From NCBI RefSeq assembly GCF_000150955.2, contig NC_011682.1:248001-312000 (forward strand): DNA of 64,000 bases, given 5' to 3'. The notes beneath the pieces were generated by a model that saw only the letters and a program-made list of their open reading frames with translations, ran no database searches and had not been told where the DNA came from. A program made the position numbers and the translations under genes. This DNA comes from Phaeodactylum tricornutum CCAP 1055/1 (taxonomy: Eukaryota > Bacillariophyta > Bacillariophyceae > Surirellales > Neidiaceae). Below are positions 1 to 64,000 of the stretch, one piece after another; within the stretch, counting starts at the first letter, position 1, and every line of letters starts with the position of its first letter.

Positions 1-854
1 CCATCCTCTGCTAAACAGAGTTGACGGCTTTTGCTATCTTTAGCAAGGTTAGCGATTGCGGTGCAACCGGCCTGTTGCAACATAGCCGAAAGATGGCTAC
101 CCGAATTGTGTCGACGCATAGCCCTAAGCAGTACGCTTATACCGCCTTGTCTCATTAGCATGGTACGGATGCCAGCGCTTTTGGTGAGACCCTCTCTGGA
201 TAGACTAGTCAAAAGGAGACAGCCGACTCTTTGAAGCTCGCCGTCTAGATCAGTCCCAGAATTGTGCCTGAGCATTGCGGAAATGATAAGATCGATTCCA
301 CCTCGCAAAGCAATCCACATTGCGTTACTCTCGAGTAAAGAGAGGCTCCAGAGCGCCCCGAGGCAAGATGCTTGCACTGCTGCGTCGCTCTGATTGACTC
401 TGTTGTGACGCTGCATCGCAGCCAATATCACTCTAATTCCCCCTTGTTTTCCGATGGAGGTCTTGGTGGTATCGGCATTCAGTGCCAAAGTCCACAGTAC
501 ACGGCAGCCAATTTCTTGCACGCTACGAGCCTTTTGGTCATATCCATTCAGTCCTCGCATTGCTGCTAAAACAACTTGTATACCACCTTGTCTTGTTACG
601 GAATTCCGCCTGGATTCCGTCGTTGAAAAACAGAGTAAAGCATGACAGCCATAGAGCTGTATATTCGGTCTTTGTGAATAAGTATTCATACAATGCACGA
701 TGGCAGAAATTGCCGCTTCTGCAAAGGCTTTTTCATTGTAGTTCTCAGCCACTAGTACTACCTCTTTTAAGGATTCAAGTACTCGGCCGGCATTTTTAGA
801 ATCTTTTATCTCTTGAACGAGCTTCCCAGCCCTTATCTCCGGCAGTGTGCCCAT
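1..854 (-). CDS. ARM/HEAT-repeat protein, 3' part cut by window edge
   Basis: The reverse strand is open from an ATG at 854 to the window edge (about 284 residues visible). The translation shows at least four degenerate armadillo-like units of 45-55 residues. Each has a helix with a conserved Gly-Cys or similar pair (EIGCRVLWTLALN, QASCLGALWSLSL, RVGCLLLTSLS, QAGCTAIANLA), then a loop and a QGGI-VIL-AM-RHN helix. ARM folds are scaffolds for protein-protein contacts; no partner can be inferred. The frame stays open upstream of the ATG to about 972 with no further in-frame ATG, so an upstream exon could exist and the 5' end is uncertain. The C-terminus lies outside the window. Fold assignment is fairly sure; function is unknown. 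Confidence 0.75.
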   Translation of the reverse strand, partial: MGTLPEIRAGKLVQEIKDSKNAGRVLESLKEVVLVAENYNEKAFAEAAISAIVHCMNTYSQRPNIQLYGCHALLCFSTTESRRNSVTRQGGIQVVLAAMRGLNGYDQKARSVQEIGCRVLWTLALNADTTKTSIGKQGGIRVILAAMQRHNRVNQSDAAVQASCLGALWSLSLLESNAMWIALRGGIDLIISAMLRHNSGTDLDGELQRVGCLLLTSLSREGLTKSAGIRTMLMRQGGISVLLRAMRRHNSGSHLSAMLQQAGCTAIANLAKDSKSRQLCLAED

Positions 855-1611
855 CGCCACTTTGGCTGCACTTGTGTTGGTAGTTTTAGGGGGCAGAGGT
901 GAGCTGTTGACGTACTTTGATGCATATTGTGAGCAGTTGTTCACGTTAATAAGGTTTGTATCACAGCTTCATAGGTTACGCTTTCGTGCTTCCAACGGTA
1001 TTTTCAACCGCAATAACTGACTTCCCATTAAGGCTTTTACAAACATTTACCGTTTGTAAGCATCATTATACTTGTTAAGGTAGATAGGCTTCGCCAATAA
1101 ATCTGCTGACAAACGGCCTGGTACCGTTATTTGAAGTTCTTAGAAATCACCTAATTTTGGCTTTTCTGGACGTCCGAGCCATCGACGGCGACTTTTGCTA
1201 TTTTTCCACTTAGGTAACGGTTGATTTTTCATAGTGACATCGGAATGAGAAAACCACGAGCAGGACTTATTACTCTTCTTTGTCGACAGCGATTCAGTTG
1301 ACCTTTGATCTACGTAACACAACTGTGAACAGCAAAAAGCTCTGACTAAAATAACCGTTGATTCTTTCATTGGAGGGCTTCCCGGCCTTACATTAGTAGT
1401 TTAGAATAGCTGTTCATACGACACATGAACGACATAAAACTGATGAATGTTACACTTTACTGTTACACGTACAGTTGGTTCTTTTTTCTTTCCTCGTTCG
1501 GCCTGCTCTGTACGCCTGTCTCTTCCGGCTGCACGTGTGCGTATACCTTCAAGTCACCAAGTGCCATTCCACTGATTGAATCTGTGAGGTTGCGATCCCT
1601 TGCCATTAACC
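855..1611. other. Divergent intergenic region, ARM-repeat gene / PMM
   Basis: This stretch of about 750 bases separates two divergently transcribed genes and presumably holds both promoters. A short reverse-strand reading frame at 1140-1370 has no recognisable domain and is probably chance. No repeat, tRNA or clear regulatory motif was seen. Confidence 0.5.
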
Positions 1612-2532
1612 ATGAGCGCTACTCCCGTAAAGCCACGTATCCTAGCCCTCTTCGATGTTGATGGGACACTGACGATTCCTCGGGGTGAAATTACCCCTGA
1701 CATGATGGCGTTCATGAAGGATCTCAGCAAGAAAGTGACTGTTGGTATTGTCGGAGGTATGCGGCCTGTTTGATCGGAATTGGAAGGTTTCCTTCGCCTC
1801 TGTACGGCTCGTTTATCTTAGATTTTGGCTCACATTGCTCTTCAATTCAGGAAGCGACTTGCCTAAACAGGAAGAACAGCTCGGGACTGGTATTGTCGAC
1901 GTGTTTCCGTGGAATTTTTCGCAAAATGGTTTGGTCGCGTACAATAAAGGTCAGCTATTGGAGGTGCAGACCATTGCTAAATTTCTGGGGGAAGACAATG
2001 TGAAGCGCATCGTCAATTGGGTTTTAAAGTATTTGGTAGATATCGACATTCCTGTCAAGGTATGCAACGGCTTTGATATGTTGTATTTCGCTTAATCACG
2101 TCAAACTAATTCGAAAACAATCTTCGTTTCTTGCAGCGTGGAACTTTTTTTGAATTTCGCAGTGGAATGTTTAACATTTCGCCTATTGGTCGTAATTGCT
2201 CCCGAGAAGAGCGCAACGAATACGAAAGATTTGATTTGGAAAACAACGTCCGCAAAAAAATGGTGGAAGCCATGGCCAAAGAATTTGCTGACTTGGGGTT
2301 GACTTATTCCATTGGGGGCCAAATTTCGTTCGATTGCTTTCCGAAGGGATGGGACAAGACCTATTGCCTAAAGTTTCTAGATGCTAGTGAATTTGACGAA
2401 ATTCATTTTTTCGGTGACAAGACCTTCGAAGGAGGCAATGATTTTGAAATCTTTTCGCATGAGCGAACGATCGGCCATACTGTCACTTCCCCCGATGACA
2501 CGAAAAATCAATGCACTAAGCTATTTATGTAA
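1612..2532 (+). CDS. PMM: Phosphomannomutase
   Basis: Converts mannose-6-phosphate to mannose-1-phosphate in the cytosol, the entry step to GDP-mannose for glycosylation and mannan-type polymers. Three exons join in frame: 1612-1756, 1851-2059 and 2137-2532 (249 residues, the usual eukaryotic PMM length). Introns of 94 and 77 nt are GT-AG. The HAD-type nucleophile motif FDVDGT lies near residues 14-19, followed by [14 protein letters not shown], the cap-domain stretch [12 protein letters not shown] and the C-terminal [14 protein letters not shown] metal/phosphate loop. All are hallmarks of eukaryotic PMM rather than bacterial ManB. The ATG at 1612 is the first in frame and gives a normal N-terminus. 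It converges on the RAD54-like gene with only 107 bases between stop codons. Confidence 0.95.
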
Positions 2533-2639
2533 TGAAAAGACGTTTTCGAGCCGCGCGATAACATTGATTACACAACGTTCTTAATATTTAATTTTCTGCC
2601 GTTTGCCCTGTCTTGCACCAACGCAATGTGCGATAGTTA

Positions 2640-5600
2640 TCAAGTGTAGACTTCACCTAGAGACCGTTTTTTGGTCCCTTGCAGCTTCTTTGTACCGCAG
2701 GCGCCGCACTTCCGAGCTGACTTAGCGTTATGAAGAGTACATGTAGGGCATTCCCATTGCTTCGACAACTGGGCAGGAGCAAGCGAATGGTCTGAGGATT
2801 CTCTAGCCACTGTCGATATCGAATCTTGAGTCATTTCATCCTCACATGCCCTTGCCAACATCCCTTTGGCGCTCGCGGGACTGCTCTGAATACTATCAAC
2901 GGGGTGGCTAAGACCGATTCCTGATGACGTCTCCACGTCTCCGTATTCTAAGGCTTTGTTCAATTTTGACGCATTTTCAGTCTTCTGCTTTGGCTCGGCG
3001 GCCGTGTCGGAACGGCAGTCCAGGCCACATTCAGGATCTATATTTTCCTCTTCGTTCAAGGATGATAAGTGCTGACAATGAGCAACTTGAAAGGGATCCT
3101 CGGAACTAGAATCCACCAAAGAGTCCGCAACGGAATCTGCTTTCTTTTCTTTCTCGGCTTTCTGCATTTGTGTACTCAATGGAGACCCAGATTCAGGTTT
3201 TTCGTCCAAAAGTTCTTTTTCATCTTCGCTCTCCTGAATATTTTCGAGTTCCGCAAGAGCCAAACGCTCCTCTTCGTCTTGCTGACGCTGCTGGATGAGA
3301 CTCCAAGTCACTTCCAGACCAAACACAAAGGAAACAGAATCAGTTCCTCTCATTGCTGCTCGGAAGATCGGATCATCTACAGTGTCACTTGATTGGTGAT
3401 GAGACCAATGGCGCATATTTTCCTCATCCGGCATCCCGATTTGCTCTTGGTAGTCTTCGCCACGCTCGTTGTTCACAATCGCACTAGAGCCCAAGATGTC
3501 AATGGCGTTCTCGTTTTCGTCCAGAGATTTGTCGTCGTCAGCCTTCATTGACATAAGACGGGGCACCAGAGCTGTCCATCGCTCCAACCAAACGCTTTGC
3601 AGTCGACGAGCAGCGTCAGCAATGTCATCGCCTGGGGACCAAACTTTCAATACGTTGGCAAAAATACGGTTGACGTCTTTGGAGAAGGTGGAAACGCTTT
3701 TGTAGGCTGCCGACTGGTCAACTTCCAGGGTAAGTTTGCTTGAAATGGTTCCAAAGTCCATAGGTTGCTTCACAAGCTTTTCGTACTCATCCTTAGCACG
3801 TCCATGCTCTGTTGGTATCAAAGGTTTGAGAAAGAAGGACGAGTCCTCCTGGGCCTTGATGTCCTCCAGCAACTCGCGACACGCTGCCAGTTTCTTGGGC
3901 AAAACGTTCATGGCTTCCATTTCGGCGTTGTCATGGATAATCTCGCACCGTTCACATCGGAGCTTGTCGTGAGTATCAGAAGGCGTTCCCGTTCGTAGTT
4001 TGAACAAATTCTTGAGGTCTTTGGTTGATAGCTGATTGGTCTGTTCTTTGTCGTCGACCACGGACTGCAGTCCCTCTTTTGAGAGCTGGCGCTGGAAAAT
4101 CTTTTCTTCCACAGTTCCGGTTGCCAAAAAGCGATACGTAAAGCACCGTTTCTTCTGGCCGTCACGCCAGCATCGAGCTGCAGCCTGCTTATCCACCGCA
4201 GGATTCCAGTCGGGATCAAACAAGACCAAACGGTTGCCCCCAATCAAGTTCAAACCACTGGTGGCGATAGAGTAACATCAAGAAAACCGTGAGCAAATCT
4301 TCCGCTGAAAATGTATGGGACGACAAGTACAGACGAGAACGTTTATGTACGTACCATCCACCGGCTTTGCTGGAAAGCAAAAAAGCGACGAGGGGCGAAT
4401 TGGGGTCGTTGAATTCGTCACACATTTTCTGTCGCTTTTTCATCGTGATGGATCCGTCTAGACGGCAAAAGCCCCAGGAATTTTCGCGACACATGCGTCC
4501 AATGAGATCCAGCGTTTGCGTGTAATTGCTCACAATGACAATCTTATCGTTACCGTTGCCCGGTTTGCGCATTTCCTTCATAAGGCGGTAGAGAACAAAC
4601 ATTTTACCGGACCATTCGGGGCGTACGGGAGCAAAGTCTCCCCGTCGGCCGCCTCCTTCACCGGGAACATACGGGAGAAATTTGGCAATGCCGTCCGCTC
4701 CCGGTGCGGCCATGGAAGCCTTGTCGTCGTCCTCGTCCGTGTACTTGACTACTTTACCACCCCGTTTGTTACTTGGGCCCACCGCAAAGCTTTTGTCTTC
4801 TTCTGCCACCAGGCTGGGATGATTGGCGAGCTTCATTAGCATTTGAATAGATGAAAGACAGTTGACTTGCTTGCCGTCCAAAACGTGTTGCATGTCTTTG
4901 CTGTTGACGAGATGTTGGTACATATTTTGTTGAATTTCGGTCAGATTGCAACAGACAACTTGTACGAGTTTCGGTGGTAGGTGCTGTGCGTTGAGCGTAT
5001 TGACCCGGCGTAGAATAAAATCGTTGACGATCCGACTCATATCGTTTTGAATTTGCATCATTTTGTGTTTTTGGGCGTCGGAGGCGTCGGGCTCGCGTCC
5101 GCGCAGAATCGGGAAGAGTGTTTTGCGGCGGAATTCTTCCGGCGTTCCCAGTATGCCGGGATTGGTAAAGTCCACCATGGCGTAGAACTCTTGCAAGTCG
5201 TTCTGCATGGGCGTTCCGGTCAGAAGCACCCGTCGTCGGACCGGCAGGGAATTGAGGGCACGGGAGGTTTGGTTGTCGCTGTTTTTGAGGCGGTGTGCTT
5301 CGTCGCAAACGAGCAAATCGCAGCAGTCGGCGTGTTTGGACAGACGCCCGACGTGGGTCCGGATGCACTCGTAGCTGGCAATCATCACGTTGAATATTTT
5401 GGTACGCACAAAGGTATCCAGGTTGCGTTCGACGGTTTTGCGGTCGGCTTCGGCGATTGCCAACGTTTTGACTACCCCCGGTCCGAGCCATTTGACGAAT
5501 TCGTTTTCCCAATTTTTGACGAGACTGCAGGGACAAACCACAATGACCCGTTTCGCGGTCGGGGCTCCGTTGGCAGTGATGCCAGTTTTGAGCAGCGTAT

Positions 5601-6469
5601 GAATGAGTGTGACGGACTGTAGGGTTTTGCCGAGACCCATGTCATCGGCTAGAATACTGTCCCGAACAAGGACAAACGGAAGAAAATAGAGGGTGTCAGT
5701 CCAGGGCCGCCGAGGCCAGGGTAAAGCAGCAAGTCGTCCGAGCGTGCCCCAAAGTTACGTACCAACCGTGACCATTGAAGTCTTTGAGACCCATGACACA
5801 TTCGTAGATAAACTGTACACCTTCTCGTTGATGAGGTCGTAGCCATTTGGCCAGGACGGGTGGTACGTATACGTTCTGTTTGCTGTAGGCGTGTACTGGA
5901 GCCGGACGCAGGACCGTGACGCTTTCTTCGATTCCATTCTCGTCCGGCCGGAGTTCCGTAACGACGGCAGGAGGAAGGCCTTTGGGTTCGGCAGGGGCTT
6001 GGCCATTGGACTCCGCTGACGGGTGCGGACTGGTCCAAACACAGAGCGGTTCGAAGGGCCGGTCCGGTTCCTTCTCTTCGTCATCACTGTTGTCGGAGTC
6101 GTCCGTTTCGTCGTCAGTGTGTTCCGATTTGGAAGCCAGATTGGGAAGTTTGAAGGTGAGTCCACGTCCGGCCCGCGCCATGAGTTTGGCCATACCATCC
6201 ATTCGGCGCTTGGGCCCGAGCGACGACTGTTGGAGCGCAACTTGCGCGTGCTTGCCGTAAGCCCGCCGTTTGAGCATGGGACGCTGGAACTTTTTCTGTA
6301 AAGCGGGACACGAAAGACCGGACAGTAGCGGAGCTCTTTGGACAATCATTCGGGCGCCGGGTGCAAAGAGCTTGGAGGAAGACGTCACTTTGATGGGTGG
6401 AGCATACGGACGGCTTATGCCGGGGTTGTCCGACGAGGACGACGGAAGCACTTTGCGTTTGAATAACAT
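2640..6469 (-). CDS. RAD54: RAD54-type SNF2 helicase with C-terminal bromodomain and RanBP2 zinc finger
   Basis: Swi2/Snf2 DNA translocase of the RAD54 family, acting with RAD51 in homologous recombination in the nucleus. Three exons on the reverse strand: 6469-5763, 5656-4355, 4257-2640 (1208 residues). Both introns interrupt strongly conserved motifs, giving [14 protein letters not shown]-like Walker A ([16 protein letters not shown]) and [16 protein letters not shown] after splicing, which supports the model. The DEAH box is [10 protein letters not shown]. The SNF2 core covers about residues 205-520 and helicase C about 560-740. Beyond the usual RAD54 end is a bromodomain-like segment (about 795-905; [41 protein letters not shown]). 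The position of the acetyl-lysine Asn reads Trp. A RanBP2-type finger ([10 protein letters not shown]...CGACG) lies near the C-terminus. The tail between these modules is acidic and low-complexity. Confidence 0.9.
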
Positions 6470-6925
6470 CTTATACTGTCAATGCCTTTGTATATTCAAC
6501 GAGACGAAGGCTATAGCGGAAGCAATGCCGTTCAACAACACTCACTGTCAATTTCTGCGCGGGGCACCGTGTGTGCCTGGGGTTGGCGGTAGAAATGCGA
6601 TTGTTCCCTGTACGAAATCCACGTATACCCCTACGGAGGATTCTAGAACACGATGGCTCGAATCGAAACCTTCGCCACCGGGTTCGTCCGCTTGTCAGAT
6701 AATTGCTTGTCAAGGTTCTCGCAAGCAGACCATTCTGTCTAGAAAAAGTCCGATTGAAAACAGTTGCGTCGACAAAAGCAGCGACATCAATTTACATGTC
6801 CGACCGGTTACGATATCCAGCGACATCGTCTACCTAGTCTATTCGGCTCGACGCCCTCCATGGGAATCTGCCGTTTCAGGGAGGGTGTGTAGTATACACA
6901 CAATCTTCTCTGGACATCGGTCAGC
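6470..6925. promoter_or_regulatory. Bidirectional promoter region, RAD54-like / C2 gene
   Basis: The 456 bases lie between two divergent start codons. The 9-mer ACTGTCAAT occurs twice (about 6476 and 6546), related to the TGACTGTGA family that recurs in intergenic DNA of this window. No TATA box was convincingly placed. The promoter role is inferred from gene orientation only. Confidence 0.4.
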
Positions 6926-8332
6926 ATGAGTTCTAAAATCATGGGACGAACGGCCTCCAGTAGCTCGCTATCGGAAGCTTCCTTTGACGGAGGATCATCG
7001 ACGTACGAAGCAACCAAAGCGCGCCAATCGATTCAATCGCAACCGGACAAAATCCACTGGGAGCACGCGGCGGCCTTTCGTGATCATCCCTACCGACTAC
7101 TGCACCACCAACGCGGTTTGATCGGAGTAGTACGGGTTCGCTTGTTGGAAGCAACCGATCTGAAACGTTCGTACTGGTCTCCGCTCGCACTAGGTCCGGT
7201 CAAGCACTTGGGATTGAGCAAAGCACATGGACAGGTTTCTAGCTTTTGTGCCTTTCATCTCGGTTTTGCTCCCTCCGACCCCGAGGCTGCCACGTACGCG
7301 ACAGCAACGTCCGTCGGTTTCAACAAAAAACCCGCCGCCAAACCCAAAGATGTTCCGCCCACACGGGTACTGAAGAGTCCCGTAGTGCCGGCCAACGACA
7401 ATCCAGTCTGGGAAAATTGTCAGTTCGAATTTCCCCTCCGCAAAGGCGCCATGCCGTCCGACGGCATGCGGGTGCACATTCACGTTAGTGTCGAAGAAGA
7501 CGGGACGGCCATGGAACATTTCCTACCGGGAGTCTCGTCCCAACGTACACGCATGCTGGGATTGGGCAGTTTGGACGTCACCGAACTATGCTTGGGCGAA
7601 ACGGCCTCGGGACAATTGTTGCCGGGGGTCCAAGATGCGTGGATTCCCATTTCCCTCAAGGGACAAGAAATTCCTGATTTGGACCGGTCGAATCGGGACG
7701 ACCCTTTGGCACAACCCGTTACCAAGCCGGCCCCCTCAACCGCAACGGGTGTCTTACGGGTGTTGGTTTCGTATACTCCGTTGGGTCTCGATCCTCAGCC
7801 TAAGGATATTATAGCGTTGGAGGCCTTTGCGCGTCGCAATCCCCTCTCCAGCTCGTGCAGACCCCTTATCCCACCTCTCATGCCAATGACGGTACTCGAG
7901 CGCCGCGGCCAGTACCTGCTGGCGGAATACGTTGCGAGCGACCAACGCAAGGCCTGCGTCCGATTGCACCGGAACGCGGTCTTTGTCGTGGAACGACAAA
8001 ACCTCGTCGACGCCGCACACAATCTCGCCCTGTTGCCTGCCGACGTTTGGATGTCCACGCCCGTGGGACGCAAAATGGGGGAAATCGCCGGACCTGTCGT
8101 CGCGGCGTCCCGGGAATTGCTACTGCCGGCCTTTTACAGCTTCAAACTAGTGTGGGTGGCCGTGCGGACCACCACGCTGGCGAGCATGTCGGGAGTACGA
8201 GCTTTGGGGTCCACACTTTGGCAAGAAGGATCCTCGTCCCTGATTGTCGGTCAGCAACAGTCGAGGGATTCGTACAGGGAGCACGAGCAAAGAGAGCGGA
8301 AAGTGGCCACGGCACAGTTTGTGCATTTGTAG
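6926..8332 (+). CDS. C2-domain protein
   Basis: An uninterrupted 468-residue protein. Residues of about 60-250 form a C2-like beta-sandwich: GVVRVRLLEATDLKRS opens the first strand, ANDNPVWENCQFEFPL is the typical strand 3-4 signature, MRVHIHVSVEEDG and LGLGSLDVTEL follow, and DAWIPI closes. C2 domains bind membranes or proteins, often with Ca2+. The Asp ligand pattern is only partly present (ATDLK and VEEDG), so Ca2+ binding is uncertain. The C-terminal half (about 300-440) has no recognised domain but contains hydrophobic stretches around LLLPAFYSFKLVWVAV that may contact membrane. The start is the ATG at 6926 in CAGCATGAG. It converges on YKT6. Confidence 0.7.
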   Translation: MSSKIMGRTASSSSLSEASFDGGSSTYEATKARQSIQSQPDKIHWEHAAAFRDHPYRLLHHQRGLIGVVRVRLLEATDLKRSYWSPLALGPVKHLGLSKAHGQVSSFCAFHLGFAPSDPEAATYATATSVGFNKKPAAKPKDVPPTRVLKSPVVPANDNPVWENCQFEFPLRKGAMPSDGMRVHIHVSVEEDGTAMEHFLPGVSSQRTRMLGLGSLDVTELCLGETASGQLLPGVQDAWIPISLKGQEIPDLDRSNRDDPLAQPVTKPAPSTATGVLRVLVSYTPLGLDPQPKDIIALEAFARRNPLSSSCRPLIPPLMPMTVLERRGQYLLAEYVASDQRKACVRLHRNAVFVVERQNLVDAAHNLALLPADVWMSTPVGRKMGEIAGPVVAASRELLLPAFYSFKLVWVAVRTTTLASMSGVRALGSTLWQEGSSSLIVGQQQSRDSYREHEQRERKVATAQFVHL

Positions 8333-8549
8333 ACTGGACAACCAGGTACCTTCTGACCGTTCTCAAACCGTTCACTTGTAGAGGGCGGAACAATGCAGAG
8401 GGCGAATAGGCTACAGGATTGATTAACAATAAAAAAACTACACATTAGGCTTTTTCCTGAGCGAGAAAGGAAAGGTGGATGGGTCTAAAACTAAGGACTT
8501 TCTAGACTCCCGAGGATTTGGGGGAAGTGCTTGACATTTCTACCAAGCC

Positions 8550-9338
8550 TCACGAAATGACACAGCAACTGTTCGTTTTCTTGGCTTGCTTGTAAAACAT
8601 CTTTGATTGTGCTGACAGGTCATTGGACTTGTCAACGAGGGAATCCAGTTTCACACCACGTTCCAAAACAGAATCAATCGTTTTGTGCAAAATTTGCGTC
8701 GTTTCGTCCAAGTCCTTTTGAATTTTGGTCACTTTATCGGCTTCCGCCGGATTTTGGTATTTCTGCAAGTATTCTTCCGCTTTGGTGAAAACGACGGATT
8801 CCGGGGTAGTGACTGTTTTCCAGGAGTCACCGTGTTCATTGGTAAAGTCTTCGAGCAATTGACCCAGCAGTACAAACGCAACGCGGGCGGGGTATTCCTG
8901 ATCCGTCGTAACGGTGCCACCGAGACCGTCGGCGCGTACATAGCAGTGCACAACGTAGCCTTCGTGCTCGACTGATTGGCGTTGACCTGGTTCCGTGCGT
9001 TTGGTAAAGGTTTTTGTCAAGAACATGAGCATCTCTTTGACGGACTGCACACGGAGTACGAAAGAAAGCAGTGGAAAGTTGTGTCAGAATTGGGTAAAAG
9101 TGAGCAAGCTGAGGGACCGTCCGCAGCAACGTCCCTTTCTTCACCTCTAAAGTTCAAGGAACATCAACGCACTACGAGAAATGATGACTTTTCAAAAATA
9201 TCAACGGAGGGTGTGCACAAGTAGACATACCTGTCGCTGAAAGAAACCAAAGCTCGACAGGTCATTCGATACAGTCAAAGGAATCGGTTCGTTCAGGTCC
9301 GAACCCGTCCGGACAACTGCAAGTCCAACTACTTTCAT
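8550..9338 (-). CDS. YKT6: R-SNARE YKT6 (longin domain, prenylated)
   Basis: Membrane-fusion SNARE acting in ER-Golgi, endosomal and vacuolar traffic. Two reverse-strand exons, 9338-9231 and 9044-8550, separated by a 186-nt GT-AG intron, give exactly 200 residues, the length of yeast Ykt6. The N-terminal longin domain starts MKVVGLAVVRTG and continues DLSSFGFFQRQ/SVKEMLMF across the splice, then TEPGQRQSVEHEGY and DQEYPARVAFVLL. The SNARE core (about 140-195) includes DETTQILHKTI, VLERGVKLDSLVDKS and AQSKMFYKQAKK, with the zero-layer Arg in VLERG. The end, NSCCVIS, is a palmitoylated Cys next to a CVIS CaaX box whose terminal Ser favours farnesylation. Frame and homology agree across the intron, so the model is firm. 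Confidence 0.95.
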
Positions 9339-9929
9339 TCTCTTTTTCAAGGCGGCGATTCGGAACAAATACTGTGAAAGAGACAAGAATGGTTGGGTTG
9401 AATGAGGTTGCTGTGGGCTCACTGTGAGTGCAACGGACTGTGAATTGACGATGGGTAGCTCGTGAGTACGCCTTTGGAACCCCGGTGGTTCCGTTCGTGT
9501 TCCCGGAGAGACTGTTATCGTCGGCAGCGGCCGAACGACACCGAACAAAAGTCGGCCGGAGTCGAGTCGTCCTGTCCCGTCCCGTGAGCAGCGTCAAACG
9601 GTACTCATTCCCGTGTAGGGATTCTGCCGACGGATAGTAGTAGCGACACAAAATATAGTTTACAAAACCGTTGTTTACAGGTAACAGTCAATTTGCACTT
9701 CTCGTTGGTCTCCTCCGTCTGGCCGGGCTCGGAAAATAACTGACTGTGAGATACTTTCCGAACGAAATGAAGATGACCTCGACGCACGGCACCAAGGCTG
9801 GGATAGCATGGCCATGGAGGCCCAGGCTTTTCTCTTCGTAAAGAGGGCTTCCCACACATCCATCCCAGAGAAAGTCATAGAAACGGATCCTCTTTCGATT
9901 GTCAATTGAAAGAACTGATCTACACAAGT
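9339..9929. promoter_or_regulatory. Divergent promoter region, YKT6 / SRPRA
   Basis: About 590 bases between two divergent starts. It holds one copy of the over-represented 9-mer TGACTGTGA (9741-9749) and related pieces (GGACTGTGAATTGAC near 9428, AACAGTCAATTTG near 9686). No coding potential beyond shadow frames was seen. Confidence 0.4.
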
Positions 9930-11555
9930 ATGCTAGAGTCTTTGACGATATTTGCCAAAGGAGGCTTGGTTTTGTACCAATACGTTGCGAACCCGTCACT
10001 TCTTGGAGCATCGGATGCGGAACAGTTTACGCAACAATCTCTCAATGAACTCATAAGCACCGTCATCCTCGACCCAGCTTCCTCCAACAAGACATTCCAC
10101 ATCAAAGAACGGGTGACGTTCTGTTGGCTGGACAACCCGGACAAGTATGTGATTGCGATTTATCCCGATATCATGTTCGAAGGTCCGCGCGAATATCTTA
10201 AAACATGGGTACAAGGCTTACTCCAATCGACGCTTCACGAGTACAGTCTATTGGAGAAGTCGGTGGTATACACATTACGGCCGGATCCGGCACTTTTCGA
10301 TCCGACGTTTCAGGTGTTGCTCAAACAATCCAAAGGCGAAAAGGCGACCGGTACGACGGCCATGACGGCAGCCCATTCCAGCATAGAATCAACAGCAAAA
10401 GACAGTGACGCCAGGAAAAAATCTGGCAAAGAAAAGCGGACTTGGCACGATGGAAAGGGTAAAGTAACAGCGGAAGCCATGGCCGAACTCGACATGTCCA
10501 AACAAACCGCAGGGGATCCCAAAGACGGTGAAAGTCGGGCACTGGCTGAAGCCCGCGCTGCGTATTTACCGACCGATGATGACCTCGAAGAAGAATCGGT
10601 GGAAGAAAAAGTGGATGAAAAAAGCTGGGCATCCTCCGTCACGGGCCTAATGCAATCCTGGACTGGAAACAAGACGTTGAGTGATGCGGATTTGGATCAG
10701 CCACTCAAGTCTATGGAACAACTTTTGACGAGTAAAAATGTAGCCCGGGAGGTGGCACACGAACTTTGCTTAGGCATACGTGGGAAACTTGAAGGAAAAA
10801 AGCTGAATTCTCTGTATCGTGTGCAAACGGCGGTAAGGCAGGCTTTGGAATCGACTTTGACCAAAATGCTTAAAATGCACGTGGACTTGCTGCGAAACAC
10901 AATGTCCAAACGAGGTGACAACTCTTTGTTCAAAATGAGCAAACGTGCTCCCTATGTCATTGCGGTAGTCGGGATCAATGGGGTGGGTAAGAGCACCTCG
11001 TTGGCCAAATTGGCATATTATTTCAAGCAGAACGGTTGCTCTCCATTATTAGTGGCGGGTGACACATTTCGTTCCGGCGCTGTCGAACAACTCAAAGTTC
11101 ACGCTTCTTGCCTAGACATTCCTATGTATTCACAAGGATATTCCAAGGATCCATCAATAGTTGCAAAGGCAGCCATTCAGCACGCTACGGAAGAAAATCA
11201 TGATGTCGTACTGATCGATACTGCGGGACGCATGCAAAATAATGTTCCACTTATGAAAGCCTTGGGCAAGTTGGTCACAGAAAATAAACCAGATTTTGTA
11301 ATTTTGGTTTGCGAGGCTCTGGTAGGCCATGACGGCTTGTCGCAATTTACGATGTTCAAACAGGCGCTTGGGATCCGAGGTATTGACGGTCTGATATTGA
11401 CAAAGTTTGATACAGTTTCGGACAAGGTTGGCGCGGCATTGACTTTAACACACCAAACCGGAGCTCCTATCATCTTTTGCGGAACTGGTCAAAAGTACCA
11501 TCACCTGAAGAAGCTCAGCGTGACGTCTGTAATTCAAAGTCTTTTTGCGTCCTAA
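9930..11555 (+). CDS. SRPRA: Signal recognition particle receptor subunit alpha
   Basis: SRP-docking GTPase at the ER membrane that couples ribosome-nascent-chain targeting to the translocon. Single exon; the ATG at 9930 gives MLESLTIFAKGGLVLYQY, matching the usual SR-alpha start, so the upstream in-frame TTG is not used. Domains in order: SRX longin-like domain (about 1-135, binds SR-beta), a charged linker rich in Glu/Lys (about 140-260), then the NG domain. The GTPase motifs are G1 GINGVGKSTSLAK, DTFRSGAVEQL, G3 DTAGRMQNN and G4 TKFD, followed by GTGQKYHHL. Total 541 residues, somewhat shorter than the human protein because of the linker. It converges on the SerRS-like gene with 38 bases between stops. 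Confidence 0.95.
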   Translation: MLESLTIFAKGGLVLYQYVANPSLLGASDAEQFTQQSLNELISTVILDPASSNKTFHIKERVTFCWLDNPDKYVIAIYPDIMFEGPREYLKTWVQGLLQSTLHEYSLLEKSVVYTLRPDPALFDPTFQVLLKQSKGEKATGTTAMTAAHSSIESTAKDSDARKKSGKEKRTWHDGKGKVTAEAMAELDMSKQTAGDPKDGESRALAEARAAYLPTDDDLEEESVEEKVDEKSWASSVTGLMQSWTGNKTLSDADLDQPLKSMEQLLTSKNVAREVAHELCLGIRGKLEGKKLNSLYRVQTAVRQALESTLTKMLKMHVDLLRNTMSKRGDNSLFKMSKRAPYVIAVVGINGVGKSTSLAKLAYYFKQNGCSPLLVAGDTFRSGAVEQLKVHASCLDIPMYSQGYSKDPSIVAKAAIQHATEENHDVVLIDTAGRMQNNVPLMKALGKLVTENKPDFVILVCEALVGHDGLSQFTMFKQALGIRGIDGLILTKFDTVSDKVGAALTLTHQTGAPIIFCGTGQKYHHLKKLSVTSVIQSLFAS

Positions 11556-11593
11556 ACCAATCTCTGAAGTTGACGCTACAACAATTTAGTATG

Positions 11594-13006
11594 TTAACTC
11601 GCAGTGTGATTGTTAGAACCAATATCTTTGGAGTAGAATGGCAAGAAGCCAAAAGGGGATGATAGCGCTTCAGCGCGAATCTCGTCAATTGTAGGCATAC
11701 CAAAAGGGGGCTGCGCAACGTGTCCGACATTCTCTGCAGGAGAAGCGATGTCCTGTACAATTCTTCGACCAGATTTGCTAAGTGTAACTTTACGCCGATA
11801 AGGAATCGTTCCAGGAATTGTGGTGGACTGCAGCACTTTCGGAATATTTACCTCGCTCGCGGTGGCACCATGCTGAAAGATCCATTCCAAGGTTGCAGGA
11901 ATACTGGAAATGTGTGCTACAAGTACATGCACTCTCTGGCCCGTACTTCCATGTCTGATTTCTGAGCTTGTGTAGTGATGCATATTGGATACGGAGGCCA
12001 GACACAGGGCTCTCTTTTCTTTCCCAACAAAGCTTTCCAAAACCAACCTACTTGACTCGTTGAATGACAATTCTGAAACCGGGGAAGCGCGTACATGCAT
12101 ACGCGCAGACTCTGGGGCTAAAGACTGATACAGTACTTGAACTTTCTGCATAATTTCCTTTTGAAGTGGCCTGGAATCGGACTCGAGGGATGCACCTGTA
12201 ATAGCCACAAGCTGGATTGAATTGGATACAGTGAGCTGCTGATACCAAGAAGTCTTGGTCCGGGGCTTTCCCTTGTCATCCCGAACAGTTAGTGGTGTGA
12301 AAGGTTTCGTACCAGTCACCGACAAAATATTGATCAAAGGTAGCTGTCGATCCCAGTAGGTTTTGCCTTTGTGGTGAAGATCAAGCATAGTCACCCAGGA
12401 TGGGGCGTTTACATCTACAGGCAAGTCCTTCGGATATCGATCCATACGATCGTGCTCATATCCATAGACATCACGATGACGATCTTGAGACACGGCAAAT
12501 GAGTCAGGTAGCTCGAAGACCGTCTCCGAACGTAGAGTCGAGTTGAGTGAGCTTAGTATATACCGCTGCAATTCACCAGCGACATCAAGCCCCAGCCTAG
12601 TGAGAACAGCGTGTGTCTTCCAGTCGTTGTATCCCATCACGCAATAAAACGGATCTCGGGGAATATCTCTCGGCTGAGTGGGGTGGTTCGGTACCGTTTT
12701 TTGAAACTCTTGAAGCAAAACCTCATCAACAAAATTGGCTAGCCGTTGCAGGGCCCTTTTCAGACCGTCCAAGGATTTTTTATGAGCCATCAACAAGTGA
12801 GCAAGTTGATCTTTATTCAGCGCTACCTCTTTCCTCTTGACCCGTGATTTGTACATGGTAAGGTCGATGTGCGCTTCCCTCGTCACTTTATCCAAGTGGA
12901 GGACATGGTCGAGAAACTCTGGTGGTTGCTGTCTCTGGTAGAGTGACAACCGGAGCGAGCTTTGGGAACTGGGATCATTTCGAAGTAGTTTAATATCTAT
13001 TGGCAT
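11594..13006 (-). CDS. Seryl-tRNA synthetase-like protein, probably non-catalytic
   Basis: Intronless, 470 residues. The N-terminus (DIKLLRNDPSSQ...FLDHVLHLDKVTREAHIDL) reads like the SerRS tRNA-binding helical arm: IKLLRND, a basic segment, then VxxLDKxxR and a heptad-like helix. The C-terminal third follows the SerRS core. SIQLVAITGASLESDSRP resembles the strand after motif 2, ASVSNMHHYTSSEIRHGS resembles the SNCTDYQARRLEIRY region, and RVHVLVAHISSIPATLEWIF sits at motif 3. The motif 2 Arg/Glu pair and the motif 3 Arg are not found at these places, so serylation seems unlikely. Family knowledge: animal SLIMP and other aaRS paralogues show similar decay with new roles. No clear mitochondrial or plastid presequence. 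A bona fide SerRS is expected elsewhere in the genome. Confidence 0.65.
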   Translation of the reverse strand: MPIDIKLLRNDPSSQSSLRLSLYQRQQPPEFLDHVLHLDKVTREAHIDLTMYKSRVKRKEVALNKDQLAHLLMAHKKSLDGLKRALQRLANFVDEVLLQEFQKTVPNHPTQPRDIPRDPFYCVMGYNDWKTHAVLTRLGLDVAGELQRYILSSLNSTLRSETVFELPDSFAVSQDRHRDVYGYEHDRMDRYPKDLPVDVNAPSWVTMLDLHHKGKTYWDRQLPLINILSVTGTKPFTPLTVRDDKGKPRTKTSWYQQLTVSNSIQLVAITGASLESDSRPLQKEIMQKVQVLYQSLAPESARMHVRASPVSELSFNESSRLVLESFVGKEKRALCLASVSNMHHYTSSEIRHGSTGQRVHVLVAHISSIPATLEWIFQHGATASEVNIPKVLQSTTIPGTIPYRRKVTLSKSGRRIVQDIASPAENVGHVAQPPFGMPTIDEIRAEALSSPFGFLPFYSKDIGSNNHTAS

Positions 13007-13691
13007 GGTCGTCGTCGCCGTTGTACGGCCCGAAGAAACAGTTTGAATCTTAAACTCTCCAAGCCTCGATCACGACATGGGGCTCCTCCGCAACTTGGCT
13101 GCACTAAACTCCTACACCAGAAACTATCTCGTTAGACAAACTAATGAGACCAGTGTTGCAGGTATTGTAGCCGATCGCTGCTGGCACTCCGCATTGTATC
13201 ATAGTGATGGCATGAAAAGGAGAACATAAAAGGATTGGCTACCAAACCGATCTTGTCCCTCCCTTTTTGAATGTGTTTCAAACAATTTTGAAAGTCTCCG
13301 GTAGTAGCATTCAGGAATTGCTGCCATCGACTGTGAATGCATTTTTGTATAAACAGCAATGAATGTCATCATTTTAATACGCGCGCCAGCCAATCAAGCA
13401 ATGCGGCAATTTCGGAGAATCATCGTGACCTTCCAGAAACCGCTGAAATGTGGCGGGCATTGCCCGCCCCCATTTACAAACTAGTACTTGCAAGAAGCTC
13501 TCTATACCCTCCCTCCTCTGTGTCAAAACTGGATCAAAAAGACGTCCTAAAGACAATATGGCTGAGAACCTTGACCCCTACCTTGTACCCCATCCTGCCA
13601 AGGCTGTGGAAACGGCTCTCCAATCGTAGGCCCCGGCGATTGACGCCGGCGCGCCGAAGAACGCGGAAAACCTGGTCGCGGCCCACAAGCA
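13007..13691. other. Intergenic, with decayed coding-like tract at its end
   Basis: Lies upstream of the SerRS-like gene and of the coiled-coil frame. From about 13564 the forward strand reads MAENLDPYLVPHPAKAVE and later APAIDAGAPKNAENLVAAHK, which looks like real protein but is interrupted, suggesting the remains of a longer N-terminus of the following gene. The rest shows nothing recognisable. Confidence 0.35.
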
Positions 13692-14228
13692 ATGATTCAA
13701 CGCTCTTTGCTTAGCATCATGGCGCCCCAGAGCGAATGTGCCGATGCGGCAACTCGCTTCCACAAGATCGCTGGAGAGCACGACGGCGCACCCATGCCTG
13801 CTTGGGCTCAGCAGATGGTGCATCAGCAGCAGCAGAGCATGCAACAGATAGATCAGCGTCTAGACCAGATGGATCGCCGTATTCAACAAATGGATGATGG
13901 TATGCAGCAGTTCCAACAGAACATTACGGATCAGTTGACACAATTTCACCAGAATACCACGGATCAATTGGTGCTAATTCAGCAAGAAATTGCTAAGTCT
14001 CGCAACTCTTCCGTTGTCCGACCAGGAGATGCATTGGTGAGTCTCCCTAACCAGAACGGGCATAATCCTCCCGCCTTCTTCCCTCGTAACTTGAAGGAAT
14101 TGCTTGCGCTTTCGGGGACAAACTGCAACACCTTGCTGGCATTCTACGAACTACAGGCGCAGGGCGGCGTGGAAAGCCGCCGCCTTGCTCTGGCCATCTT
14201 CTTCGGAGTCCGTCGGCATATGTACTGA
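13692..14228 (+). CDS. Gln-rich coiled-coil protein with SAP-like C-terminus, possibly a gene remnant
   Basis: Not recognised as a known family. The frame gives 178 residues from the ATG at 13692, or 169 from the ATG at 13719. Residues of about 35-100 are a Gln-rich heptad coiled coil (MVHQQQQSMQQIDQRL, MDRRIQQMDDGMQQF, ITDQLTQFHQNTTDQL) built from imperfect 11- to 14-residue repeats. The C-terminal part, FPRNLKELLALSGTNCNTLL then RRLALAIFFGVR, resembles a SAP-like helix-turn-helix that in other proteins binds DNA. Coding-like sequence just upstream is broken by stops, so this may be the intact tail of a decayed or repeated gene. A transposon origin cannot be ruled out. Expression evidence would settle it. 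Confidence 0.4.
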   Translation: MIQRSLLSIMAPQSECADAATRFHKIAGEHDGAPMPAWAQQMVHQQQQSMQQIDQRLDQMDRRIQQMDDGMQQFQQNITDQLTQFHQNTTDQLVLIQQEIAKSRNSSVVRPGDALVSLPNQNGHNPPAFFPRNLKELLALSGTNCNTLLAFYELQAQGGVESRRLALAIFFGVRRHMY

Positions 14229-14983
14229 TAGTGAGTGCCGGTCTTCGATTGGCAGAAACGATGGGTACCCTTAGAATTTCGCTGGCGTTCCAACATGTCC
14301 ACCGCGAGAAGTAATTTTGAATATCAACCTTTCGACATAGAGTATGTAATAGATTTTGCCCCTTCCTATATCTGTGCGCACTGTAAAGTACTCCACATCC
14401 CACTACATTCTAACTATTGAGTCTGTGTTGGAATTTGCCATTGACATAGATAGGTCTTTGAGCGACGTTATGTGGGTCTGCTGTTGTTGATGTTCTATTC
14501 GCCAGCTTCCTTCAACAAATGTTCACTGTAGCTTGACTCTCCCTAGCTAGCCAGGCCGATGAAGACAAAACTTTGTTTCGGCACTGGCTAATACCTAGCT
14601 AGAGGTAGTCCACAAACAGTATCTGCCAGTCATCGTGACCCAGTAGGGAAGGGTTTTCGCGCGCGAAGTCCACTTCGGGTTGGTTTCTCGGTTGTCACTT
14701 TTCTCACTGTCAATGCGCTTTGTACAGTTACCGTTAATTTACACAGGGCCAGTCTACTAGTTCCTAATTGCGGAACTCTATACCAGCGTTTTACAGCAGA
14801 TACCGGGAGCTACTTGAACGGAGCGATCACTTCCGGTAGCACCGAAGGGAGCGTCACGTAATTGCACAACGTCCTCGAGCCGACGTCAAGCGCCACTGAC
14901 ACTTGACTTTCTCGTTGACTGTGAAAGAATTTGAAGACCTATCAACGAAGAGATCGCCTCATCCACAAAGCGGAGAAGAAAGA
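14229..14983. other. Intergenic region upstream of Argonaute
   Basis: About 750 bases without a supported gene. It contains CACTGTCAAT (about 14706) and the recurring 9-mer TGACTGTGA at 14916-14924, 60 bases before the Argonaute start codon. GTCACGT lies near 14853. Presumably holds the Argonaute promoter. Confidence 0.4.
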
Positions 14984-17900
14984 ATGTACGATCACCGGGG
15001 GCCTCGACAGGATCACAGTCGGGGAATGGAGTGGAGAGGAGAGAGAGGCGGTAAGTATACGGCGGTGTTTGCGCTTTAAGAGGAGATGGCACACACTGAC
15101 GGATCCTTGTTTCTTGTCGACAGGGAGAAACCCACAAGATCGTTCCCGCTCGCGCGAACCAATGATAGAGCCAAAGCGTCCTTTTTCTCTGACCGTCCAA
15201 TCGAATATGTTTGCAATCAAACCATCCAACGCGACCATATCCCAAAAGGTCTACATGTACGACGTCCAGATTCAAAGAGCCAAGAGAATAGTGGAGAAAG
15301 ACGAAGCAACCGGACGCTTCAAGCTCGATTCCGATGGAAAAATTATTTCGTCCGTGGAAAATGCCGGCAGCGCAGGGTTTTTTTCAGAAGGGGCGACTAC
15401 CACAACATCTTCCGAAGAGCCCAGGATGAGGAACAGGGCGGGTCCTCTTTCGAGGCGGATTTTGATGAAGCTTAAGATTATGCTGGAGAACGAAGAGCCA
15501 CCGAAACTGATCTTCACGGACGGGACGGCTAAAGTGTACACCCCTCATCCACTTGCCACTGATCTAGAGCATGGCCAGCAAAACTACTCTTCTGGTCCAA
15601 CAACTCAATCATCCAAACCATCAATATTCTACGACGTTTGCGTCAAAAGAGATTGCGAAGAAGATTTTGAAGATAAGGACTTGGTCCAAAATGCGTGGTT
15701 TAAAGTCCAGCTGACATTTGCTGGAGATTTTGACTTCACAGTTGCGGACGGGGCTTCCAGTTGGACTACGACATCCAAACTTGAAGAGGTCGCGCAGTGC
15801 TTGAATGTCGCTATTCGGAATTCTCTTTTAGCTGCATCAATGATGCCCTTCCGGAGCTCACCACGAATGTTTTATTTTAGGGCTGATGCCAACCAGGATC
15901 TTATCCGCCGTGTCCTAAAGAACTTCAATAAAGAAAAGACGATTACGCCTGTTCTTGGAGTGGTTCAAGCTGCAAGGATGACAGGTGCTGGTGAATTGTT
16001 TTTGATCGCGGACTTTGGGCTCGGATGGGCACAGCGTGAGATGTTAGACGGTGTCAATGGGCAGAAAGTACGCGTCCGTGTCCTTGATGAAAAGGCGAGC
16101 ACAATTGCAGGGATAAGAGTGCCCAGTTTCAGAAAACGAATTCCAGACAATCTAAGATCAACCATAGAAAGCTCTCTGAAGAAAATGTCTTTTCATATTG
16201 AATTTGAGTGGTAAGTTGAAGGCTCCATGGCTGCTGAATGCTGCGAACGCTGTATTCTGAGCTTTCTTTTTGGCCTTTTTTCCAGCGGCGATAAATGGTA
16301 GGTTCGACACGATGGTCTTCGGATCTATATAGGATGTGAATAGCACACCTGATATCTTGTTGCTTTCAATTACAGGGCTGAACGTAAGTGCGCTTCATAT
16401 GGTGTTCCTCCATCGATCAATGGATTTGCTCCCGCACGAAAAACCAAACCGTCTTTTTGTTTTCTTGGTACCCTTCAGGAAAAAGGGCCGAGGGGATGGA
16501 TGATGAAAAAATTCGAAGAGGCCGGAAAAAAGTCCGTGGAACTAGATTCTTGTGGACTCGGCGTCACGACCGAGTTGATGAAGCACCTATTGTTTGGAAT
16601 CCTGCTCAGTACACTTTCGAAATTTCCGGTAGAGATGGTGCTGGCTACACAACGACACACACAGTTCTCTCCTACTTTGATCAAGTTTACGATGTTCAAT
16701 TAAAGTATCCGGAGGTAAGAAAAAGTAGCTCTCTACTGACTGAAGCGCAAACCCTGGTTTATTCATCGTTTGCTCATGCCTTTTATCTGTATTTCAGATG
16801 CCGTAAGATTACTCCTTTCATTCAATTTAAAGTACATGGGCTTGGGCTCACAATTCGCTTCTTGCTTTGTAGACTTGTTCAAACTCGTGGAAAGGAATAC
16901 TTTCCAATTGAGATGCTCTTTCAAGGTACGGTTGAGTCTGTGAACTTTGGCATGTTGCGCTGGACTTGTTTTGCTCACGAAATGTACAATGAACAGGCGT
17001 CGGAGAAGCTCATGGATGTAATTCAGATTTTAAAAAGGAAAAGGCGCTGGCGTTTAACGACGAGTTTTCTGCAAGCCGTCGTGTCAGCAAATTGAAAGAC
17101 ATTTTGTCCGAGCCAAACTTGGAGAAATCACAAAACCAAGCTCTCGCGAGCTTCCAGCTCAAGCTACATCGCGAGCCGCTGCAAATGCAAGCAACCGTTC
17201 TTGAGCCCCCTGTTTTGAGTTTTGGATCAGCTGAGCGAGCTGTTGTAAAAAACGGCTCGTGGAATCTATGGAATCAACAACGGAGAAAGACATCCGAATT
17301 CAATGTCCCGGTACAACTTTTGTCTTTTGCCGTGTTGGATATGTCAAAGGATGAGATTTCTGGAAAAATCATCGAAGACTTGCTCAGAGTTCTCCAGAAG
17401 CATGGTGTCCAAATTCCCGACGTAGGCGCTGATTCTTTAAAGTCTATGATAGCGAATGTGACAGTGAGATGCTTTGCAGCAAACAAACAACAGGTATAAT
17501 CCAGTTAGCATTCTGACGCGACATAAATATCAATGCACACGATCTAAGCTTGTCACTTTTACCATTCTGCAGATTTGGGTAGCATTCAAGAATAGTATAG
17601 CAAGGGCAAGACAGCACTTTTTCACCGAGTCCAATGTCTCATTTGCGTACTCACGAACCATTGCTTTTTTTAAAGAGCACGGTCTCCAAGAATGTCTGGT
17701 GATACCCCACGTCACTGCTCACTCTTCAAATTTGTTTGTTATTCCCCCAGCCAAGGTTGCCCGCTGGTGTTACGAAGTCCAATGTCCCGCAGACACTACA
17801 CTCTTTGCTCCGGCACGGAGAATGTACAAATGCAAGGTTCGAAACCTAAGAGAAATGGTGACTCTTGACCCCTTCGATTTGAAATTAGAAAATGGGATAT

Positions 17901-19838
17901 TTAAGGGACTGGTTGAGAAAGCATGGCTTGAACTGGAGGTTGTTGAACCCATTTATCATGGTAAGCCAAAAGCAGCATTATTGATGGCAAACACAAAGTC
18001 GCGTCTTTCTCAACAATTCTCTTACAGTCTTGATCAGAGAGAGAACATCAACTGAGCTCTTCGACGAGATTTTCGCTCTAGGGGAGGATCAAGTCGTAAA
18101 TCCAGTACCCTGCTACTCCCTAGCGAGCAAGGACGTTGAATGTCCATCCTTGATGTTTGCAGTCATTCCCACAAAAGATGTCTCTACATATGCCTTTGTA
18201 AAGTACTTGTCACATGTGGAATTTGGAATTCCCGTGAGTCTATCGCTGTCGTTTTCCAAAGCTTCTTCTAGCCCGATAGTAGCTAACGATTTCCTTGCGC
18301 TTCGTAGTCCCAGGTTATGGTTGAGGAGAGCTACCAAAACCAACGCTCGAAAACAGAGGCTTAGTAAGTTTCACCGTCAATCACTCGTCTGCCCGGCCCC
18401 TTTCAAGGCACTTCGAAAGCTTACTCACTCCTTCTACAGCTGTGCGGGTATAGCTTTAAAGCTCAACACAAAGCTAAGCAACAGCTTAAACAGGTCGACT
18501 GCATGGAGCATTTACAGTGGAACTGCCCGTCAGTGGTTGATGGATACTCCGACGATGATTATGGGGTACTGTGTTGCGTCTGGTAAGTGAAAGGAGCTAC
18601 GAATTTTCCAGTTTATATAGCTGTGCCGTTAACTCTGATTCACTGTCCTCTGCGAAGGACCCGGACAGGACTCGAAAAGTATAGTCGTAGGTACTGCGAG
18701 TCTAGACGTAGGTGGCACACACTGTTGCCATGACAAGCGGGTACAGAGCAAAAGCCATATTGTCGATAGCGATGTCCTGGAAGAGATAACTGAGGTACGC
18801 AAATGTCCCTTGTCGTTTCTGGAGAAGTCTCATTTCTAAAACTCAATCCTGTCGTCACACTTTCAGAGCCTTGCAATGCAGTTCTTTCTGTACAACAATG
18901 TCAGTCCCCAACGCATTTTGGTGTATCGCTCAGGCGTCCAAGATGGGCTTCTACAAGGTATGACTTGTATCTTTGATTTATTTGCTATTCAATGGCGTCC
19001 AATAGCTTACACTGGGTGAACCTTCAGACGTCGTAGAGTACGAAATAGGAGCAATTAGACAAGCATTTTATCGCTTGAATATGAGCGACCCGGCCTGGTC
19101 GTGCGAGAATTGCAAGGGAAACACTCTCAGAGGTTGTGGTATGTACAAGCGGCGGACCATCAATCCAAACTGATGTATCATGATTGCATTGGACTCAACA
19201 TTGAGCATTGCGTGATTTGCAGTGCTGTGTTGCCCTTCGGTAACGTTTGTTGTATCTCAGGGACAGCATGATATCCGTATAGTCCCATTGGATGGCGTGC
19301 AAATGAACCGATCCAATAACGTACCCAGTGGCACATGTGTTACCGACTCCCGTGCTATTTCGATGAGCAGTCTTAATGCAGTAGAGATGAATTCACAGTC
19401 TGGAATGTCTCAGCCGGAAAGCACTGTTGAGAATACGATGGACTTCTTGCTTGTTCCCCAAGGAGGCCTAAAGGTATGTGTACTTAAATTATCAAAGATT
19501 CCGAAGTCCTGTACCTAAATGCCCAGTGTCTTTCGCAGGGAACGTCCAGGCCTGTATACTACAGATGTCTTCTAAACGAGACAAAGCTTACCCGATCACT
19601 CTTAAAGAATCTCACGTACCAGTTTAGTTTTCAATACGGGACTGCCACAAAGTCTGTACGCAATGTTCCGGTGCTTCAGTATGGAGTGCGGCTTGCGAAT
19701 ACAATCTTAAGCTACCTTGGAAATGTCCCTATGGACGAGTCAAAACATGTTTTGCACGAGACATTCCTGCCATCACGAGACGAAAATGGTGTTCCCGACA
19801 GAAATTGGGTCCCTTTTCGCCCACACATATCAGCGTGA
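14984..19838 (+). CDS. AGO: Argonaute (PAZ-MID-PIWI), slicer residues apparently lost
   Basis: Small-RNA-guided silencing protein. Seventeen exons join without a frame break into 1215 residues: 14984-15050, 15124-16210, 16286-16297, 16376-16383, 16479-16714, 16798-16802, 16873-16925, 16997-17493, 17573-17960, 18028-18233, 18309-18364, 18440-18582, 18658-18794, 18867-18957, 19028-19138, 19223-19473, 19539-19838. All introns are GT-AG. The N-terminus is Arg/Gly-rich. PAZ (about 400-530) includes YPEMPLVQTRGKEYFPIEML; linker 2 includes MQATVLEPPVLSFG; MID keeps YAFVK, SQVM and LKLNTKL (5'-phosphate pocket Tyr, Lys, Gln, Lys, Lys). PIWI (about 870-1200) keeps VTFVVSQGQHDIRIVP and KGTSRPVYYR. The catalytic D-E-D-H positions read Cys (GYCVASG), Ile, Ser (YRSGVQDG) and Gln (VPQGGLKGTSRP). 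Exons 3, 4 and 6 are 12, 8 and 5 nt long. Confidence 0.9.
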
Positions 19839-20040
19839 ACGTTTGAAAGACACTTCAATCAAACAAAGTGATCTTGTCTAACGCATATCGCTCGTGACAA
19901 CGGTTTTTACGAAGCCAAAGCCTTCATACTTCAAGTGAAAGGAATTACATTAACCCTTTTTCATTGCGTTCGGAAGGCCGAGTGCAATAAACAAAGGTAA
20001 ATGCGCTTTCGCTCTTCATTACTTCACGGTCAAGTCTGCA
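19839..20040. other. Argonaute 3' flank
   Basis: Contains the presumed 3' UTR; an AATAAA-like AATAAACAAAG lies near 19987. No gene seen. Confidence 0.3.
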
Positions 20041-21360
20041 TCTTCTGTTCAAAATCTCTAATTACAGCAGTTAATCAAATACACGATCTATTTTCATAAA
20101 CTCAATTGTAGAAATGTTTAAGGTAAAAAAAACTGTGAAATAAAGAGAGAGCAAGCGATATGGTCCAGCCTTGACGGATTTTTTCTTGCAGCATATTTGG
20201 TGACCAGACCCTAAGCAAGATGTACACTTTACATCAGCAATTAAAAATAGCACTCAAAATTATACGACAGAAATAATTCTAAAAAACATCGAGAAAGATG
20301 ACCGTCTCGTACGTCCTTTAATTTAATTGAGTAGTATCGAAATTTGCTATGACAAAAATATTAAAAAATTAAACTCCAAATCTAAGGATAACTTACACTT
20401 TACGAGATTCTAAATGGATTATAGAATCGAAGAAGATTGTGTTTACAAACAAGTTTGCTTCCCATGAACAACTCCACATCAGAGAATACGGTTACAGTGT
20501 TTTTGACGAAATGAGCCAGCAAGCAACCTTACCGGACGAAAAACGTTTGTCTCAAAGAATTTCTATCGGATGTTTAAACTTTATCTCACAGGTGTGATAT
20601 TCAAAACAAGGTTGAAAATGCTTTTGCTGCTCGAAAATTGTCGTGAACCGTACAAGCTTTTCCAGCAACTCATACTAATTTAATTACCTATCATCTTTTT
20701 GTAAGGTTTGGAATTCTCATTTTATACAACGTGACAAACAGCAGAAATCATCCTTGTTGAAATTGTCGTCAGTGGAAGGTTTTGGAAATGTTCAAGTCTT
20801 CGGAAATCTGCAATTTGTAGTTTCAAAACCTTTTTGAAAGAGAAAAAACCTTTATGTCTGAATGAAGCGGGCTTTGTCCGTAATTTTAACAATCTTTTGC
20901 AATAGAAACTTTTACGAATCTCTGTGGTTCAACTTTCGAGCTGATTCTAATCACAAAATACTATCGTTACAATGTATTTCATGAGGTTTTAATGTAACTT
21001 TCTTAATGAACCTTCGGTATTCACGCCGTTTCTTTTCACATTGGGTGGCTTCTGTGCTCCTCCATGCTGGCCAGAAAAAGGCTTTTTCCCATTTAAACTT
21101 GTTTCATCACAGGTATTAAACGCGAATTTCTTTCTTGCTTCGTGTCTTTTTAAGTCAGCAAGAAAGAAAATAAAATATCGAGAAAATAAATAAGTTCAGA
21201 TCACCGTTTAAACGTACCTCCAACTTTACTTTTTTGCTATACTGGAGTAGAGATATACCAAACAAATACTACTAAGATTCCATGCTAGTATTTTTTATAA
21301 ACTGAATTCATTGCTAGCCATTTTCTTTAATTGCTTAAAAGTATTTTATTTGTCTTATTT
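20041..21360. other. Low-GC gene-free tract, centromere-like by composition
   Basis: A hand count over 22 lines gives about 441 G+C in 1320 bases, near 33%, dropping to about 29% at 20221-20460 and 21121-21360. Flanking genes are near 45-50%. No open frame of note, no tandem repeat, no RNA gene. Established knowledge: P. tricornutum centromeres were reported to be defined mainly by short stretches of very low GC rather than by repeats. This tract meets that description, but composition alone does not prove function. Confidence 0.4.
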
Positions 21361-21658
21361 TTTTTTTAGACGCACCATGTGTCCAATCTGAAAACCAACC
21401 TGCCCTCACTTCTCGGACTCTACCACACCGCAGCGCTTGTAGGGATATTGTCCGGATAAAATCATGCAAAATATCGTTCCAGATGAGCGCGCTCGAGCTC
21501 ATAGTCTGAAAGGAACTAGCTTTCTTTGCCTCTGGTTTGACCGACTGTTCAGATATTCAGTCGAAAACATCCAAGGAACGGCCACAGCCTCCGCGATCAT
21601 TTAATGGAAAATGATTCTCCAAACGCCAGGAAAACAAAATTACGGTGGGTACCATCTA
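21361..21658. other. Unique intergenic sequence
   Basis: Moderate-GC sequence between the AT-rich tract and the inverted-repeat element. Nothing recognised. Confidence 0.3.
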
Positions 21659-21977
21659 TAATACTGTCAATTCGAAAGTTACATTCACTGTACGGTAACA
21701 GAGAACATTTTGTATTTTGAAGTTACAGTTAGTGCTACTATTTTCGCGCGGGCGACAATCAAGAGCTGTTTGACAGTGGAAAGATAGACCGACTTAAGCT
21801 CTGACAATGAATAAGGTTTTCACTATCAATCCTCTCTAGAGAGTGTGTCCTAAAATTCAAAGTCACAATCAGCGAAGAATTTATGTTGTACAATTGACTA
21901 GTAGAGGGAACTTAGAGTTACATTAGTGATGGATTTACATTTACTGACTGCTTCTAGGATTTCTGTAGATTTTTAGG
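21659..21977 (+). repeat. Left terminal inverted repeat
   Basis: Left arm of the 1.25-kb element; runs from TAATACTGTC to TTTTTAGG. Its reverse complement is at 22585-22908 with a handful of mismatches. Confidence 0.85.
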
Positions 21978-22156
21978 TTCTGTTGTTATAGGAAAGGTTC
22001 ATAGTCAAGAATAGGATTCGAGAGCAGCCCTATAAACTCTACTCCTTGCTGCTCAACTTCATCATCTACACTGGTTCGCACTCTCTACAACACAGCCAAA
22101 TAAGGATATCTATTCACAGTCAGTCGAAATTGCATGCATTCTTCATTGATATCTTA

Positions 22157-22222
22157 TGAGGAAAATCGCTATTTCGGCCTGAACTACATGAAAAAATTGC
22201 TATTTCGGCCAAATCTGAAAAT
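22157..22222 (+). repeat. GAGGAAAAT...TTTCGGCC repeat, two tandem units
   Basis: GAGGAAAATCGCTATTTCGGCC is followed about 33 bases later by AAATTGCTATTTCGGCCAAA. A reverse-complement copy is at 28463-28500, where the spacing is collapsed to one unit. The sequence is also related to the MITE ends at 27842 and 47674. Probably the terminus of a short inverted-repeat element family. Confidence 0.5.
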
Positions 22223-22584
22223 ATTAGGTAAGTACTTTTGTTACGTAGTACAACCAATGTACGTATGTAGGACAGGAAAACGCTGCGTCGACAAAGTCTG
22301 GTAAACGAAGGTTGGGCGTTATGACAAATGACCTGCAATACACCTAAGCGGGCCTAGGGACTGTAAAACTCAACTCGCTTACGACGCTCCCCACGGGTTA
22401 GACAGCGGATACGAGGACCTATGCTAACGCAATATTTGGATCAATATCTTTCTAAAACAATGAGAAGAAGATTGTTCTACTACTAGTCCATCGGGCTTGA
22501 GAGGTCCAGTTCACTGGACTACCGTTACCATGTTCCAGATAATCTTACTCACATATATGAGTCTTGTTCTTTTAAGTATAAATC

Positions 22585-22908
22585 CCTAAAAAACTATAGA
22601 AATCCTAGAAGCAGTCAGTAAATGTAAATCCATCACTAATGTAACTCTAAGTTCCCTCTACTAGTCAATTGTACAACATAAATTCTTCACTGATTGTGAC
22701 TTTGAATTTTAGGACACACTCTCTAGAGAGGATTGATAGTGAAAACCTTATTCATTGTCAGAGCTTAAGCCGGTCTGGTCTATCTTTCCACTGTCAAACA
22801 GCTCTTGATTGTCGCCCGCGCGAAAATAGTAGCACTAACTGTAACTTCAAAATACAAAATGTTCTCTGTTACCATACAGTGAATGTAACTTTCGAATTGA
22901 CAGTATTA
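22585..22908 (-). repeat. Right terminal inverted repeat
   Basis: Right arm of the same element, ending GACAGTATTA. Mirrors 21659-21977. Confidence 0.85.
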
Positions 22909-23372
22909 GTAGTCGTATTGACAGTGAGGCACGCCCCTCAATGTGCGAGGTGGAAAATATACCAGCATGACAATGAATCTTGGAGATTCTTTTGCTGTCA
23001 TCAAGATTCACCGCCAAATCTTCAGGAACCTATCACGTCCACAGGCGATGTTAATTCTTGAGTCGTCAAAACAAAGTCCTGTCCTACCTGTAGAAGTTGA
23101 CAGCGAGCAATTGTATGCAAACTTCTGACTTATGTTATAATAACATTAAAGGTAATTAAGTATCTTCAATTTGGCATTTTGTCACTGTCAGTCCGTTCCG
23201 ACAATATAGGTAGATTTGGAATGAATCTTTTCTATGCTGCTGCGAATCTTGTACACCTTTGAGGCCGTAGATTCTGTCCGACGAAGCGATAATTATTGCA
23301 AAATACATGGACTCATTATTTTGATTCGATTTCTTTTTGGTATCCGACTCGAAAAGATCCATCACGGCGAGC
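22909..23372. other. Upstream region of phytase-like gene
   Basis: No supported gene. ATTGACAGT recurs at about 22918. Presumed promoter of the next gene. Confidence 0.3.
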
Positions 23373-25915
23373 ATGAATCTTCGTTGTATCCTTCCGTTTC
23401 TCCTCGCAAGCTTCTCGGCTGGGGCTTTTGTGTTCAATCGTGTGGCAACGTTCAATATTTGTACGCAGATTGATCCCACGTGTAACACCGACACCGAAGC
23501 AGTTGCCGAGATTGTTGATGCATCACCTGACGGTAACACTCTATTGTATACTGATGGCGTCGCTGGGAACATTGGCCTTGTTGACATTTCAGATCCTTCC
23601 AATCCTGTGGGACTTGGAACAATCGATGTAGGTGGTGAGCCTACATCCGTCGCAGTGACTGGCGACGGCTTGTACGCTGTAGCAGCCGTGAACACTTCTC
23701 CTGACTTTGTGAATGTCACCGGGAATTTGATTGTCATCGACATCGAATCCCAGTTAATTGTGGCCACCCTCCCTCTACCAGGTCAACCTGACTCACTTAA
23801 GGTTTCTCCTGACAATCAGTTCATCGCCATTGCTATAGAAAACGAACGCGATGAAGATCTCGGGGACGGGGCCCCTCCCCAGATGCCTCCTGGCTCGTTG
23901 GTTGTTGTTGACAAGAGCGATACTGATCCAACAATGTGGTCGACGACTCTTGTCAACCTGACCGGACTCGACGGCTTGCGATTCCCCGAGGATCCCGAGC
24001 CTGAGTTTGTCGACATCTCGACCGACAACGTCTGCGTGATCACTCTTCAGGAAAACAACGGCATAGTTATCCTTGACCTGGCTTCTCTTAGTGTTTTGAC
24101 TAGCTTTTCGGCTGGGGCGGTGGCAGAAATCACTCAAATTGACGCCACTGAAGATGACATGATTTCGCAGACTGAAAGTCTTAACGACATCCTTCGCGAG
24201 CCCGACAGTGCTGTGTTCATTGGAACCGACTACTTCGCCACAGCCGATGAGGGTGACCTAGATGGAGGGTCTCGCGGGTTTACAATTTTTGGTCTTGACG
24301 GCACCGTTGTTTACGAGTCCGGAAACTTCTTGGAACACGCTACTGCTCGCTACGGACACTACCCAGAAGGTCGTTCCGAGAACAAGGGAAACGAGCCCGA
24401 GGGTATGACCTATTCAACTTTTGGTGACGAGAACCTTCTGTTTGTTCTATCCGAACGCGCGAACACTGTCTACGTCTTTAACGTCGACCCGACAGATCCA
24501 TCAAATGTTTCGTTTAAGCAAGTCCTTCCCAGTGGTGTCGGTCCAGAGGGTGTCACGGCTATTCCAAGCAGAAATCTGTTAGCGGTCGCGTCGGAAGTGG
24601 ATGATCGAGGTGCTGCCATTCGCAGCAGTATTACCATTTACGAATATGCCGAAGGAACAGCCGCCTACCCTACTCTAGTGTCAAACAACCGCGCGGATGG
24701 AACTCCTATACCGTTTTCAGCCCTTTCTGGACTGGCTGCTGCAGGTAAGTGCACAGGCTCCCCTCTCTCTTCCCACATACTTACAGAGATATTTTCAAAT
24801 CTCTGACTTTGTGTCTCTTTCGTGCATCGCTAGATGCGCCAGGAATAGGTGGTCAAGCCGGGATATTGTATTCTGTTGATGACTCATTCTACTCGAAAAG
24901 CAGAATTTTCACGATCGATGTCACTTCCTTCCCTTACGCGATTACTAATGAAATGCGTGTCATGGACTCCGACGGCGTCCTTGCGGCTGCTTTCCCCAAC
25001 AGCACTCTTGTCAACGACGACATGACGGTCAACCTTGACCAAGAAGGAATTGCTGTTTCTCGGGAGGGCGGATATTGGATTGCCAACGAAGGTGCAGGTA
25101 CAGTGGGTGACATCGAGAATCCTGTCACCACTGCAAACTTTGTTGTTAAGGTGTCGACGGAGGGTGTAATAGAGACCGTAGTCACCTTACCTGAAGAGAT
25201 AGATGCTATTCAAGTTCGCTTTGGCTTCGAAGGTATTGCTGAGTACGGTGATTTCATTGTTGTCGCATTTCAACGCGCATGGGGAGAGGAGGCCAATCCG
25301 CGATTGGGGATCTACGATACAACTTCTAGTACATGGAAATTTGTCTTCTACCCCCTCGATACGCCCTCTTCTCAGAACGGAGGATGGGTCGGTATTGGAG
25401 ATCTTTCTCCAGTCGGCAATGGCGACTTTGTGGTCCTTGAGCGCGACAATCAAGGTAAGACTTGCACGCTGCTGCGTGACACTTAAACTGATTCTCTTTC
25501 GCTCATTGTGTACTCAACTTTTACAGGAGGACCTGATGCCGCCATCAAAAAGATATACAAAATAAGCCTTGGCTCGATGCTTGAGGTCGAGGAAAGTACT
25601 ACGGTCGAGAAGACTTTGGTGAGGGACGTCTTACCAGACCTTGCTGCGTCGAATGGCAATATTTATGAGAAACTTGAGGGTCTTGCTGTGACTAGCGAAG
25701 GAGAAGTGTGGATCAACAACGACAACGATGGCGTTGACGACAACAGTGGGGAGCAGCAGCTTATTAGTCTGGGAATGATCGTCACCATTCCCGAGGGAAC
25801 AGCAACTCCTATTGAAGACTCCCCGACTGTGTCGCCCGTGCAAGGAACTAGTATGGCCAATCGAGTAGGCCACGGAGGTGCTCTTCTCGTCTTCGGCTTC
25901 TTTGCTTTATTGTGA
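23373..25915 (+). CDS. Secreted phytase-like beta-propeller (esterase-like of phytase family)
   Basis: Three exons: 23373-24744, 24834-25454, 25527-25915 (793 residues; introns 89 and 72 nt, GT-AG, frame preserved). The ATG at 23373 gives a signal peptide, MNLRCILPFLLASFSAGAF; an upstream in-frame ATG at 23337 would bury it. The mature part has propeller-like blades (DASPDGNTLLY, SVAVTGDGLYAV, SLKVSPDNQFIAI) and the repeated acidic EG signature of phytase-like esterases (PEGMTY, PEGVTAIP, QEGIAVS, FEGIAEY, LEGLAV). The C-terminus ends in a Ser/Thr-rich stretch and a hydrophobic tail (GALLVFGFFALL) with no charged end, as in GPI-anchored surface proteins. Such proteins in diatoms have been linked to phosphorus scavenging; that role here is inference. 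It converges on the next gene, 74 bases apart. Confidence 0.75.
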
Positions 25916-25989
25916 GTATAGAAGGTCACGTAGCTAGAGAAAGAAAGAGTTAATCTCAAAAAGAGTCAAGTCCACGAACTTCAAATAAA

Positions 25990-27795
25990 CTATAAGCCTT
26001 CTTTCGTTGACCCATTGGCCTTCATCCTTCCAATCAACACTCGATTCTGAACAGAAAATTGGACCGGGAATGATTCCTGCGATACTGTAAGCGATTTCCC
26101 TACCTGATTCCTCGATGCCATTAAATCTTCGGCAGCTGCGCGGCGCATTGCGTTCAGTGCTCTAATCGCCCTATGCTGTCCACCAGATGAAGCTCCGGTT
26201 GAAAGAACCGAAACACGCCTAATATCGTCACGAAATTTTTCTAATGACTTTTGGTTGGCATCGCTGCGAAACATGAAATCAGCACGACGGGTCAAACACG
26301 CCAGAATCTGGTTTGACCTGAAGCAGCAAGTAGATATACAGAACGAAGTCTGTGCTCGAAGAGCAATTTCTACAGCAGCTTCTGCAAGGCCTCCGCAGCA
26401 ATGGAGACCATAAAACAAACCATACGTGTCGCTTTTCAAAAACTCGTCTACTTGCGAATTTTGACTGATATCACAGTGAACAAAGGAAATTTTCGAGTCG
26501 AGACCTGCTGATCTTGCTCTTTCTTCTCCAGACCGGAGGGAACTTTCGTTGACGTCAAGAACTGTGACGTGGGCATCGGTGATATTGTGACTTTTGCTAT
26601 TACAAAAGAAGGCAGCGACTGCCATCGAAAGGTCCCCACGCCCTCCTCCTATATCGACCAAGTGTATTTTGCGCGTGCTTTCACCTTGGATCCGGCCTTC
26701 TCGATCAGAACCAACGAGGGCCAGAATCTTCTCTAGCATCCACTGAACTTGCGGACGCTTCCTTTGTTCACTATACTGAAGTCGCCTCTTGTCGCTCAAA
26801 TCAGGTATATTGAGTGAAGGATCGACATCGATCCCATGAAAAACCAGCCTTTCCGCATACTTCATCTCTTGACCATTCTTGCTATGGCCAGTGGAATCAA
26901 ATTTGTGGCCTTCCTCCATGTAAACTCCGTGTTCTTCAATCGAGCCATCTCGTTCACAGCACCACAGCTGTTCCATCCGATGTAATGATTCCCACGCGAA
27001 ACGTTTCGTTGGTCCAGGAGCATTATACCGAGATCTCGTCCAGCAATTGTGGATCCTCATGTCTTCACAAAGACTCATGAGCTCTTGTCGTCTAAAGAGA
27101 GTGGCAGCATTACCCTCTCGCTTTTGAAGCCGACAGATCTTGCAAAGATCTTCGCACCGGGCAATATCGCACGGCTCGACGGCGGAAAGGAGACGGCTTG
27201 ACACGGACCCGACAACATTTCCGGGGAACAACAGTTGTAGCTCCTGATTGGAAAAGGAAAAAAGGCGGGCTAGGTACGGGGACGATGGTAAAGCACTTTC
27301 AACAACGATTCTCGTTGCGTTAAGTACAATTTCTATCTTTTGGGATGATTTCGTCGTTACACCGGTGCCACCATCATCATCGCAGAGTGCAGCAGAGACT
27401 GAGAGCCATACACCAGGAGCAATGAGCTTTCTGGCATGCTTTATCGTCATCCAGACAGAGGTTCCGTGAAAACGCTCCGCGTCTAGATGCAACACGATAT
27501 TGGTACCAGCACATTCGAGGAAGATTATTCTCCGCATATTGCCGTTGGGAGATTCTCGAACAATTTTTCCGATAAATTCATAAGAACCGTCATCTTGAAT
27601 ATGAAGGCAAGCTGCGTTGTACCCTCTAGTCCATCCTTTGGTACCACCTACCAAACTTCTATCTCGTTGGTTGACACTGATGCCATTCATGCGAGAACCA
27701 TACAAACTCTGCATCTGCGACGGCCAGAGCAACTTCCTGATGCTGCTACTATTCCAGGAGCTCTGAAGCGACGTATTGTCCGAGCGATGAGGCAT
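25990..27795 (-). CDS. METTL25/RRNAD1-type SAM-dependent methyltransferase-like protein
   Basis: Intronless, 601 residues. A class I methyltransferase core lies at about 375-500: motif I HLVDIGGGRGDL binds S-adenosylmethionine, VTVLDVNESSL holds the acidic residue for the ribose, SFVHCDIS follows, and GLFYGLHCCGGLAE with CISTCCF forms the LHxCGxL...CC signature typical of METTL25-like proteins (methyltransferase domain family 32). About residues 230-300 are Cys- and Arg-rich (CEDLCKICRLQKREG, CWTRSRYNAPGPTKRFAWESL), possibly a metal-binding or tRNA-like recognition part. The first 60 residues look unstructured. Substrate unknown; RNA or protein are both possible. The start ATG is about 50 bases from a MITE end, which may shape its promoter. 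Confidence 0.75.
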   Translation of the reverse strand: MPHRSDNTSLQSSWNSSSIRKLLWPSQMQSLYGSRMNGISVNQRDRSLVGGTKGWTRGYNAACLHIQDDGSYEFIGKIVRESPNGNMRRIIFLECAGTNIVLHLDAERFHGTSVWMTIKHARKLIAPGVWLSVSAALCDDDGGTGVTTKSSQKIEIVLNATRIVVESALPSSPYLARLFSFSNQELQLLFPGNVVGSVSSRLLSAVEPCDIARCEDLCKICRLQKREGNAATLFRRQELMSLCEDMRIHNCWTRSRYNAPGPTKRFAWESLHRMEQLWCCERDGSIEEHGVYMEEGHKFDSTGHSKNGQEMKYAERLVFHGIDVDPSLNIPDLSDKRRLQYSEQRKRPQVQWMLEKILALVGSDREGRIQGESTRKIHLVDIGGGRGDLSMAVAAFFCNSKSHNITDAHVTVLDVNESSLRSGEERARSAGLDSKISFVHCDISQNSQVDEFLKSDTYGLFYGLHCCGGLAEAAVEIALRAQTSFCISTCCFRSNQILACLTRRADFMFRSDANQKSLEKFRDDIRRVSVLSTGASSGGQHRAIRALNAMRRAAAEDLMASRNQVGKSLTVSQESFPVQFSVQNRVLIGRMKANGSTKEGL

Positions 27796-27841
27796 TTCTG
27801 GCCATGGACAGCCGTCGGGAGCCGTCCGTCACAGGTAGAAA

Positions 27842-28040
27842 GAGGAAATTCATTGATCCGGCCTCGATGAGGCCGCAAAAACACAAATCCGGCCAAAACC
27901 TAGATTGCCAAAGGTGGGGCCACATTGCTTTCCTTAGTAATGATAATTACGAAGGAATATGGATCTTAAATAACTCAAGTATTTACAGATCGCATTCATA
28001 TTAATTTTTGAGACGTTGGATTGGACATATTCACGGATTA
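27842..28040 (+). mobile_element. Degenerate MITE copy (GAGGAAATTCA family)
   Basis: The left end GAGGAAATTCATTGATCCGG and the next 80 bases (CCGCAAAA.CAC.AATCCGGCCAAA, then C.TA.ATT) align to the MITE at 47674. The right end near 28010-28040 is eroded (TTTGAGAC remains). It lies just upstream of the methyltransferase gene. Confidence 0.5.
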
Positions 28041-28968
28041 TTTGAGGCCTGCAATGGAAGATGTTCTCCAAACGACGCTTTGTCCGCAGGAGCATCTTGA
28101 GAGATGATCCATTGATAAATCTTTACAAAAAGTGGCTTACTGTTAATGTAAGATTGTAAGTTTCAGTGTGTGATCAAAATACTTAGGAAATGCAGTGGGT
28201 CATGGGTTGAAAGCTCCCATGCCAGCACGATACTGGCGACAGGTTGTTCTCTGTATGCTTGGGGTAAAGTGTTCACAGTCAACTGCTGTGAAATAGGTAG
28301 ATTGAGTGAAGCTTGACATGTTGGAAGCAGCTCTTCCATGCCAGCGCGATACCTCAGCTATGTCATATGCAGAGATACACCGAGCATTGGATTATTTTCT
28401 AATTGCTAATTTTACTTAAGAGCCGTTTCGCGCTCAATCTAAAGTACCCATTGTTAGAAATTTTCAGATTTGGCCGAAATAGCTATTTTCCTCTAATAAT
28501 TTGGTTCAAGGGGGACGCCGTCTAACATAAGTAATCTTTTACTGTTAAATAATGGACGAAAAATCAATAACCTATGTGGTATCATGATGGTCGTGTGCAG
28601 GGCTTGGCGGTGCAATCTGGTGGGATGGCAGTTGTCGATGTTCAAACCAAGCGCTTTGCAACCTGCTTTGTAAATATTTTACAACCCGTAGCTACCTTTA
28701 AACTACCGCTGCATTCATTGTCAACACTACGTCGTGTAGACACTAGTGGTATTACTAATTCGTTAATCAGCGATAGTGATAGGCGTACGTACTATTTTGA
28801 AAATGGAAAGTTAGATTGGTCACTGACAGTAGTAATGTTGTGCCTGACATTTTCTATTCACATCAATTCCTTTGGCTGCACACCTTATTCTAACAAACAA
28901 TATGGTCGGAGAGACCTATCAAATGAATTTTCCCGCGCAAAGAAAAAGAGTTTAGTCACTGACACTGC
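28041..28968. other. Repeat-bearing intergenic region
   Basis: No supported gene. It holds a short direct repeat with core CATGCCAGC.CGATAC (about 28220 and 28340, roughly 120 bases apart), one TGACTGTGA-family site (28273-28281), and the repeat at 28463-28500. A forward frame at 28574-28978 lacks domain or compositional support. Confidence 0.4.
28463..28500 (-). repeat. Copy of GAGGAAAAT...TTTCGGCC repeat
   Basis: The reverse complement matches 22157-22222 (GAGGAAAATAGCTATTTCGG then CCAAATCTGAAAAT). Probably an element terminus. Confidence 0.5.
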
Positions 28969-31310
28969 CTATGCCTGACATACATTGCCTGGTCCTGCGA
29001 CAGGACTCTTTTCCCCGAAGGATGCAGCTATCCGTTGAAGCGCGGTGCATACCTTTCCAGCATGGTGGTCCAGGAGCAAGGAACCAGATAGATTGATTTC
29101 ACATATGTCCTTACGCTTGGCCCAGACAGGAACGTAGGCGTCCTTTTCCCAACGTAGAAAGGGTCTAGTAGAGCTCGACGTGTCAGAGGCTTTAACCAAG
29201 TGGATGATCTTGCCTGGAGGATGAAGTTCTTGCCCAGCCATTCCACGCTCTATTGCTCTTTCTAGAAACTTTGTTGAGATTTTGGCCTATCGCGCACCAA
29301 TCTGCCGATACAACAACTAAACTTACCATGCTGGTGAGCACGAAAGGCAGATAATTGCGATCCAAATTCGGATTGTGGCGTTGAGTTCGTCCGGTGGAGC
29401 ATTCTTCTGTTCCATTTTGTGTGATCACTATACTTCTTCCAATTCAATGGCTGGAAGATTTCAAAAACTTTGTGCTTTGGTACTTTAAGCCGTTGAATAG
29501 CGGACAGTACATCGTCGCGTAAGTTCTTGAGCGATTCAAACGACAGACGCGGGACAATGTCATCTCCAAGAACAAAGGATATCATCCAGTCAAAGTCCGC
29601 CAATTGGTCGGACAAAACACAGCCGGGGGGCTCAAAGCAGAAACACCTCAAACAGGGGAAGTCCTTCCTGAGAAAGAGGGATAAGATCGCGGCGCATCCT
29701 GCTCCTAACGAATGCCCAGTTACGACCAGCCGAAAATCACTGGTATCTGAGCGCTCGTCCAGCAAAAGCCTCCTAAGAATTCCATGGCCTCTCATGTCTT
29801 CAGCAATCCATTCTGCACATTTCAACATACCTGAATGAGCGTAGGCATTGTCACCCACAAAGTCGTACTGTTGTCCAAATGCGGCAAGGAGTGTCGGGTG
29901 GATAGTTAAATCTGCGACGACGTCTTCAATGGCTAAAGTGCCTCGTATCGCGACGACAACGCTCCCCTTTTCCTTATCTACAACAATGCAGTACGGAATC
30001 TTTCCTACACCCGATCGACAACTAAAATATGCTAGACAGGAAACTTCCATGCCTGTCTCCCTCAAGAAAGCACTCGCATTGCAGCCGCACATATTATCAC
30101 CGATGACTTCTTCGGTGCAACATGATCGGAAGCATCCTGCGCACTGAGCTGTCAAGCAGCATAGCCCTTCCATTCGATGATTCATTACGTACATGATGTA
30201 GCCGTAAATGGCGAGGGCAAACCTCATGTAATAGGCCCCTTCCTGAACAACATCTACATCGCTGATATTGTGAACACAAAGCGGTTCACGCTCGTCTACC
30301 TCGAAGGCCGTGCTTCTATCTTCATGAATTCTTTTCAATCGAAGCATGTAAATGTTACTGTGTGTGTACTGACTTGAGACAGCAGAAGGTTGACTGTGAG
30401 CGACATGATGTCTGCTAGACTTGACTTTTTCAACGAGCAATCCTCGGGTTCGGTCCCACTTTTCCTTGTGCTCCCGACCGACCATCATTACTCCGGCTAC
30501 CAGATCCGAAAGCGTCACATCCAAATTTCCGCCATCGTCCAGGAACTCAGCCAGCGCCAAGCTGATATCGGCAAAACTTGAGTTTCTCACCTCCCATCCC
30601 CCAAACATGCAGCACGTGAAAACGGAACTGAGCGTGCAGCAGCAACAACAAAAGGCTTCCCAGCGAAACTCTGGTGTTCCAAGCAGAGGTCGCAACCATC
30701 GTCCCGGTCGAACTGTCTTGAAAACAAAATAAAAGTAGATTATGGTTGCGACCATGACCTCTGAAGCGTGAGTAGCGATCAGCGTTGGGAGAACAACCAT
30801 CATAGAATCATAATCTGGACACCGAAATGTGCGTATCTCAGCCAATAGAGCGTTCAGATTTTCTGCTGGATCCACGATACTATCGGTTGCGCAAGTGCAA
30901 AACTGTTTGAGGAATACAGCTACAACGACCCCCAAACCGAACGTTGTGATTCTTAACAACGATAGAGGAACGATTTTGATGTAGCACAGAGGCCTCAACC
31001 AAGCTCTTGCTGCTGGTTGGGAAGGCGTGCCTCTACCTGAAGTTCGAAATATTAGATAATCGATTGGCAACGAGAAAAAGACCAATACGACGGAGCACAC
31101 CCAATAGGTATAAAACAATTTGTGGCCATGGCGAAGAATTCCAGAGCTTTCACAGTGCATTGGATCTGCGTTGATCCTAACCAAGTAAATCATTGCTGGG
31201 ACTAAGAGAGCGACCTGCAGAAGTCTCAGAAGAATCGCAAAAGTGGAGTGACAACGGAGATCATCGCCGGCAACGGATGTCCTGTGATTGAACAAACGCA
31301 ACGATGGCAT
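28969..31310 (-). CDS. sn-1-specific diacylglycerol lipase-like membrane protein
   Basis: Hydrolyses the sn-1 acyl group of diacylglycerol at membranes, as animal DAGL does. Two exons: 31310-29327 and 29261-28969, joined by a 65-nt GT-AG intron, giving 758 residues in frame. Four to five transmembrane segments lie in the first 240 residues (near VALLVPAMIYLV, VCSVVLVFFSLPIDYLIF, LRITTFGLGVVVAVF, VMVATIIYFYFVF). The lipase class 3 domain follows: IPYCIVVDKEKGSVVVAIRG, the nucleophile elbow VTGHSLGAG, the Asp region SFVLGDDIVPRLS, and in exon 2 LHPPGKIIHLVK and LLLDHHAGKV, which supplies the catalytic His. Without the second exon the triad would be incomplete, so the splice matters. Cys-rich segments (FCCCCCTLSSVFTCC) may be palmitoylated. 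Confidence 0.85.
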
Positions 31311-31889
31311 GGCAGATTAATCACCAACGGGGCATTTGAACCCACTTGTTTTGACTTCAGCCTTTTAAATGTCCACTCAAAGACTGAAGCAACAAGACTA
31401 TCGTTCCTATAATCCATACTGCGGCTTCACAATAATAAAAGGAATGATGTCTTCCGACAAAAAAATAGCCCGAATCACAGCCGCGTCCACTCAGGCGACA
31501 AACCAAATTTTGGTTTCCTGCGAAGGATCGAATGTTCTCTCTTTGAATAGGTATGATATCCCAGCCAGAACTATTTTAAAAGGCCTGACTGTGAGCTCTA
31601 TCGAAACATGTCACTGGATTATTTTAAGGAAATTTTTCTGTAGAAAGTATATAATATAATTCCCAACAACGAAGAAAGGTCCTCCTAGCTACGACTCCTT
31701 ACCAGTGCATCCTGGACAATTTCAAAAGGGCTGCAACCTCGTACAGGAAATGAAATATAGATGTAAGCTACGGGAGAGATGTTTCTGTGAACTGAAATAT
31801 GACACGGGAAAGCAACAATGCTATGCGTGTGCAGATACCGCAGTATCGGAGGATATCGCACGTTCACGAGCATCGCTTTCCTGCTTGGG
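31311..31889. other. Intergenic region between DAGL-like gene and membrane-protein paralogue 1
   Basis: About 580 bases; one TGACTGTGA site (31586-31594). Holds the lipase promoter and the paralogue's 3' flank. No gene supported. Confidence 0.35.
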
Positions 31890-33302
31890 TTAGCTTCCAT
31901 GCGTTTTGTCGGGTGTCGTCTCCGATGATGGGAGTGTTACTGTAATCTCGGCGCCCACAACTTGTTTCTGCTCGTAGCCACCGATCAAAATTGAATCATC
32001 ATCTCGATACCCTACCCCAGCCTTGTCATACACCTCCAAGTTTCCGCCTCGCACTTTCCAGCCTAGATTTAAAATTTCATTCACACCCCTTTCAGTCCCA
32101 ATGTTACCCCAGTATTCCTTTCGAGTAATCAGTCGATGTCGGTAAGCGGCCAATTGAGTCAAAACGAGCGTTCCAAATAATGTTCCGACGAAAAGTCCCA
32201 GCCCTAGATACCTGCGCCAGTCCCAGTCCTTTTGATCCAATGGAGTCGTAAAGGAGCCTACATCCCGTAGTTTACCATCCGAAATACTTGGTGCCTGAGT
32301 GGGCTTTCCGATTGGAGTCTGGGGAGGTGATGGAATTGGATTCTCGTCAACGGGCGGCTCAGCAGTAGCACCTTCAATCTGGTGAAACGAATACCATACC
32401 TGGATGAAATCGTCGTGCGTTTCGTCGTCCATCCACTGTTGAAACAACCTACTATTGATTGCTGAGAACAGTACATCTTTGATTTGTTGGTCCACCGAAG
32501 ATAGAATGGACGCGTCAGTAACTGCCTCTGTTCCTTCTGGCCAGTAGCAATGATAGGTTATGTTATACTGCCACCACCAACGAGACTCACGCTTATGGAC
32601 CACTTTTGAACTGGTGTAGTCATGGATCAATAAGAAACCCGCGACTTGAGCACGTGTATTATTTGTGCTCAATAAGCTTCGATCATCCAGATTGCCGTCA
32701 TTGTCTTGACGCTGCGGTATCGCAAACATGTAATTGTCTTTTGCCATGGTGGTATTCAGAAAATGGGTAGTCACCCAAATGATCGTATGGCCAACACTTG
32801 GTTGCCTAGGACGTAAAGCAGCGTATAGCGTTATTTGAACGTCATTCGAAACAGTAGATACTCCGGTTGGACCGTCTGAGCCGCCGAAATCTGTGTCTGA
32901 GGGTGCTTGTGTAACTATGCCTTCCCCATTCTCGCCAGAATCCTCGCCTTCGATACCATCGCCGTCGCTGCCACCGACGCCTCCCTCGCCCGGGAGTTGT
33001 TCAGCGTCCGCTACTGGATCTCTACAGGGCAAACTTGTTCCGTTGTTCCCTTGGTAACTCCACCAATAGTCGTCACACTCTGGATTTCCCTTTTCCGGTC
33101 TATCCTTTTCAGCATTGCTATACGGGGTGGATGAATTTGTCAAGATTCTGACAAGGTCCCGACGACTTCCGCGCACTGGGGAGGGTCCTCGACGAGCTGA
33201 TGCAACGTTCCCAATGTTTATGGCTTCGACGCCGCTCACATGCAACAAAATTCGAAGAGGCAGTACTGCTACTACAATAATCGCAGAGAGGCGTTGTCTC
33301 AT
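31890..33302 (-). CDS. Type I membrane protein, tandem paralogue 1 (unknown function)
   Basis: Not assigned to a named family. The long frame begins at 33473, but the ATG at 33302 starts a good signal peptide (MRQRLSAIIVVAVLPL...SGVEA), as in the paralogue at 41704, so that start is preferred (470 residues). Next come a basic RRG segment, a conserved Cys pair around EKDRPEKGNPECDDY and LPCRD, an acidic low-complexity linker, an outer domain (LRPRQPSVGHTIIWVTT, FLNTT, SRWWWQYNITYHCYW), one membrane helix (YLGLGLFVGTLFGTLVLTQL), and a 75-residue inner tail that is the best conserved part (VYDKAGVGYRDDDS, VVGAEITVT). N-glycosylation sequons occur in the outer domain. It seems diatom-specific; a surface or endomembrane role is inferred from topology only. 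Confidence 0.7.
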   Translation of the reverse strand: MRQRLSAIIVVAVLPLRILLHVSGVEAINIGNVASARRGPSPVRGSRRDLVRILTNSSTPYSNAEKDRPEKGNPECDDYWWSYQGNNGTSLPCRDPVADAEQLPGEGGVGGSDGDGIEGEDSGENGEGIVTQAPSDTDFGGSDGPTGVSTVSNDVQITLYAALRPRQPSVGHTIIWVTTHFLNTTMAKDNYMFAIPQRQDNDGNLDDRSLLSTNNTRAQVAGFLLIHDYTSSKVVHKRESRWWWQYNITYHCYWPEGTEAVTDASILSSVDQQIKDVLFSAINSRLFQQWMDDETHDDFIQVWYSFHQIEGATAEPPVDENPIPSPPQTPIGKPTQAPSISDGKLRDVGSFTTPLDQKDWDWRRYLGLGLFVGTLFGTLVLTQLAAYRHRLITRKEYWGNIGTERGVNEILNLGWKVRGGNLEVYDKAGVGYRDDDSILIGGYEQKQVVGAEITVTLPSSETTPDKTHGS

Positions 33303-33870
33303 CCTTAAGACAGCAAAACCTCTAAAAAATTCTTGACCGTGGGTCGAATGTGAATCGACAATCCTACCAACTGTAAAACAGCCGTCATTGTCACCAAGGC
33401 GCGAATTCACGTTTTTTCGCGCACCGTTGAATTTCGTCAACATTTCACGCCATCGTTCTATCAAACGTTCCATCTACATTCAACAGTCGAATGAACACGA
33501 GCTCCAGTATTGTTTTTTCCCCTTGTTGTGTTGCTTTTAGCTCCATCCTTCACGAAAAATCGGAAGAATTAAGAAATTGTCTGCGTGTTCCTTTTGACGT
33601 CGCGTGTTACTTTGCAAAAAGTGGGTATACGCAGTTTTTGGCACGGTTGCTTGACGACGGCCAAGAGCCCGCGCACTACCTATCATTATTGAATTCTTTC
33701 TGTAATACCATTCGTCTTTGTCATGTCGCTTGACATACTGCTCCGCTTCGGCGGAAAGCATTCTTTCCGTGGCCTGACAAATCGATCAAAAGCACTCAAG
33801 ACGACTTGAAGTGCAGCTTGTAAAGTGCTTGCCTTACAGCTCACAATAAAGCAAAGTGAGCACAGCATCC
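33303..33870. other. Upstream region of paralogue 1
   Basis: Promoter side of paralogue 1 up to the retroelement. The last four bases (ATCC, 33867-33870) are repeated beyond the far LTR and are the likely target-site duplication. Confidence 0.4.
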
Positions 33871-34019
33871 TAGAAAACTGCAACGACAACGGGCTAAAAC
33901 GTGTCTGTGGGACCAAAGGATTGGATATACGATAAAAAGACGTAAAACAAAGACTTATAAGCATAAACCCAAGATAAAGGGATAACGAACCCCGATATGC
34001 TTGTCGTAGGGTTTTTCTA
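33871..34019 (-). repeat. LTR of copia element (3' end of element)
   Basis: 149 bases starting TAGAAAACTGCAACGAC and ending GGGTTTTTCTA on the forward strand. About 98.7% identical to 40374-40522. Short LTRs are usual for diatom copia elements. Confidence 0.9.
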
Positions 34020-37000
34020 GTCCCCTCACATTGAGACCATGAACATAACCTTGGCGAAATGTGTCCCCTCAAAACCACAATGGGAAAAATAGGGAACCAA
34101 ATAAAAATAAAACTTCGACACTGCATGCAATGACAAATATAATGCAAATGCAATTTGTCCCAACATTGAACCTGTTGAGAACGGGAAAATTGGCAAACCC
34201 TTCTTCTAACTTGAATCACCATAAAATACTTCGTATAATAGCCTGTCTCACTGGACCTGTTTGAACCTTCGTAAGTATATCCGCTAAATTTGACTCTGAT
34301 GGTTCATATGCAATCTTGATCACTTTCATGGCAACATTCTCTTGTACAAAATGATATGCTATTGCGTTACTTTTCTTCTTCAACACTGATTCTGGTGCCG
34401 TAGTATTGTATACAACCGACATATTGTCACAAAGAACTTTAGCCGGACCATCAATAGGAATGCCCATCATACGTAACTTGTATTGTAAACCTTGTATCAT
34501 CTCAGTAGCAATCTTTAATGCAACAAACTCACTACCAAAAGTAGACGTTTCAACTGAATTCTGACGCTTCAAGAACCACATAATTGGAGAATGATTGATA
34601 TAAATCAAAACACCTGTTCGAGAACGACGAGTAACACGGTCTCCCGCATGGTCAGCGTCAACAAAGGCTATAATCTCCACCACCTTACCACGTGGTTCCG
34701 GAGCATTCGGTGGAATTGGCTCTTTAACATCACCATAGAAATCTGTCCAATCCGCATCATCGTTAAAGCTGTTGTCAATCACCGGATAAGAATCATCAAA
34801 TACCAATCGAGACTTGTGATGTGACTTCAAATATCCGAAAATATGGAAAACTGCAGCTAGATGTCCTTCACGCGGCATCGCGAGAAAAGATGAGAGCATA
34901 GACACCTCACACATTATATCAATGCGACCAATTTCAACTGCCCATCTCAAAACTCCTATCTGTGACTGGAAATAGTTAGCACGTTCCGCATCCAACACAG
35001 GGGAAACATCGAGTTCCGGTCGATAATTTGACAATATAGGTGACGTAATCTTTGTAGATAAACGTTTTCCACCTTCATCCAAATCCTTTTCAACATTTGC
35101 AACTGCCTGTTTCACATAATTCGTGGAACTCATCGACCATCGCTGTTTCGATGGATTATCGGGAAGCGTAAAAATTTCCAAGATTTGCTCCCAAATATAC
35201 CTCGGGCGTCTTAATTGATTCAGGCTTGAGTTTAAAATGCATACCAATCGAATCCAGAATCTTCTTCGGATCTGTACTGATACATAGGAAATCATCGGTA
35301 TAAATAAGCACATACTCATAGTAATTTGTACCATCATGTTTCTGAGCTGGTCTAAGCCAAACATCTGGATCTGCAAGACAAGAGATTAAATGCAACTCCT
35401 CCATTGTCGCAGCTAAGTGAGCATGCCATGCTGCCCCACTCGACTTCAAACCATATAACGCACAAACAATAAGTGCATAACAACCTTGCACTGACTTTCC
35501 GAACTCTGGACCACATGTTGTATATACCTTTTCGCGAACTGGAGCATTCAAATAAGCTTTCTGCGCATTGGCACCAAGTATATCCAATGAATTCAAAGAT
35601 GCGATGAGTAAAGCAATTCTAACACTATTGCGCGAAGCAACACTGGCATATGTAATTGAACTCGGCGGATCTGTAACATGTCCCCCGGCGACGAATCTGG
35701 CTTTGCGAGTAAAATCCATTTTGATATCAAATATCATGTGACATGGTATCCATGTATGAGCTACTGGTTTAGGAGCATCCTGATCGAGAATTGTAAATGC
35801 TGGCATAACATTTGTCATTTCCTTCTTGATCGCATCCGACCACAACAAAGTGTTAGTATCTCGGTCAATCTCGAGAGCTTGCTTGACCAATTTCGGCATA
35901 CAAATACCAAACTTGTGAGTCCTTTTAAGGTATCTCGTCTTTACCGCTGAAATAATACAATCACATTTCTGCAATACATCCGGTACCCACCAAGCAAAAG
36001 CTGGCTCATGAAGCAGTTTGTTAGCAACGGCATATTCGGCAACTTCAATTGGATTTGATTCCTTCAGATCTTTGAGAGGAAACCAAGTTGTAGATCCGTC
36101 CTTCCATTGCAATAATAACGCCCAGCCTTTAGTGGTCCGTCTTATGCGTTTCACACCATGTTTGTCCGTATAATACATATCGTCAGGTGCGACTGCCGAT
36201 CCATCCATCCTGTGATCAATGATCTCATCCACTATTCGAAACCGGCGTCCTTCATCATCCACCTGCGTATATAAGTGTCCCGCAATAACGTTAGCAGCAA
36301 ATTCCTGCACATTACCGTCTGGGAACTGGACTTCCATAACTCTCGTATTCAAAACAGGATTGGGATGCGATTTTCCTACCAAGTTACCATCGCGATCCTT
36401 TTTACACGCAATGACTGTTCCAGTGGTAGCAACGTCCTTGTACGGTAACACAACTTGAGCATCAAGGTATTCATCAAAAGCTTCGTGATCCAACTCGTCC
36501 GCTTGAGGCATTGGCGGCTCGTCCCCTGTCGAATCATCTGAATAAGTGCAAAATACATTATACTGTTCAGGAAACACAGGGGCAATGGCATCATCAAAGT
36601 TATTATAGCTCAAAGTTGCGTCAAATGAGGACTTGTCTAATTGCACCTCCCTGGAATTAAGATCAGCTGTAGAAAGTGGCGAGTAAGAAGTTCGAGATAC
36701 CACTTGACCACTTCAAACAAGTATACGCACACACATAACATCACCAGTATCATGCGCAGGACCGAGCCAGCGACCTAGATTCCGTTTGTCTTCCGGAAAG
36801 TCGACTGGGTCTAAATACCATATCCAATCATACCAAGCGAATTCACACAAGTGGCTAATATCCATAGTATCACCCGACACTGCCGTGTTTGGTACATCAT
36901 TGTTCAATGCATAAACGTTGTGAGCAATTGACAATCGAATCAAACTTTGCAACTCCAGGCAAAAATTCCATAAATATAAAGGTGCAGATGACTTTTTCAT

Positions 37001-40000
37001 AGCCATGTTAGTCATGCGCTTCAATGCTCTGATTGCAGTCTCAGCTCAATTCAACCACGGTGAGTAAGGTTCAATCTATCTAGCATGAGATCCTGCAGCA
37101 CAAACCTTCCGTCTGAATTCACCCTGCACCAATTCTTTCGCGCCATTGGAAATAATCTTGGCTGGAACACCTTCTCAATGAAACAACAAATCCAATGTCT
37201 CATGGACATTACCTTTTGACTTCATAGCATAAGCACGTGTCCAATCAAGATCATTGACGTAAATCTGGGCACAGGTATTTCCGCTCAAAGACATTACACA
37301 AGAAAACATTGTATTTGTATACACACTTGTACGGAGATGTCGGTATCTGAGCTGACTTGTAGTTGGCTTGACTCTCTGTGTTAGAGTCCGACTGGCAATA
37401 TCCTTGACTCCTCTCTGAGTTGTAGCCAATAAAGTTCGTTTCGCTGCAGATAAACCGATATTCCAACATCTGGCTAACTCTTCCGGAGTAACTCTGTACC
37501 TGTAATTCGACAACTGAGCAACACTCACAAGACATGTCTTTTCGAGTGCTTCGACAAAATGCTGTTCATTGAGTGACACCCAAATACTAGACAACACAAC
37601 TGATACTGTACTTTCGTGTGACAAAACCATTTGAATGCTTGCATGACCGGATTGTCTCGTTACCAAAATACCTTTGCTATCGGTATACTTCTCCTCCTGA
37701 CGAGGAAAATCCGTTGAATAAGGATCCCAAATGGGATTGTCATACATGAGAGTCAACTTGTGAAAATTTCGAAACTCCTCTGGAGACGGCTTTCGCACTG
37801 GCAAATACGAAATCACACCATCTAATTGCAGATGCAATTTAAGATTCTCCTTCGGAAAATAAATCAAATGTGACAAATCCGTGGGGTTTTCAAGTAAAAA
37901 TCTTGGGCAATCATAGACCTGCACATTGTTTAACCGGAGCTGATTCGGATTTAACAAATTATGTTCCATGGTAGGAAAGTGCAAGGCCTGATGAATAATT
38001 AAAATAAAAGTCTCATATGTGTAAGGATGATCATATGCAAGAGCAGCAGAGACAATTGGTACAGACCGGGCTTGTCCCAATGTAGATAAAAATGCAGAAA
38101 CATCAACCGTTCGAGAGGTTTCGTGAAATATATAAGTGTTCTTTCCGACGCAACAAGTATCCGTGTGAGAATCTAACTCCGCATGTGATATAAATGCACT
38201 CTCCAGTGACTGTATAGAGATAGAACGTGTTGATACCACCGACATATTCGAACTTCTCTGCGACATATTTCGACCTGCCAACAACTTTGAAGTAAGCAAG
38301 CTCGTATCTTCACAACTTGTCTTCCATTTCTTGTCATCCTCCTTTTCTTGAGAATCAACAGTAGAAGCATTGCGTTTACCACCAGCTTCTTGACGTAACG
38401 TATGTAAGTGACGCTTCTGTTCAGCATTCATACTCTTGTATTCATCAAAGGTATAATACTTATCCACCATGCCCTTGGTAGAACCTTTGTTGAAAACACC
38501 TTTATCACCGCGTCCACCGCGACCTTTATTACATCAACCTGATCCTTTACCTCGTCCTTGACCACAACCAGATTGACCTGACAAAATATTCCGAAGCTGA
38601 GCTTGATTCTGTTCTTCAATAAACTCACTGAGGAAATCCACTGTGGCTTCAAAATCATTTTTCAAAGATGGGTTAGCACAAACAGTGGCAATTGCAGAAT
38701 TGAGAAACGATGCCTGAATCCGTTTCAAAAATTACCGAACTTTTGCAGCCTCTGTCAATGGCTCTCCAAACTCTTCCAGATCTGTATGAGCTTGCTGATG
38801 AATCTCAGCAAAACTTTCGAAAGTAAAGTTACAACGCTCTCCGTTGTAAAACTTTGACTCAAGATCACCTTCAGCACGCGTCATAATCTTTGACTGATTA
38901 GTTGGTCCCAAATAATGCGAGCAAAGTGCAAACCAAGCCGCACGACCATTACGAGCTCGAGCATAAGCCGACACCCAACTCCAAGTAGGACCACCATGAG
39001 CACAAACGCGAAAAATAGACCACACCTGAGCATTATCTGCTGCATAGGACTCTTCTTCATGAGGACATTGCGCTATCATTTCTTCAAACGCATCTTGATA
39101 GTCGTTATCCGGACCTTCAGGAACTTCTTTGTCTTCACAAATGACATAAGCCAATGGAACTCCCGTTGTTCCTCGAATTTGGAGCAAATATTCCGCAATA
39201 TTTTCAAAGGCATCACGGATTTTCTTCAGGTCTTCAATTTGTCCAGGAGCAACAAGGTCTTTCTTTAACTCTTTGTCTTCCTTCTCACGCTTCTTGATCT
39301 CAATCATCGAGAAAATACGTGCCGCATTGAACTGAGCCGGATAAGGCCGAGAAGTGCGCTTGAGGTGACGAACATAATATGCCAACAATACAAGACGCTC
39401 CTCCGCAGTGGGTGAAATTGCTACACCATTGCGAGGAATCATGGCCGGGGCTCCAGGTTGTTCTGCGTTAGGATTCGGAAGCGTACCCCCGGGACGACGG
39501 ATGTTCTTACACATATCCTTGATGAAATCATCCGTTGCGATCTCGAAAACATCCATAGACATAATCGAATCCGTGATAGCATCGCGTTGTTTGACATCAA
39601 CAATGCCGATTGCTTGTAAAGCATTTCGAACTTGAGCTAAAGCAGCTGCCATGGTCAACTTTTGTCTTCTTCACCTGTCTTAAATTTCATAAAACTTCGT
39701 AAGCTGGTTTGACAACATTCAGTGTTCTTTCTGCACCACGTGAACACGAGAAGTATTGATCACTGATAACATCACATGTGAACACCACATAAATACCATA
39801 TAAGTGATATCAATATTGAATACCGTTTGAGAACCATTTCAATAAAACGCGACGAACACCATTTTCATGTCGCAAACCATAATACGAGATATCTGGCTGA
39901 TATCTATCAGAGTGGAGGATCCACGATTACCGTTTGGTACAAGTCCGATAATTGTTGCTGTATAAGTAAATGTTCCATGCAAACAAACTACTTATCATCC

Positions 40001-40373
40001 ACACATGGATAAAGCTTGGATCCGAGCTTTTAGCAAACAATAAATTCTTGTGCAATGCACCTTCTTCGGTAGATGAAGAGATCCATGGAAGCGTCCCACC
40101 ATGGAGATTTTGCCTCGTTTCAGACCGTTAGACGGATACGAAACCCAGTTACCAATCAACATGTCTACCACATGGACCATTACGAGAAACTGGCAGTATA
40201 TTCCAGACCTCTGCAGGCTTCGGCGACTCAACAACAATATGAAGAGCCAGGTATTTTAGCTTTACCTCCCCAGGCACTATCGGACTTGGCGATCACTTCA
40301 AACACTCAAATCACAACGAATCACCCTACCTTTGATCCCGCTACCTCAGCTTAGAACACTGGGTCTGATAAAC

Positions 40374-40522
40374 TAGAAAACTGCAACGATAACGGGCTAA
40401 AACGTGTCTGTGGGACCAAAGGATTGTATATACGATAAAAAGACGTAAAACAAAGACTTATAAGCATAAACCCAAGATAAAGGGATAACGAACCCCGATA
40501 TGCTTGTCGTAGGGTTTTTCTA
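40374..40522 (-). repeat. LTR of copia element (5' end of element)
   Basis: The partner of 33871-34019, same length and orientation. Followed by ATCC (40523-40526), matching the bases before the other LTR. Confidence 0.9.
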
Positions 40523-41703
40523 ATCCAACTCGCCCATAACTAAAACGAACCCTCTGTCTAGAGATTCTAGCATCCCTGTCTAACAGTAAAATGTCCTCTC
40601 AGTCGGTCATTCGTCTCACAGTCAGCCCTTGCTTTTTCAAAATCCGGGATAGCAAAGCCTTTTCCAATCACATTGTCATTCACGCAAGAGATAGCATTTT
40701 ACAGGTAGCAATAGAATATGTGTTGGATTACTCTGTTGGTAGCTTTTTCAAAATTACTGTTAATTAGAACTCCACACCAGTAGTGGGCCCGGCCCCAGTA
40801 ACACAACACCGTAATAGACGGCAAGCTAGTCCTAAGCATACTGACTAATGTAAACATATTAGATATAGTTGCATGCTACATGCGGCTCAGAAGTCCCAAT
40901 TTTCCAAAACTTGTGTTTACAATGGACCACCGCATCTGCTTTTGGAGTCCTTTTTAGGCCGTTAGTTTCAGTTCCTGGATTTTTGTCAAACGGACGCACT
41001 CTAAAACGGCTCTGGAACCTCCGACCGGGCCGATTCTGACGCAGTTTCTGTCCCAGTGCCTTCCAGTGCATATTTTGTAGTGTCTCCGTCAGATTTTGTG
41101 TTGTCGCCATCCACTGGAGCGGAGAATTCTTCATCCGAGTCCACCATGGTGGATTTCATTATTTTGGCGATTTCGGACCGAAAACACTCGTGACCGCAAT
41201 CACGATAACTCATGATCTACCGATGAAAAGGAGCTGAAAATTCAACTAAATTCCTACGGTAAGCATCGAATCCGTGTTTTGCCCCTAGTTAGAGCAGTAG
41301 AGTGAAATAGAGCTTTGCGACGAAGTTATGGCCACCTATTCATCTTATGGTGTTCGCGTCTGTGAACCTTTCCAAAAAAACTCTACGCACACGTTCCACG
41401 AGGATTTGTAGCGTAGATAGGTCGTTGCCGGAGGAGTGCTTTCTGCTTGTCTCTCCTGTTTCCGCCGAGTTCCTCGACAAAGTGACACCTCCATCCAACA
41501 CAGTACAACTGATGTAATGTTGGTGGCTAAGGTATTGTGATGCACTCCACAGCTTTGCTGTCATGAGAGGAGTTCAATCGCAAGAGCGTCCTCCTCAGGC
41601 GCGACCTCTCCTTTTATCCTATGCTGACCGATCCTCTTCTGTTCGAGTCGGGATTCTCTAGCGGTGACATCAGGAGGTATTGTCAGCAATACTTTTGGTT
41701 CCT
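40523..41703. other. Intergenic region between copia element and paralogue 2
   Basis: About 1.2 kb. One TGACTGTGA site in reverse (40616-40624). Short reverse frames at 40859-41134, 41001-41213 and 41340-41564 have no recognised domain and overlap each other. The 41001-41213 frame is acidic and low-complexity and could be a small gene or chance. Nothing else seen. Confidence 0.35.
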
Positions 41704-43062
41704 TCAACTAGTCTGCGTCATATCAGGAGTGGTCTCTGACGATGGATGCGTAACTGTGATCTCGGCTCCCACAACCTCTTTTTGCTCAAAGCCTCCAATC
41801 AGCATTGAGTCGTCATCTCGGTAACCGACACCAGCCTTGTCATAAACTTCCATGTTATCGTTTCGGACTTTCCAACCGAGCTTTAGAAGCTCATCAACTC
41901 CTTTTTCAGTACCAAGATTTCCCCACAATTCTTTCCGCGTTAGCAGTCTTTGACGGTAGGCCGCGACTTGTGTTAAAAGTAGAGTTACCGATACAGTTCC
42001 TATAAAGAGTCCGAGACCAAGGTATCTCCGCCAGTCCCAGTCTTTCTGATCCAAAGGAGTAGCGAACGAACCATGTTCTCGAGAAAAGCCAGCTTCTGCG
42101 AATGCCGGTGCCGTGGTGGGCGCTGTTGCAGGATCAAACGGTGAAGCAGGACTACGACCGCTATTTCCGTCTTCGAGCGAGTGTTTAACTTGTATGGAGT
42201 CATCGAGTGTCTCTTCAATAATCCACCTTTGAAAGGAACCGTCGTCGATGCCGGAGAATAGCGTTGCTGAAATTGATTGATCGATGGAATCCAGGATCGA
42301 CGCATCCAAGATAGCGGCACCACTATCCGACCAAAGGCAGTGATAGGTTAGATTGTACTGCCACCACCAGAGAACATCATCTTCTCGAACCACCTTTGAA
42401 GTAGTGTAGTCGTAGACCATGCGGTAGCCATTTCCGTTGTCTCTTTCCAGCTTCCGACGATCGTTCAACCTATCATCGGTTTCACGTTGCGGTAAATGAA
42501 AAACGAAGTTTTGTGCAGCAGTAGTAGTGTTCAGAAATTGGGTAGTCACCCAAATAAGACTGTGGCCAATACTTGGCTCTCTGGGACGCAATCCTATGTA
42601 CAACGATACTACGACATCGTTCACAACATTTGGTGAAGGAGAACCTGTCGGATCGACAGTGACTACCGTTTCGGGTGCTCTGGTATCTTCACCAATATCT
42701 CCGGTAAAATCATTATTGTCGTCCTCGTCATCATCCTCAGTATCGTCGTCAGTTCCGCTGAGCAAGCCTTCACTGTCATCTTCTTCAATATCAAATTCGC
42801 GGCAAGGCAGGATTGTTTCGCTGCCCAAGTAGTTCCATTCATACTCGTTACAGTCCGGATTTCCCTTGTCGGGTCGATCCTTTTCCTCTCGAGAATAGGG
42901 TATTCTCCTCTTTACCCTGGATCCCCGACGAATCATTGGAGTATGTCTACTAGGATCTAGTTGACCTTCTGGAACAAAGTCATAGAAAGCTGCGGCGTTT
43001 CCGAATTGTGCAACGGCGGCAAGCAAGAGGACAGGTACTCCCATCGACGTCACGGATTTCAT
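41704..43062 (-). CDS. Type I membrane protein, tandem paralogue 2 (unknown function)
   Basis: A clear duplicate of the gene at 31890-33302, in the same orientation. The ATG at 43062 gives signal peptide MKSVTSMGVPVLLLAAV...NAAAF (452 residues); the frame upstream begins only at a TTG. Shared order: RRGSRVKRR basic segment, KDRPDKGNPDC and LPCREF Cys motifs, an Asp-rich linker (DDDTEDDDEDDNND), LRPREPSIGHSLIWVTT, VLWWWQYNLTYHCLW, a membrane helix (YLGLGLFIGTVSVTLLLTQV) and a highly conserved inner tail (VYDKAGVGYRDDDS, VVGAEITVTHPSSETTPD). The linker regions have diverged most, so constraint appears strongest on the tail and the Trp-rich outer segment. Intronless. Confidence 0.7.
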   Translation of the reverse strand: MKSVTSMGVPVLLLAAVAQFGNAAAFYDFVPEGQLDPSRHTPMIRRGSRVKRRIPYSREEKDRPDKGNPDCNEYEWNYLGSETILPCREFDIEEDDSEGLLSGTDDDTEDDDEDDNNDFTGDIGEDTRAPETVVTVDPTGSPSPNVVNDVVVSLYIGLRPREPSIGHSLIWVTTQFLNTTTAAQNFVFHLPQRETDDRLNDRRKLERDNGNGYRMVYDYTTSKVVREDDVLWWWQYNLTYHCLWSDSGAAILDASILDSIDQSISATLFSGIDDGSFQRWIIEETLDDSIQVKHSLEDGNSGRSPASPFDPATAPTTAPAFAEAGFSREHGSFATPLDQKDWDWRRYLGLGLFIGTVSVTLLLTQVAAYRQRLLTRKELWGNLGTEKGVDELLKLGWKVRNDNMEVYDKAGVGYRDDDSMLIGGFEQKEVVGAEITVTHPSSETTPDMTQTS

Positions 43063-43690
43063 CGCCGTTGACTTCAAAATGGTTCTTAAAACGAATAAAA
43101 ATCGGTTGTTCTATCCCGAGTGGCTTTCATCCACCGGGTGCTGAAAGGTACTGTAAGTTTTCGTTCCTTGGAGTCTCATATACAGCGTGTCCTTTTGCTC
43201 GAAAACGAGAGCCTTTGTGGGGGTTTCTAGCGAGATGTCTGTTTGTTTGTGCATGGCGGCGTTTTTCCAGCGTTCATCCGAACTGTGCGACTCGAGTCCG
43301 TGGTTGCGTAGAAAACAACGACTATCGCTAGAGTAGTACTTTTCTATGACTGCGTCGGTTCCAAAATAGCCCCTCGCGGGAAAATAGGTCTATGCCAGAG
43401 ATCACAGTCAGCCGCCGCAAGCAAGAATTCTCGACCTTGGTTGCAACCGTGTGGAAGTCGACTGCAATCAGATAAGGGTAGGGTACCATTTGCAAACGAA
43501 AAGTCGACCAATGTTTGGGAGGGTGGGGAATCTCCCATGATGTGATCATCAATACCCAACGACTACCGTATCGTCAAGCGAATATGACAGAGAAACGAAG
43601 TCACCGAAACACACTTCAAGCTTGCTTGACCATCAAAGAACGCGACAAGCCCCGTCTCGCTCCTCTTACTACTTTCCCAAGTGAAGATTC
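43063..43690. promoter_or_regulatory. Divergent promoter region, paralogue 2 / metallo-beta-lactamase gene
   Basis: About 630 bases between divergent starts, with one TGACTGTGA site in reverse (43402-43410). No gene supported. Confidence 0.4.
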
Positions 43691-44809
43691 ATGGCGAGAT
43701 TACGAATACCTCCGCATATACTGACGGCCCTGGGTGCCGCATCCCCCGCAATTTACGGATCTTGGTTTGCGTTGAACAAGTGTGAGGCGTCGGCAAAGAC
43801 CGACAGCCGATCAAGGATCGTTTTCTTAGGTACTGGATCATCAACAGGATGTCCACGCCCCCTTTGTCCGATGATTTTTCAGCCCAACCAATCAAAGAAG
43901 CAAGAAGAGACGACGGAAACGAAAGCCATGAAAGAAAGGCTGGCTCCCTTTTGCAAGGTATCCAATCTTGCGATCGAAGGCGATCCGAAGACCAACAAAA
44001 ATTATCGAAACAACCCTTCTCTTGTGATCGCTTTCGACGATAACGGGGTACAAAAGCACGTTCTTATTGATTGTGGGAAAACCTTTCGGGAGGGAGCCCT
44101 CCGATGGTTTCCAACATTGGGAATCAACAGTTTGGATGCCGTCGTTTTGACCCACGAACACGCCGACGCCGCCTTTGGCCTGGACGACGTAAGAGGGTTT
44201 CAACGAACCGAGGGAGGATTCGCCGGAAACAGTCAATTTCGTCAGGTGCCCATGCCTTTATACGTTTCGCAGCAATGTCTAAACGAAATTGCGGAACGCT
44301 TTCCTTGGCTCTTTCCGGAACTACAATCCCGTGCCGATATCGCCCTGGTCGACAAAGCTGTCGTGAAGAGGCACGTCGCCTCTCTTGATGTGCACGTCAT
44401 GGAACCCTTTAAAGCAGTGAACATAGAAGGACTAGAAATTATTCCGCTACCAGTTATGCATGGTGAAGACTTGGTTTCTTTCGGATACGCATTTACCGTT
44501 GGGCAGACGAACGTCGTTTACTTGTCCGACATCTCTCGAATGCTGCCGGAAACATTGGCGTTCATTAGCAAAAGTCGACCTCCCACAGACATTCTGGTTG
44601 TGGACGCTTTGCATCCCACGCGCGACAATCCGGTTCATTTCAGTTTAAATTATGCCTTGAATCTAGTGAACGAAATAAAGCCAAGACGTACGTTTGTAGT
44701 GGGGATGAACTGCGATTCTTTCCTACCTCATGACCAGGCCAACAAAGACCTTCGAGACAGTTACGTCAACATTCAGCTCGCATACGACGGGCAAGTAGTC
44801 GAGTGTTAA
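43691..44809 (+). CDS. Metallo-beta-lactamase-fold hydrolase (PhnP/RNase Z-like)
   Basis: Intronless, 372 residues. The metal-binding signature LTHEHADAAFGLDD (HxHxDA) lies near residue 155, with a preceding strand HVLIDCGKTFREGAL, the next histidine in LPVMHGEDLVSFGY, and the bridging Asp in NVVYLSDISRM. The N-terminal RIVFLGTGSSTGCPRP is the typical opening of this subfamily, shared by PhnP-like cyclic phosphate phosphodiesterases and RNase Z relatives. The last usual histidine strand appears as FVVGMNCDSFLPHD. The first 35 residues (HILTALGAASPAIYGSWFALNK) are hydrophobic and could be a mitochondrial or membrane-targeting sequence. Substrate not assignable; a phosphodiester is likely from the family. 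Confidence 0.8.
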   Translation: MARLRIPPHILTALGAASPAIYGSWFALNKCEASAKTDSRSRIVFLGTGSSTGCPRPLCPMIFQPNQSKKQEETTETKAMKERLAPFCKVSNLAIEGDPKTNKNYRNNPSLVIAFDDNGVQKHVLIDCGKTFREGALRWFPTLGINSLDAVVLTHEHADAAFGLDDVRGFQRTEGGFAGNSQFRQVPMPLYVSQQCLNEIAERFPWLFPELQSRADIALVDKAVVKRHVASLDVHVMEPFKAVNIEGLEIIPLPVMHGEDLVSFGYAFTVGQTNVVYLSDISRMLPETLAFISKSRPPTDILVVDALHPTRDNPVHFSLNYALNLVNEIKPRRTFVVGMNCDSFLPHDQANKDLRDSYVNIQLAYDGQVVEC

Positions 44810-45391
44810 AATATACAAACAGTTCCGAGCCCTCAAGTACGTTGCGTAGTGATAGCTTCGCAGCAAACAAAAATAGGAAGACTCTACACAGGTATAAGCT
44901 TTGCGAGAGAAGAATGGAAGCTACAATCCAAAAGATCCAAATTGCATCAGTGCAAAGCAATCACCACGAATCTTCTCTGTCCTCTCAGCAAGTAGACGAT
45001 GCCCCTCTTAACCTCATGTACGACTATTCTGATGCCCTACTCTAGAGAGAGGGTTGGATTCATGGAAGAGTGACGTCACGTCGAAAACTAGACAAGCTCG
45101 CTCGCGTTTCTCACAGTAGACAGTCACCAACTCCTTTTCAAAACACAACGTCGCCTAACGAACTTTCGACCGCAAGCGTCGCCCCAATAATTAGATTGTA
45201 GCTGTGACGGTGCTGAAGATACCAAGTGGGAAAGGTACTAGCTAGAGTGACGGTAGACGTGCACGGTTGACGACGCTTGACACTTTTTTCGCATTGACTC
45301 CCAGCACCTGGCGTACTCTTTGGGACCACTTCCCACACAGAGTTAAGGAGAACGAATATAAGATTGTGGCAACGCTTACCTTCCTTCACCT
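44810..45391. other. Upstream region of plastid-protein gene
   Basis: About 580 bases holding the 3' flank of the hydrolase gene and the promoter of the plastid-protein gene. It contains the TGACGTCA palindrome listed separately. Confidence 0.4.
45071..45078. promoter_or_regulatory. CRE-type palindrome TGACGTCA
   Basis: A perfect 8-base cAMP-response-element palindrome, about 315 bases before the ATG of a plastid-targeted protein gene, followed by CGTCG. TGACGT-type elements bound by bZIP factors control CO2- and light-responsive genes in P. tricornutum (known for the carbonic anhydrase PtCA1). Function here is inference. Confidence 0.45.
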
Positions 45392-47539
45392 ATGAGGTGC
45401 AACACTCTGAATATATGTATGATGACCAAGAGGTGGTGCGCTTTCGCAGTCATACTTACCGGGTTTAGTCGGACGTCGGCGTTTGCGCCGTTGGCTGTAC
45501 GGTGCAAAGGTAGTCACGAAGCTTTCCGCGTTTCTAGGACAAGAGGCACTTGTCCTGGATTATCGATGACGACTAGGGTGATGCAGGCACCCAGGGGACC
45601 GTTATTCGCAAGGGCAAATACATATACAGAGCAATTGGAAGAGGATACACTCTCTGACGTCGATTCGCGGGTTCTACAATCGATGCTGCAAGATTCAAAA
45701 CTGGATTTGGATACTGAAGAGGATATCAAGAAGCTTTTAGAGCGAGGAACAGCCAACACGGCCAAGAAAAATCCTGAGGCTAAGGCGGAAGAATCTGACA
45801 CGCAATTCTCATCGAGCGTTTTCAAAACTTTCTCGGACACTAAGCTCTGGAAGAAAGTCACAGCCCAAGCATCTGATCTGGCTGAATCCGTCGGTATCTG
45901 GGTCACCAATCGTATCGAGCAAGACGTCAAGGTACTGACAGCGCTGGGTGTCTTTACGTGGGATAGAGTCGTCCAGGATGTTGCTCGTGCCTTACCAGCT
46001 GCCAGTACTTCGGCTCGCAAATTTCTGATATTGACCAACTCGAGCAGCTATCAAGAGCCGCTCGAGCCCGAACAGTCTGTTTTGGAAGAAATGAACCGTC
46101 CCGCGGACGAGATTCAAGCTGTGTCTCGAGCGGTCTTTGCCATTTTGGCGGGCGACCAAGCTAGTGGCCGTGGACTTCGTACGGTGGCTCCCGCCGGCTC
46201 TATCAACTCTGCCGAGCGACAGCGCCGTGCATTTGTCCAGCGAAAAAAGCTGGATAAGCAGGATCGTGACGTTACGCGGGTCGCTGGTGCTGTCGTCGAT
46301 ACAGCCTACGAACTGCAGCGAGAGCTTGCAGCAGAAGCGAATCCGGCAGGATACAAGACGATCAGTATCCGTAACGCAATCGAAGCGGGTGTGAGCAATA
46401 CAGGAAATATCCTTCGGGGTGTGAAAGAGTTGGTCAGGTTAGGCGCAGCCGATCGTAATGAACAGATGCTGTTGACAGCCAATCCAATCGAGGTCACCGG
46501 AGCAGGTCTGGATCGGACAGAGATTTTGATTAAGTTGCAAATGGAGCGGTCAAATATCGCAGCAAGGTTACAGCAATGCATCAAGGACCCTGGAAGAACC
46601 TGGCTTCGGCAAGAAATTACGGGAGATGAATTTTTGTGCTTCGATGAGGGTAAGCTTCGCGATGTGGTAACCATGATGATCTTTGTTCGAGATGAGGTGG
46701 AGACGAAGTTTGAGGAAGAAAACGAAGGAACTTTGGAAAATATAATCCACCAACTATCGTCCGTCCGAAACTCGGTGGAGGATATCCACTCTCGCATTGC
46801 TGAAGCTGCATCATGGAAAGTTGCCGAGGCCTTCCGGAATGAAATTTTTGCCATTTCAGTTGATTCGGCCGAACAACCATTAATACTCAGGCTCGTGGAG
46901 CTGGAAGAGAGCATTAATCCACCACCTGAGTCATTGTTTAGTAATACAGCACCCACGGGTGCGACCATGGCGCACGGTGTGTCTGCAAAAGCATCAGAGA
47001 ACCAGCCATGGTTCGCTATGACTGATCCTTACCAAGGAGAACAAGTTGTTGTCGAGCCTAAACAATCTGGAAACGTCAAAAGACCAACGTTCGTTGACGT
47101 CATTCCCGAAATTGTCGCCACAAGACCTATGGAGCCCTCGAGTCATGACGTTGTGGAAGTGAAAAGTACCGCCTCAGAAAATTTTGACGTTACTGTTCTG
47201 GACGACGAAAAAGAATCCCAAGGTTACACTTTTGCAGCGGAACTCGTGACCGACGATGATTTTGATGTAGCAGTTGGTAGAGCGAAGTCTGTAAAGGCAC
47301 TCACGGAAGAGGAAATGGAAGAAAAGACCGAGCAACCGAGCTTGGTTTCCATGTTTTTGCTTCGATCGTTAGATGTGGTTTTCTTTTTGGTTGAAAAAAC
47401 ACTTACAGTTGGAGTTCCCAAAGCAATAGCGCTCAGCAAGACAATTTCCATCCGCATTGATGAGATAAATCGTGATGGACGAGGGACGAAAGGATGGCAA
47501 CAATTCCGCAAATCGGCAAGTCCCCGAGGAAGATACTAG
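45392..47539 (+). CDS. Nuclear-encoded plastid protein, function unknown
   Basis: Intronless, 715 residues. The N-terminus is a textbook diatom bipartite presequence: a signal peptide (CMMTKRWCAFAVILTGFSRT) followed by the ASAFAP-type site SAFAPL, with Phe at +1, then a Ser/Arg/Thr-rich transit segment. This predicts import across the four plastid membranes. The mature part has an alpha-helical middle (LDTEEDIKKLLERG, VLTALGVFTWDRVVQDVARAL, then AERQRRAFVQRKKLDKQDRDV), a long Glu-rich helical stretch (EVETKFEEENEGTLENII), an acidic disordered region, and one likely membrane helix near the C-terminus (MFLLRSLDVVFFLVEKTLTVGV) before a basic tail. No enzyme motif was found. Possibly a thylakoid or inner-envelope associated structural protein; that is a guess. 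Confidence 0.75.
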   Translation: MRCNTLNICMMTKRWCAFAVILTGFSRTSAFAPLAVRCKGSHEAFRVSRTRGTCPGLSMTTRVMQAPRGPLFARANTYTEQLEEDTLSDVDSRVLQSMLQDSKLDLDTEEDIKKLLERGTANTAKKNPEAKAEESDTQFSSSVFKTFSDTKLWKKVTAQASDLAESVGIWVTNRIEQDVKVLTALGVFTWDRVVQDVARALPAASTSARKFLILTNSSSYQEPLEPEQSVLEEMNRPADEIQAVSRAVFAILAGDQASGRGLRTVAPAGSINSAERQRRAFVQRKKLDKQDRDVTRVAGAVVDTAYELQRELAAEANPAGYKTISIRNAIEAGVSNTGNILRGVKELVRLGAADRNEQMLLTANPIEVTGAGLDRTEILIKLQMERSNIAARLQQCIKDPGRTWLRQEITGDEFLCFDEGKLRDVVTMMIFVRDEVETKFEEENEGTLENIIHQLSSVRNSVEDIHSRIAEAASWKVAEAFRNEIFAISVDSAEQPLILRLVELEESINPPPESLFSNTAPTGATMAHGVSAKASENQPWFAMTDPYQGEQVVVEPKQSGNVKRPTFVDVIPEIVATRPMEPSSHDVVEVKSTASENFDVTVLDDEKESQGYTFAAELVTDDDFDVAVGRAKSVKALTEEEMEEKTEQPSLVSMFLLRSLDVVFFLVEKTLTVGVPKAIALSKTISIRIDEINRDGRGTKGWQQFRKSASPRGRY

Positions 47540-47673
47540 GATAGAGCTAGAAAATCAAAGAGCTGATCATTCATGTAAAATAGCAGGAAAAAGGATGTCG
47601 CAACAAAACTAAAAATACCCTGCCTGGACACTGGTGAGTTTTTCAGTTGTTGTACTATTCTTCGTCATACAAA

Positions 47674-47920
47674 GAGGAAATTCACTTGTTCCGGTCTCAA
47701 AGCGCCCGCAAAATCACTAATCCGGCCAAATTCTACATTCACTAAGTAACAAAGCTGGGTCACAAGTGCTTATTTAAGTACCGACCTTGTTTTGCGCCCT
47801 CTGGCTTATTTACTTATAGATCACGTTTGTCATTTCTGCTTGAGATCTTTTCATCTGCCAATTCCATCAAGTCGTTATTAGGAAAATTGGCTCTTTGAGA
47901 CCGGAATAGTGAATTTCCTC
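47674..47920. mobile_element. MITE with 28-bp terminal inverted repeats
   Basis: About 247 bases, ends GAGGAAATTCACTTGTTCCG...GTCTCAAAG and its inverse CTTTGAGACCGGAATAGTGA...ATTTCCTC, with one or two differences. No coding capacity. Homologous to the eroded copy at 27842. It lies in the 3' flank between the plastid-protein gene and the JmjC gene, which otherwise holds nothing recognised. The target duplication is unclear. Confidence 0.75.
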
Positions 47921-48122
47921 TAAAATAAATTAAAAAGTAAAATTGACCCCATATTTGAATTTTACAGTTCGACTGCATACCTATTTATCCTACAATTCAT
48001 TGCTCGCGTGACAACAAAACGCTGTCTGTGATTTTCAGAGATGAAGCCTGCCAACTGAGCTTCTCTCTCTCTGTCGTCGTTTGGGTGAGCAGCCGATTGC
48101 ATGGCACCTCACACAATTTCGT

Positions 48123-49016
48123 ATGATATGGAGCAAGGGAAGTCCTGTCCAAGCCATGTTTCAATACGGGGGCAAAGTCCGCAGTCAGTGGAGATCAGTT
48201 ACTGATCCCCAAAAGTGTCTCAACAAAGCGATCCGCCACCTGCATTCTTTCTCAAGACTTCTTAATATTCCAACTGCAGCGTTACCGGTCGGACCTTCTA
48301 TCCAAAAAGAATTTTCTGAGACAATCGCATCATCATACTTTAGTCAGACACCCATGATAATTCGGAACTACCCAGTTCCAACCGAGAGATGGAGTGATCG
48401 GGCATATCTCTTGGACCGCGTCGGGAGCGACCTTCATTGTGACGTCGAGATGGGACACTACAATCAAGCGGAAAAGCTGAACATAACGTTTGGAATGTAT
48501 CTTCAATATCTTCAACAGTGTAGCGAAAGTCATGGGGATACCTCCAATATTCCGGTTGACCAATTGCTTTATTTGGCGCAAAACGATCTCCCGCAAGGGT
48601 TGATTCCCGATATCAGCGTTCCGGATCTGTGCAAAGACTCAAAAATTGGCTTGGGAGAGGGACATCTCTATCAAACGATGCTTTGGATGGGACCAAAAGG
48701 TTCAATTTCGCCGCTGCATTTCGATCCGCTCCATAATTTCTTAATACAAGTCTGTGGGCGGAAACGTGTGATGCTGATAGATCGGAACCAATCAGTCGAA
48801 ACACTATATTCGGGCAAAATGTTCGGGCAACAAAGCAACACGAGCGCTGTGGACCTAGAAAACCCAGACTACAAGCAGTACCCTCTCTTCACAGAGGTTT
48901 CTCCTGTTTACAAAGGTGAAATTGGACCTGGGGACGTCCTCTTCATTCCGTCGAAATGGTGGCACCATGTGCGATCGCTCGATTTTTCCATCAGCGTGAA
49001 TGCTTGGTGGAGGTAG
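48123..49016 (+). CDS. JmjC-domain (cupin-like) Fe(II)/2-oxoglutarate oxygenase
   Basis: The protein is 297 residues from the ATG at 48123; a second in-frame ATG at 48156 is also possible, and the longer frame begins only at a TTG. The double-stranded beta-helix spans about 150-297. The iron ligands are the His and Asp in SPLHFDPLHNFL and the distal His in PSKWWHHVRSLD. GRKRVMLID likely carries the 2-oxoglutarate Lys. The upstream helical part has ETIASSYFSQTPMIIRNYP, the usual opening of cupin-8 hydroxylases such as FIH- and JMJD5/JMJD7-like enzymes. It lacks any histone-reader domain, so a protein hydroxylase is more likely than a histone demethylase. The C-terminus at NAWWR is short but includes the last strand. 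Confidence 0.85.
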   Translation: MIWSKGSPVQAMFQYGGKVRSQWRSVTDPQKCLNKAIRHLHSFSRLLNIPTAALPVGPSIQKEFSETIASSYFSQTPMIIRNYPVPTERWSDRAYLLDRVGSDLHCDVEMGHYNQAEKLNITFGMYLQYLQQCSESHGDTSNIPVDQLLYLAQNDLPQGLIPDISVPDLCKDSKIGLGEGHLYQTMLWMGPKGSISPLHFDPLHNFLIQVCGRKRVMLIDRNQSVETLYSGKMFGQQSNTSAVDLENPDYKQYPLFTEVSPVYKGEIGPGDVLFIPSKWWHHVRSLDFSISVNAWWR

Positions 49017-49190
49017 GGCTGCGCATACGATGACAGGTCGGGAAATATCAATTCACAGTCAATAGATAATGTTCAAAATATGTTGTTCAGCCTTTCGAAT
49101 CTAGACAAAATCCCATCTGATTAACTACATCTTACACTAGCGAGAGACCTAGCTACAAATTAGAAATGTCAATTAGCAGTATTGGACTGT

Positions 49191-52100
49191 CTAGTCTGAG
49201 TCACTGTTACAGTAGTGAACTATCCGAGGACGTAGTGTCTGTTCGCAGTCAAGAGCACCACTTTCATCAACACTCTGGTCTTCTTCCATTCGGTACAGTT
49301 GCTCGATAGCTTCCGAGTCACCGCCTCGACGATGGTGTTCGATCACACTTCTTATGAAATGCATGTTCCCCAGTCCTTTCTCTGAGTCTGGGGCCGACGC
49401 TGGTGTTGGTGTCCAACTATCGCGTCCTTTTCGACGTTTCATTCGGCGATTAAGAAGTGGAGTTGAGAAGACGGTTTTGCGCTCACGATCAAGGTCGAGC
49501 TGGCGATGCACGCAATCCTCTGGTGCAGGTGGGTCAGCTAGATCCAATTCGTCCTGCGTTTGGCCCAATTGTGACGAGTCGTTGATGAAACTGCTCATTG
49601 CGGCTTCCTCGTCCTCGATAGCATCCAGCTCTTCGTCCTCCATACGATCTCCGTCAATGTCCTCGTCTGAATCAATCCCAGCTTCTTCGTCCAGAAAGCA
49701 GCGATAGTGCCGAAGCTTTCGCTTGGGTACGTTGGTGTTGTCATCTGCATGATACATATCAATCTGTGATGACAAATCGAGGGGGAGCGACTTTCGTTTT
49801 GGGATCTTTCGGAGCCTTTTGAACCCTGCTCTACGCGCTTCGCTATTTTGATTCATAGGGCAAAGCGGGTGAGACCATTCAAACGAAGGCATCCGCCGTA
49901 GAGAACCTCCTTCTTGATGGCAATGCGAGCATGAGGGAGCAGGCTGTGACGGGTTGGTAGGAAACCGGCAAAGATCACAGAACCACTCAGCGTCACCGAG
50001 GCAACTGATGGGTATTGAATAGCAGGTTGCGTGCACAGCTAAATTACATGTTTCTCCTTTGCCTCGTCCATCACACAAGACTATTGGGTCATCGTCGACC
50101 GACTCCCCAGAGAAGCATACAGCACATACTATATCGGAAACACCCGAGACAACGTCATCTTGTGTATCCAGTAACCCATCTACGTCATTGGTAAGCTCAT
50201 TTTTTCCTTGTAAGGGTTCTGCCAAGCTTACACGAGGCGATATCGTAGATTCTGGGGTGTCTTCAATGGCACGTCGTGTAGTAGCTTTCATTTTTGCTTG
50301 GGAATCTGGACTCTCTATGACGCTAGCGTCGCGAATACTATCGGTGGTGACTAAATCGTCAAATGAGCATTCTGATGACGTTTCAAGACCGAAACGTGCC
50401 GTTGATCGAAGTCCAGTAGAGGATCTTTGCTTATCCTTAATGGAAGAAGAGACTGCAACCTGCTTGCTTGCCGTCTTTGACTGACTGTTTACCACATACC
50501 TCGAAGCCATAGCGGTTTCGTCATCCTCATCGGAAGAAGAGTCGCTCTGGGTCGGCAGACGATAATAGAACTGGTTTGAATCAACAGTAGTTGTCTCATG
50601 CTCCGACATAGGGAAGTAGCTCGCTCCGGCAAAAGATCCTGTATTGTGAGCAACAGCAGTTCTGGGAATAACAGATTCATAGGCTGGCCTAGATTCTTCT
50701 TCGTCGCTACTCGATGACAAATCTTCCGTCGGGGGGAGGACAAACTCATCTTGTGCGCACTCATCTGTATCGCAATCTTGGTCTGCAGTGGGCAGTATAA
50801 ATTCGTCAACTATCGATGTCTCTAGAGTTGTACTGCCCGTCCACGCACAATGAGGCTCGTTTTCTTTGTCATTGGCAGTGGAGGCCAAGTCGAATTTGCT
50901 CATCATAGATTCTTGACCGAGTATATCGACTCCTGATGAAGACAACGGTCTCTTTTTGGCTTCTTCTTGTTGAATTCTTCTTCTGCAATTTCTTCTTGCT
51001 TCATGGGGAGGCGCATCGATTCCGAAAGCTTCTGTTTGCTCCTTGGTCAGATAATGTTCCCCTTCGGAGTGCTCCGTATTTGTTTCTCGTGTTTTCTTGT
51101 TTCTGACAAAGCCTTTCTGTCCGAGGATAGAGTTCCTCCCCACACATCCGTGGTCATTCCGGAAAATAGTCTCCATGCTCCCTTTATTTAGCACATCAAG
51201 CTCAACTAGGAGGTTCTTCGGAAGCGACTGATTGATTACCGGCAGAATTTCCCCATGCAATCCTTTGCCGATCAATGAGTCAAACTTGAGAGGGAAGAGA
51301 TGCTCTAAAGTCCAGCCATGACCCCTAGAGTGTGTCTTGCTATAATTGTGTGAAACATTTACACCGTGGGAATACCGAAGATCTGCAAGAATTCTGACGG
51401 TTCTTCCAGTTGTGTAATTGAGTCGTCGAGTGTCAGAGATATTGGAAAGACTCCTTGCCAACAGAAAACGGCGCCGTAGCGACGTTCTCCAAACCTCTGA
51501 GCAACCCTTGGAAACAAGTATTCTCCCTAAAGCCGATTCGCGTTCGTTTTCCTCTTTTGTCACAAGCCTCCAGCGAATTTTCTCTTGAGCAGATTGACTA
51601 TTTCTCGCATCAAAGGGGCCCAAAACCTTGCGCCTAGTTCCTTCGTGACCTTCAACCTGAGAAATGTGGAAATCTTTTGATACCAACATGTTTTGCTCTC
51701 TTAACTTCGGTTGGCTTGGAAAAAGTGGCATTGTTTGCGCTACTCGAAATGACTTGGGATTCTTCAGAGCGTGCGCTAGATTTCGCTCGGACTGGCGAGA
51801 CGCCAGCAACGTTCGTTCCTCGGGCCCTTCAGCCACTAAGCAAACCACGCGACCATCTCTCTTCCGTCCAGTACGCCCGGTACGTTGAATCATACGGATT
51901 GGGGAGCGAAGAGTATCGAAATTAACAATCAGGTCAACCTCTCCAATATCCAAACCCTCTTCGCCGATGCCTAGCGATAAGCAAATTGGGGCAAGGTTTA
52001 GAAAGGCGTGTTAGCGCGCAAATGCACATCCTTTGACCCGATTTTACTCACAAGTGCATACGAGGACATTGAAAGTATCCTCGCGAAATTCGCGAATAGC

Positions 52101-54000
52101 TTGTTGCTGTTCAACTTGTCTCATCCCTTTTAGCTGTATTCCTCCCTCGCCTTTGGTACCCTTCCCTTGACCCACAAAATGTCGAGGCCGAATTAACGGT
52201 CTGGAAGCGGAAAGTATATCCACAATTTCCGACACAGAGTCTCGAAATTGCGAAAAGACGATAGCCCGCGAAGACGTCGAGCAAGCCCGAGCTCTTTCAA
52301 AGTGCTCGACAAGAATCTCTCTGAGCTGCGTTAGTTTTGGATTGTTCACTAATTTGTCCTGCACGTTATTGTGATTGGAATTTGGGTCGCACGTCGATTT
52401 GGCAACTTCCTCCCACAAAGCTTGAAATTCTTTCCCCTTGACAATTGAAGCCACCATACCCCGTTGACGTTCGGTCCGTAGACGACTAAGCTTTGACCTC
52501 ACCAAACCAACTCCGTGTTTGTGTAAATCCGATCGTATTTGTACAAATTGTTGCGCAGCGAGAAAGAAACCAATCAAGCCGTCGTCGTTCCGACGTTTGC
52601 AAAACTCTTCCCGGGCACGTATTAAATTATACGCGGTTATTGTAGCGTTTCCCGTGAGACGCCCCAATGCCCCTGCGCTCCGTAATCGCTCCAACAATGG
52701 TCCGACAACATCGTTGAGGGCCCGTTCAATGGTTCGTGATGCAGACGCCTGCTTCACAACAACAATCTCCGACTGCTTTTCGTGTATATATCGGGCTACC
52801 GATGGATCCGAATCCCGACGGGCCTCAATCTTGTTGATGCGCAGTACATCTACCACACTCTGAATTGCTTTTATATTGGTACCGGGCGTCGCACTCAATC
52901 CCAGAACCCTAAAATGTGCACCAGCCTCCTCGAGGCGTTCCACGACTTTGACGTAAGCATAATCTCCCGTGGACTTGTGAGCTTCGTCTAGCACTACACA
53001 GACGACTTTGGAGGAGTCGCAGCGGTTCGCGTCCAAGTCCTTTTGGACGGTCTGAGGCGTGCAAAAAAAGACGCGGCGGTCACGCCATACGATTTCCCGA
53101 CGAGCGGCATGCACTTTTCCTGTGAGCACCGCCGTGTCTGATGGAGGAATACCCATAATATCGTAGCAAGCCTTGACTTGCTGATTGACCAAAGGTAAAG
53201 TGGGAGCGAGGAAAATGACTTTGCCGGTTGGAAACCATCGATAGTAGTTGTAGAGTACCGCGGCAGCAATCAAAGTTTTGCCTAGGCCGGTTGGCAAGGA
53301 TACCAAAGTGTTATGAAAGAGAGCCGTTTTCGTAATTTCTAATTGGTACTGACGTTTGGGGAAAGTTTCGGCTGTCGGATAGACCCATTCATGAGCCGTG
53401 CTCTCGTCTATCGGGACCGGACCAGGTTTGTACTCCAAAACAGGGCGAGGTTTGAGGGCCACGAAGGGGTTCTTTCCGCGTCCCGTATCGGATGGATTAG
53501 AATCTCCATCACTGGTTGCTGATCGGTGGAGTTTATTCCCAATACCTGCGGTACTGCTAGTGGAACTGGTTGTTTGATTCGTGACGGTATATTGCGGCAG
53601 TGGCAGGGACTCGGAAGGGATGTGTGGTTGAATTGGTGATGACGGCGTCTTGTCGACCGATTCGGATTGTTGCTGCTGTGAGACAGCCAACGGTTTTGCG
53701 TACGGATTCGCAATGGCCCGTGAAGAGGCGCTCTTGGGCCGCAATGTAGAAAGTATGGTTTGTTGCTGGGACAGGTGCGAACGTAGGGATTGACTACAGG
53801 CTTGTGGATGGTCCGTGTAGCTTTTGGCCCATCGGGGATACTGCATCGTCATTGGGAATAGGCTTGCCGATGACGAAGTCGCGCATCTGCTGTCGCGAGA
53901 CTCGTAGCTCGTTGCACATGGCGCAACGTGATCCAGGAGCATGGTGGTAGAACGTACAACGAGAACATTTCCAGCCACTGCCGGCTGCCGCCGCGCTCAT
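49191..54000 (-). CDS. FANCM: FANCM/MPH1-type helicase with RanBP2 zinc finger and extended PHD finger
   Basis: Fork-remodelling SF2 translocase of the FANCM family. Three reverse-strand exons, 54000-53842, 53765-52052 and 51970-49191, give 1550 residues in frame. Introns are 76 and 81 nt. Exon 1 encodes a RanBP2 finger (WKCSRCTFYHHAPGSRCAMC). An in-frame ATG at 54273 would extend the N-terminus by 91 residues. Helicase: SLPTGLGKTLIAA, LDEAHKSTGDYAY, LGLSATPG, then across the second splice VCTCIGEEGLDIGEVDLIVNFD and RMIQRTGRTGRKRDGRVV, strongly FANCM-like. The long C-terminal part is acidic and disordered but includes an extended PHD finger at about 1235-1330 (CAVCFSGESVDDDPIVLCDG, AVHATCYSIP, WFCDLC, CSHCHQEGGSL, WSHPLC). 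No ERCC4-type nuclease domain was seen. The exon 1 splice is the least certain point. Confidence 0.85.
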
Positions 54001-55698
54001 AATGACTTCGGGATGTACGTGGTTCGATCTATTGGTAAAGCTCTTCCCTTCTATAGGGACTCTAGTGTTCTCTGGTGAAAGAGGCAAACACCAGGTCCAT
54101 CCAGCCAACGAACGCGCGCTTGTGCCCTCGCAGAGTCTATCGAGAACTTCCAGTGAGGGAAGTTGCCTTTTACGGTCCCGGTCCGCAACACCGACAAAGT
54201 CTAGGGGGGTCGGAAGGAATTTTTTGGCGCAGTGATCGGCTCCTACGACGGACGTACGACCTCGCTCAGACATGTCTCTTCGGCAGACATTTCTTCTGGA
54301 TGGTGGTTACTCCCACACGAAATTTGCAATTGACAGCCATATTTGTTACCTCGTGGAGATAGTGGAGGTTTTTGGCAACCAATATGGAAATCGAATTCAA
54401 AGTCATCACAGTCAATAGCATTGCAAACTTTGGACCAGTCGAAGTCTCTAGAGGAGCTTTCATGGCAGCAGGTCTGGTGGCAATTGAGTGTGGTGTCCCT
54501 TACACCGATGAAAAAAGATGTTTCAAAGCTTCTCCAGGGGTCAAATTACAATTAAAGCCTTTCATCATGCACATTAGTGGCCATCCTGAGGCTTTGGGGG
54601 ACTTTGATGAAACTGAAGCGAAAAAAACGACCAGAAACTACCTCTGCCTCAACTGCCGAAAACAGTGTGTGATCTGATTGGTATTTCGGGGCCGACCAGC
54701 ACCAAAATGTGACAGAATACGTCACTAACTGTTCCTGATATGCCAGCTGAGTGAGTTAGGATGGCAGAGCGGGAAATGTATTGAGAAATAGACTCAAATT
54801 CGTCGAAGGTGACTCTGCTGGTTGTTCAAGTGAAATACAACATATTTTTTTTCTTATTAATTAGTACGACAAATCCGGATTATCCAATTTCAGTGTCGTA
54901 TCTAGTGGGAATCTAGCAAAGAGGTGCTCTACTTTTACCATGTTCCCATACTCCATTACCAGAACAAAGAAAATGTATATAGATTGCTAAAAATATTTTA
55001 ATATCCTTTGATGACCTGGAGTATTACGTGATCGGAAGCACTACACCTAATTGTCGAATTCCGGGATAACAATTCCCTTTACAACGGAAAATGCAAGGGA
55101 CATTTGAACTCATTCTAATACGTCTACATCCTTTTTCATTTAGGATGTCTGGCAACTTTTTTATTTAACGGTTGATGTGTCAAATTGTACTCTTTTCTGT
55201 AGAAAGCGTCCCATTGTCGAGGTTCTTACTGCAGCAACAGATCCAAGACCCACCTTCGGAGGGAACAAGAGGTGAACCAAACGGAAAAAATAGTGGCAAC
55301 AGTACAATCTGAGGCGCAGTCGACAACCCTTTCCCTGAACAAGTGCATTCCAAGACTGCGGAGTAGACACCTGATAACGTGATGGGCTCGTCGCTGCGTT
55401 GCCTTTTTGTATGAGAACAGTAAGTAAATTACTGTAAAGAGTCGTCGACCTCCCGCATAACATACCGACCGATCCTAGAGGCCATGCCTAAACCACAGGT
55501 CTCAATTGACTGTGAATACGACACAAAATTGGCCGATCTCTTGCGAGGTCGGTTGGAAGACCCAAGACCACGATCAACACTCCAACTCTTACGTGGTGTG
55601 TACGAGTCGGGAAGATGATTGACCGACACAATAGGGGCTCGCTCCGCACATGCTCACAATTCCTTGAACTGCTGTCGGAAAGGATTTGAAAATTTCTC
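54001..55698. other. Intergenic region, FANCM-like / Ca2+-ATPase
   Basis: About 1.7 kb of divergent flank (or 1.4 kb if FANCM starts at 54273). Two TGACTGTGA-family sites (54406-54414, 55507-55515). A forward frame of 97 residues at 54384-54677 has no recognised domain. The stretch 54830-55160 is AT-rich and empty. Confidence 0.4.
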
Positions 55699-58600
55699 AT
55701 GGATTCTTCGGTAATCCACACCGGCAAAAGATCCAACGGATCCGAAAGAAATGAAGATAGTCCAGGGGGCATAGAGAAGGTCCCTGTGAGAATATCTTCC
55801 GCAGACTTCCCGGTGACTCCGGCCGAACTTGGACTTCTCAGTAGCGAAAGAAACCGCGGAGCACTCGCTGATCTCCTGGAGACGGGGCTACAAAAGCTAT
55901 TCTTGGCCGAAGAACTCCAAAAACATGACGACGAAGAGGATCCGACACCAGAGAAGCAACTACTCTCGGACATTGCCTTAGTCGTCAAGAAAATCCGAGA
56001 ATCCGAGCAAACAGGAGCTGTCGACGAGCACTCACCCGCAGCGGTTGAAGCCGACAAGCACGCTGAAATTGCATCTGCTTTTTTGACGTCAGCACTTTTA
56101 CGCTCCAGTCCGGAAGTAGGGATTTTTCCATCCGAAGTCGAAAAACGCCGCGAAGCCTTTGGCTCAAATAGGATTGCCCCCAAGAAGATTGAGAGCTTCT
56201 GTAAGCTTTGTTGGCATGCTATCCAAGACTTTGTTCTCGTTATGCTGATCGTGTTAGGCTTCATCAGCATCGGTGTTGAGATCTATTCTCTGGAAAATGA
56301 CGAAGAGTGTACGACTTGTTGGATTGAAGGAGCAGCAATTTTGGCTTCTGTTTGCATCGTTGTGTTTGTGTCAGCGGGGATCGACTACGCCAAGCAATTC
56401 GCGTTTCTCCGCTTGACGAGATCGTTGCACGAGACGAATACCAAACAAGTTATCCGGGAAGGCAAGCAAGTGTCAATCATTGATGATGACCTTGTCGTTG
56501 GCGACATTTTGTCCATCAACGCCCATAATCTTGCGTCCATCCCTGCCGATTGTGTCTTACTTGGTCCAGCGACAGATTTGAAAATGGACGAATCGACCTT
56601 GACGGGAGAGTCGAAAGCCGTGAGCAAGAAACCCGGTGACGTTGTCCTTAGTGGTACGAATGTGCAGCAGGGATCTGCGAAATTGGTGGTGATTGCTGTT
56701 GGAATTCATTCCGTGGCCGGCAAAATTAGAGCGCAGGTGTACGAGTCCGAAGATCATCGAGATGACCTTGGAGGGGATGACGAGGAATCGCCTCTTTTTG
56801 TGAAGCTCAATGTACTTGCCAAGCGAATTGGGATAGCGGGTACCATCGCTGCGCTTGTCTCGTTCATCGGTTCGTGCATAATTGGACTGGCCATCAAGGG
56901 AAACGGGGCAGAAGCATTAGTCGACTACATGGTAGTGGCTATTACTGTGCTAGCCGTGTCGGTCCCAGAAGGCTTACCATTGGCCGTTACGCTTGCCCTT
57001 GCCTTTTCGTCAATGAAGATGACGCAAGACCAAAATCTTGTGAAGCATTTGAATGCATGCGAAACTATGGGATGCGCTACAACAATTTGTACTGACAAGA
57101 CAGGTGCGTACATTGCAAACATTTTTTGAAAGCTAGAATTCGACGACGGGTTGGTGATGTGACGATGTCTTACGCAATCAATGGCTCTTTCCTTTTCAGG
57201 TACGCTCACAGCAAACAAAATGACGGCCCGAGCCTTGTTTGCTGCTGAGCAAAACTACGTTGTAAACGACCCTGCTGATACCCTGGGCAACCATGTCGCA
57301 AATCATTGTGGTGGTCTTTCACCTGCTGTAATCGACTTACTATGCCGCGCGATAGCTATCAATACCATGAATGAAACTGTGCTTCACTTCGGCGAAAACG
57401 GTGATGACAACGTTCGGCAATCCCACCGAAGTGGCTCTCTTAAGACTATGCCATGAGCTGGGCGTGAGTTATGAAGCAGTCCGAGCATCAACCAAGGGAA
57501 GGTCAGATCAGGCGAGTCTTGCAGAATTTTTTTCTGAGGGAAAACGTTTCGACTTTTCTTCTGCTCGCAAGATGATGAGTTGGGCTATTCCTTACGAAGG
57601 TGGTTACCGGTTATATTGTAAGGGAGCACCAGAAGTTCTCCTGGCTCGCAGCAAAAGTTACATCAATGCATTGTCCGAAGTCGTGGATATGACTGAGGAT
57701 TTTCGACGCGAGTTTCTCTCTGTTTCCGAAGGGTACGCAAGGCGTGGTATGAGATGTCTTGCGCTGTCTTATCGCGATGTGCCCATGGAATTTGATATTG
57801 AAGGGAAGAGCTCGGTGATCAAGAACGCCGACGGCACAGAAGCCAACGAAATTGAAACAGAAATGACTTCTTATTGCCCTCATTGGTATCGAAGACCCCC
57901 TTCGAGCAGAGGTTCCTGGCGCAATCGAAAAATGCTACGAGGCTGGGATTGACGTCCGCCTAGTGACCGGTGACAACCCGAACACCGCAGTGAGTATTGC
58001 GTACCAAGCGGGTATTCTGCGCGACTTCCACTTTTTGGAAGGTTCCATTGAACGAGTGGCCGCAAATTTGAAAGAAAACGTTTTGATGGAAGGGAAAGCC
58101 TTTCGAAACCAGGTTTATATATCTCGTGGTGAATCAGGTAGCGGCGAATTCAATCAACTGGAATTTGATAAGATTTGGCCCCACCTTCGAATTCTGGCAA
58201 GAAGCTCCCCTGACGATAAGCTCACACTTGCCCATGGATTGAACCAATCAAATCTCTTCGTCGACAAAGGACTGTGCCAAAAGTATAACCTGGAGGATGG
58301 CATCAACATCTTTCCAGATAGGCAAGTTATAGCAATGACCGGAGACGGTACCAACGACGCGCCTGCTTTGAAACGCGCTGACATTGGATTTGCAATGGGC
58401 ATCGCTGGAACGCAAATTGCAAAGGATGCAGCAGATATCATTCTGCTGGATGATAACTTTGCATCGATCGTAACAGCTGCAAAATGGGGGCGGAATATCT
58501 ACGCATCGATTCAGAAGTTTCTTCAATTTCAATTGACGGTAAATATTTCTGCGGTCGTAACAGCGCTCGTTGGCTCTTTTGCATACCAGAAGAGTCCGCT

Positions 58601-59330
58601 TGCGGCGATCCAACTCCTTTGGGTCAATCTTTTGATGGATTCGCTTGCAAGCCTTGCCCTGGCCTCCGAGCCGCCCGTTGACGATCTCCTGCGGAAACCA
58701 CCTGTCAATCGCACTGAGAGTATGATTACAAAGCATATGTGGGCAAACATGCTGGGGCAAGCGGCTTACCAGATTACGGTTATAATGGTTCTCCTTTTCG
58801 CGGGCCCGGAGCTCCTCGGCATCGAGGCAGGACATATCGTGGAGAAGGAAAGAGAGGAAAATTCTGTTCATTACACAGTCATCTTCAACACTTTTGTTTG
58901 GATGCAGCTCTTCAACGAAATAAACAGTCGTAAATTGAAAGGAGAATGTAAGTGGATGAAGGCCTCACGGTTCGGGCGGCTTATGATTGTATTGGGTCTA
59001 ATCTTTTTGTCCATTGAAAACCTAGCGAACGTATTCAAGGGTGTTTTGGACAACTACATTTTCTGCACGATTCTACTTTTGACATCGTGCCTACAAGCTT
59101 TGATTGTTGAATTTGGGTCTTTGGCGTTTAAGGTCGCAGAAAGTGGTCTTTCTGCCCGCTTCTGGGCTCTGTCGTTGATCCTGGGTGCCGGTTCTTTGCC
59201 TGTCCAACAAGTGATCAACCAGCTATACCGCCTGGGCCAGAAATACAATATTGAGCGCAACACTTCAAGAAAGAACAGGGACCGTAAGCTCGCGACGCTG
59301 CGCGTGCCTGGGGTAGCTACGAACACGTAG
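55699..59330 (+). CDS. P2B-type (plasma-membrane type) Ca2+-transporting ATPase, frame shifted twice
   Basis: P-type pump that exports Ca2+ from the cytosol. Exon 1 is 55699-57103; a 96-nt intron splits the phosphorylation motif so that CTDKTGTLTANKM forms after splicing; exon 2 runs 57200-59330. Other motifs: LTGESKAVSKKPGD (actuator), VSVPEGLPLAVTLALA (M4 with the PEGL site), KGAPEVLL (nucleotide site), VTGDNPNTA and AMTGDGTNDAPALKRADIGFAMG (hinge), then five or six C-terminal membrane helices. No clear calmodulin site was seen. The reading frame steps forward by one near 57410 (just before GNPTEVALL) and again near 57865 (before LIALIGIEDPLRAEVPG). At each place one T too many would explain it. 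Cause: assembly error, a decaying allele, or less likely programmed shifting. Confidence 0.85.
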
Positions 59331-59956
59331 TGCTGCGATGCGACGACGACAGCATTCTCAAATTGTGATACCGCTGCCCGACCACTTTGACATTGAACGA
59401 AGGAGACTTCTGTAGCGAACACATTAGAATAGTCGAAATAAAACTTTCACATTTAATACAAGTAAAGCACACTTGATTGCGCCCTGCGAAGCAACAAGGA
59501 TAGGAAGGCTTGAAACGACTTGACTCGAGCCATGTAAGGTGCGATGCTGCTTTCACGAGAGGTAACGCCCAATCCTAAACCGATGCCACGACCCACCGCT
59601 TGTATATTCTCTCCCACTGGAAAATGATGCAATTGCACTTTATCTAGAAGGCATGGAGAATATGCTTGCCTATGCCGGCTCACAATTTAGAATCAGGAAA
59701 GCTTTTGAATAAGTTGCTTGGTACGTCATAGATGTGCACCCTATCTCGGTGAGAGCTCTCTTGGGTAGCATTTCGGATATAACGTATGCTTAACGGCTGG
59801 GACCTCTCCTGGCCGGCCAAATATGAATTCCTACTAACGTCGCGAGGAACGAAGGATGATTGTCAACGATACATCAATGATGACCGTGGTTGAATGTAGC
59901 ACCTTTGACCCGAGTCGTACATAGCTGCACTTCATTAAAGATCGTATATCATCATC
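59331..59956. other. Intergenic region, Ca2+-ATPase / SET gene
   Basis: About 625 bases. An AATAAA-like AAATAAAAC near 59437 may serve the ATPase gene. No gene or repeat recognised. Confidence 0.35.
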
Positions 59957-61819
59957 ATGGTAGGAAATCTGACTAAGGAAGCGCTCAATCGTTTATCGCA
60001 ACCCAATTCCGTACAATCGCGTCTCAAGAGGCCCCGGGTTGTTTATGCCAACCCTCGAACGCCTCGGCCTTTCATGCGGCATCCGAAACTTCTTTTCTTT
60101 GTTGCGCTCCTGCAGAGGAGGAACGCCTTTGGGTCTATCGCCGCGGACCCAGACTCCAATCAGAAAGCAAGCTTGGCTCCTGTAGTCAGTCCAGCGAAAA
60201 AGCATAAACAAGACGACCGTCTGATTACACCAAATGCTGAGCAACCACCAAAGCTTGCTCCACACAGCTACATAGCTACAAAACATTATCCATCCTATCC
60301 AGCAACGAGGCCATCCTCGAAAAAGAATGCTTCTGCTGCTTTTAAGATGGATACCAATCGCCTACAAACAAAATCAAACGAGGCTTCTACAACAGACAAG
60401 GAAACAAAGCGACGAAAGGGCGCCACAAACCTTGACGACATGGACTTCATGAAATGGTGCAACCAAGTGCTGGGAATATATAGCATCCTAGAGATTCATA
60501 CGTTCGAGTACTATGACTATATGAAAGCTCTACCAGATGGAGATTGGGATGAGGAACTGGATGATGACCGACTATTTGTAGATAACCTTCCTATACTTCC
60601 GGTTCGTGGGTTGGCGGCCAGTCGCGACATAACGGAGGGCGAGACTGTCATTCGAATCCCCATCAAAGCGCTTCTAAGCGTTGCGACAACAATTGATCAA
60701 GATCCTGTACTCGGACGCGTGATGGGACCCGAAGTTCGACACGCTAATGGCTGGACGACAGAGGGAGAAGAGGAGGCCTCGTTTTTGATCGAAATGCCTT
60801 TGCTGGCTGTGGCTCTACTGCATCATCGCAAACTCGGTCCGACTTCTCCTCTCGCAGCATATATACAGATGCTGGAAAGCTCACCTATAGATTCCATGCC
60901 TTTTCTTTGGTCAGCCGAACGGCTGAAGCAGGATGCCTCCGAGGGGATCCGTACAGTGGCTCGTGGAATACGACGTGAAATGCAAAATATGTACATAACC
61001 TTTTTGGAAGTTCTCATCCAACAGTCTCCAGACATTTTTGGCCCTGAGACAGAAGGGGAAGAACATTTTTTTTCTATAGAAAATTTTCAATGGGCCTTTG
61101 CTATGGTGAACTCTCGGCACTGGGAATTGCCGATCGAAGAGCTGGAATCCCATGACGCGAGCAATTTCGCAACACCTCCGAAAACTGCACCAATAGAGCA
61201 CGAAGAAGAAGATCATCAGGGAATTCCACCGGCTAGCATTCCAACCGACATTTGGACAAAAGAGATCGGTGAGATCAACGTTGAAGAAGATGCTGGAGCT
61301 GTGGTCAGCCATTCGTTTCTAGCTCCAGTGGCGGATTTGCTCAATTTTGGGCCGCCCTGCACACGAGGAATATACGTTAAAGAAACACATACCTTTGAAA
61401 TTGTGGCTACCTGCTCGTTTAGTAAAGGGCAAGAAGTGACCTTCTGGTACAGCGACGAGTGTGACGATGTCATGGTTGGTGTTTACGGCTTTACGCATCC
61501 CATTGTTCCGCGTTGTCCTAGTGCTGAGGAATACCGAAGACTTGGGGAAGACTGGAAAAATAGGGCGAATGACCTGGAAAGTCTTCTAAAAGTTGCCTAC
61601 GAAAATTCAGATGCTTGCAATACTGAGCTTCGAATTGTGGAAGATATTCTGGACGATTGTGACTGTTGCAAAGACGACGCTCGTGAAAGACGGATACCTC
61701 GGTTGCGTCATGAGAACTCGGAGAATCATGGATCGCCACAGCAAGAGGATATAGCGCGACACGGCATCCGCAAAGGGAATAGAGATTCTCAGCCCAAGTC
61801 CCGGAATTCAGAATTCTAG
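59957..61819 (+). CDS. SET-domain methyltransferase (SETD3/Rubisco LSMT-like class)
   Basis: Intronless, 620 residues. The SET domain is split in the way of the SETD3/LSMT class. The N-terminal strands are PVRGLAASRDITEGETVIRIP, followed by an inserted helical region (LLAVALLHHRKLGPTSPLAAY, then FLWSAERLKQ). FAMVNSRHW begins the second half, and FLAPVADLLNFGPP (the NH-like pseudoknot position, here LLNFG) and CSFSKGQEVTFWYSDECDD complete the SAM and lysine pocket. The usual DxxNH reads DLLNF, so one pocket residue is altered. The first 150 residues are basic and low-complexity, with a short hydrophobic patch (LLFFVALL). The C-terminal Cys pairs (DDCDCCKDD) may bind metal. Substrates in this class are non-histone lysines or histidines (for example actin His by SETD3); not assignable here. 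Confidence 0.75.
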   Translation: MVGNLTKEALNRLSQPNSVQSRLKRPRVVYANPRTPRPFMRHPKLLFFVALLQRRNAFGSIAADPDSNQKASLAPVVSPAKKHKQDDRLITPNAEQPPKLAPHSYIATKHYPSYPATRPSSKKNASAAFKMDTNRLQTKSNEASTTDKETKRRKGATNLDDMDFMKWCNQVLGIYSILEIHTFEYYDYMKALPDGDWDEELDDDRLFVDNLPILPVRGLAASRDITEGETVIRIPIKALLSVATTIDQDPVLGRVMGPEVRHANGWTTEGEEEASFLIEMPLLAVALLHHRKLGPTSPLAAYIQMLESSPIDSMPFLWSAERLKQDASEGIRTVARGIRREMQNMYITFLEVLIQQSPDIFGPETEGEEHFFSIENFQWAFAMVNSRHWELPIEELESHDASNFATPPKTAPIEHEEEDHQGIPPASIPTDIWTKEIGEINVEEDAGAVVSHSFLAPVADLLNFGPPCTRGIYVKETHTFEIVATCSFSKGQEVTFWYSDECDDVMVGVYGFTHPIVPRCPSAEEYRRLGEDWKNRANDLESLLKVAYENSDACNTELRIVEDILDDCDCCKDDARERRIPRLRHENSENHGSPQQEDIARHGIRKGNRDSQPKSRNSEF

Positions 61820-61937
61820 CTCGATCATATCCCAGTTTTGTCTTTCCAAAGCATAGCGCCACACATCGCTCAATTCTATTGTCCGTACACAGCAACTTGT
61901 GGAAACAATGTTGATTCTCTACTATAGTCTTTTTCGA

Positions 61938-62433
61938 TTATCCTCCCCGAGTCATTTTGAAAAGCTTCGGAGCAGCACATTTGTCGGCGCACGAAATTAG
62001 TTCAATAAACCAGGATTCGCAGTCGCCTTCGTTCTTTTCTGTAATGCGTTGCACACAGCCTTCGTACAGCTTTAATTGTTTCGGACAAGCCATTTTACAT
62101 TCCTCCCGAAGGGTGGGCATGGGATCGACAATTTCTTCTTCCGCCTGCAACGCCAGAGCAGCTTAAGATGTGAGATGTACGAAACAAACAAAGTGTTGTC
62201 GATCGCATCGACCATGCCCTTTCGTCCCCCAAATTGCAATGCCGTCAAGCGTAAGGCAGTACGGACGGTAGAAATCTTTACAGTACATTCAAGGCGACAA
62301 CGCCGATCCACCAGCGAATGAAAGAAAGACTGCAATCATTTCCTTCAACAAATTGACATCCTGGCTCTTCGAAGAACGAACATAGCTATAATGTGGGCAG
62401 TAAAGATGAAAGAAAGACACAATTACATACCAT
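61938..62433 (-). CDS. QCR6: Mitochondrial complex III hinge protein (QCR6/UQCRH)
   Basis: Small acidic subunit of the cytochrome bc1 complex that helps cytochrome c dock to cytochrome c1 in the intermembrane space. Exon 2 is 62144-61938. The only good start is an ATG at 62433-62431, which is the last codon before a GTATGT donor, so exon 1 contributes only the initiator Met. The intron is 286 nt and ends TTGCAG. The 69-residue product MAEEEIVDPMPTLREECK has the usual acidic start, then paired cysteines (CKMACPKQL, YEGCVQRI, GDCESWF, SCADKCAAPKLF) in the twin CX9C-like pattern that forms the disulphide-linked hairpin. No cleavable presequence, as in the family. It converges on the SET gene. 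Confidence 0.85.
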
Positions 62434-62831
62434 GGTCTTCTCAGGATGACAAGCAGAGCGGATTGAGTTTCTGCTGCGTAGAGAGAATCCGATTGCCGTA
62501 GTTGTCGCTTCGACAGTGAGCCTCGTTTGCGTTGCCACGACACGAAGAGCTAACAGTAGAGGTCGCGGTGTTGGTGACGTACATCTCTTTCAGAGAAACA
62601 TCCTTTTTTGTGCGTTCCGGATTCCTTTCCAGAGATCCAATTTCTCGTGGCCTGGCATTCATCCGTGTCATCAGAAGGGGCAACAAATTTCGTCGCTGTA
62701 AACGTACTACTGACAATGAGTAAAAACATCAACATTGTTGATATTTCCAGTTAGATCGGCCATGAGACGATCCAGACGTCTCCTTTACATAACATTTTGA
62801 TCCGCGATAAGAAAGCATATATTCACATTCC
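62434..62831. promoter_or_regulatory. Divergent promoter region, QCR6 / plastid TPR gene
   Basis: About 400 bases between divergent start codons. It should include the 5' UTR of QCR6 and the promoters of both genes. Short overlapping frames on both strands are not supported. Confidence 0.35.
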
Positions 62832-64000
62832 ATGCGTACTGATGGAGGAGGCGTTGTCAGAAGACGCGAGCGGGCGGAAGCCAAGCCATTGTTACTTCCC
62901 GTTAGAGAGTGCATTTTACTCGTCGTCTTTTTGGCAATCCAAGCATCATGTTTTATGACACAAGCCCCAGCACGAAGGTCAGTACATCCTTCAATAAACA
63001 CTGGAAGCGTACACCTACGTTTTGCAAGGCGACGACTCTTCCTATCTCGGATGCCGATTCCACAGGTTTATCTACCGACCTTATCTGCCTCTATTGCAAA
63101 ATCAACATCACCGGCTGATCGCTCCCCAGACTATGCCTCGAATCGATCATTGTCAAAAAAACGAAAGCGAAACACGAAACGCTACGAAATTCGTCAATTG
63201 TTTCAAAAAGCCAAAGATCTCGAACGCAAAGGCCACTGGCGCAAGGCAGCCGACGTACTCAATGAAATTTTAGTTTGGGATCCAGCCGACGCTCACAGCC
63301 ACCTTGCTCTAGCGCGACTGGAAGGCCGCCGCTTTCCAGATACTAACAAAGCATGCGAAGCCTTTGGCAAAGGAACTGAAGCTTGCCCGAATTCGGTGCA
63401 TCTTTGGCAGGCTTGGGCAGTTCATGAGGATTCCAGTGGTCACGTTGATCGTGCCAGAGAACTTTTTGAGAAGGCTCTGGCAATAGATCCGCACAACCCT
63501 TATGTGTGCCATGCGTTCGGACTGATGGAGCGAAAGCTGGGCAATGTGGAATCAGCGAAGAAATTATGGGCTCTAGCGCTACAGAAAAAAAGTACCGCTG
63601 CTTTGGTTTGTCAAATGGGAGAGCTGTTCATTGCTGAGAATCAGCTGGACCAAACAAGAGAATTGTATTCAAAGCATCTGCTACGGCTCGAAACAGCCAA
63701 AGATCGAACCGAAGTCTACTTGGCGGCAGCCTGGTTAGAAGAACGCTACTTCACTAACTATATCAAAGCGGAAGAACTCATAAAGAGTGCTCTAGCGCTG
63801 AATCCTAGTAGCAGCGTGGCCCACGTGGCATTGGCTCGACTCGAAGGCAGGAATCGGCAGCGCATACGAGGAGAAGGGTACGAGAGTGCCACCGCTAGGC
63901 GATTGGCTAGTGCCTGCATAAGCCTTGAGACTGAAGGAAACACTGTGCAGCCAGACGATGGTCGAGTCTTTAATGCCTGGGCTCATATAGAAATCAAAGG
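62832..64000 (+). CDS. Plastid-targeted HAT/TPR-repeat RNA-processing protein (HCF107/MBB1-like), 5' part
   Basis: Runs off the window; 389 complete residues are visible from the ATG at 62832. A hydrophobic signal segment (CILLVVFLAIQASCF) follows a charged start of about 30 residues. The ASCF site with Phe at +1 resembles the diatom ASAFAP plastid motif, and the next 50 residues are Arg/Ser-rich like a transit peptide. From about residue 100 come TPR/HAT repeats of 34-36 residues: RKAADVLNEILVWDPADAHS, then HLALARLEGRR, LWQAWAVHEDSSGHVDRARE, LFEKALAIDPHNPYVCHAFG, and LIKSALALNPSSSVAHVALARLEGR. The W/AW-x-E-x-RAR-LFEKAL pattern is that of half-a-tetratricopeptide proteins such as HCF107 and MBB1, which stabilise psbB/psbH transcripts. 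The exact target here is inference. Confidence 0.75.
   Translation, partial: MRTDGGGVVRRRERAEAKPLLLPVRECILLVVFLAIQASCFMTQAPARRSVHPSINTGSVHLRFARRRLFLSRMPIPQVYLPTLSASIAKSTSPADRSPDYASNRSLSKKRKRNTKRYEIRQLFQKAKDLERKGHWRKAADVLNEILVWDPADAHSHLALARLEGRRFPDTNKACEAFGKGTEACPNSVHLWQAWAVHEDSSGHVDRARELFEKALAIDPHNPYVCHAFGLMERKLGNVESAKKLWALALQKKSTAALVCQMGELFIAENQLDQTRELYSKHLLRLETAKDRTEVYLAAAWLEERYFTNYIKAEELIKSALALNPSSSVAHVALARLEGRNRQRIRGEGYESATARRLASACISLETEGNTVQPDDGRVFNAWAHIEIK

Follow-up and report, generated by a model that had tools for sequence, protein, structure and literature searches.

RNA interference (RNAi) is used in diatoms as a laboratory tool, but how it works is not settled, and the mRNA is often still there after silencing: silenced T. 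pseudonana lines contain it (PMC11910954). The closest described proteins are the lone Argonautes reported for the diatoms P. tricornutum and T. pseudonana (PMC4247016, PMC3145265, PMC4156623, PMC3155517), the former being most likely the product of the gene analysed here. Diatom Argonautes have been called remote relatives of the canonical proteins (PMC4156623). One AGO-like protein has been stated for P. tricornutum (PMC4247016; PMC3145265), and in another pennate diatom the set is diversified (PMC3145265). In P. tricornutum, transposons and methylated regions are covered by 25-30-nt small RNAs that begin with U (PMC4247016), and a review refers to Dicer-dependent RNAs of 26-31 nt derived from transposons under repressive marks (PMC11910954). 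Slicing requires the DEDD/H tetrad (PMC6284064), and diatom RNAi proteins have been said to keep 'key amino acid residues' (PMC4247016), a statement that our alignment contradicts for the PIWI site of this gene.

An intact guide pocket beside a changed slicer site

The Argonaute gene lies at positions 14984-19838 (+) of the window, by which we mean the whole 64-kb stretch that was analysed, positions 248001-312000 of P. tricornutum contig NC_011682.1 (C14). It is a real, spliced gene, as judged by its joined frame, Pfam and PDB matches: 17 exons are joined across 16 GT-AG introns of 65-95 nt into an open reading frame of 1215 aa plus stop, which stays open to the TGA at 19836-19838. Residues 827-1172 matched the Pfam Piwi domain (PF02171; E 2.1e-35, 122.9 bits against a cut-off of 28.9), and the MID-PIWI part spans about residues 823-1172 (18141-19706, +). 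The putative PAZ domain region, residues 427-490 (16583-16998, +), was placed by alignment to human AGO1, by a Pfam match just below the cut-off (PF02170, residues 428-488; E 1e-5, 25.9 bits against 28.8) and by its similarity to the human PAZ chain 1si2 (E 0.00096). The PDB matches were human AGO1-4, with AGO1 as the best; the protein has the AGO fold and its predicted model fits human AGO2. At the N-terminus, exon 1 and the start of exon 2 (14984-15164, +) encode an Arg/Gly-rich tail with four RG in its first 100 aa, a count that ranged from 1 to 8 across six full-length members of the clade described below. The repeat search around the gene revealed nothing of note.

The gene structure was compared with a database protein of 730 aa, P0001, which aligned to residues 486-1215 and was identical at 725 out of 730 positions. 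The five mismatches were all located within residues 632-799 and none in MID-PIWI, which was 100% identical from end to end, and this identity practically rules out a decaying pseudogene. Since the source contig of P0001 has 2587 bases whereas the corresponding genomic span is 2926 bases, that contig evidently carries no introns, and the spliced match therefore supports introns 7-16 (10 out of 16). Exons 1-6, which include micro-exons of 12, 8 and 5 nt, were placed by frame and homology only.

Regarding the PIWI site, none of the four slicer positions held an acidic residue, whichever alignment was used, and the fourth position was not His either, so that the gene does not carry the DEDD/H tetrad of a slicer-competent Argonaute. 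In every alignment, the Asp of position 1 was replaced by Cys916 (TGT; 18570-18572, +) and that of position 3 by Ser987 (TCA; 18930-18932, +). The other two columns differed by alignment. The Glu finger (position 2; 18756-18761, +) corresponds to Ile954 if the alignment is ungapped and to His953 if the KTELID-type sequences of the clade force a one-residue gap, while the His/Asp of position 4 (19686-19691, +) corresponds to Val1166 in the multiple alignments and to Arg1167 in the pairwise alignment to human AGO1. P0001, which comes from a separate source, presented the same residues as the window at all four positions, and reversion to an Asp codon from either TGT or TCA would take at least two base changes. 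An earlier note, made from this DNA alone, had proposed that the slicer tetrad was lost and had named Cys, Ile, Ser and Gln at the four positions. The loss of the tetrad was confirmed, as were Cys and Ser; Ile is one of two options, and Gln had to be abandoned. That Gln belongs to VPQGGLKG (residues 1110-1117), which is a wrong column, about 50 residues upstream of the true one; the latter, occupied by His or Asp elsewhere, sits opposite QYGVRL. The His of SRPSHY-type motifs was also considered for position 4 and dropped, as the human AGO1 alignment puts the fourth catalytic residue at YYAH/YYAD.

The same note had argued that the MID residues holding the guide 5′ phosphate are kept, and the alignment bears this out. 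Tyr839 and Lys843 (YAFVK; 18189-18203, +), Gln855 (SQVM; 18311-18313, +), and Lys879 and Lys883 (KLNTK; 18459-18473, +) make up the complete Y-K-Q-K-K set, which was conserved in 19 out of 19 clade rows with the exception of one Gln to Ser change (P0023). The column of AGO2 Arg812, which some lists count as a further 5′-phosphate residue, holds Thr in this gene (read from P0001) and is thus not conserved. With its slicer residues lost and its guide pocket kept, the protein appears unable to cut RNA.

A clade of related Argonautes and its insert

Three protein searches produced 34 proteins (P0001-P0034), among which 19 constituted a clade (P0001-P0004, P0012-P0016 and P0020-P0029, this gene being counted as P0001). 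The slicer columns were aligned in 31 of the 34 proteins, namely the 19 clade members and 12 other Argonautes, with P0006, P0033 and P0034 omitted. The first catalytic Asp was present in none of the 19 clade members and in all 12 other Argonautes, indicating that its absence is an old property of the clade rather than an oddity of one gene. The best explanation is that the common ancestor of the clade had already lost this Asp, a proposal whose probability we assign jointly with that of the whole reading given below. Position 1 was occupied by Ser in 10 members, by Ala in four and by Cys, Gly, Thr, His and Asn in one each, whereas position 2 held Glu in eight, Asp in four, Gly in three, His in two, Ser in one and Phe in one, the Phe belonging to the cut-short P0029. 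Position 3, which P0029 does not reach, retained Asp in 14 of the 18 members that cover it; the remaining ones presented Ser (this gene, P0003 and P0028) or Glu (P0004). At position 4, His was found in 0 out of 19 and Asp aligned in P0004 and P0016, the C-terminus of P0016 being disturbed. Because the first Asp is gone in all members and the third is retained in most of them, the loss was stepwise, with the first Asp disappearing early and the rest later, and this gene is, by its residues, the far end of that process. As a separate observation, which runs against our preferred reading, the third Asp in 14/18 members and the Glu of position 2 in 8/19 mean that a metal site of unusual make-up might exist in relatives.

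An unrooted tree of 27 rows split the clade (17 rows) from the others (10 rows) by a 100/100 branch, and an unrooted tree of 18 rows (nine against nine) likewise separated the clade by a 100/100 branch. The 27-row tree omits P0029 and P0016, which are cut short, and P0010 and P0019, which have long branches; the branches that it retains are long as well. The named relatives, Nitzschia sp. Nitz4 (P0004) and Corethron (P0012, taxid 218684, Corethron pennatum), belong to two diatom classes.

The clade also shares an insert of mainly beta structure that separates L2 from MID. In this gene it comprises residues 671-822 (17618-18140, +), mostly from exon 9 (17573-17960), and was delimited by length comparison and predicted strands. 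This segment measured 112-175 aa in 15 out of 15 clade members that are complete there versus 1-17 aa in 12 out of 12 other Argonautes, and four further clade members begin inside it. The insert profile was built from 11 of the 19 clade members and the per-member Pfam scan was carried out on 10 of those 11. The strands of the insert are predicted ones, and its resemblance to hybrid (double) Tudor domains, in which two barrels interdigitate, is weak. Being conserved, the insert offers a concrete place to seek a recruiting function.

Possible roles of the protein

Our preferred reading, to which we give a probability of roughly 0.6 on the sequence comparisons, is that this protein would bind guides without cutting and act as an effector of silencing at chromatin; it would be the single Argonaute of its diatom and a member of a diatom-type clade. 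The Argonaute would load Dicer-made small RNAs (25-31-nt transposon-derived RNAs have been reported for the species) and the passenger strand would be discarded unsliced. Once loaded with a guide, it would pair with nascent transcripts and bring in histone-modifying factors, perhaps via the insert and the Arg/Gly-rich tail, so that silencing would be transcriptional or by recruitment rather than by cutting. An Argonaute whose guide pocket works but which does not cut can affect its target only through the factors that it delivers there, and the combination of transposon small RNAs, repressive marks and persisting mRNA fits recruitment at chromatin. If true, there would be no guide-directed cleavage in diatoms, loading would take place without passenger slicing, and a clade-wide slicer loss would explain why the mRNA persists. 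The genome also encodes an RdRP (977-aa open frame, C7) and RNase III genes (C13, C16). On its own, the loss of the tetrad does not imply nuclear action, an observation that also counts against our reading.

The main rival, which we regard as unlikely, is a slicer-dead protein of the cytoplasm that represses translation or promotes mRNA decay, through recruitment of the human AGO1/3/4 type. It draws on the same residue evidence and on human AGO1 being the best PDB match, and the mRNA persisting in T. pseudonana would suit translational repression even better than chromatin silencing (PMC11910954); on the other hand, the small RNAs reported so far are mostly transposon-derived and tied to repressive marks (PMC4247016, PMC11910954), which counts against this rival. 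A bolder version of the chromatin reading appears doubtful: the Argonaute might have become a chromatin adaptor early in diatoms, dropping catalysis and gaining a hybrid-Tudor-related reader as the insert, so that a single protein would recognise the target transcript by its guide and a histone or methyl-arginine mark by the insert, and RNAi would be wholly slicer-free.

The earlier note had also considered that this might be the only Argonaute of the diatom and had pointed to a genome check for a second, DEDH-bearing one. This check was run on 27,450,724 bases in 88 contigs, and PF02171, plant AGO1 (P0005), the clade proteins P0001 and P0014 and the oomycete protein P0017 all matched this locus only, with no other PIWI gene seen genome-wide. 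Similarly, a degenerate DNA pattern for YRDGVSEG had no matches in the genome. The word 'only' must be taken with the sensitivity of these searches, which was weak, as they proceeded exon by exon: of the known gene, the canonical queries recovered just the last exon, while the PF02170 PAZ search of the genome returned no locus at all, not even this one. An intron-rich gene could thus escape, and a second, cutting Argonaute could have been missed, leaving this one as its specialised nuclear partner. The diversified set of the other pennate diatom (PMC3145265) would agree with such a pair, but we consider it improbable given that every PIWI and protein query led to this locus and that a single AGO-like protein has been stated for the species (PMC4247016, PMC3145265).

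It is more improbable still that the protein remains an enzyme, in which Cys, His, Ser or a nearby Asp would make up an unconventional metal site. The third Asp of 14/18 clade members, the Asp or Glu found at position 2 in 12/19 and the Asp955-type residues that adjoin the Glu finger in several members would be compatible with such a site, but none of the four positions of this gene is acidic and DEDD/H is stated as required for slicing (PMC6284064). Finally, a degenerating or mis-assembled gene, in which the missing residues would reflect decay or errors, is close to refuted: its divergent sequence and long branch (0.9 changes per column) are outweighed by 16 clean introns and an open frame, by the agreement of P0001 at all four positions, by the two or more base changes that separate positions 1 and 3 from Asp codons and by the clade-wide loss at position 1.

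Comparison with known Argonautes

Non-cutting Argonautes as such were already known, and so was the single divergent diatom Argonaute; what seems to be new here is slicer loss as a clade-wide feature. Human AGO1 resembles this gene in its AGO fold and, in one of our alignments, in an Arg near position 4, and it differs in retaining the first three catalytic residues (Asp, Glu, Asp) and in having no L2-MID insert. In the WAGO group of C. elegans, slicer residues have been lost clade-wide while small RNAs are still bound, and this group comprises many paralogs that work with secondary 22G RNAs; the likeness to the diatom clade would lie in the clade-wide slicer loss.

Among unicellular eukaryotes, Entamoeba histolytica offers a similar case, in which none of three Argonautes aligned with a complete catalytic triad, the small RNAs are of 27 nt and one Argonaute is nuclear (PMC6796981). 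Unlike the diatom protein, the Entamoeba ones are three paralogs with a Piwi-type layout and a DR-rich tail, and an L2-MID insert is not described in the available part of that report (PMC6796981). Within the part of the diatom RNAi literature that was covered, we found no mention of the tetrad loss, its clade-wide extent or the insert; as this coverage is partial, an earlier report is possible. In Emiliania, both Argonautes retain DDH (PMC4839659). The brown alga Ectocarpus, from a related stramenopile group, also has a single Argonaute, but in contrast to this gene the DEDH of brown algae is fully conserved (PMC12867755). If our reading is true, a whole Argonaute lineage dropped slicing, and the search of at least one genome showed no paralog able to cut beside it, while brown algae kept DEDH.

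The P0004/P0015 branch of the Argonaute clade

The tree separated P0004, a protein of Nitzschia sp. Nitz4, and P0015 as a distinct and strongly supported branch within the clade of diatom-type Argonautes. In both proteins, the clade-specific insert between L2 and MID was shorter (112-113 aa), and slicer position 3, the column of the third catalytic Asp, was occupied by either Glu or Asp in the alignment. The branch could represent a second pennate paralog line.

Micro-exons and base composition at the Argonaute gene

Three micro-exons of 12 nt (window 16286-16297), 8 nt (16376-16383) and 5 nt (16798-16802), all on the plus strand, were predicted and placed in the Argonaute gene model because the open frame requires them, their inclusion keeping the frame. 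Directly downstream of the gene, the 2 kb at window 20001-22000 presented the G+C minimum of the window, 0.359 compared to 0.41-0.55 in the rest.

Other open frames in the window

Reading by eye revealed copia-type retrotransposon-like open frames at window 34216-39670 (-), containing gag-, integrase- and reverse transcriptase-like stretches. This region was flanked, one per side, by two paralogous genes (31890-33473 and 41704-43110, both on the minus strand) whose C-terminal stretches, which include GLGLFxGT... and KAGVGYRDDDS..., were nearly the same. Also read by eye were a SNF2-type helicase-like open frame (2640-6478, -), a signal-recognition-particle receptor GTPase-like open frame (9807-11555, +) and adjoining FANCM-type helicase-like open frames with a PHD-finger-like stretch (49191-53996, -).
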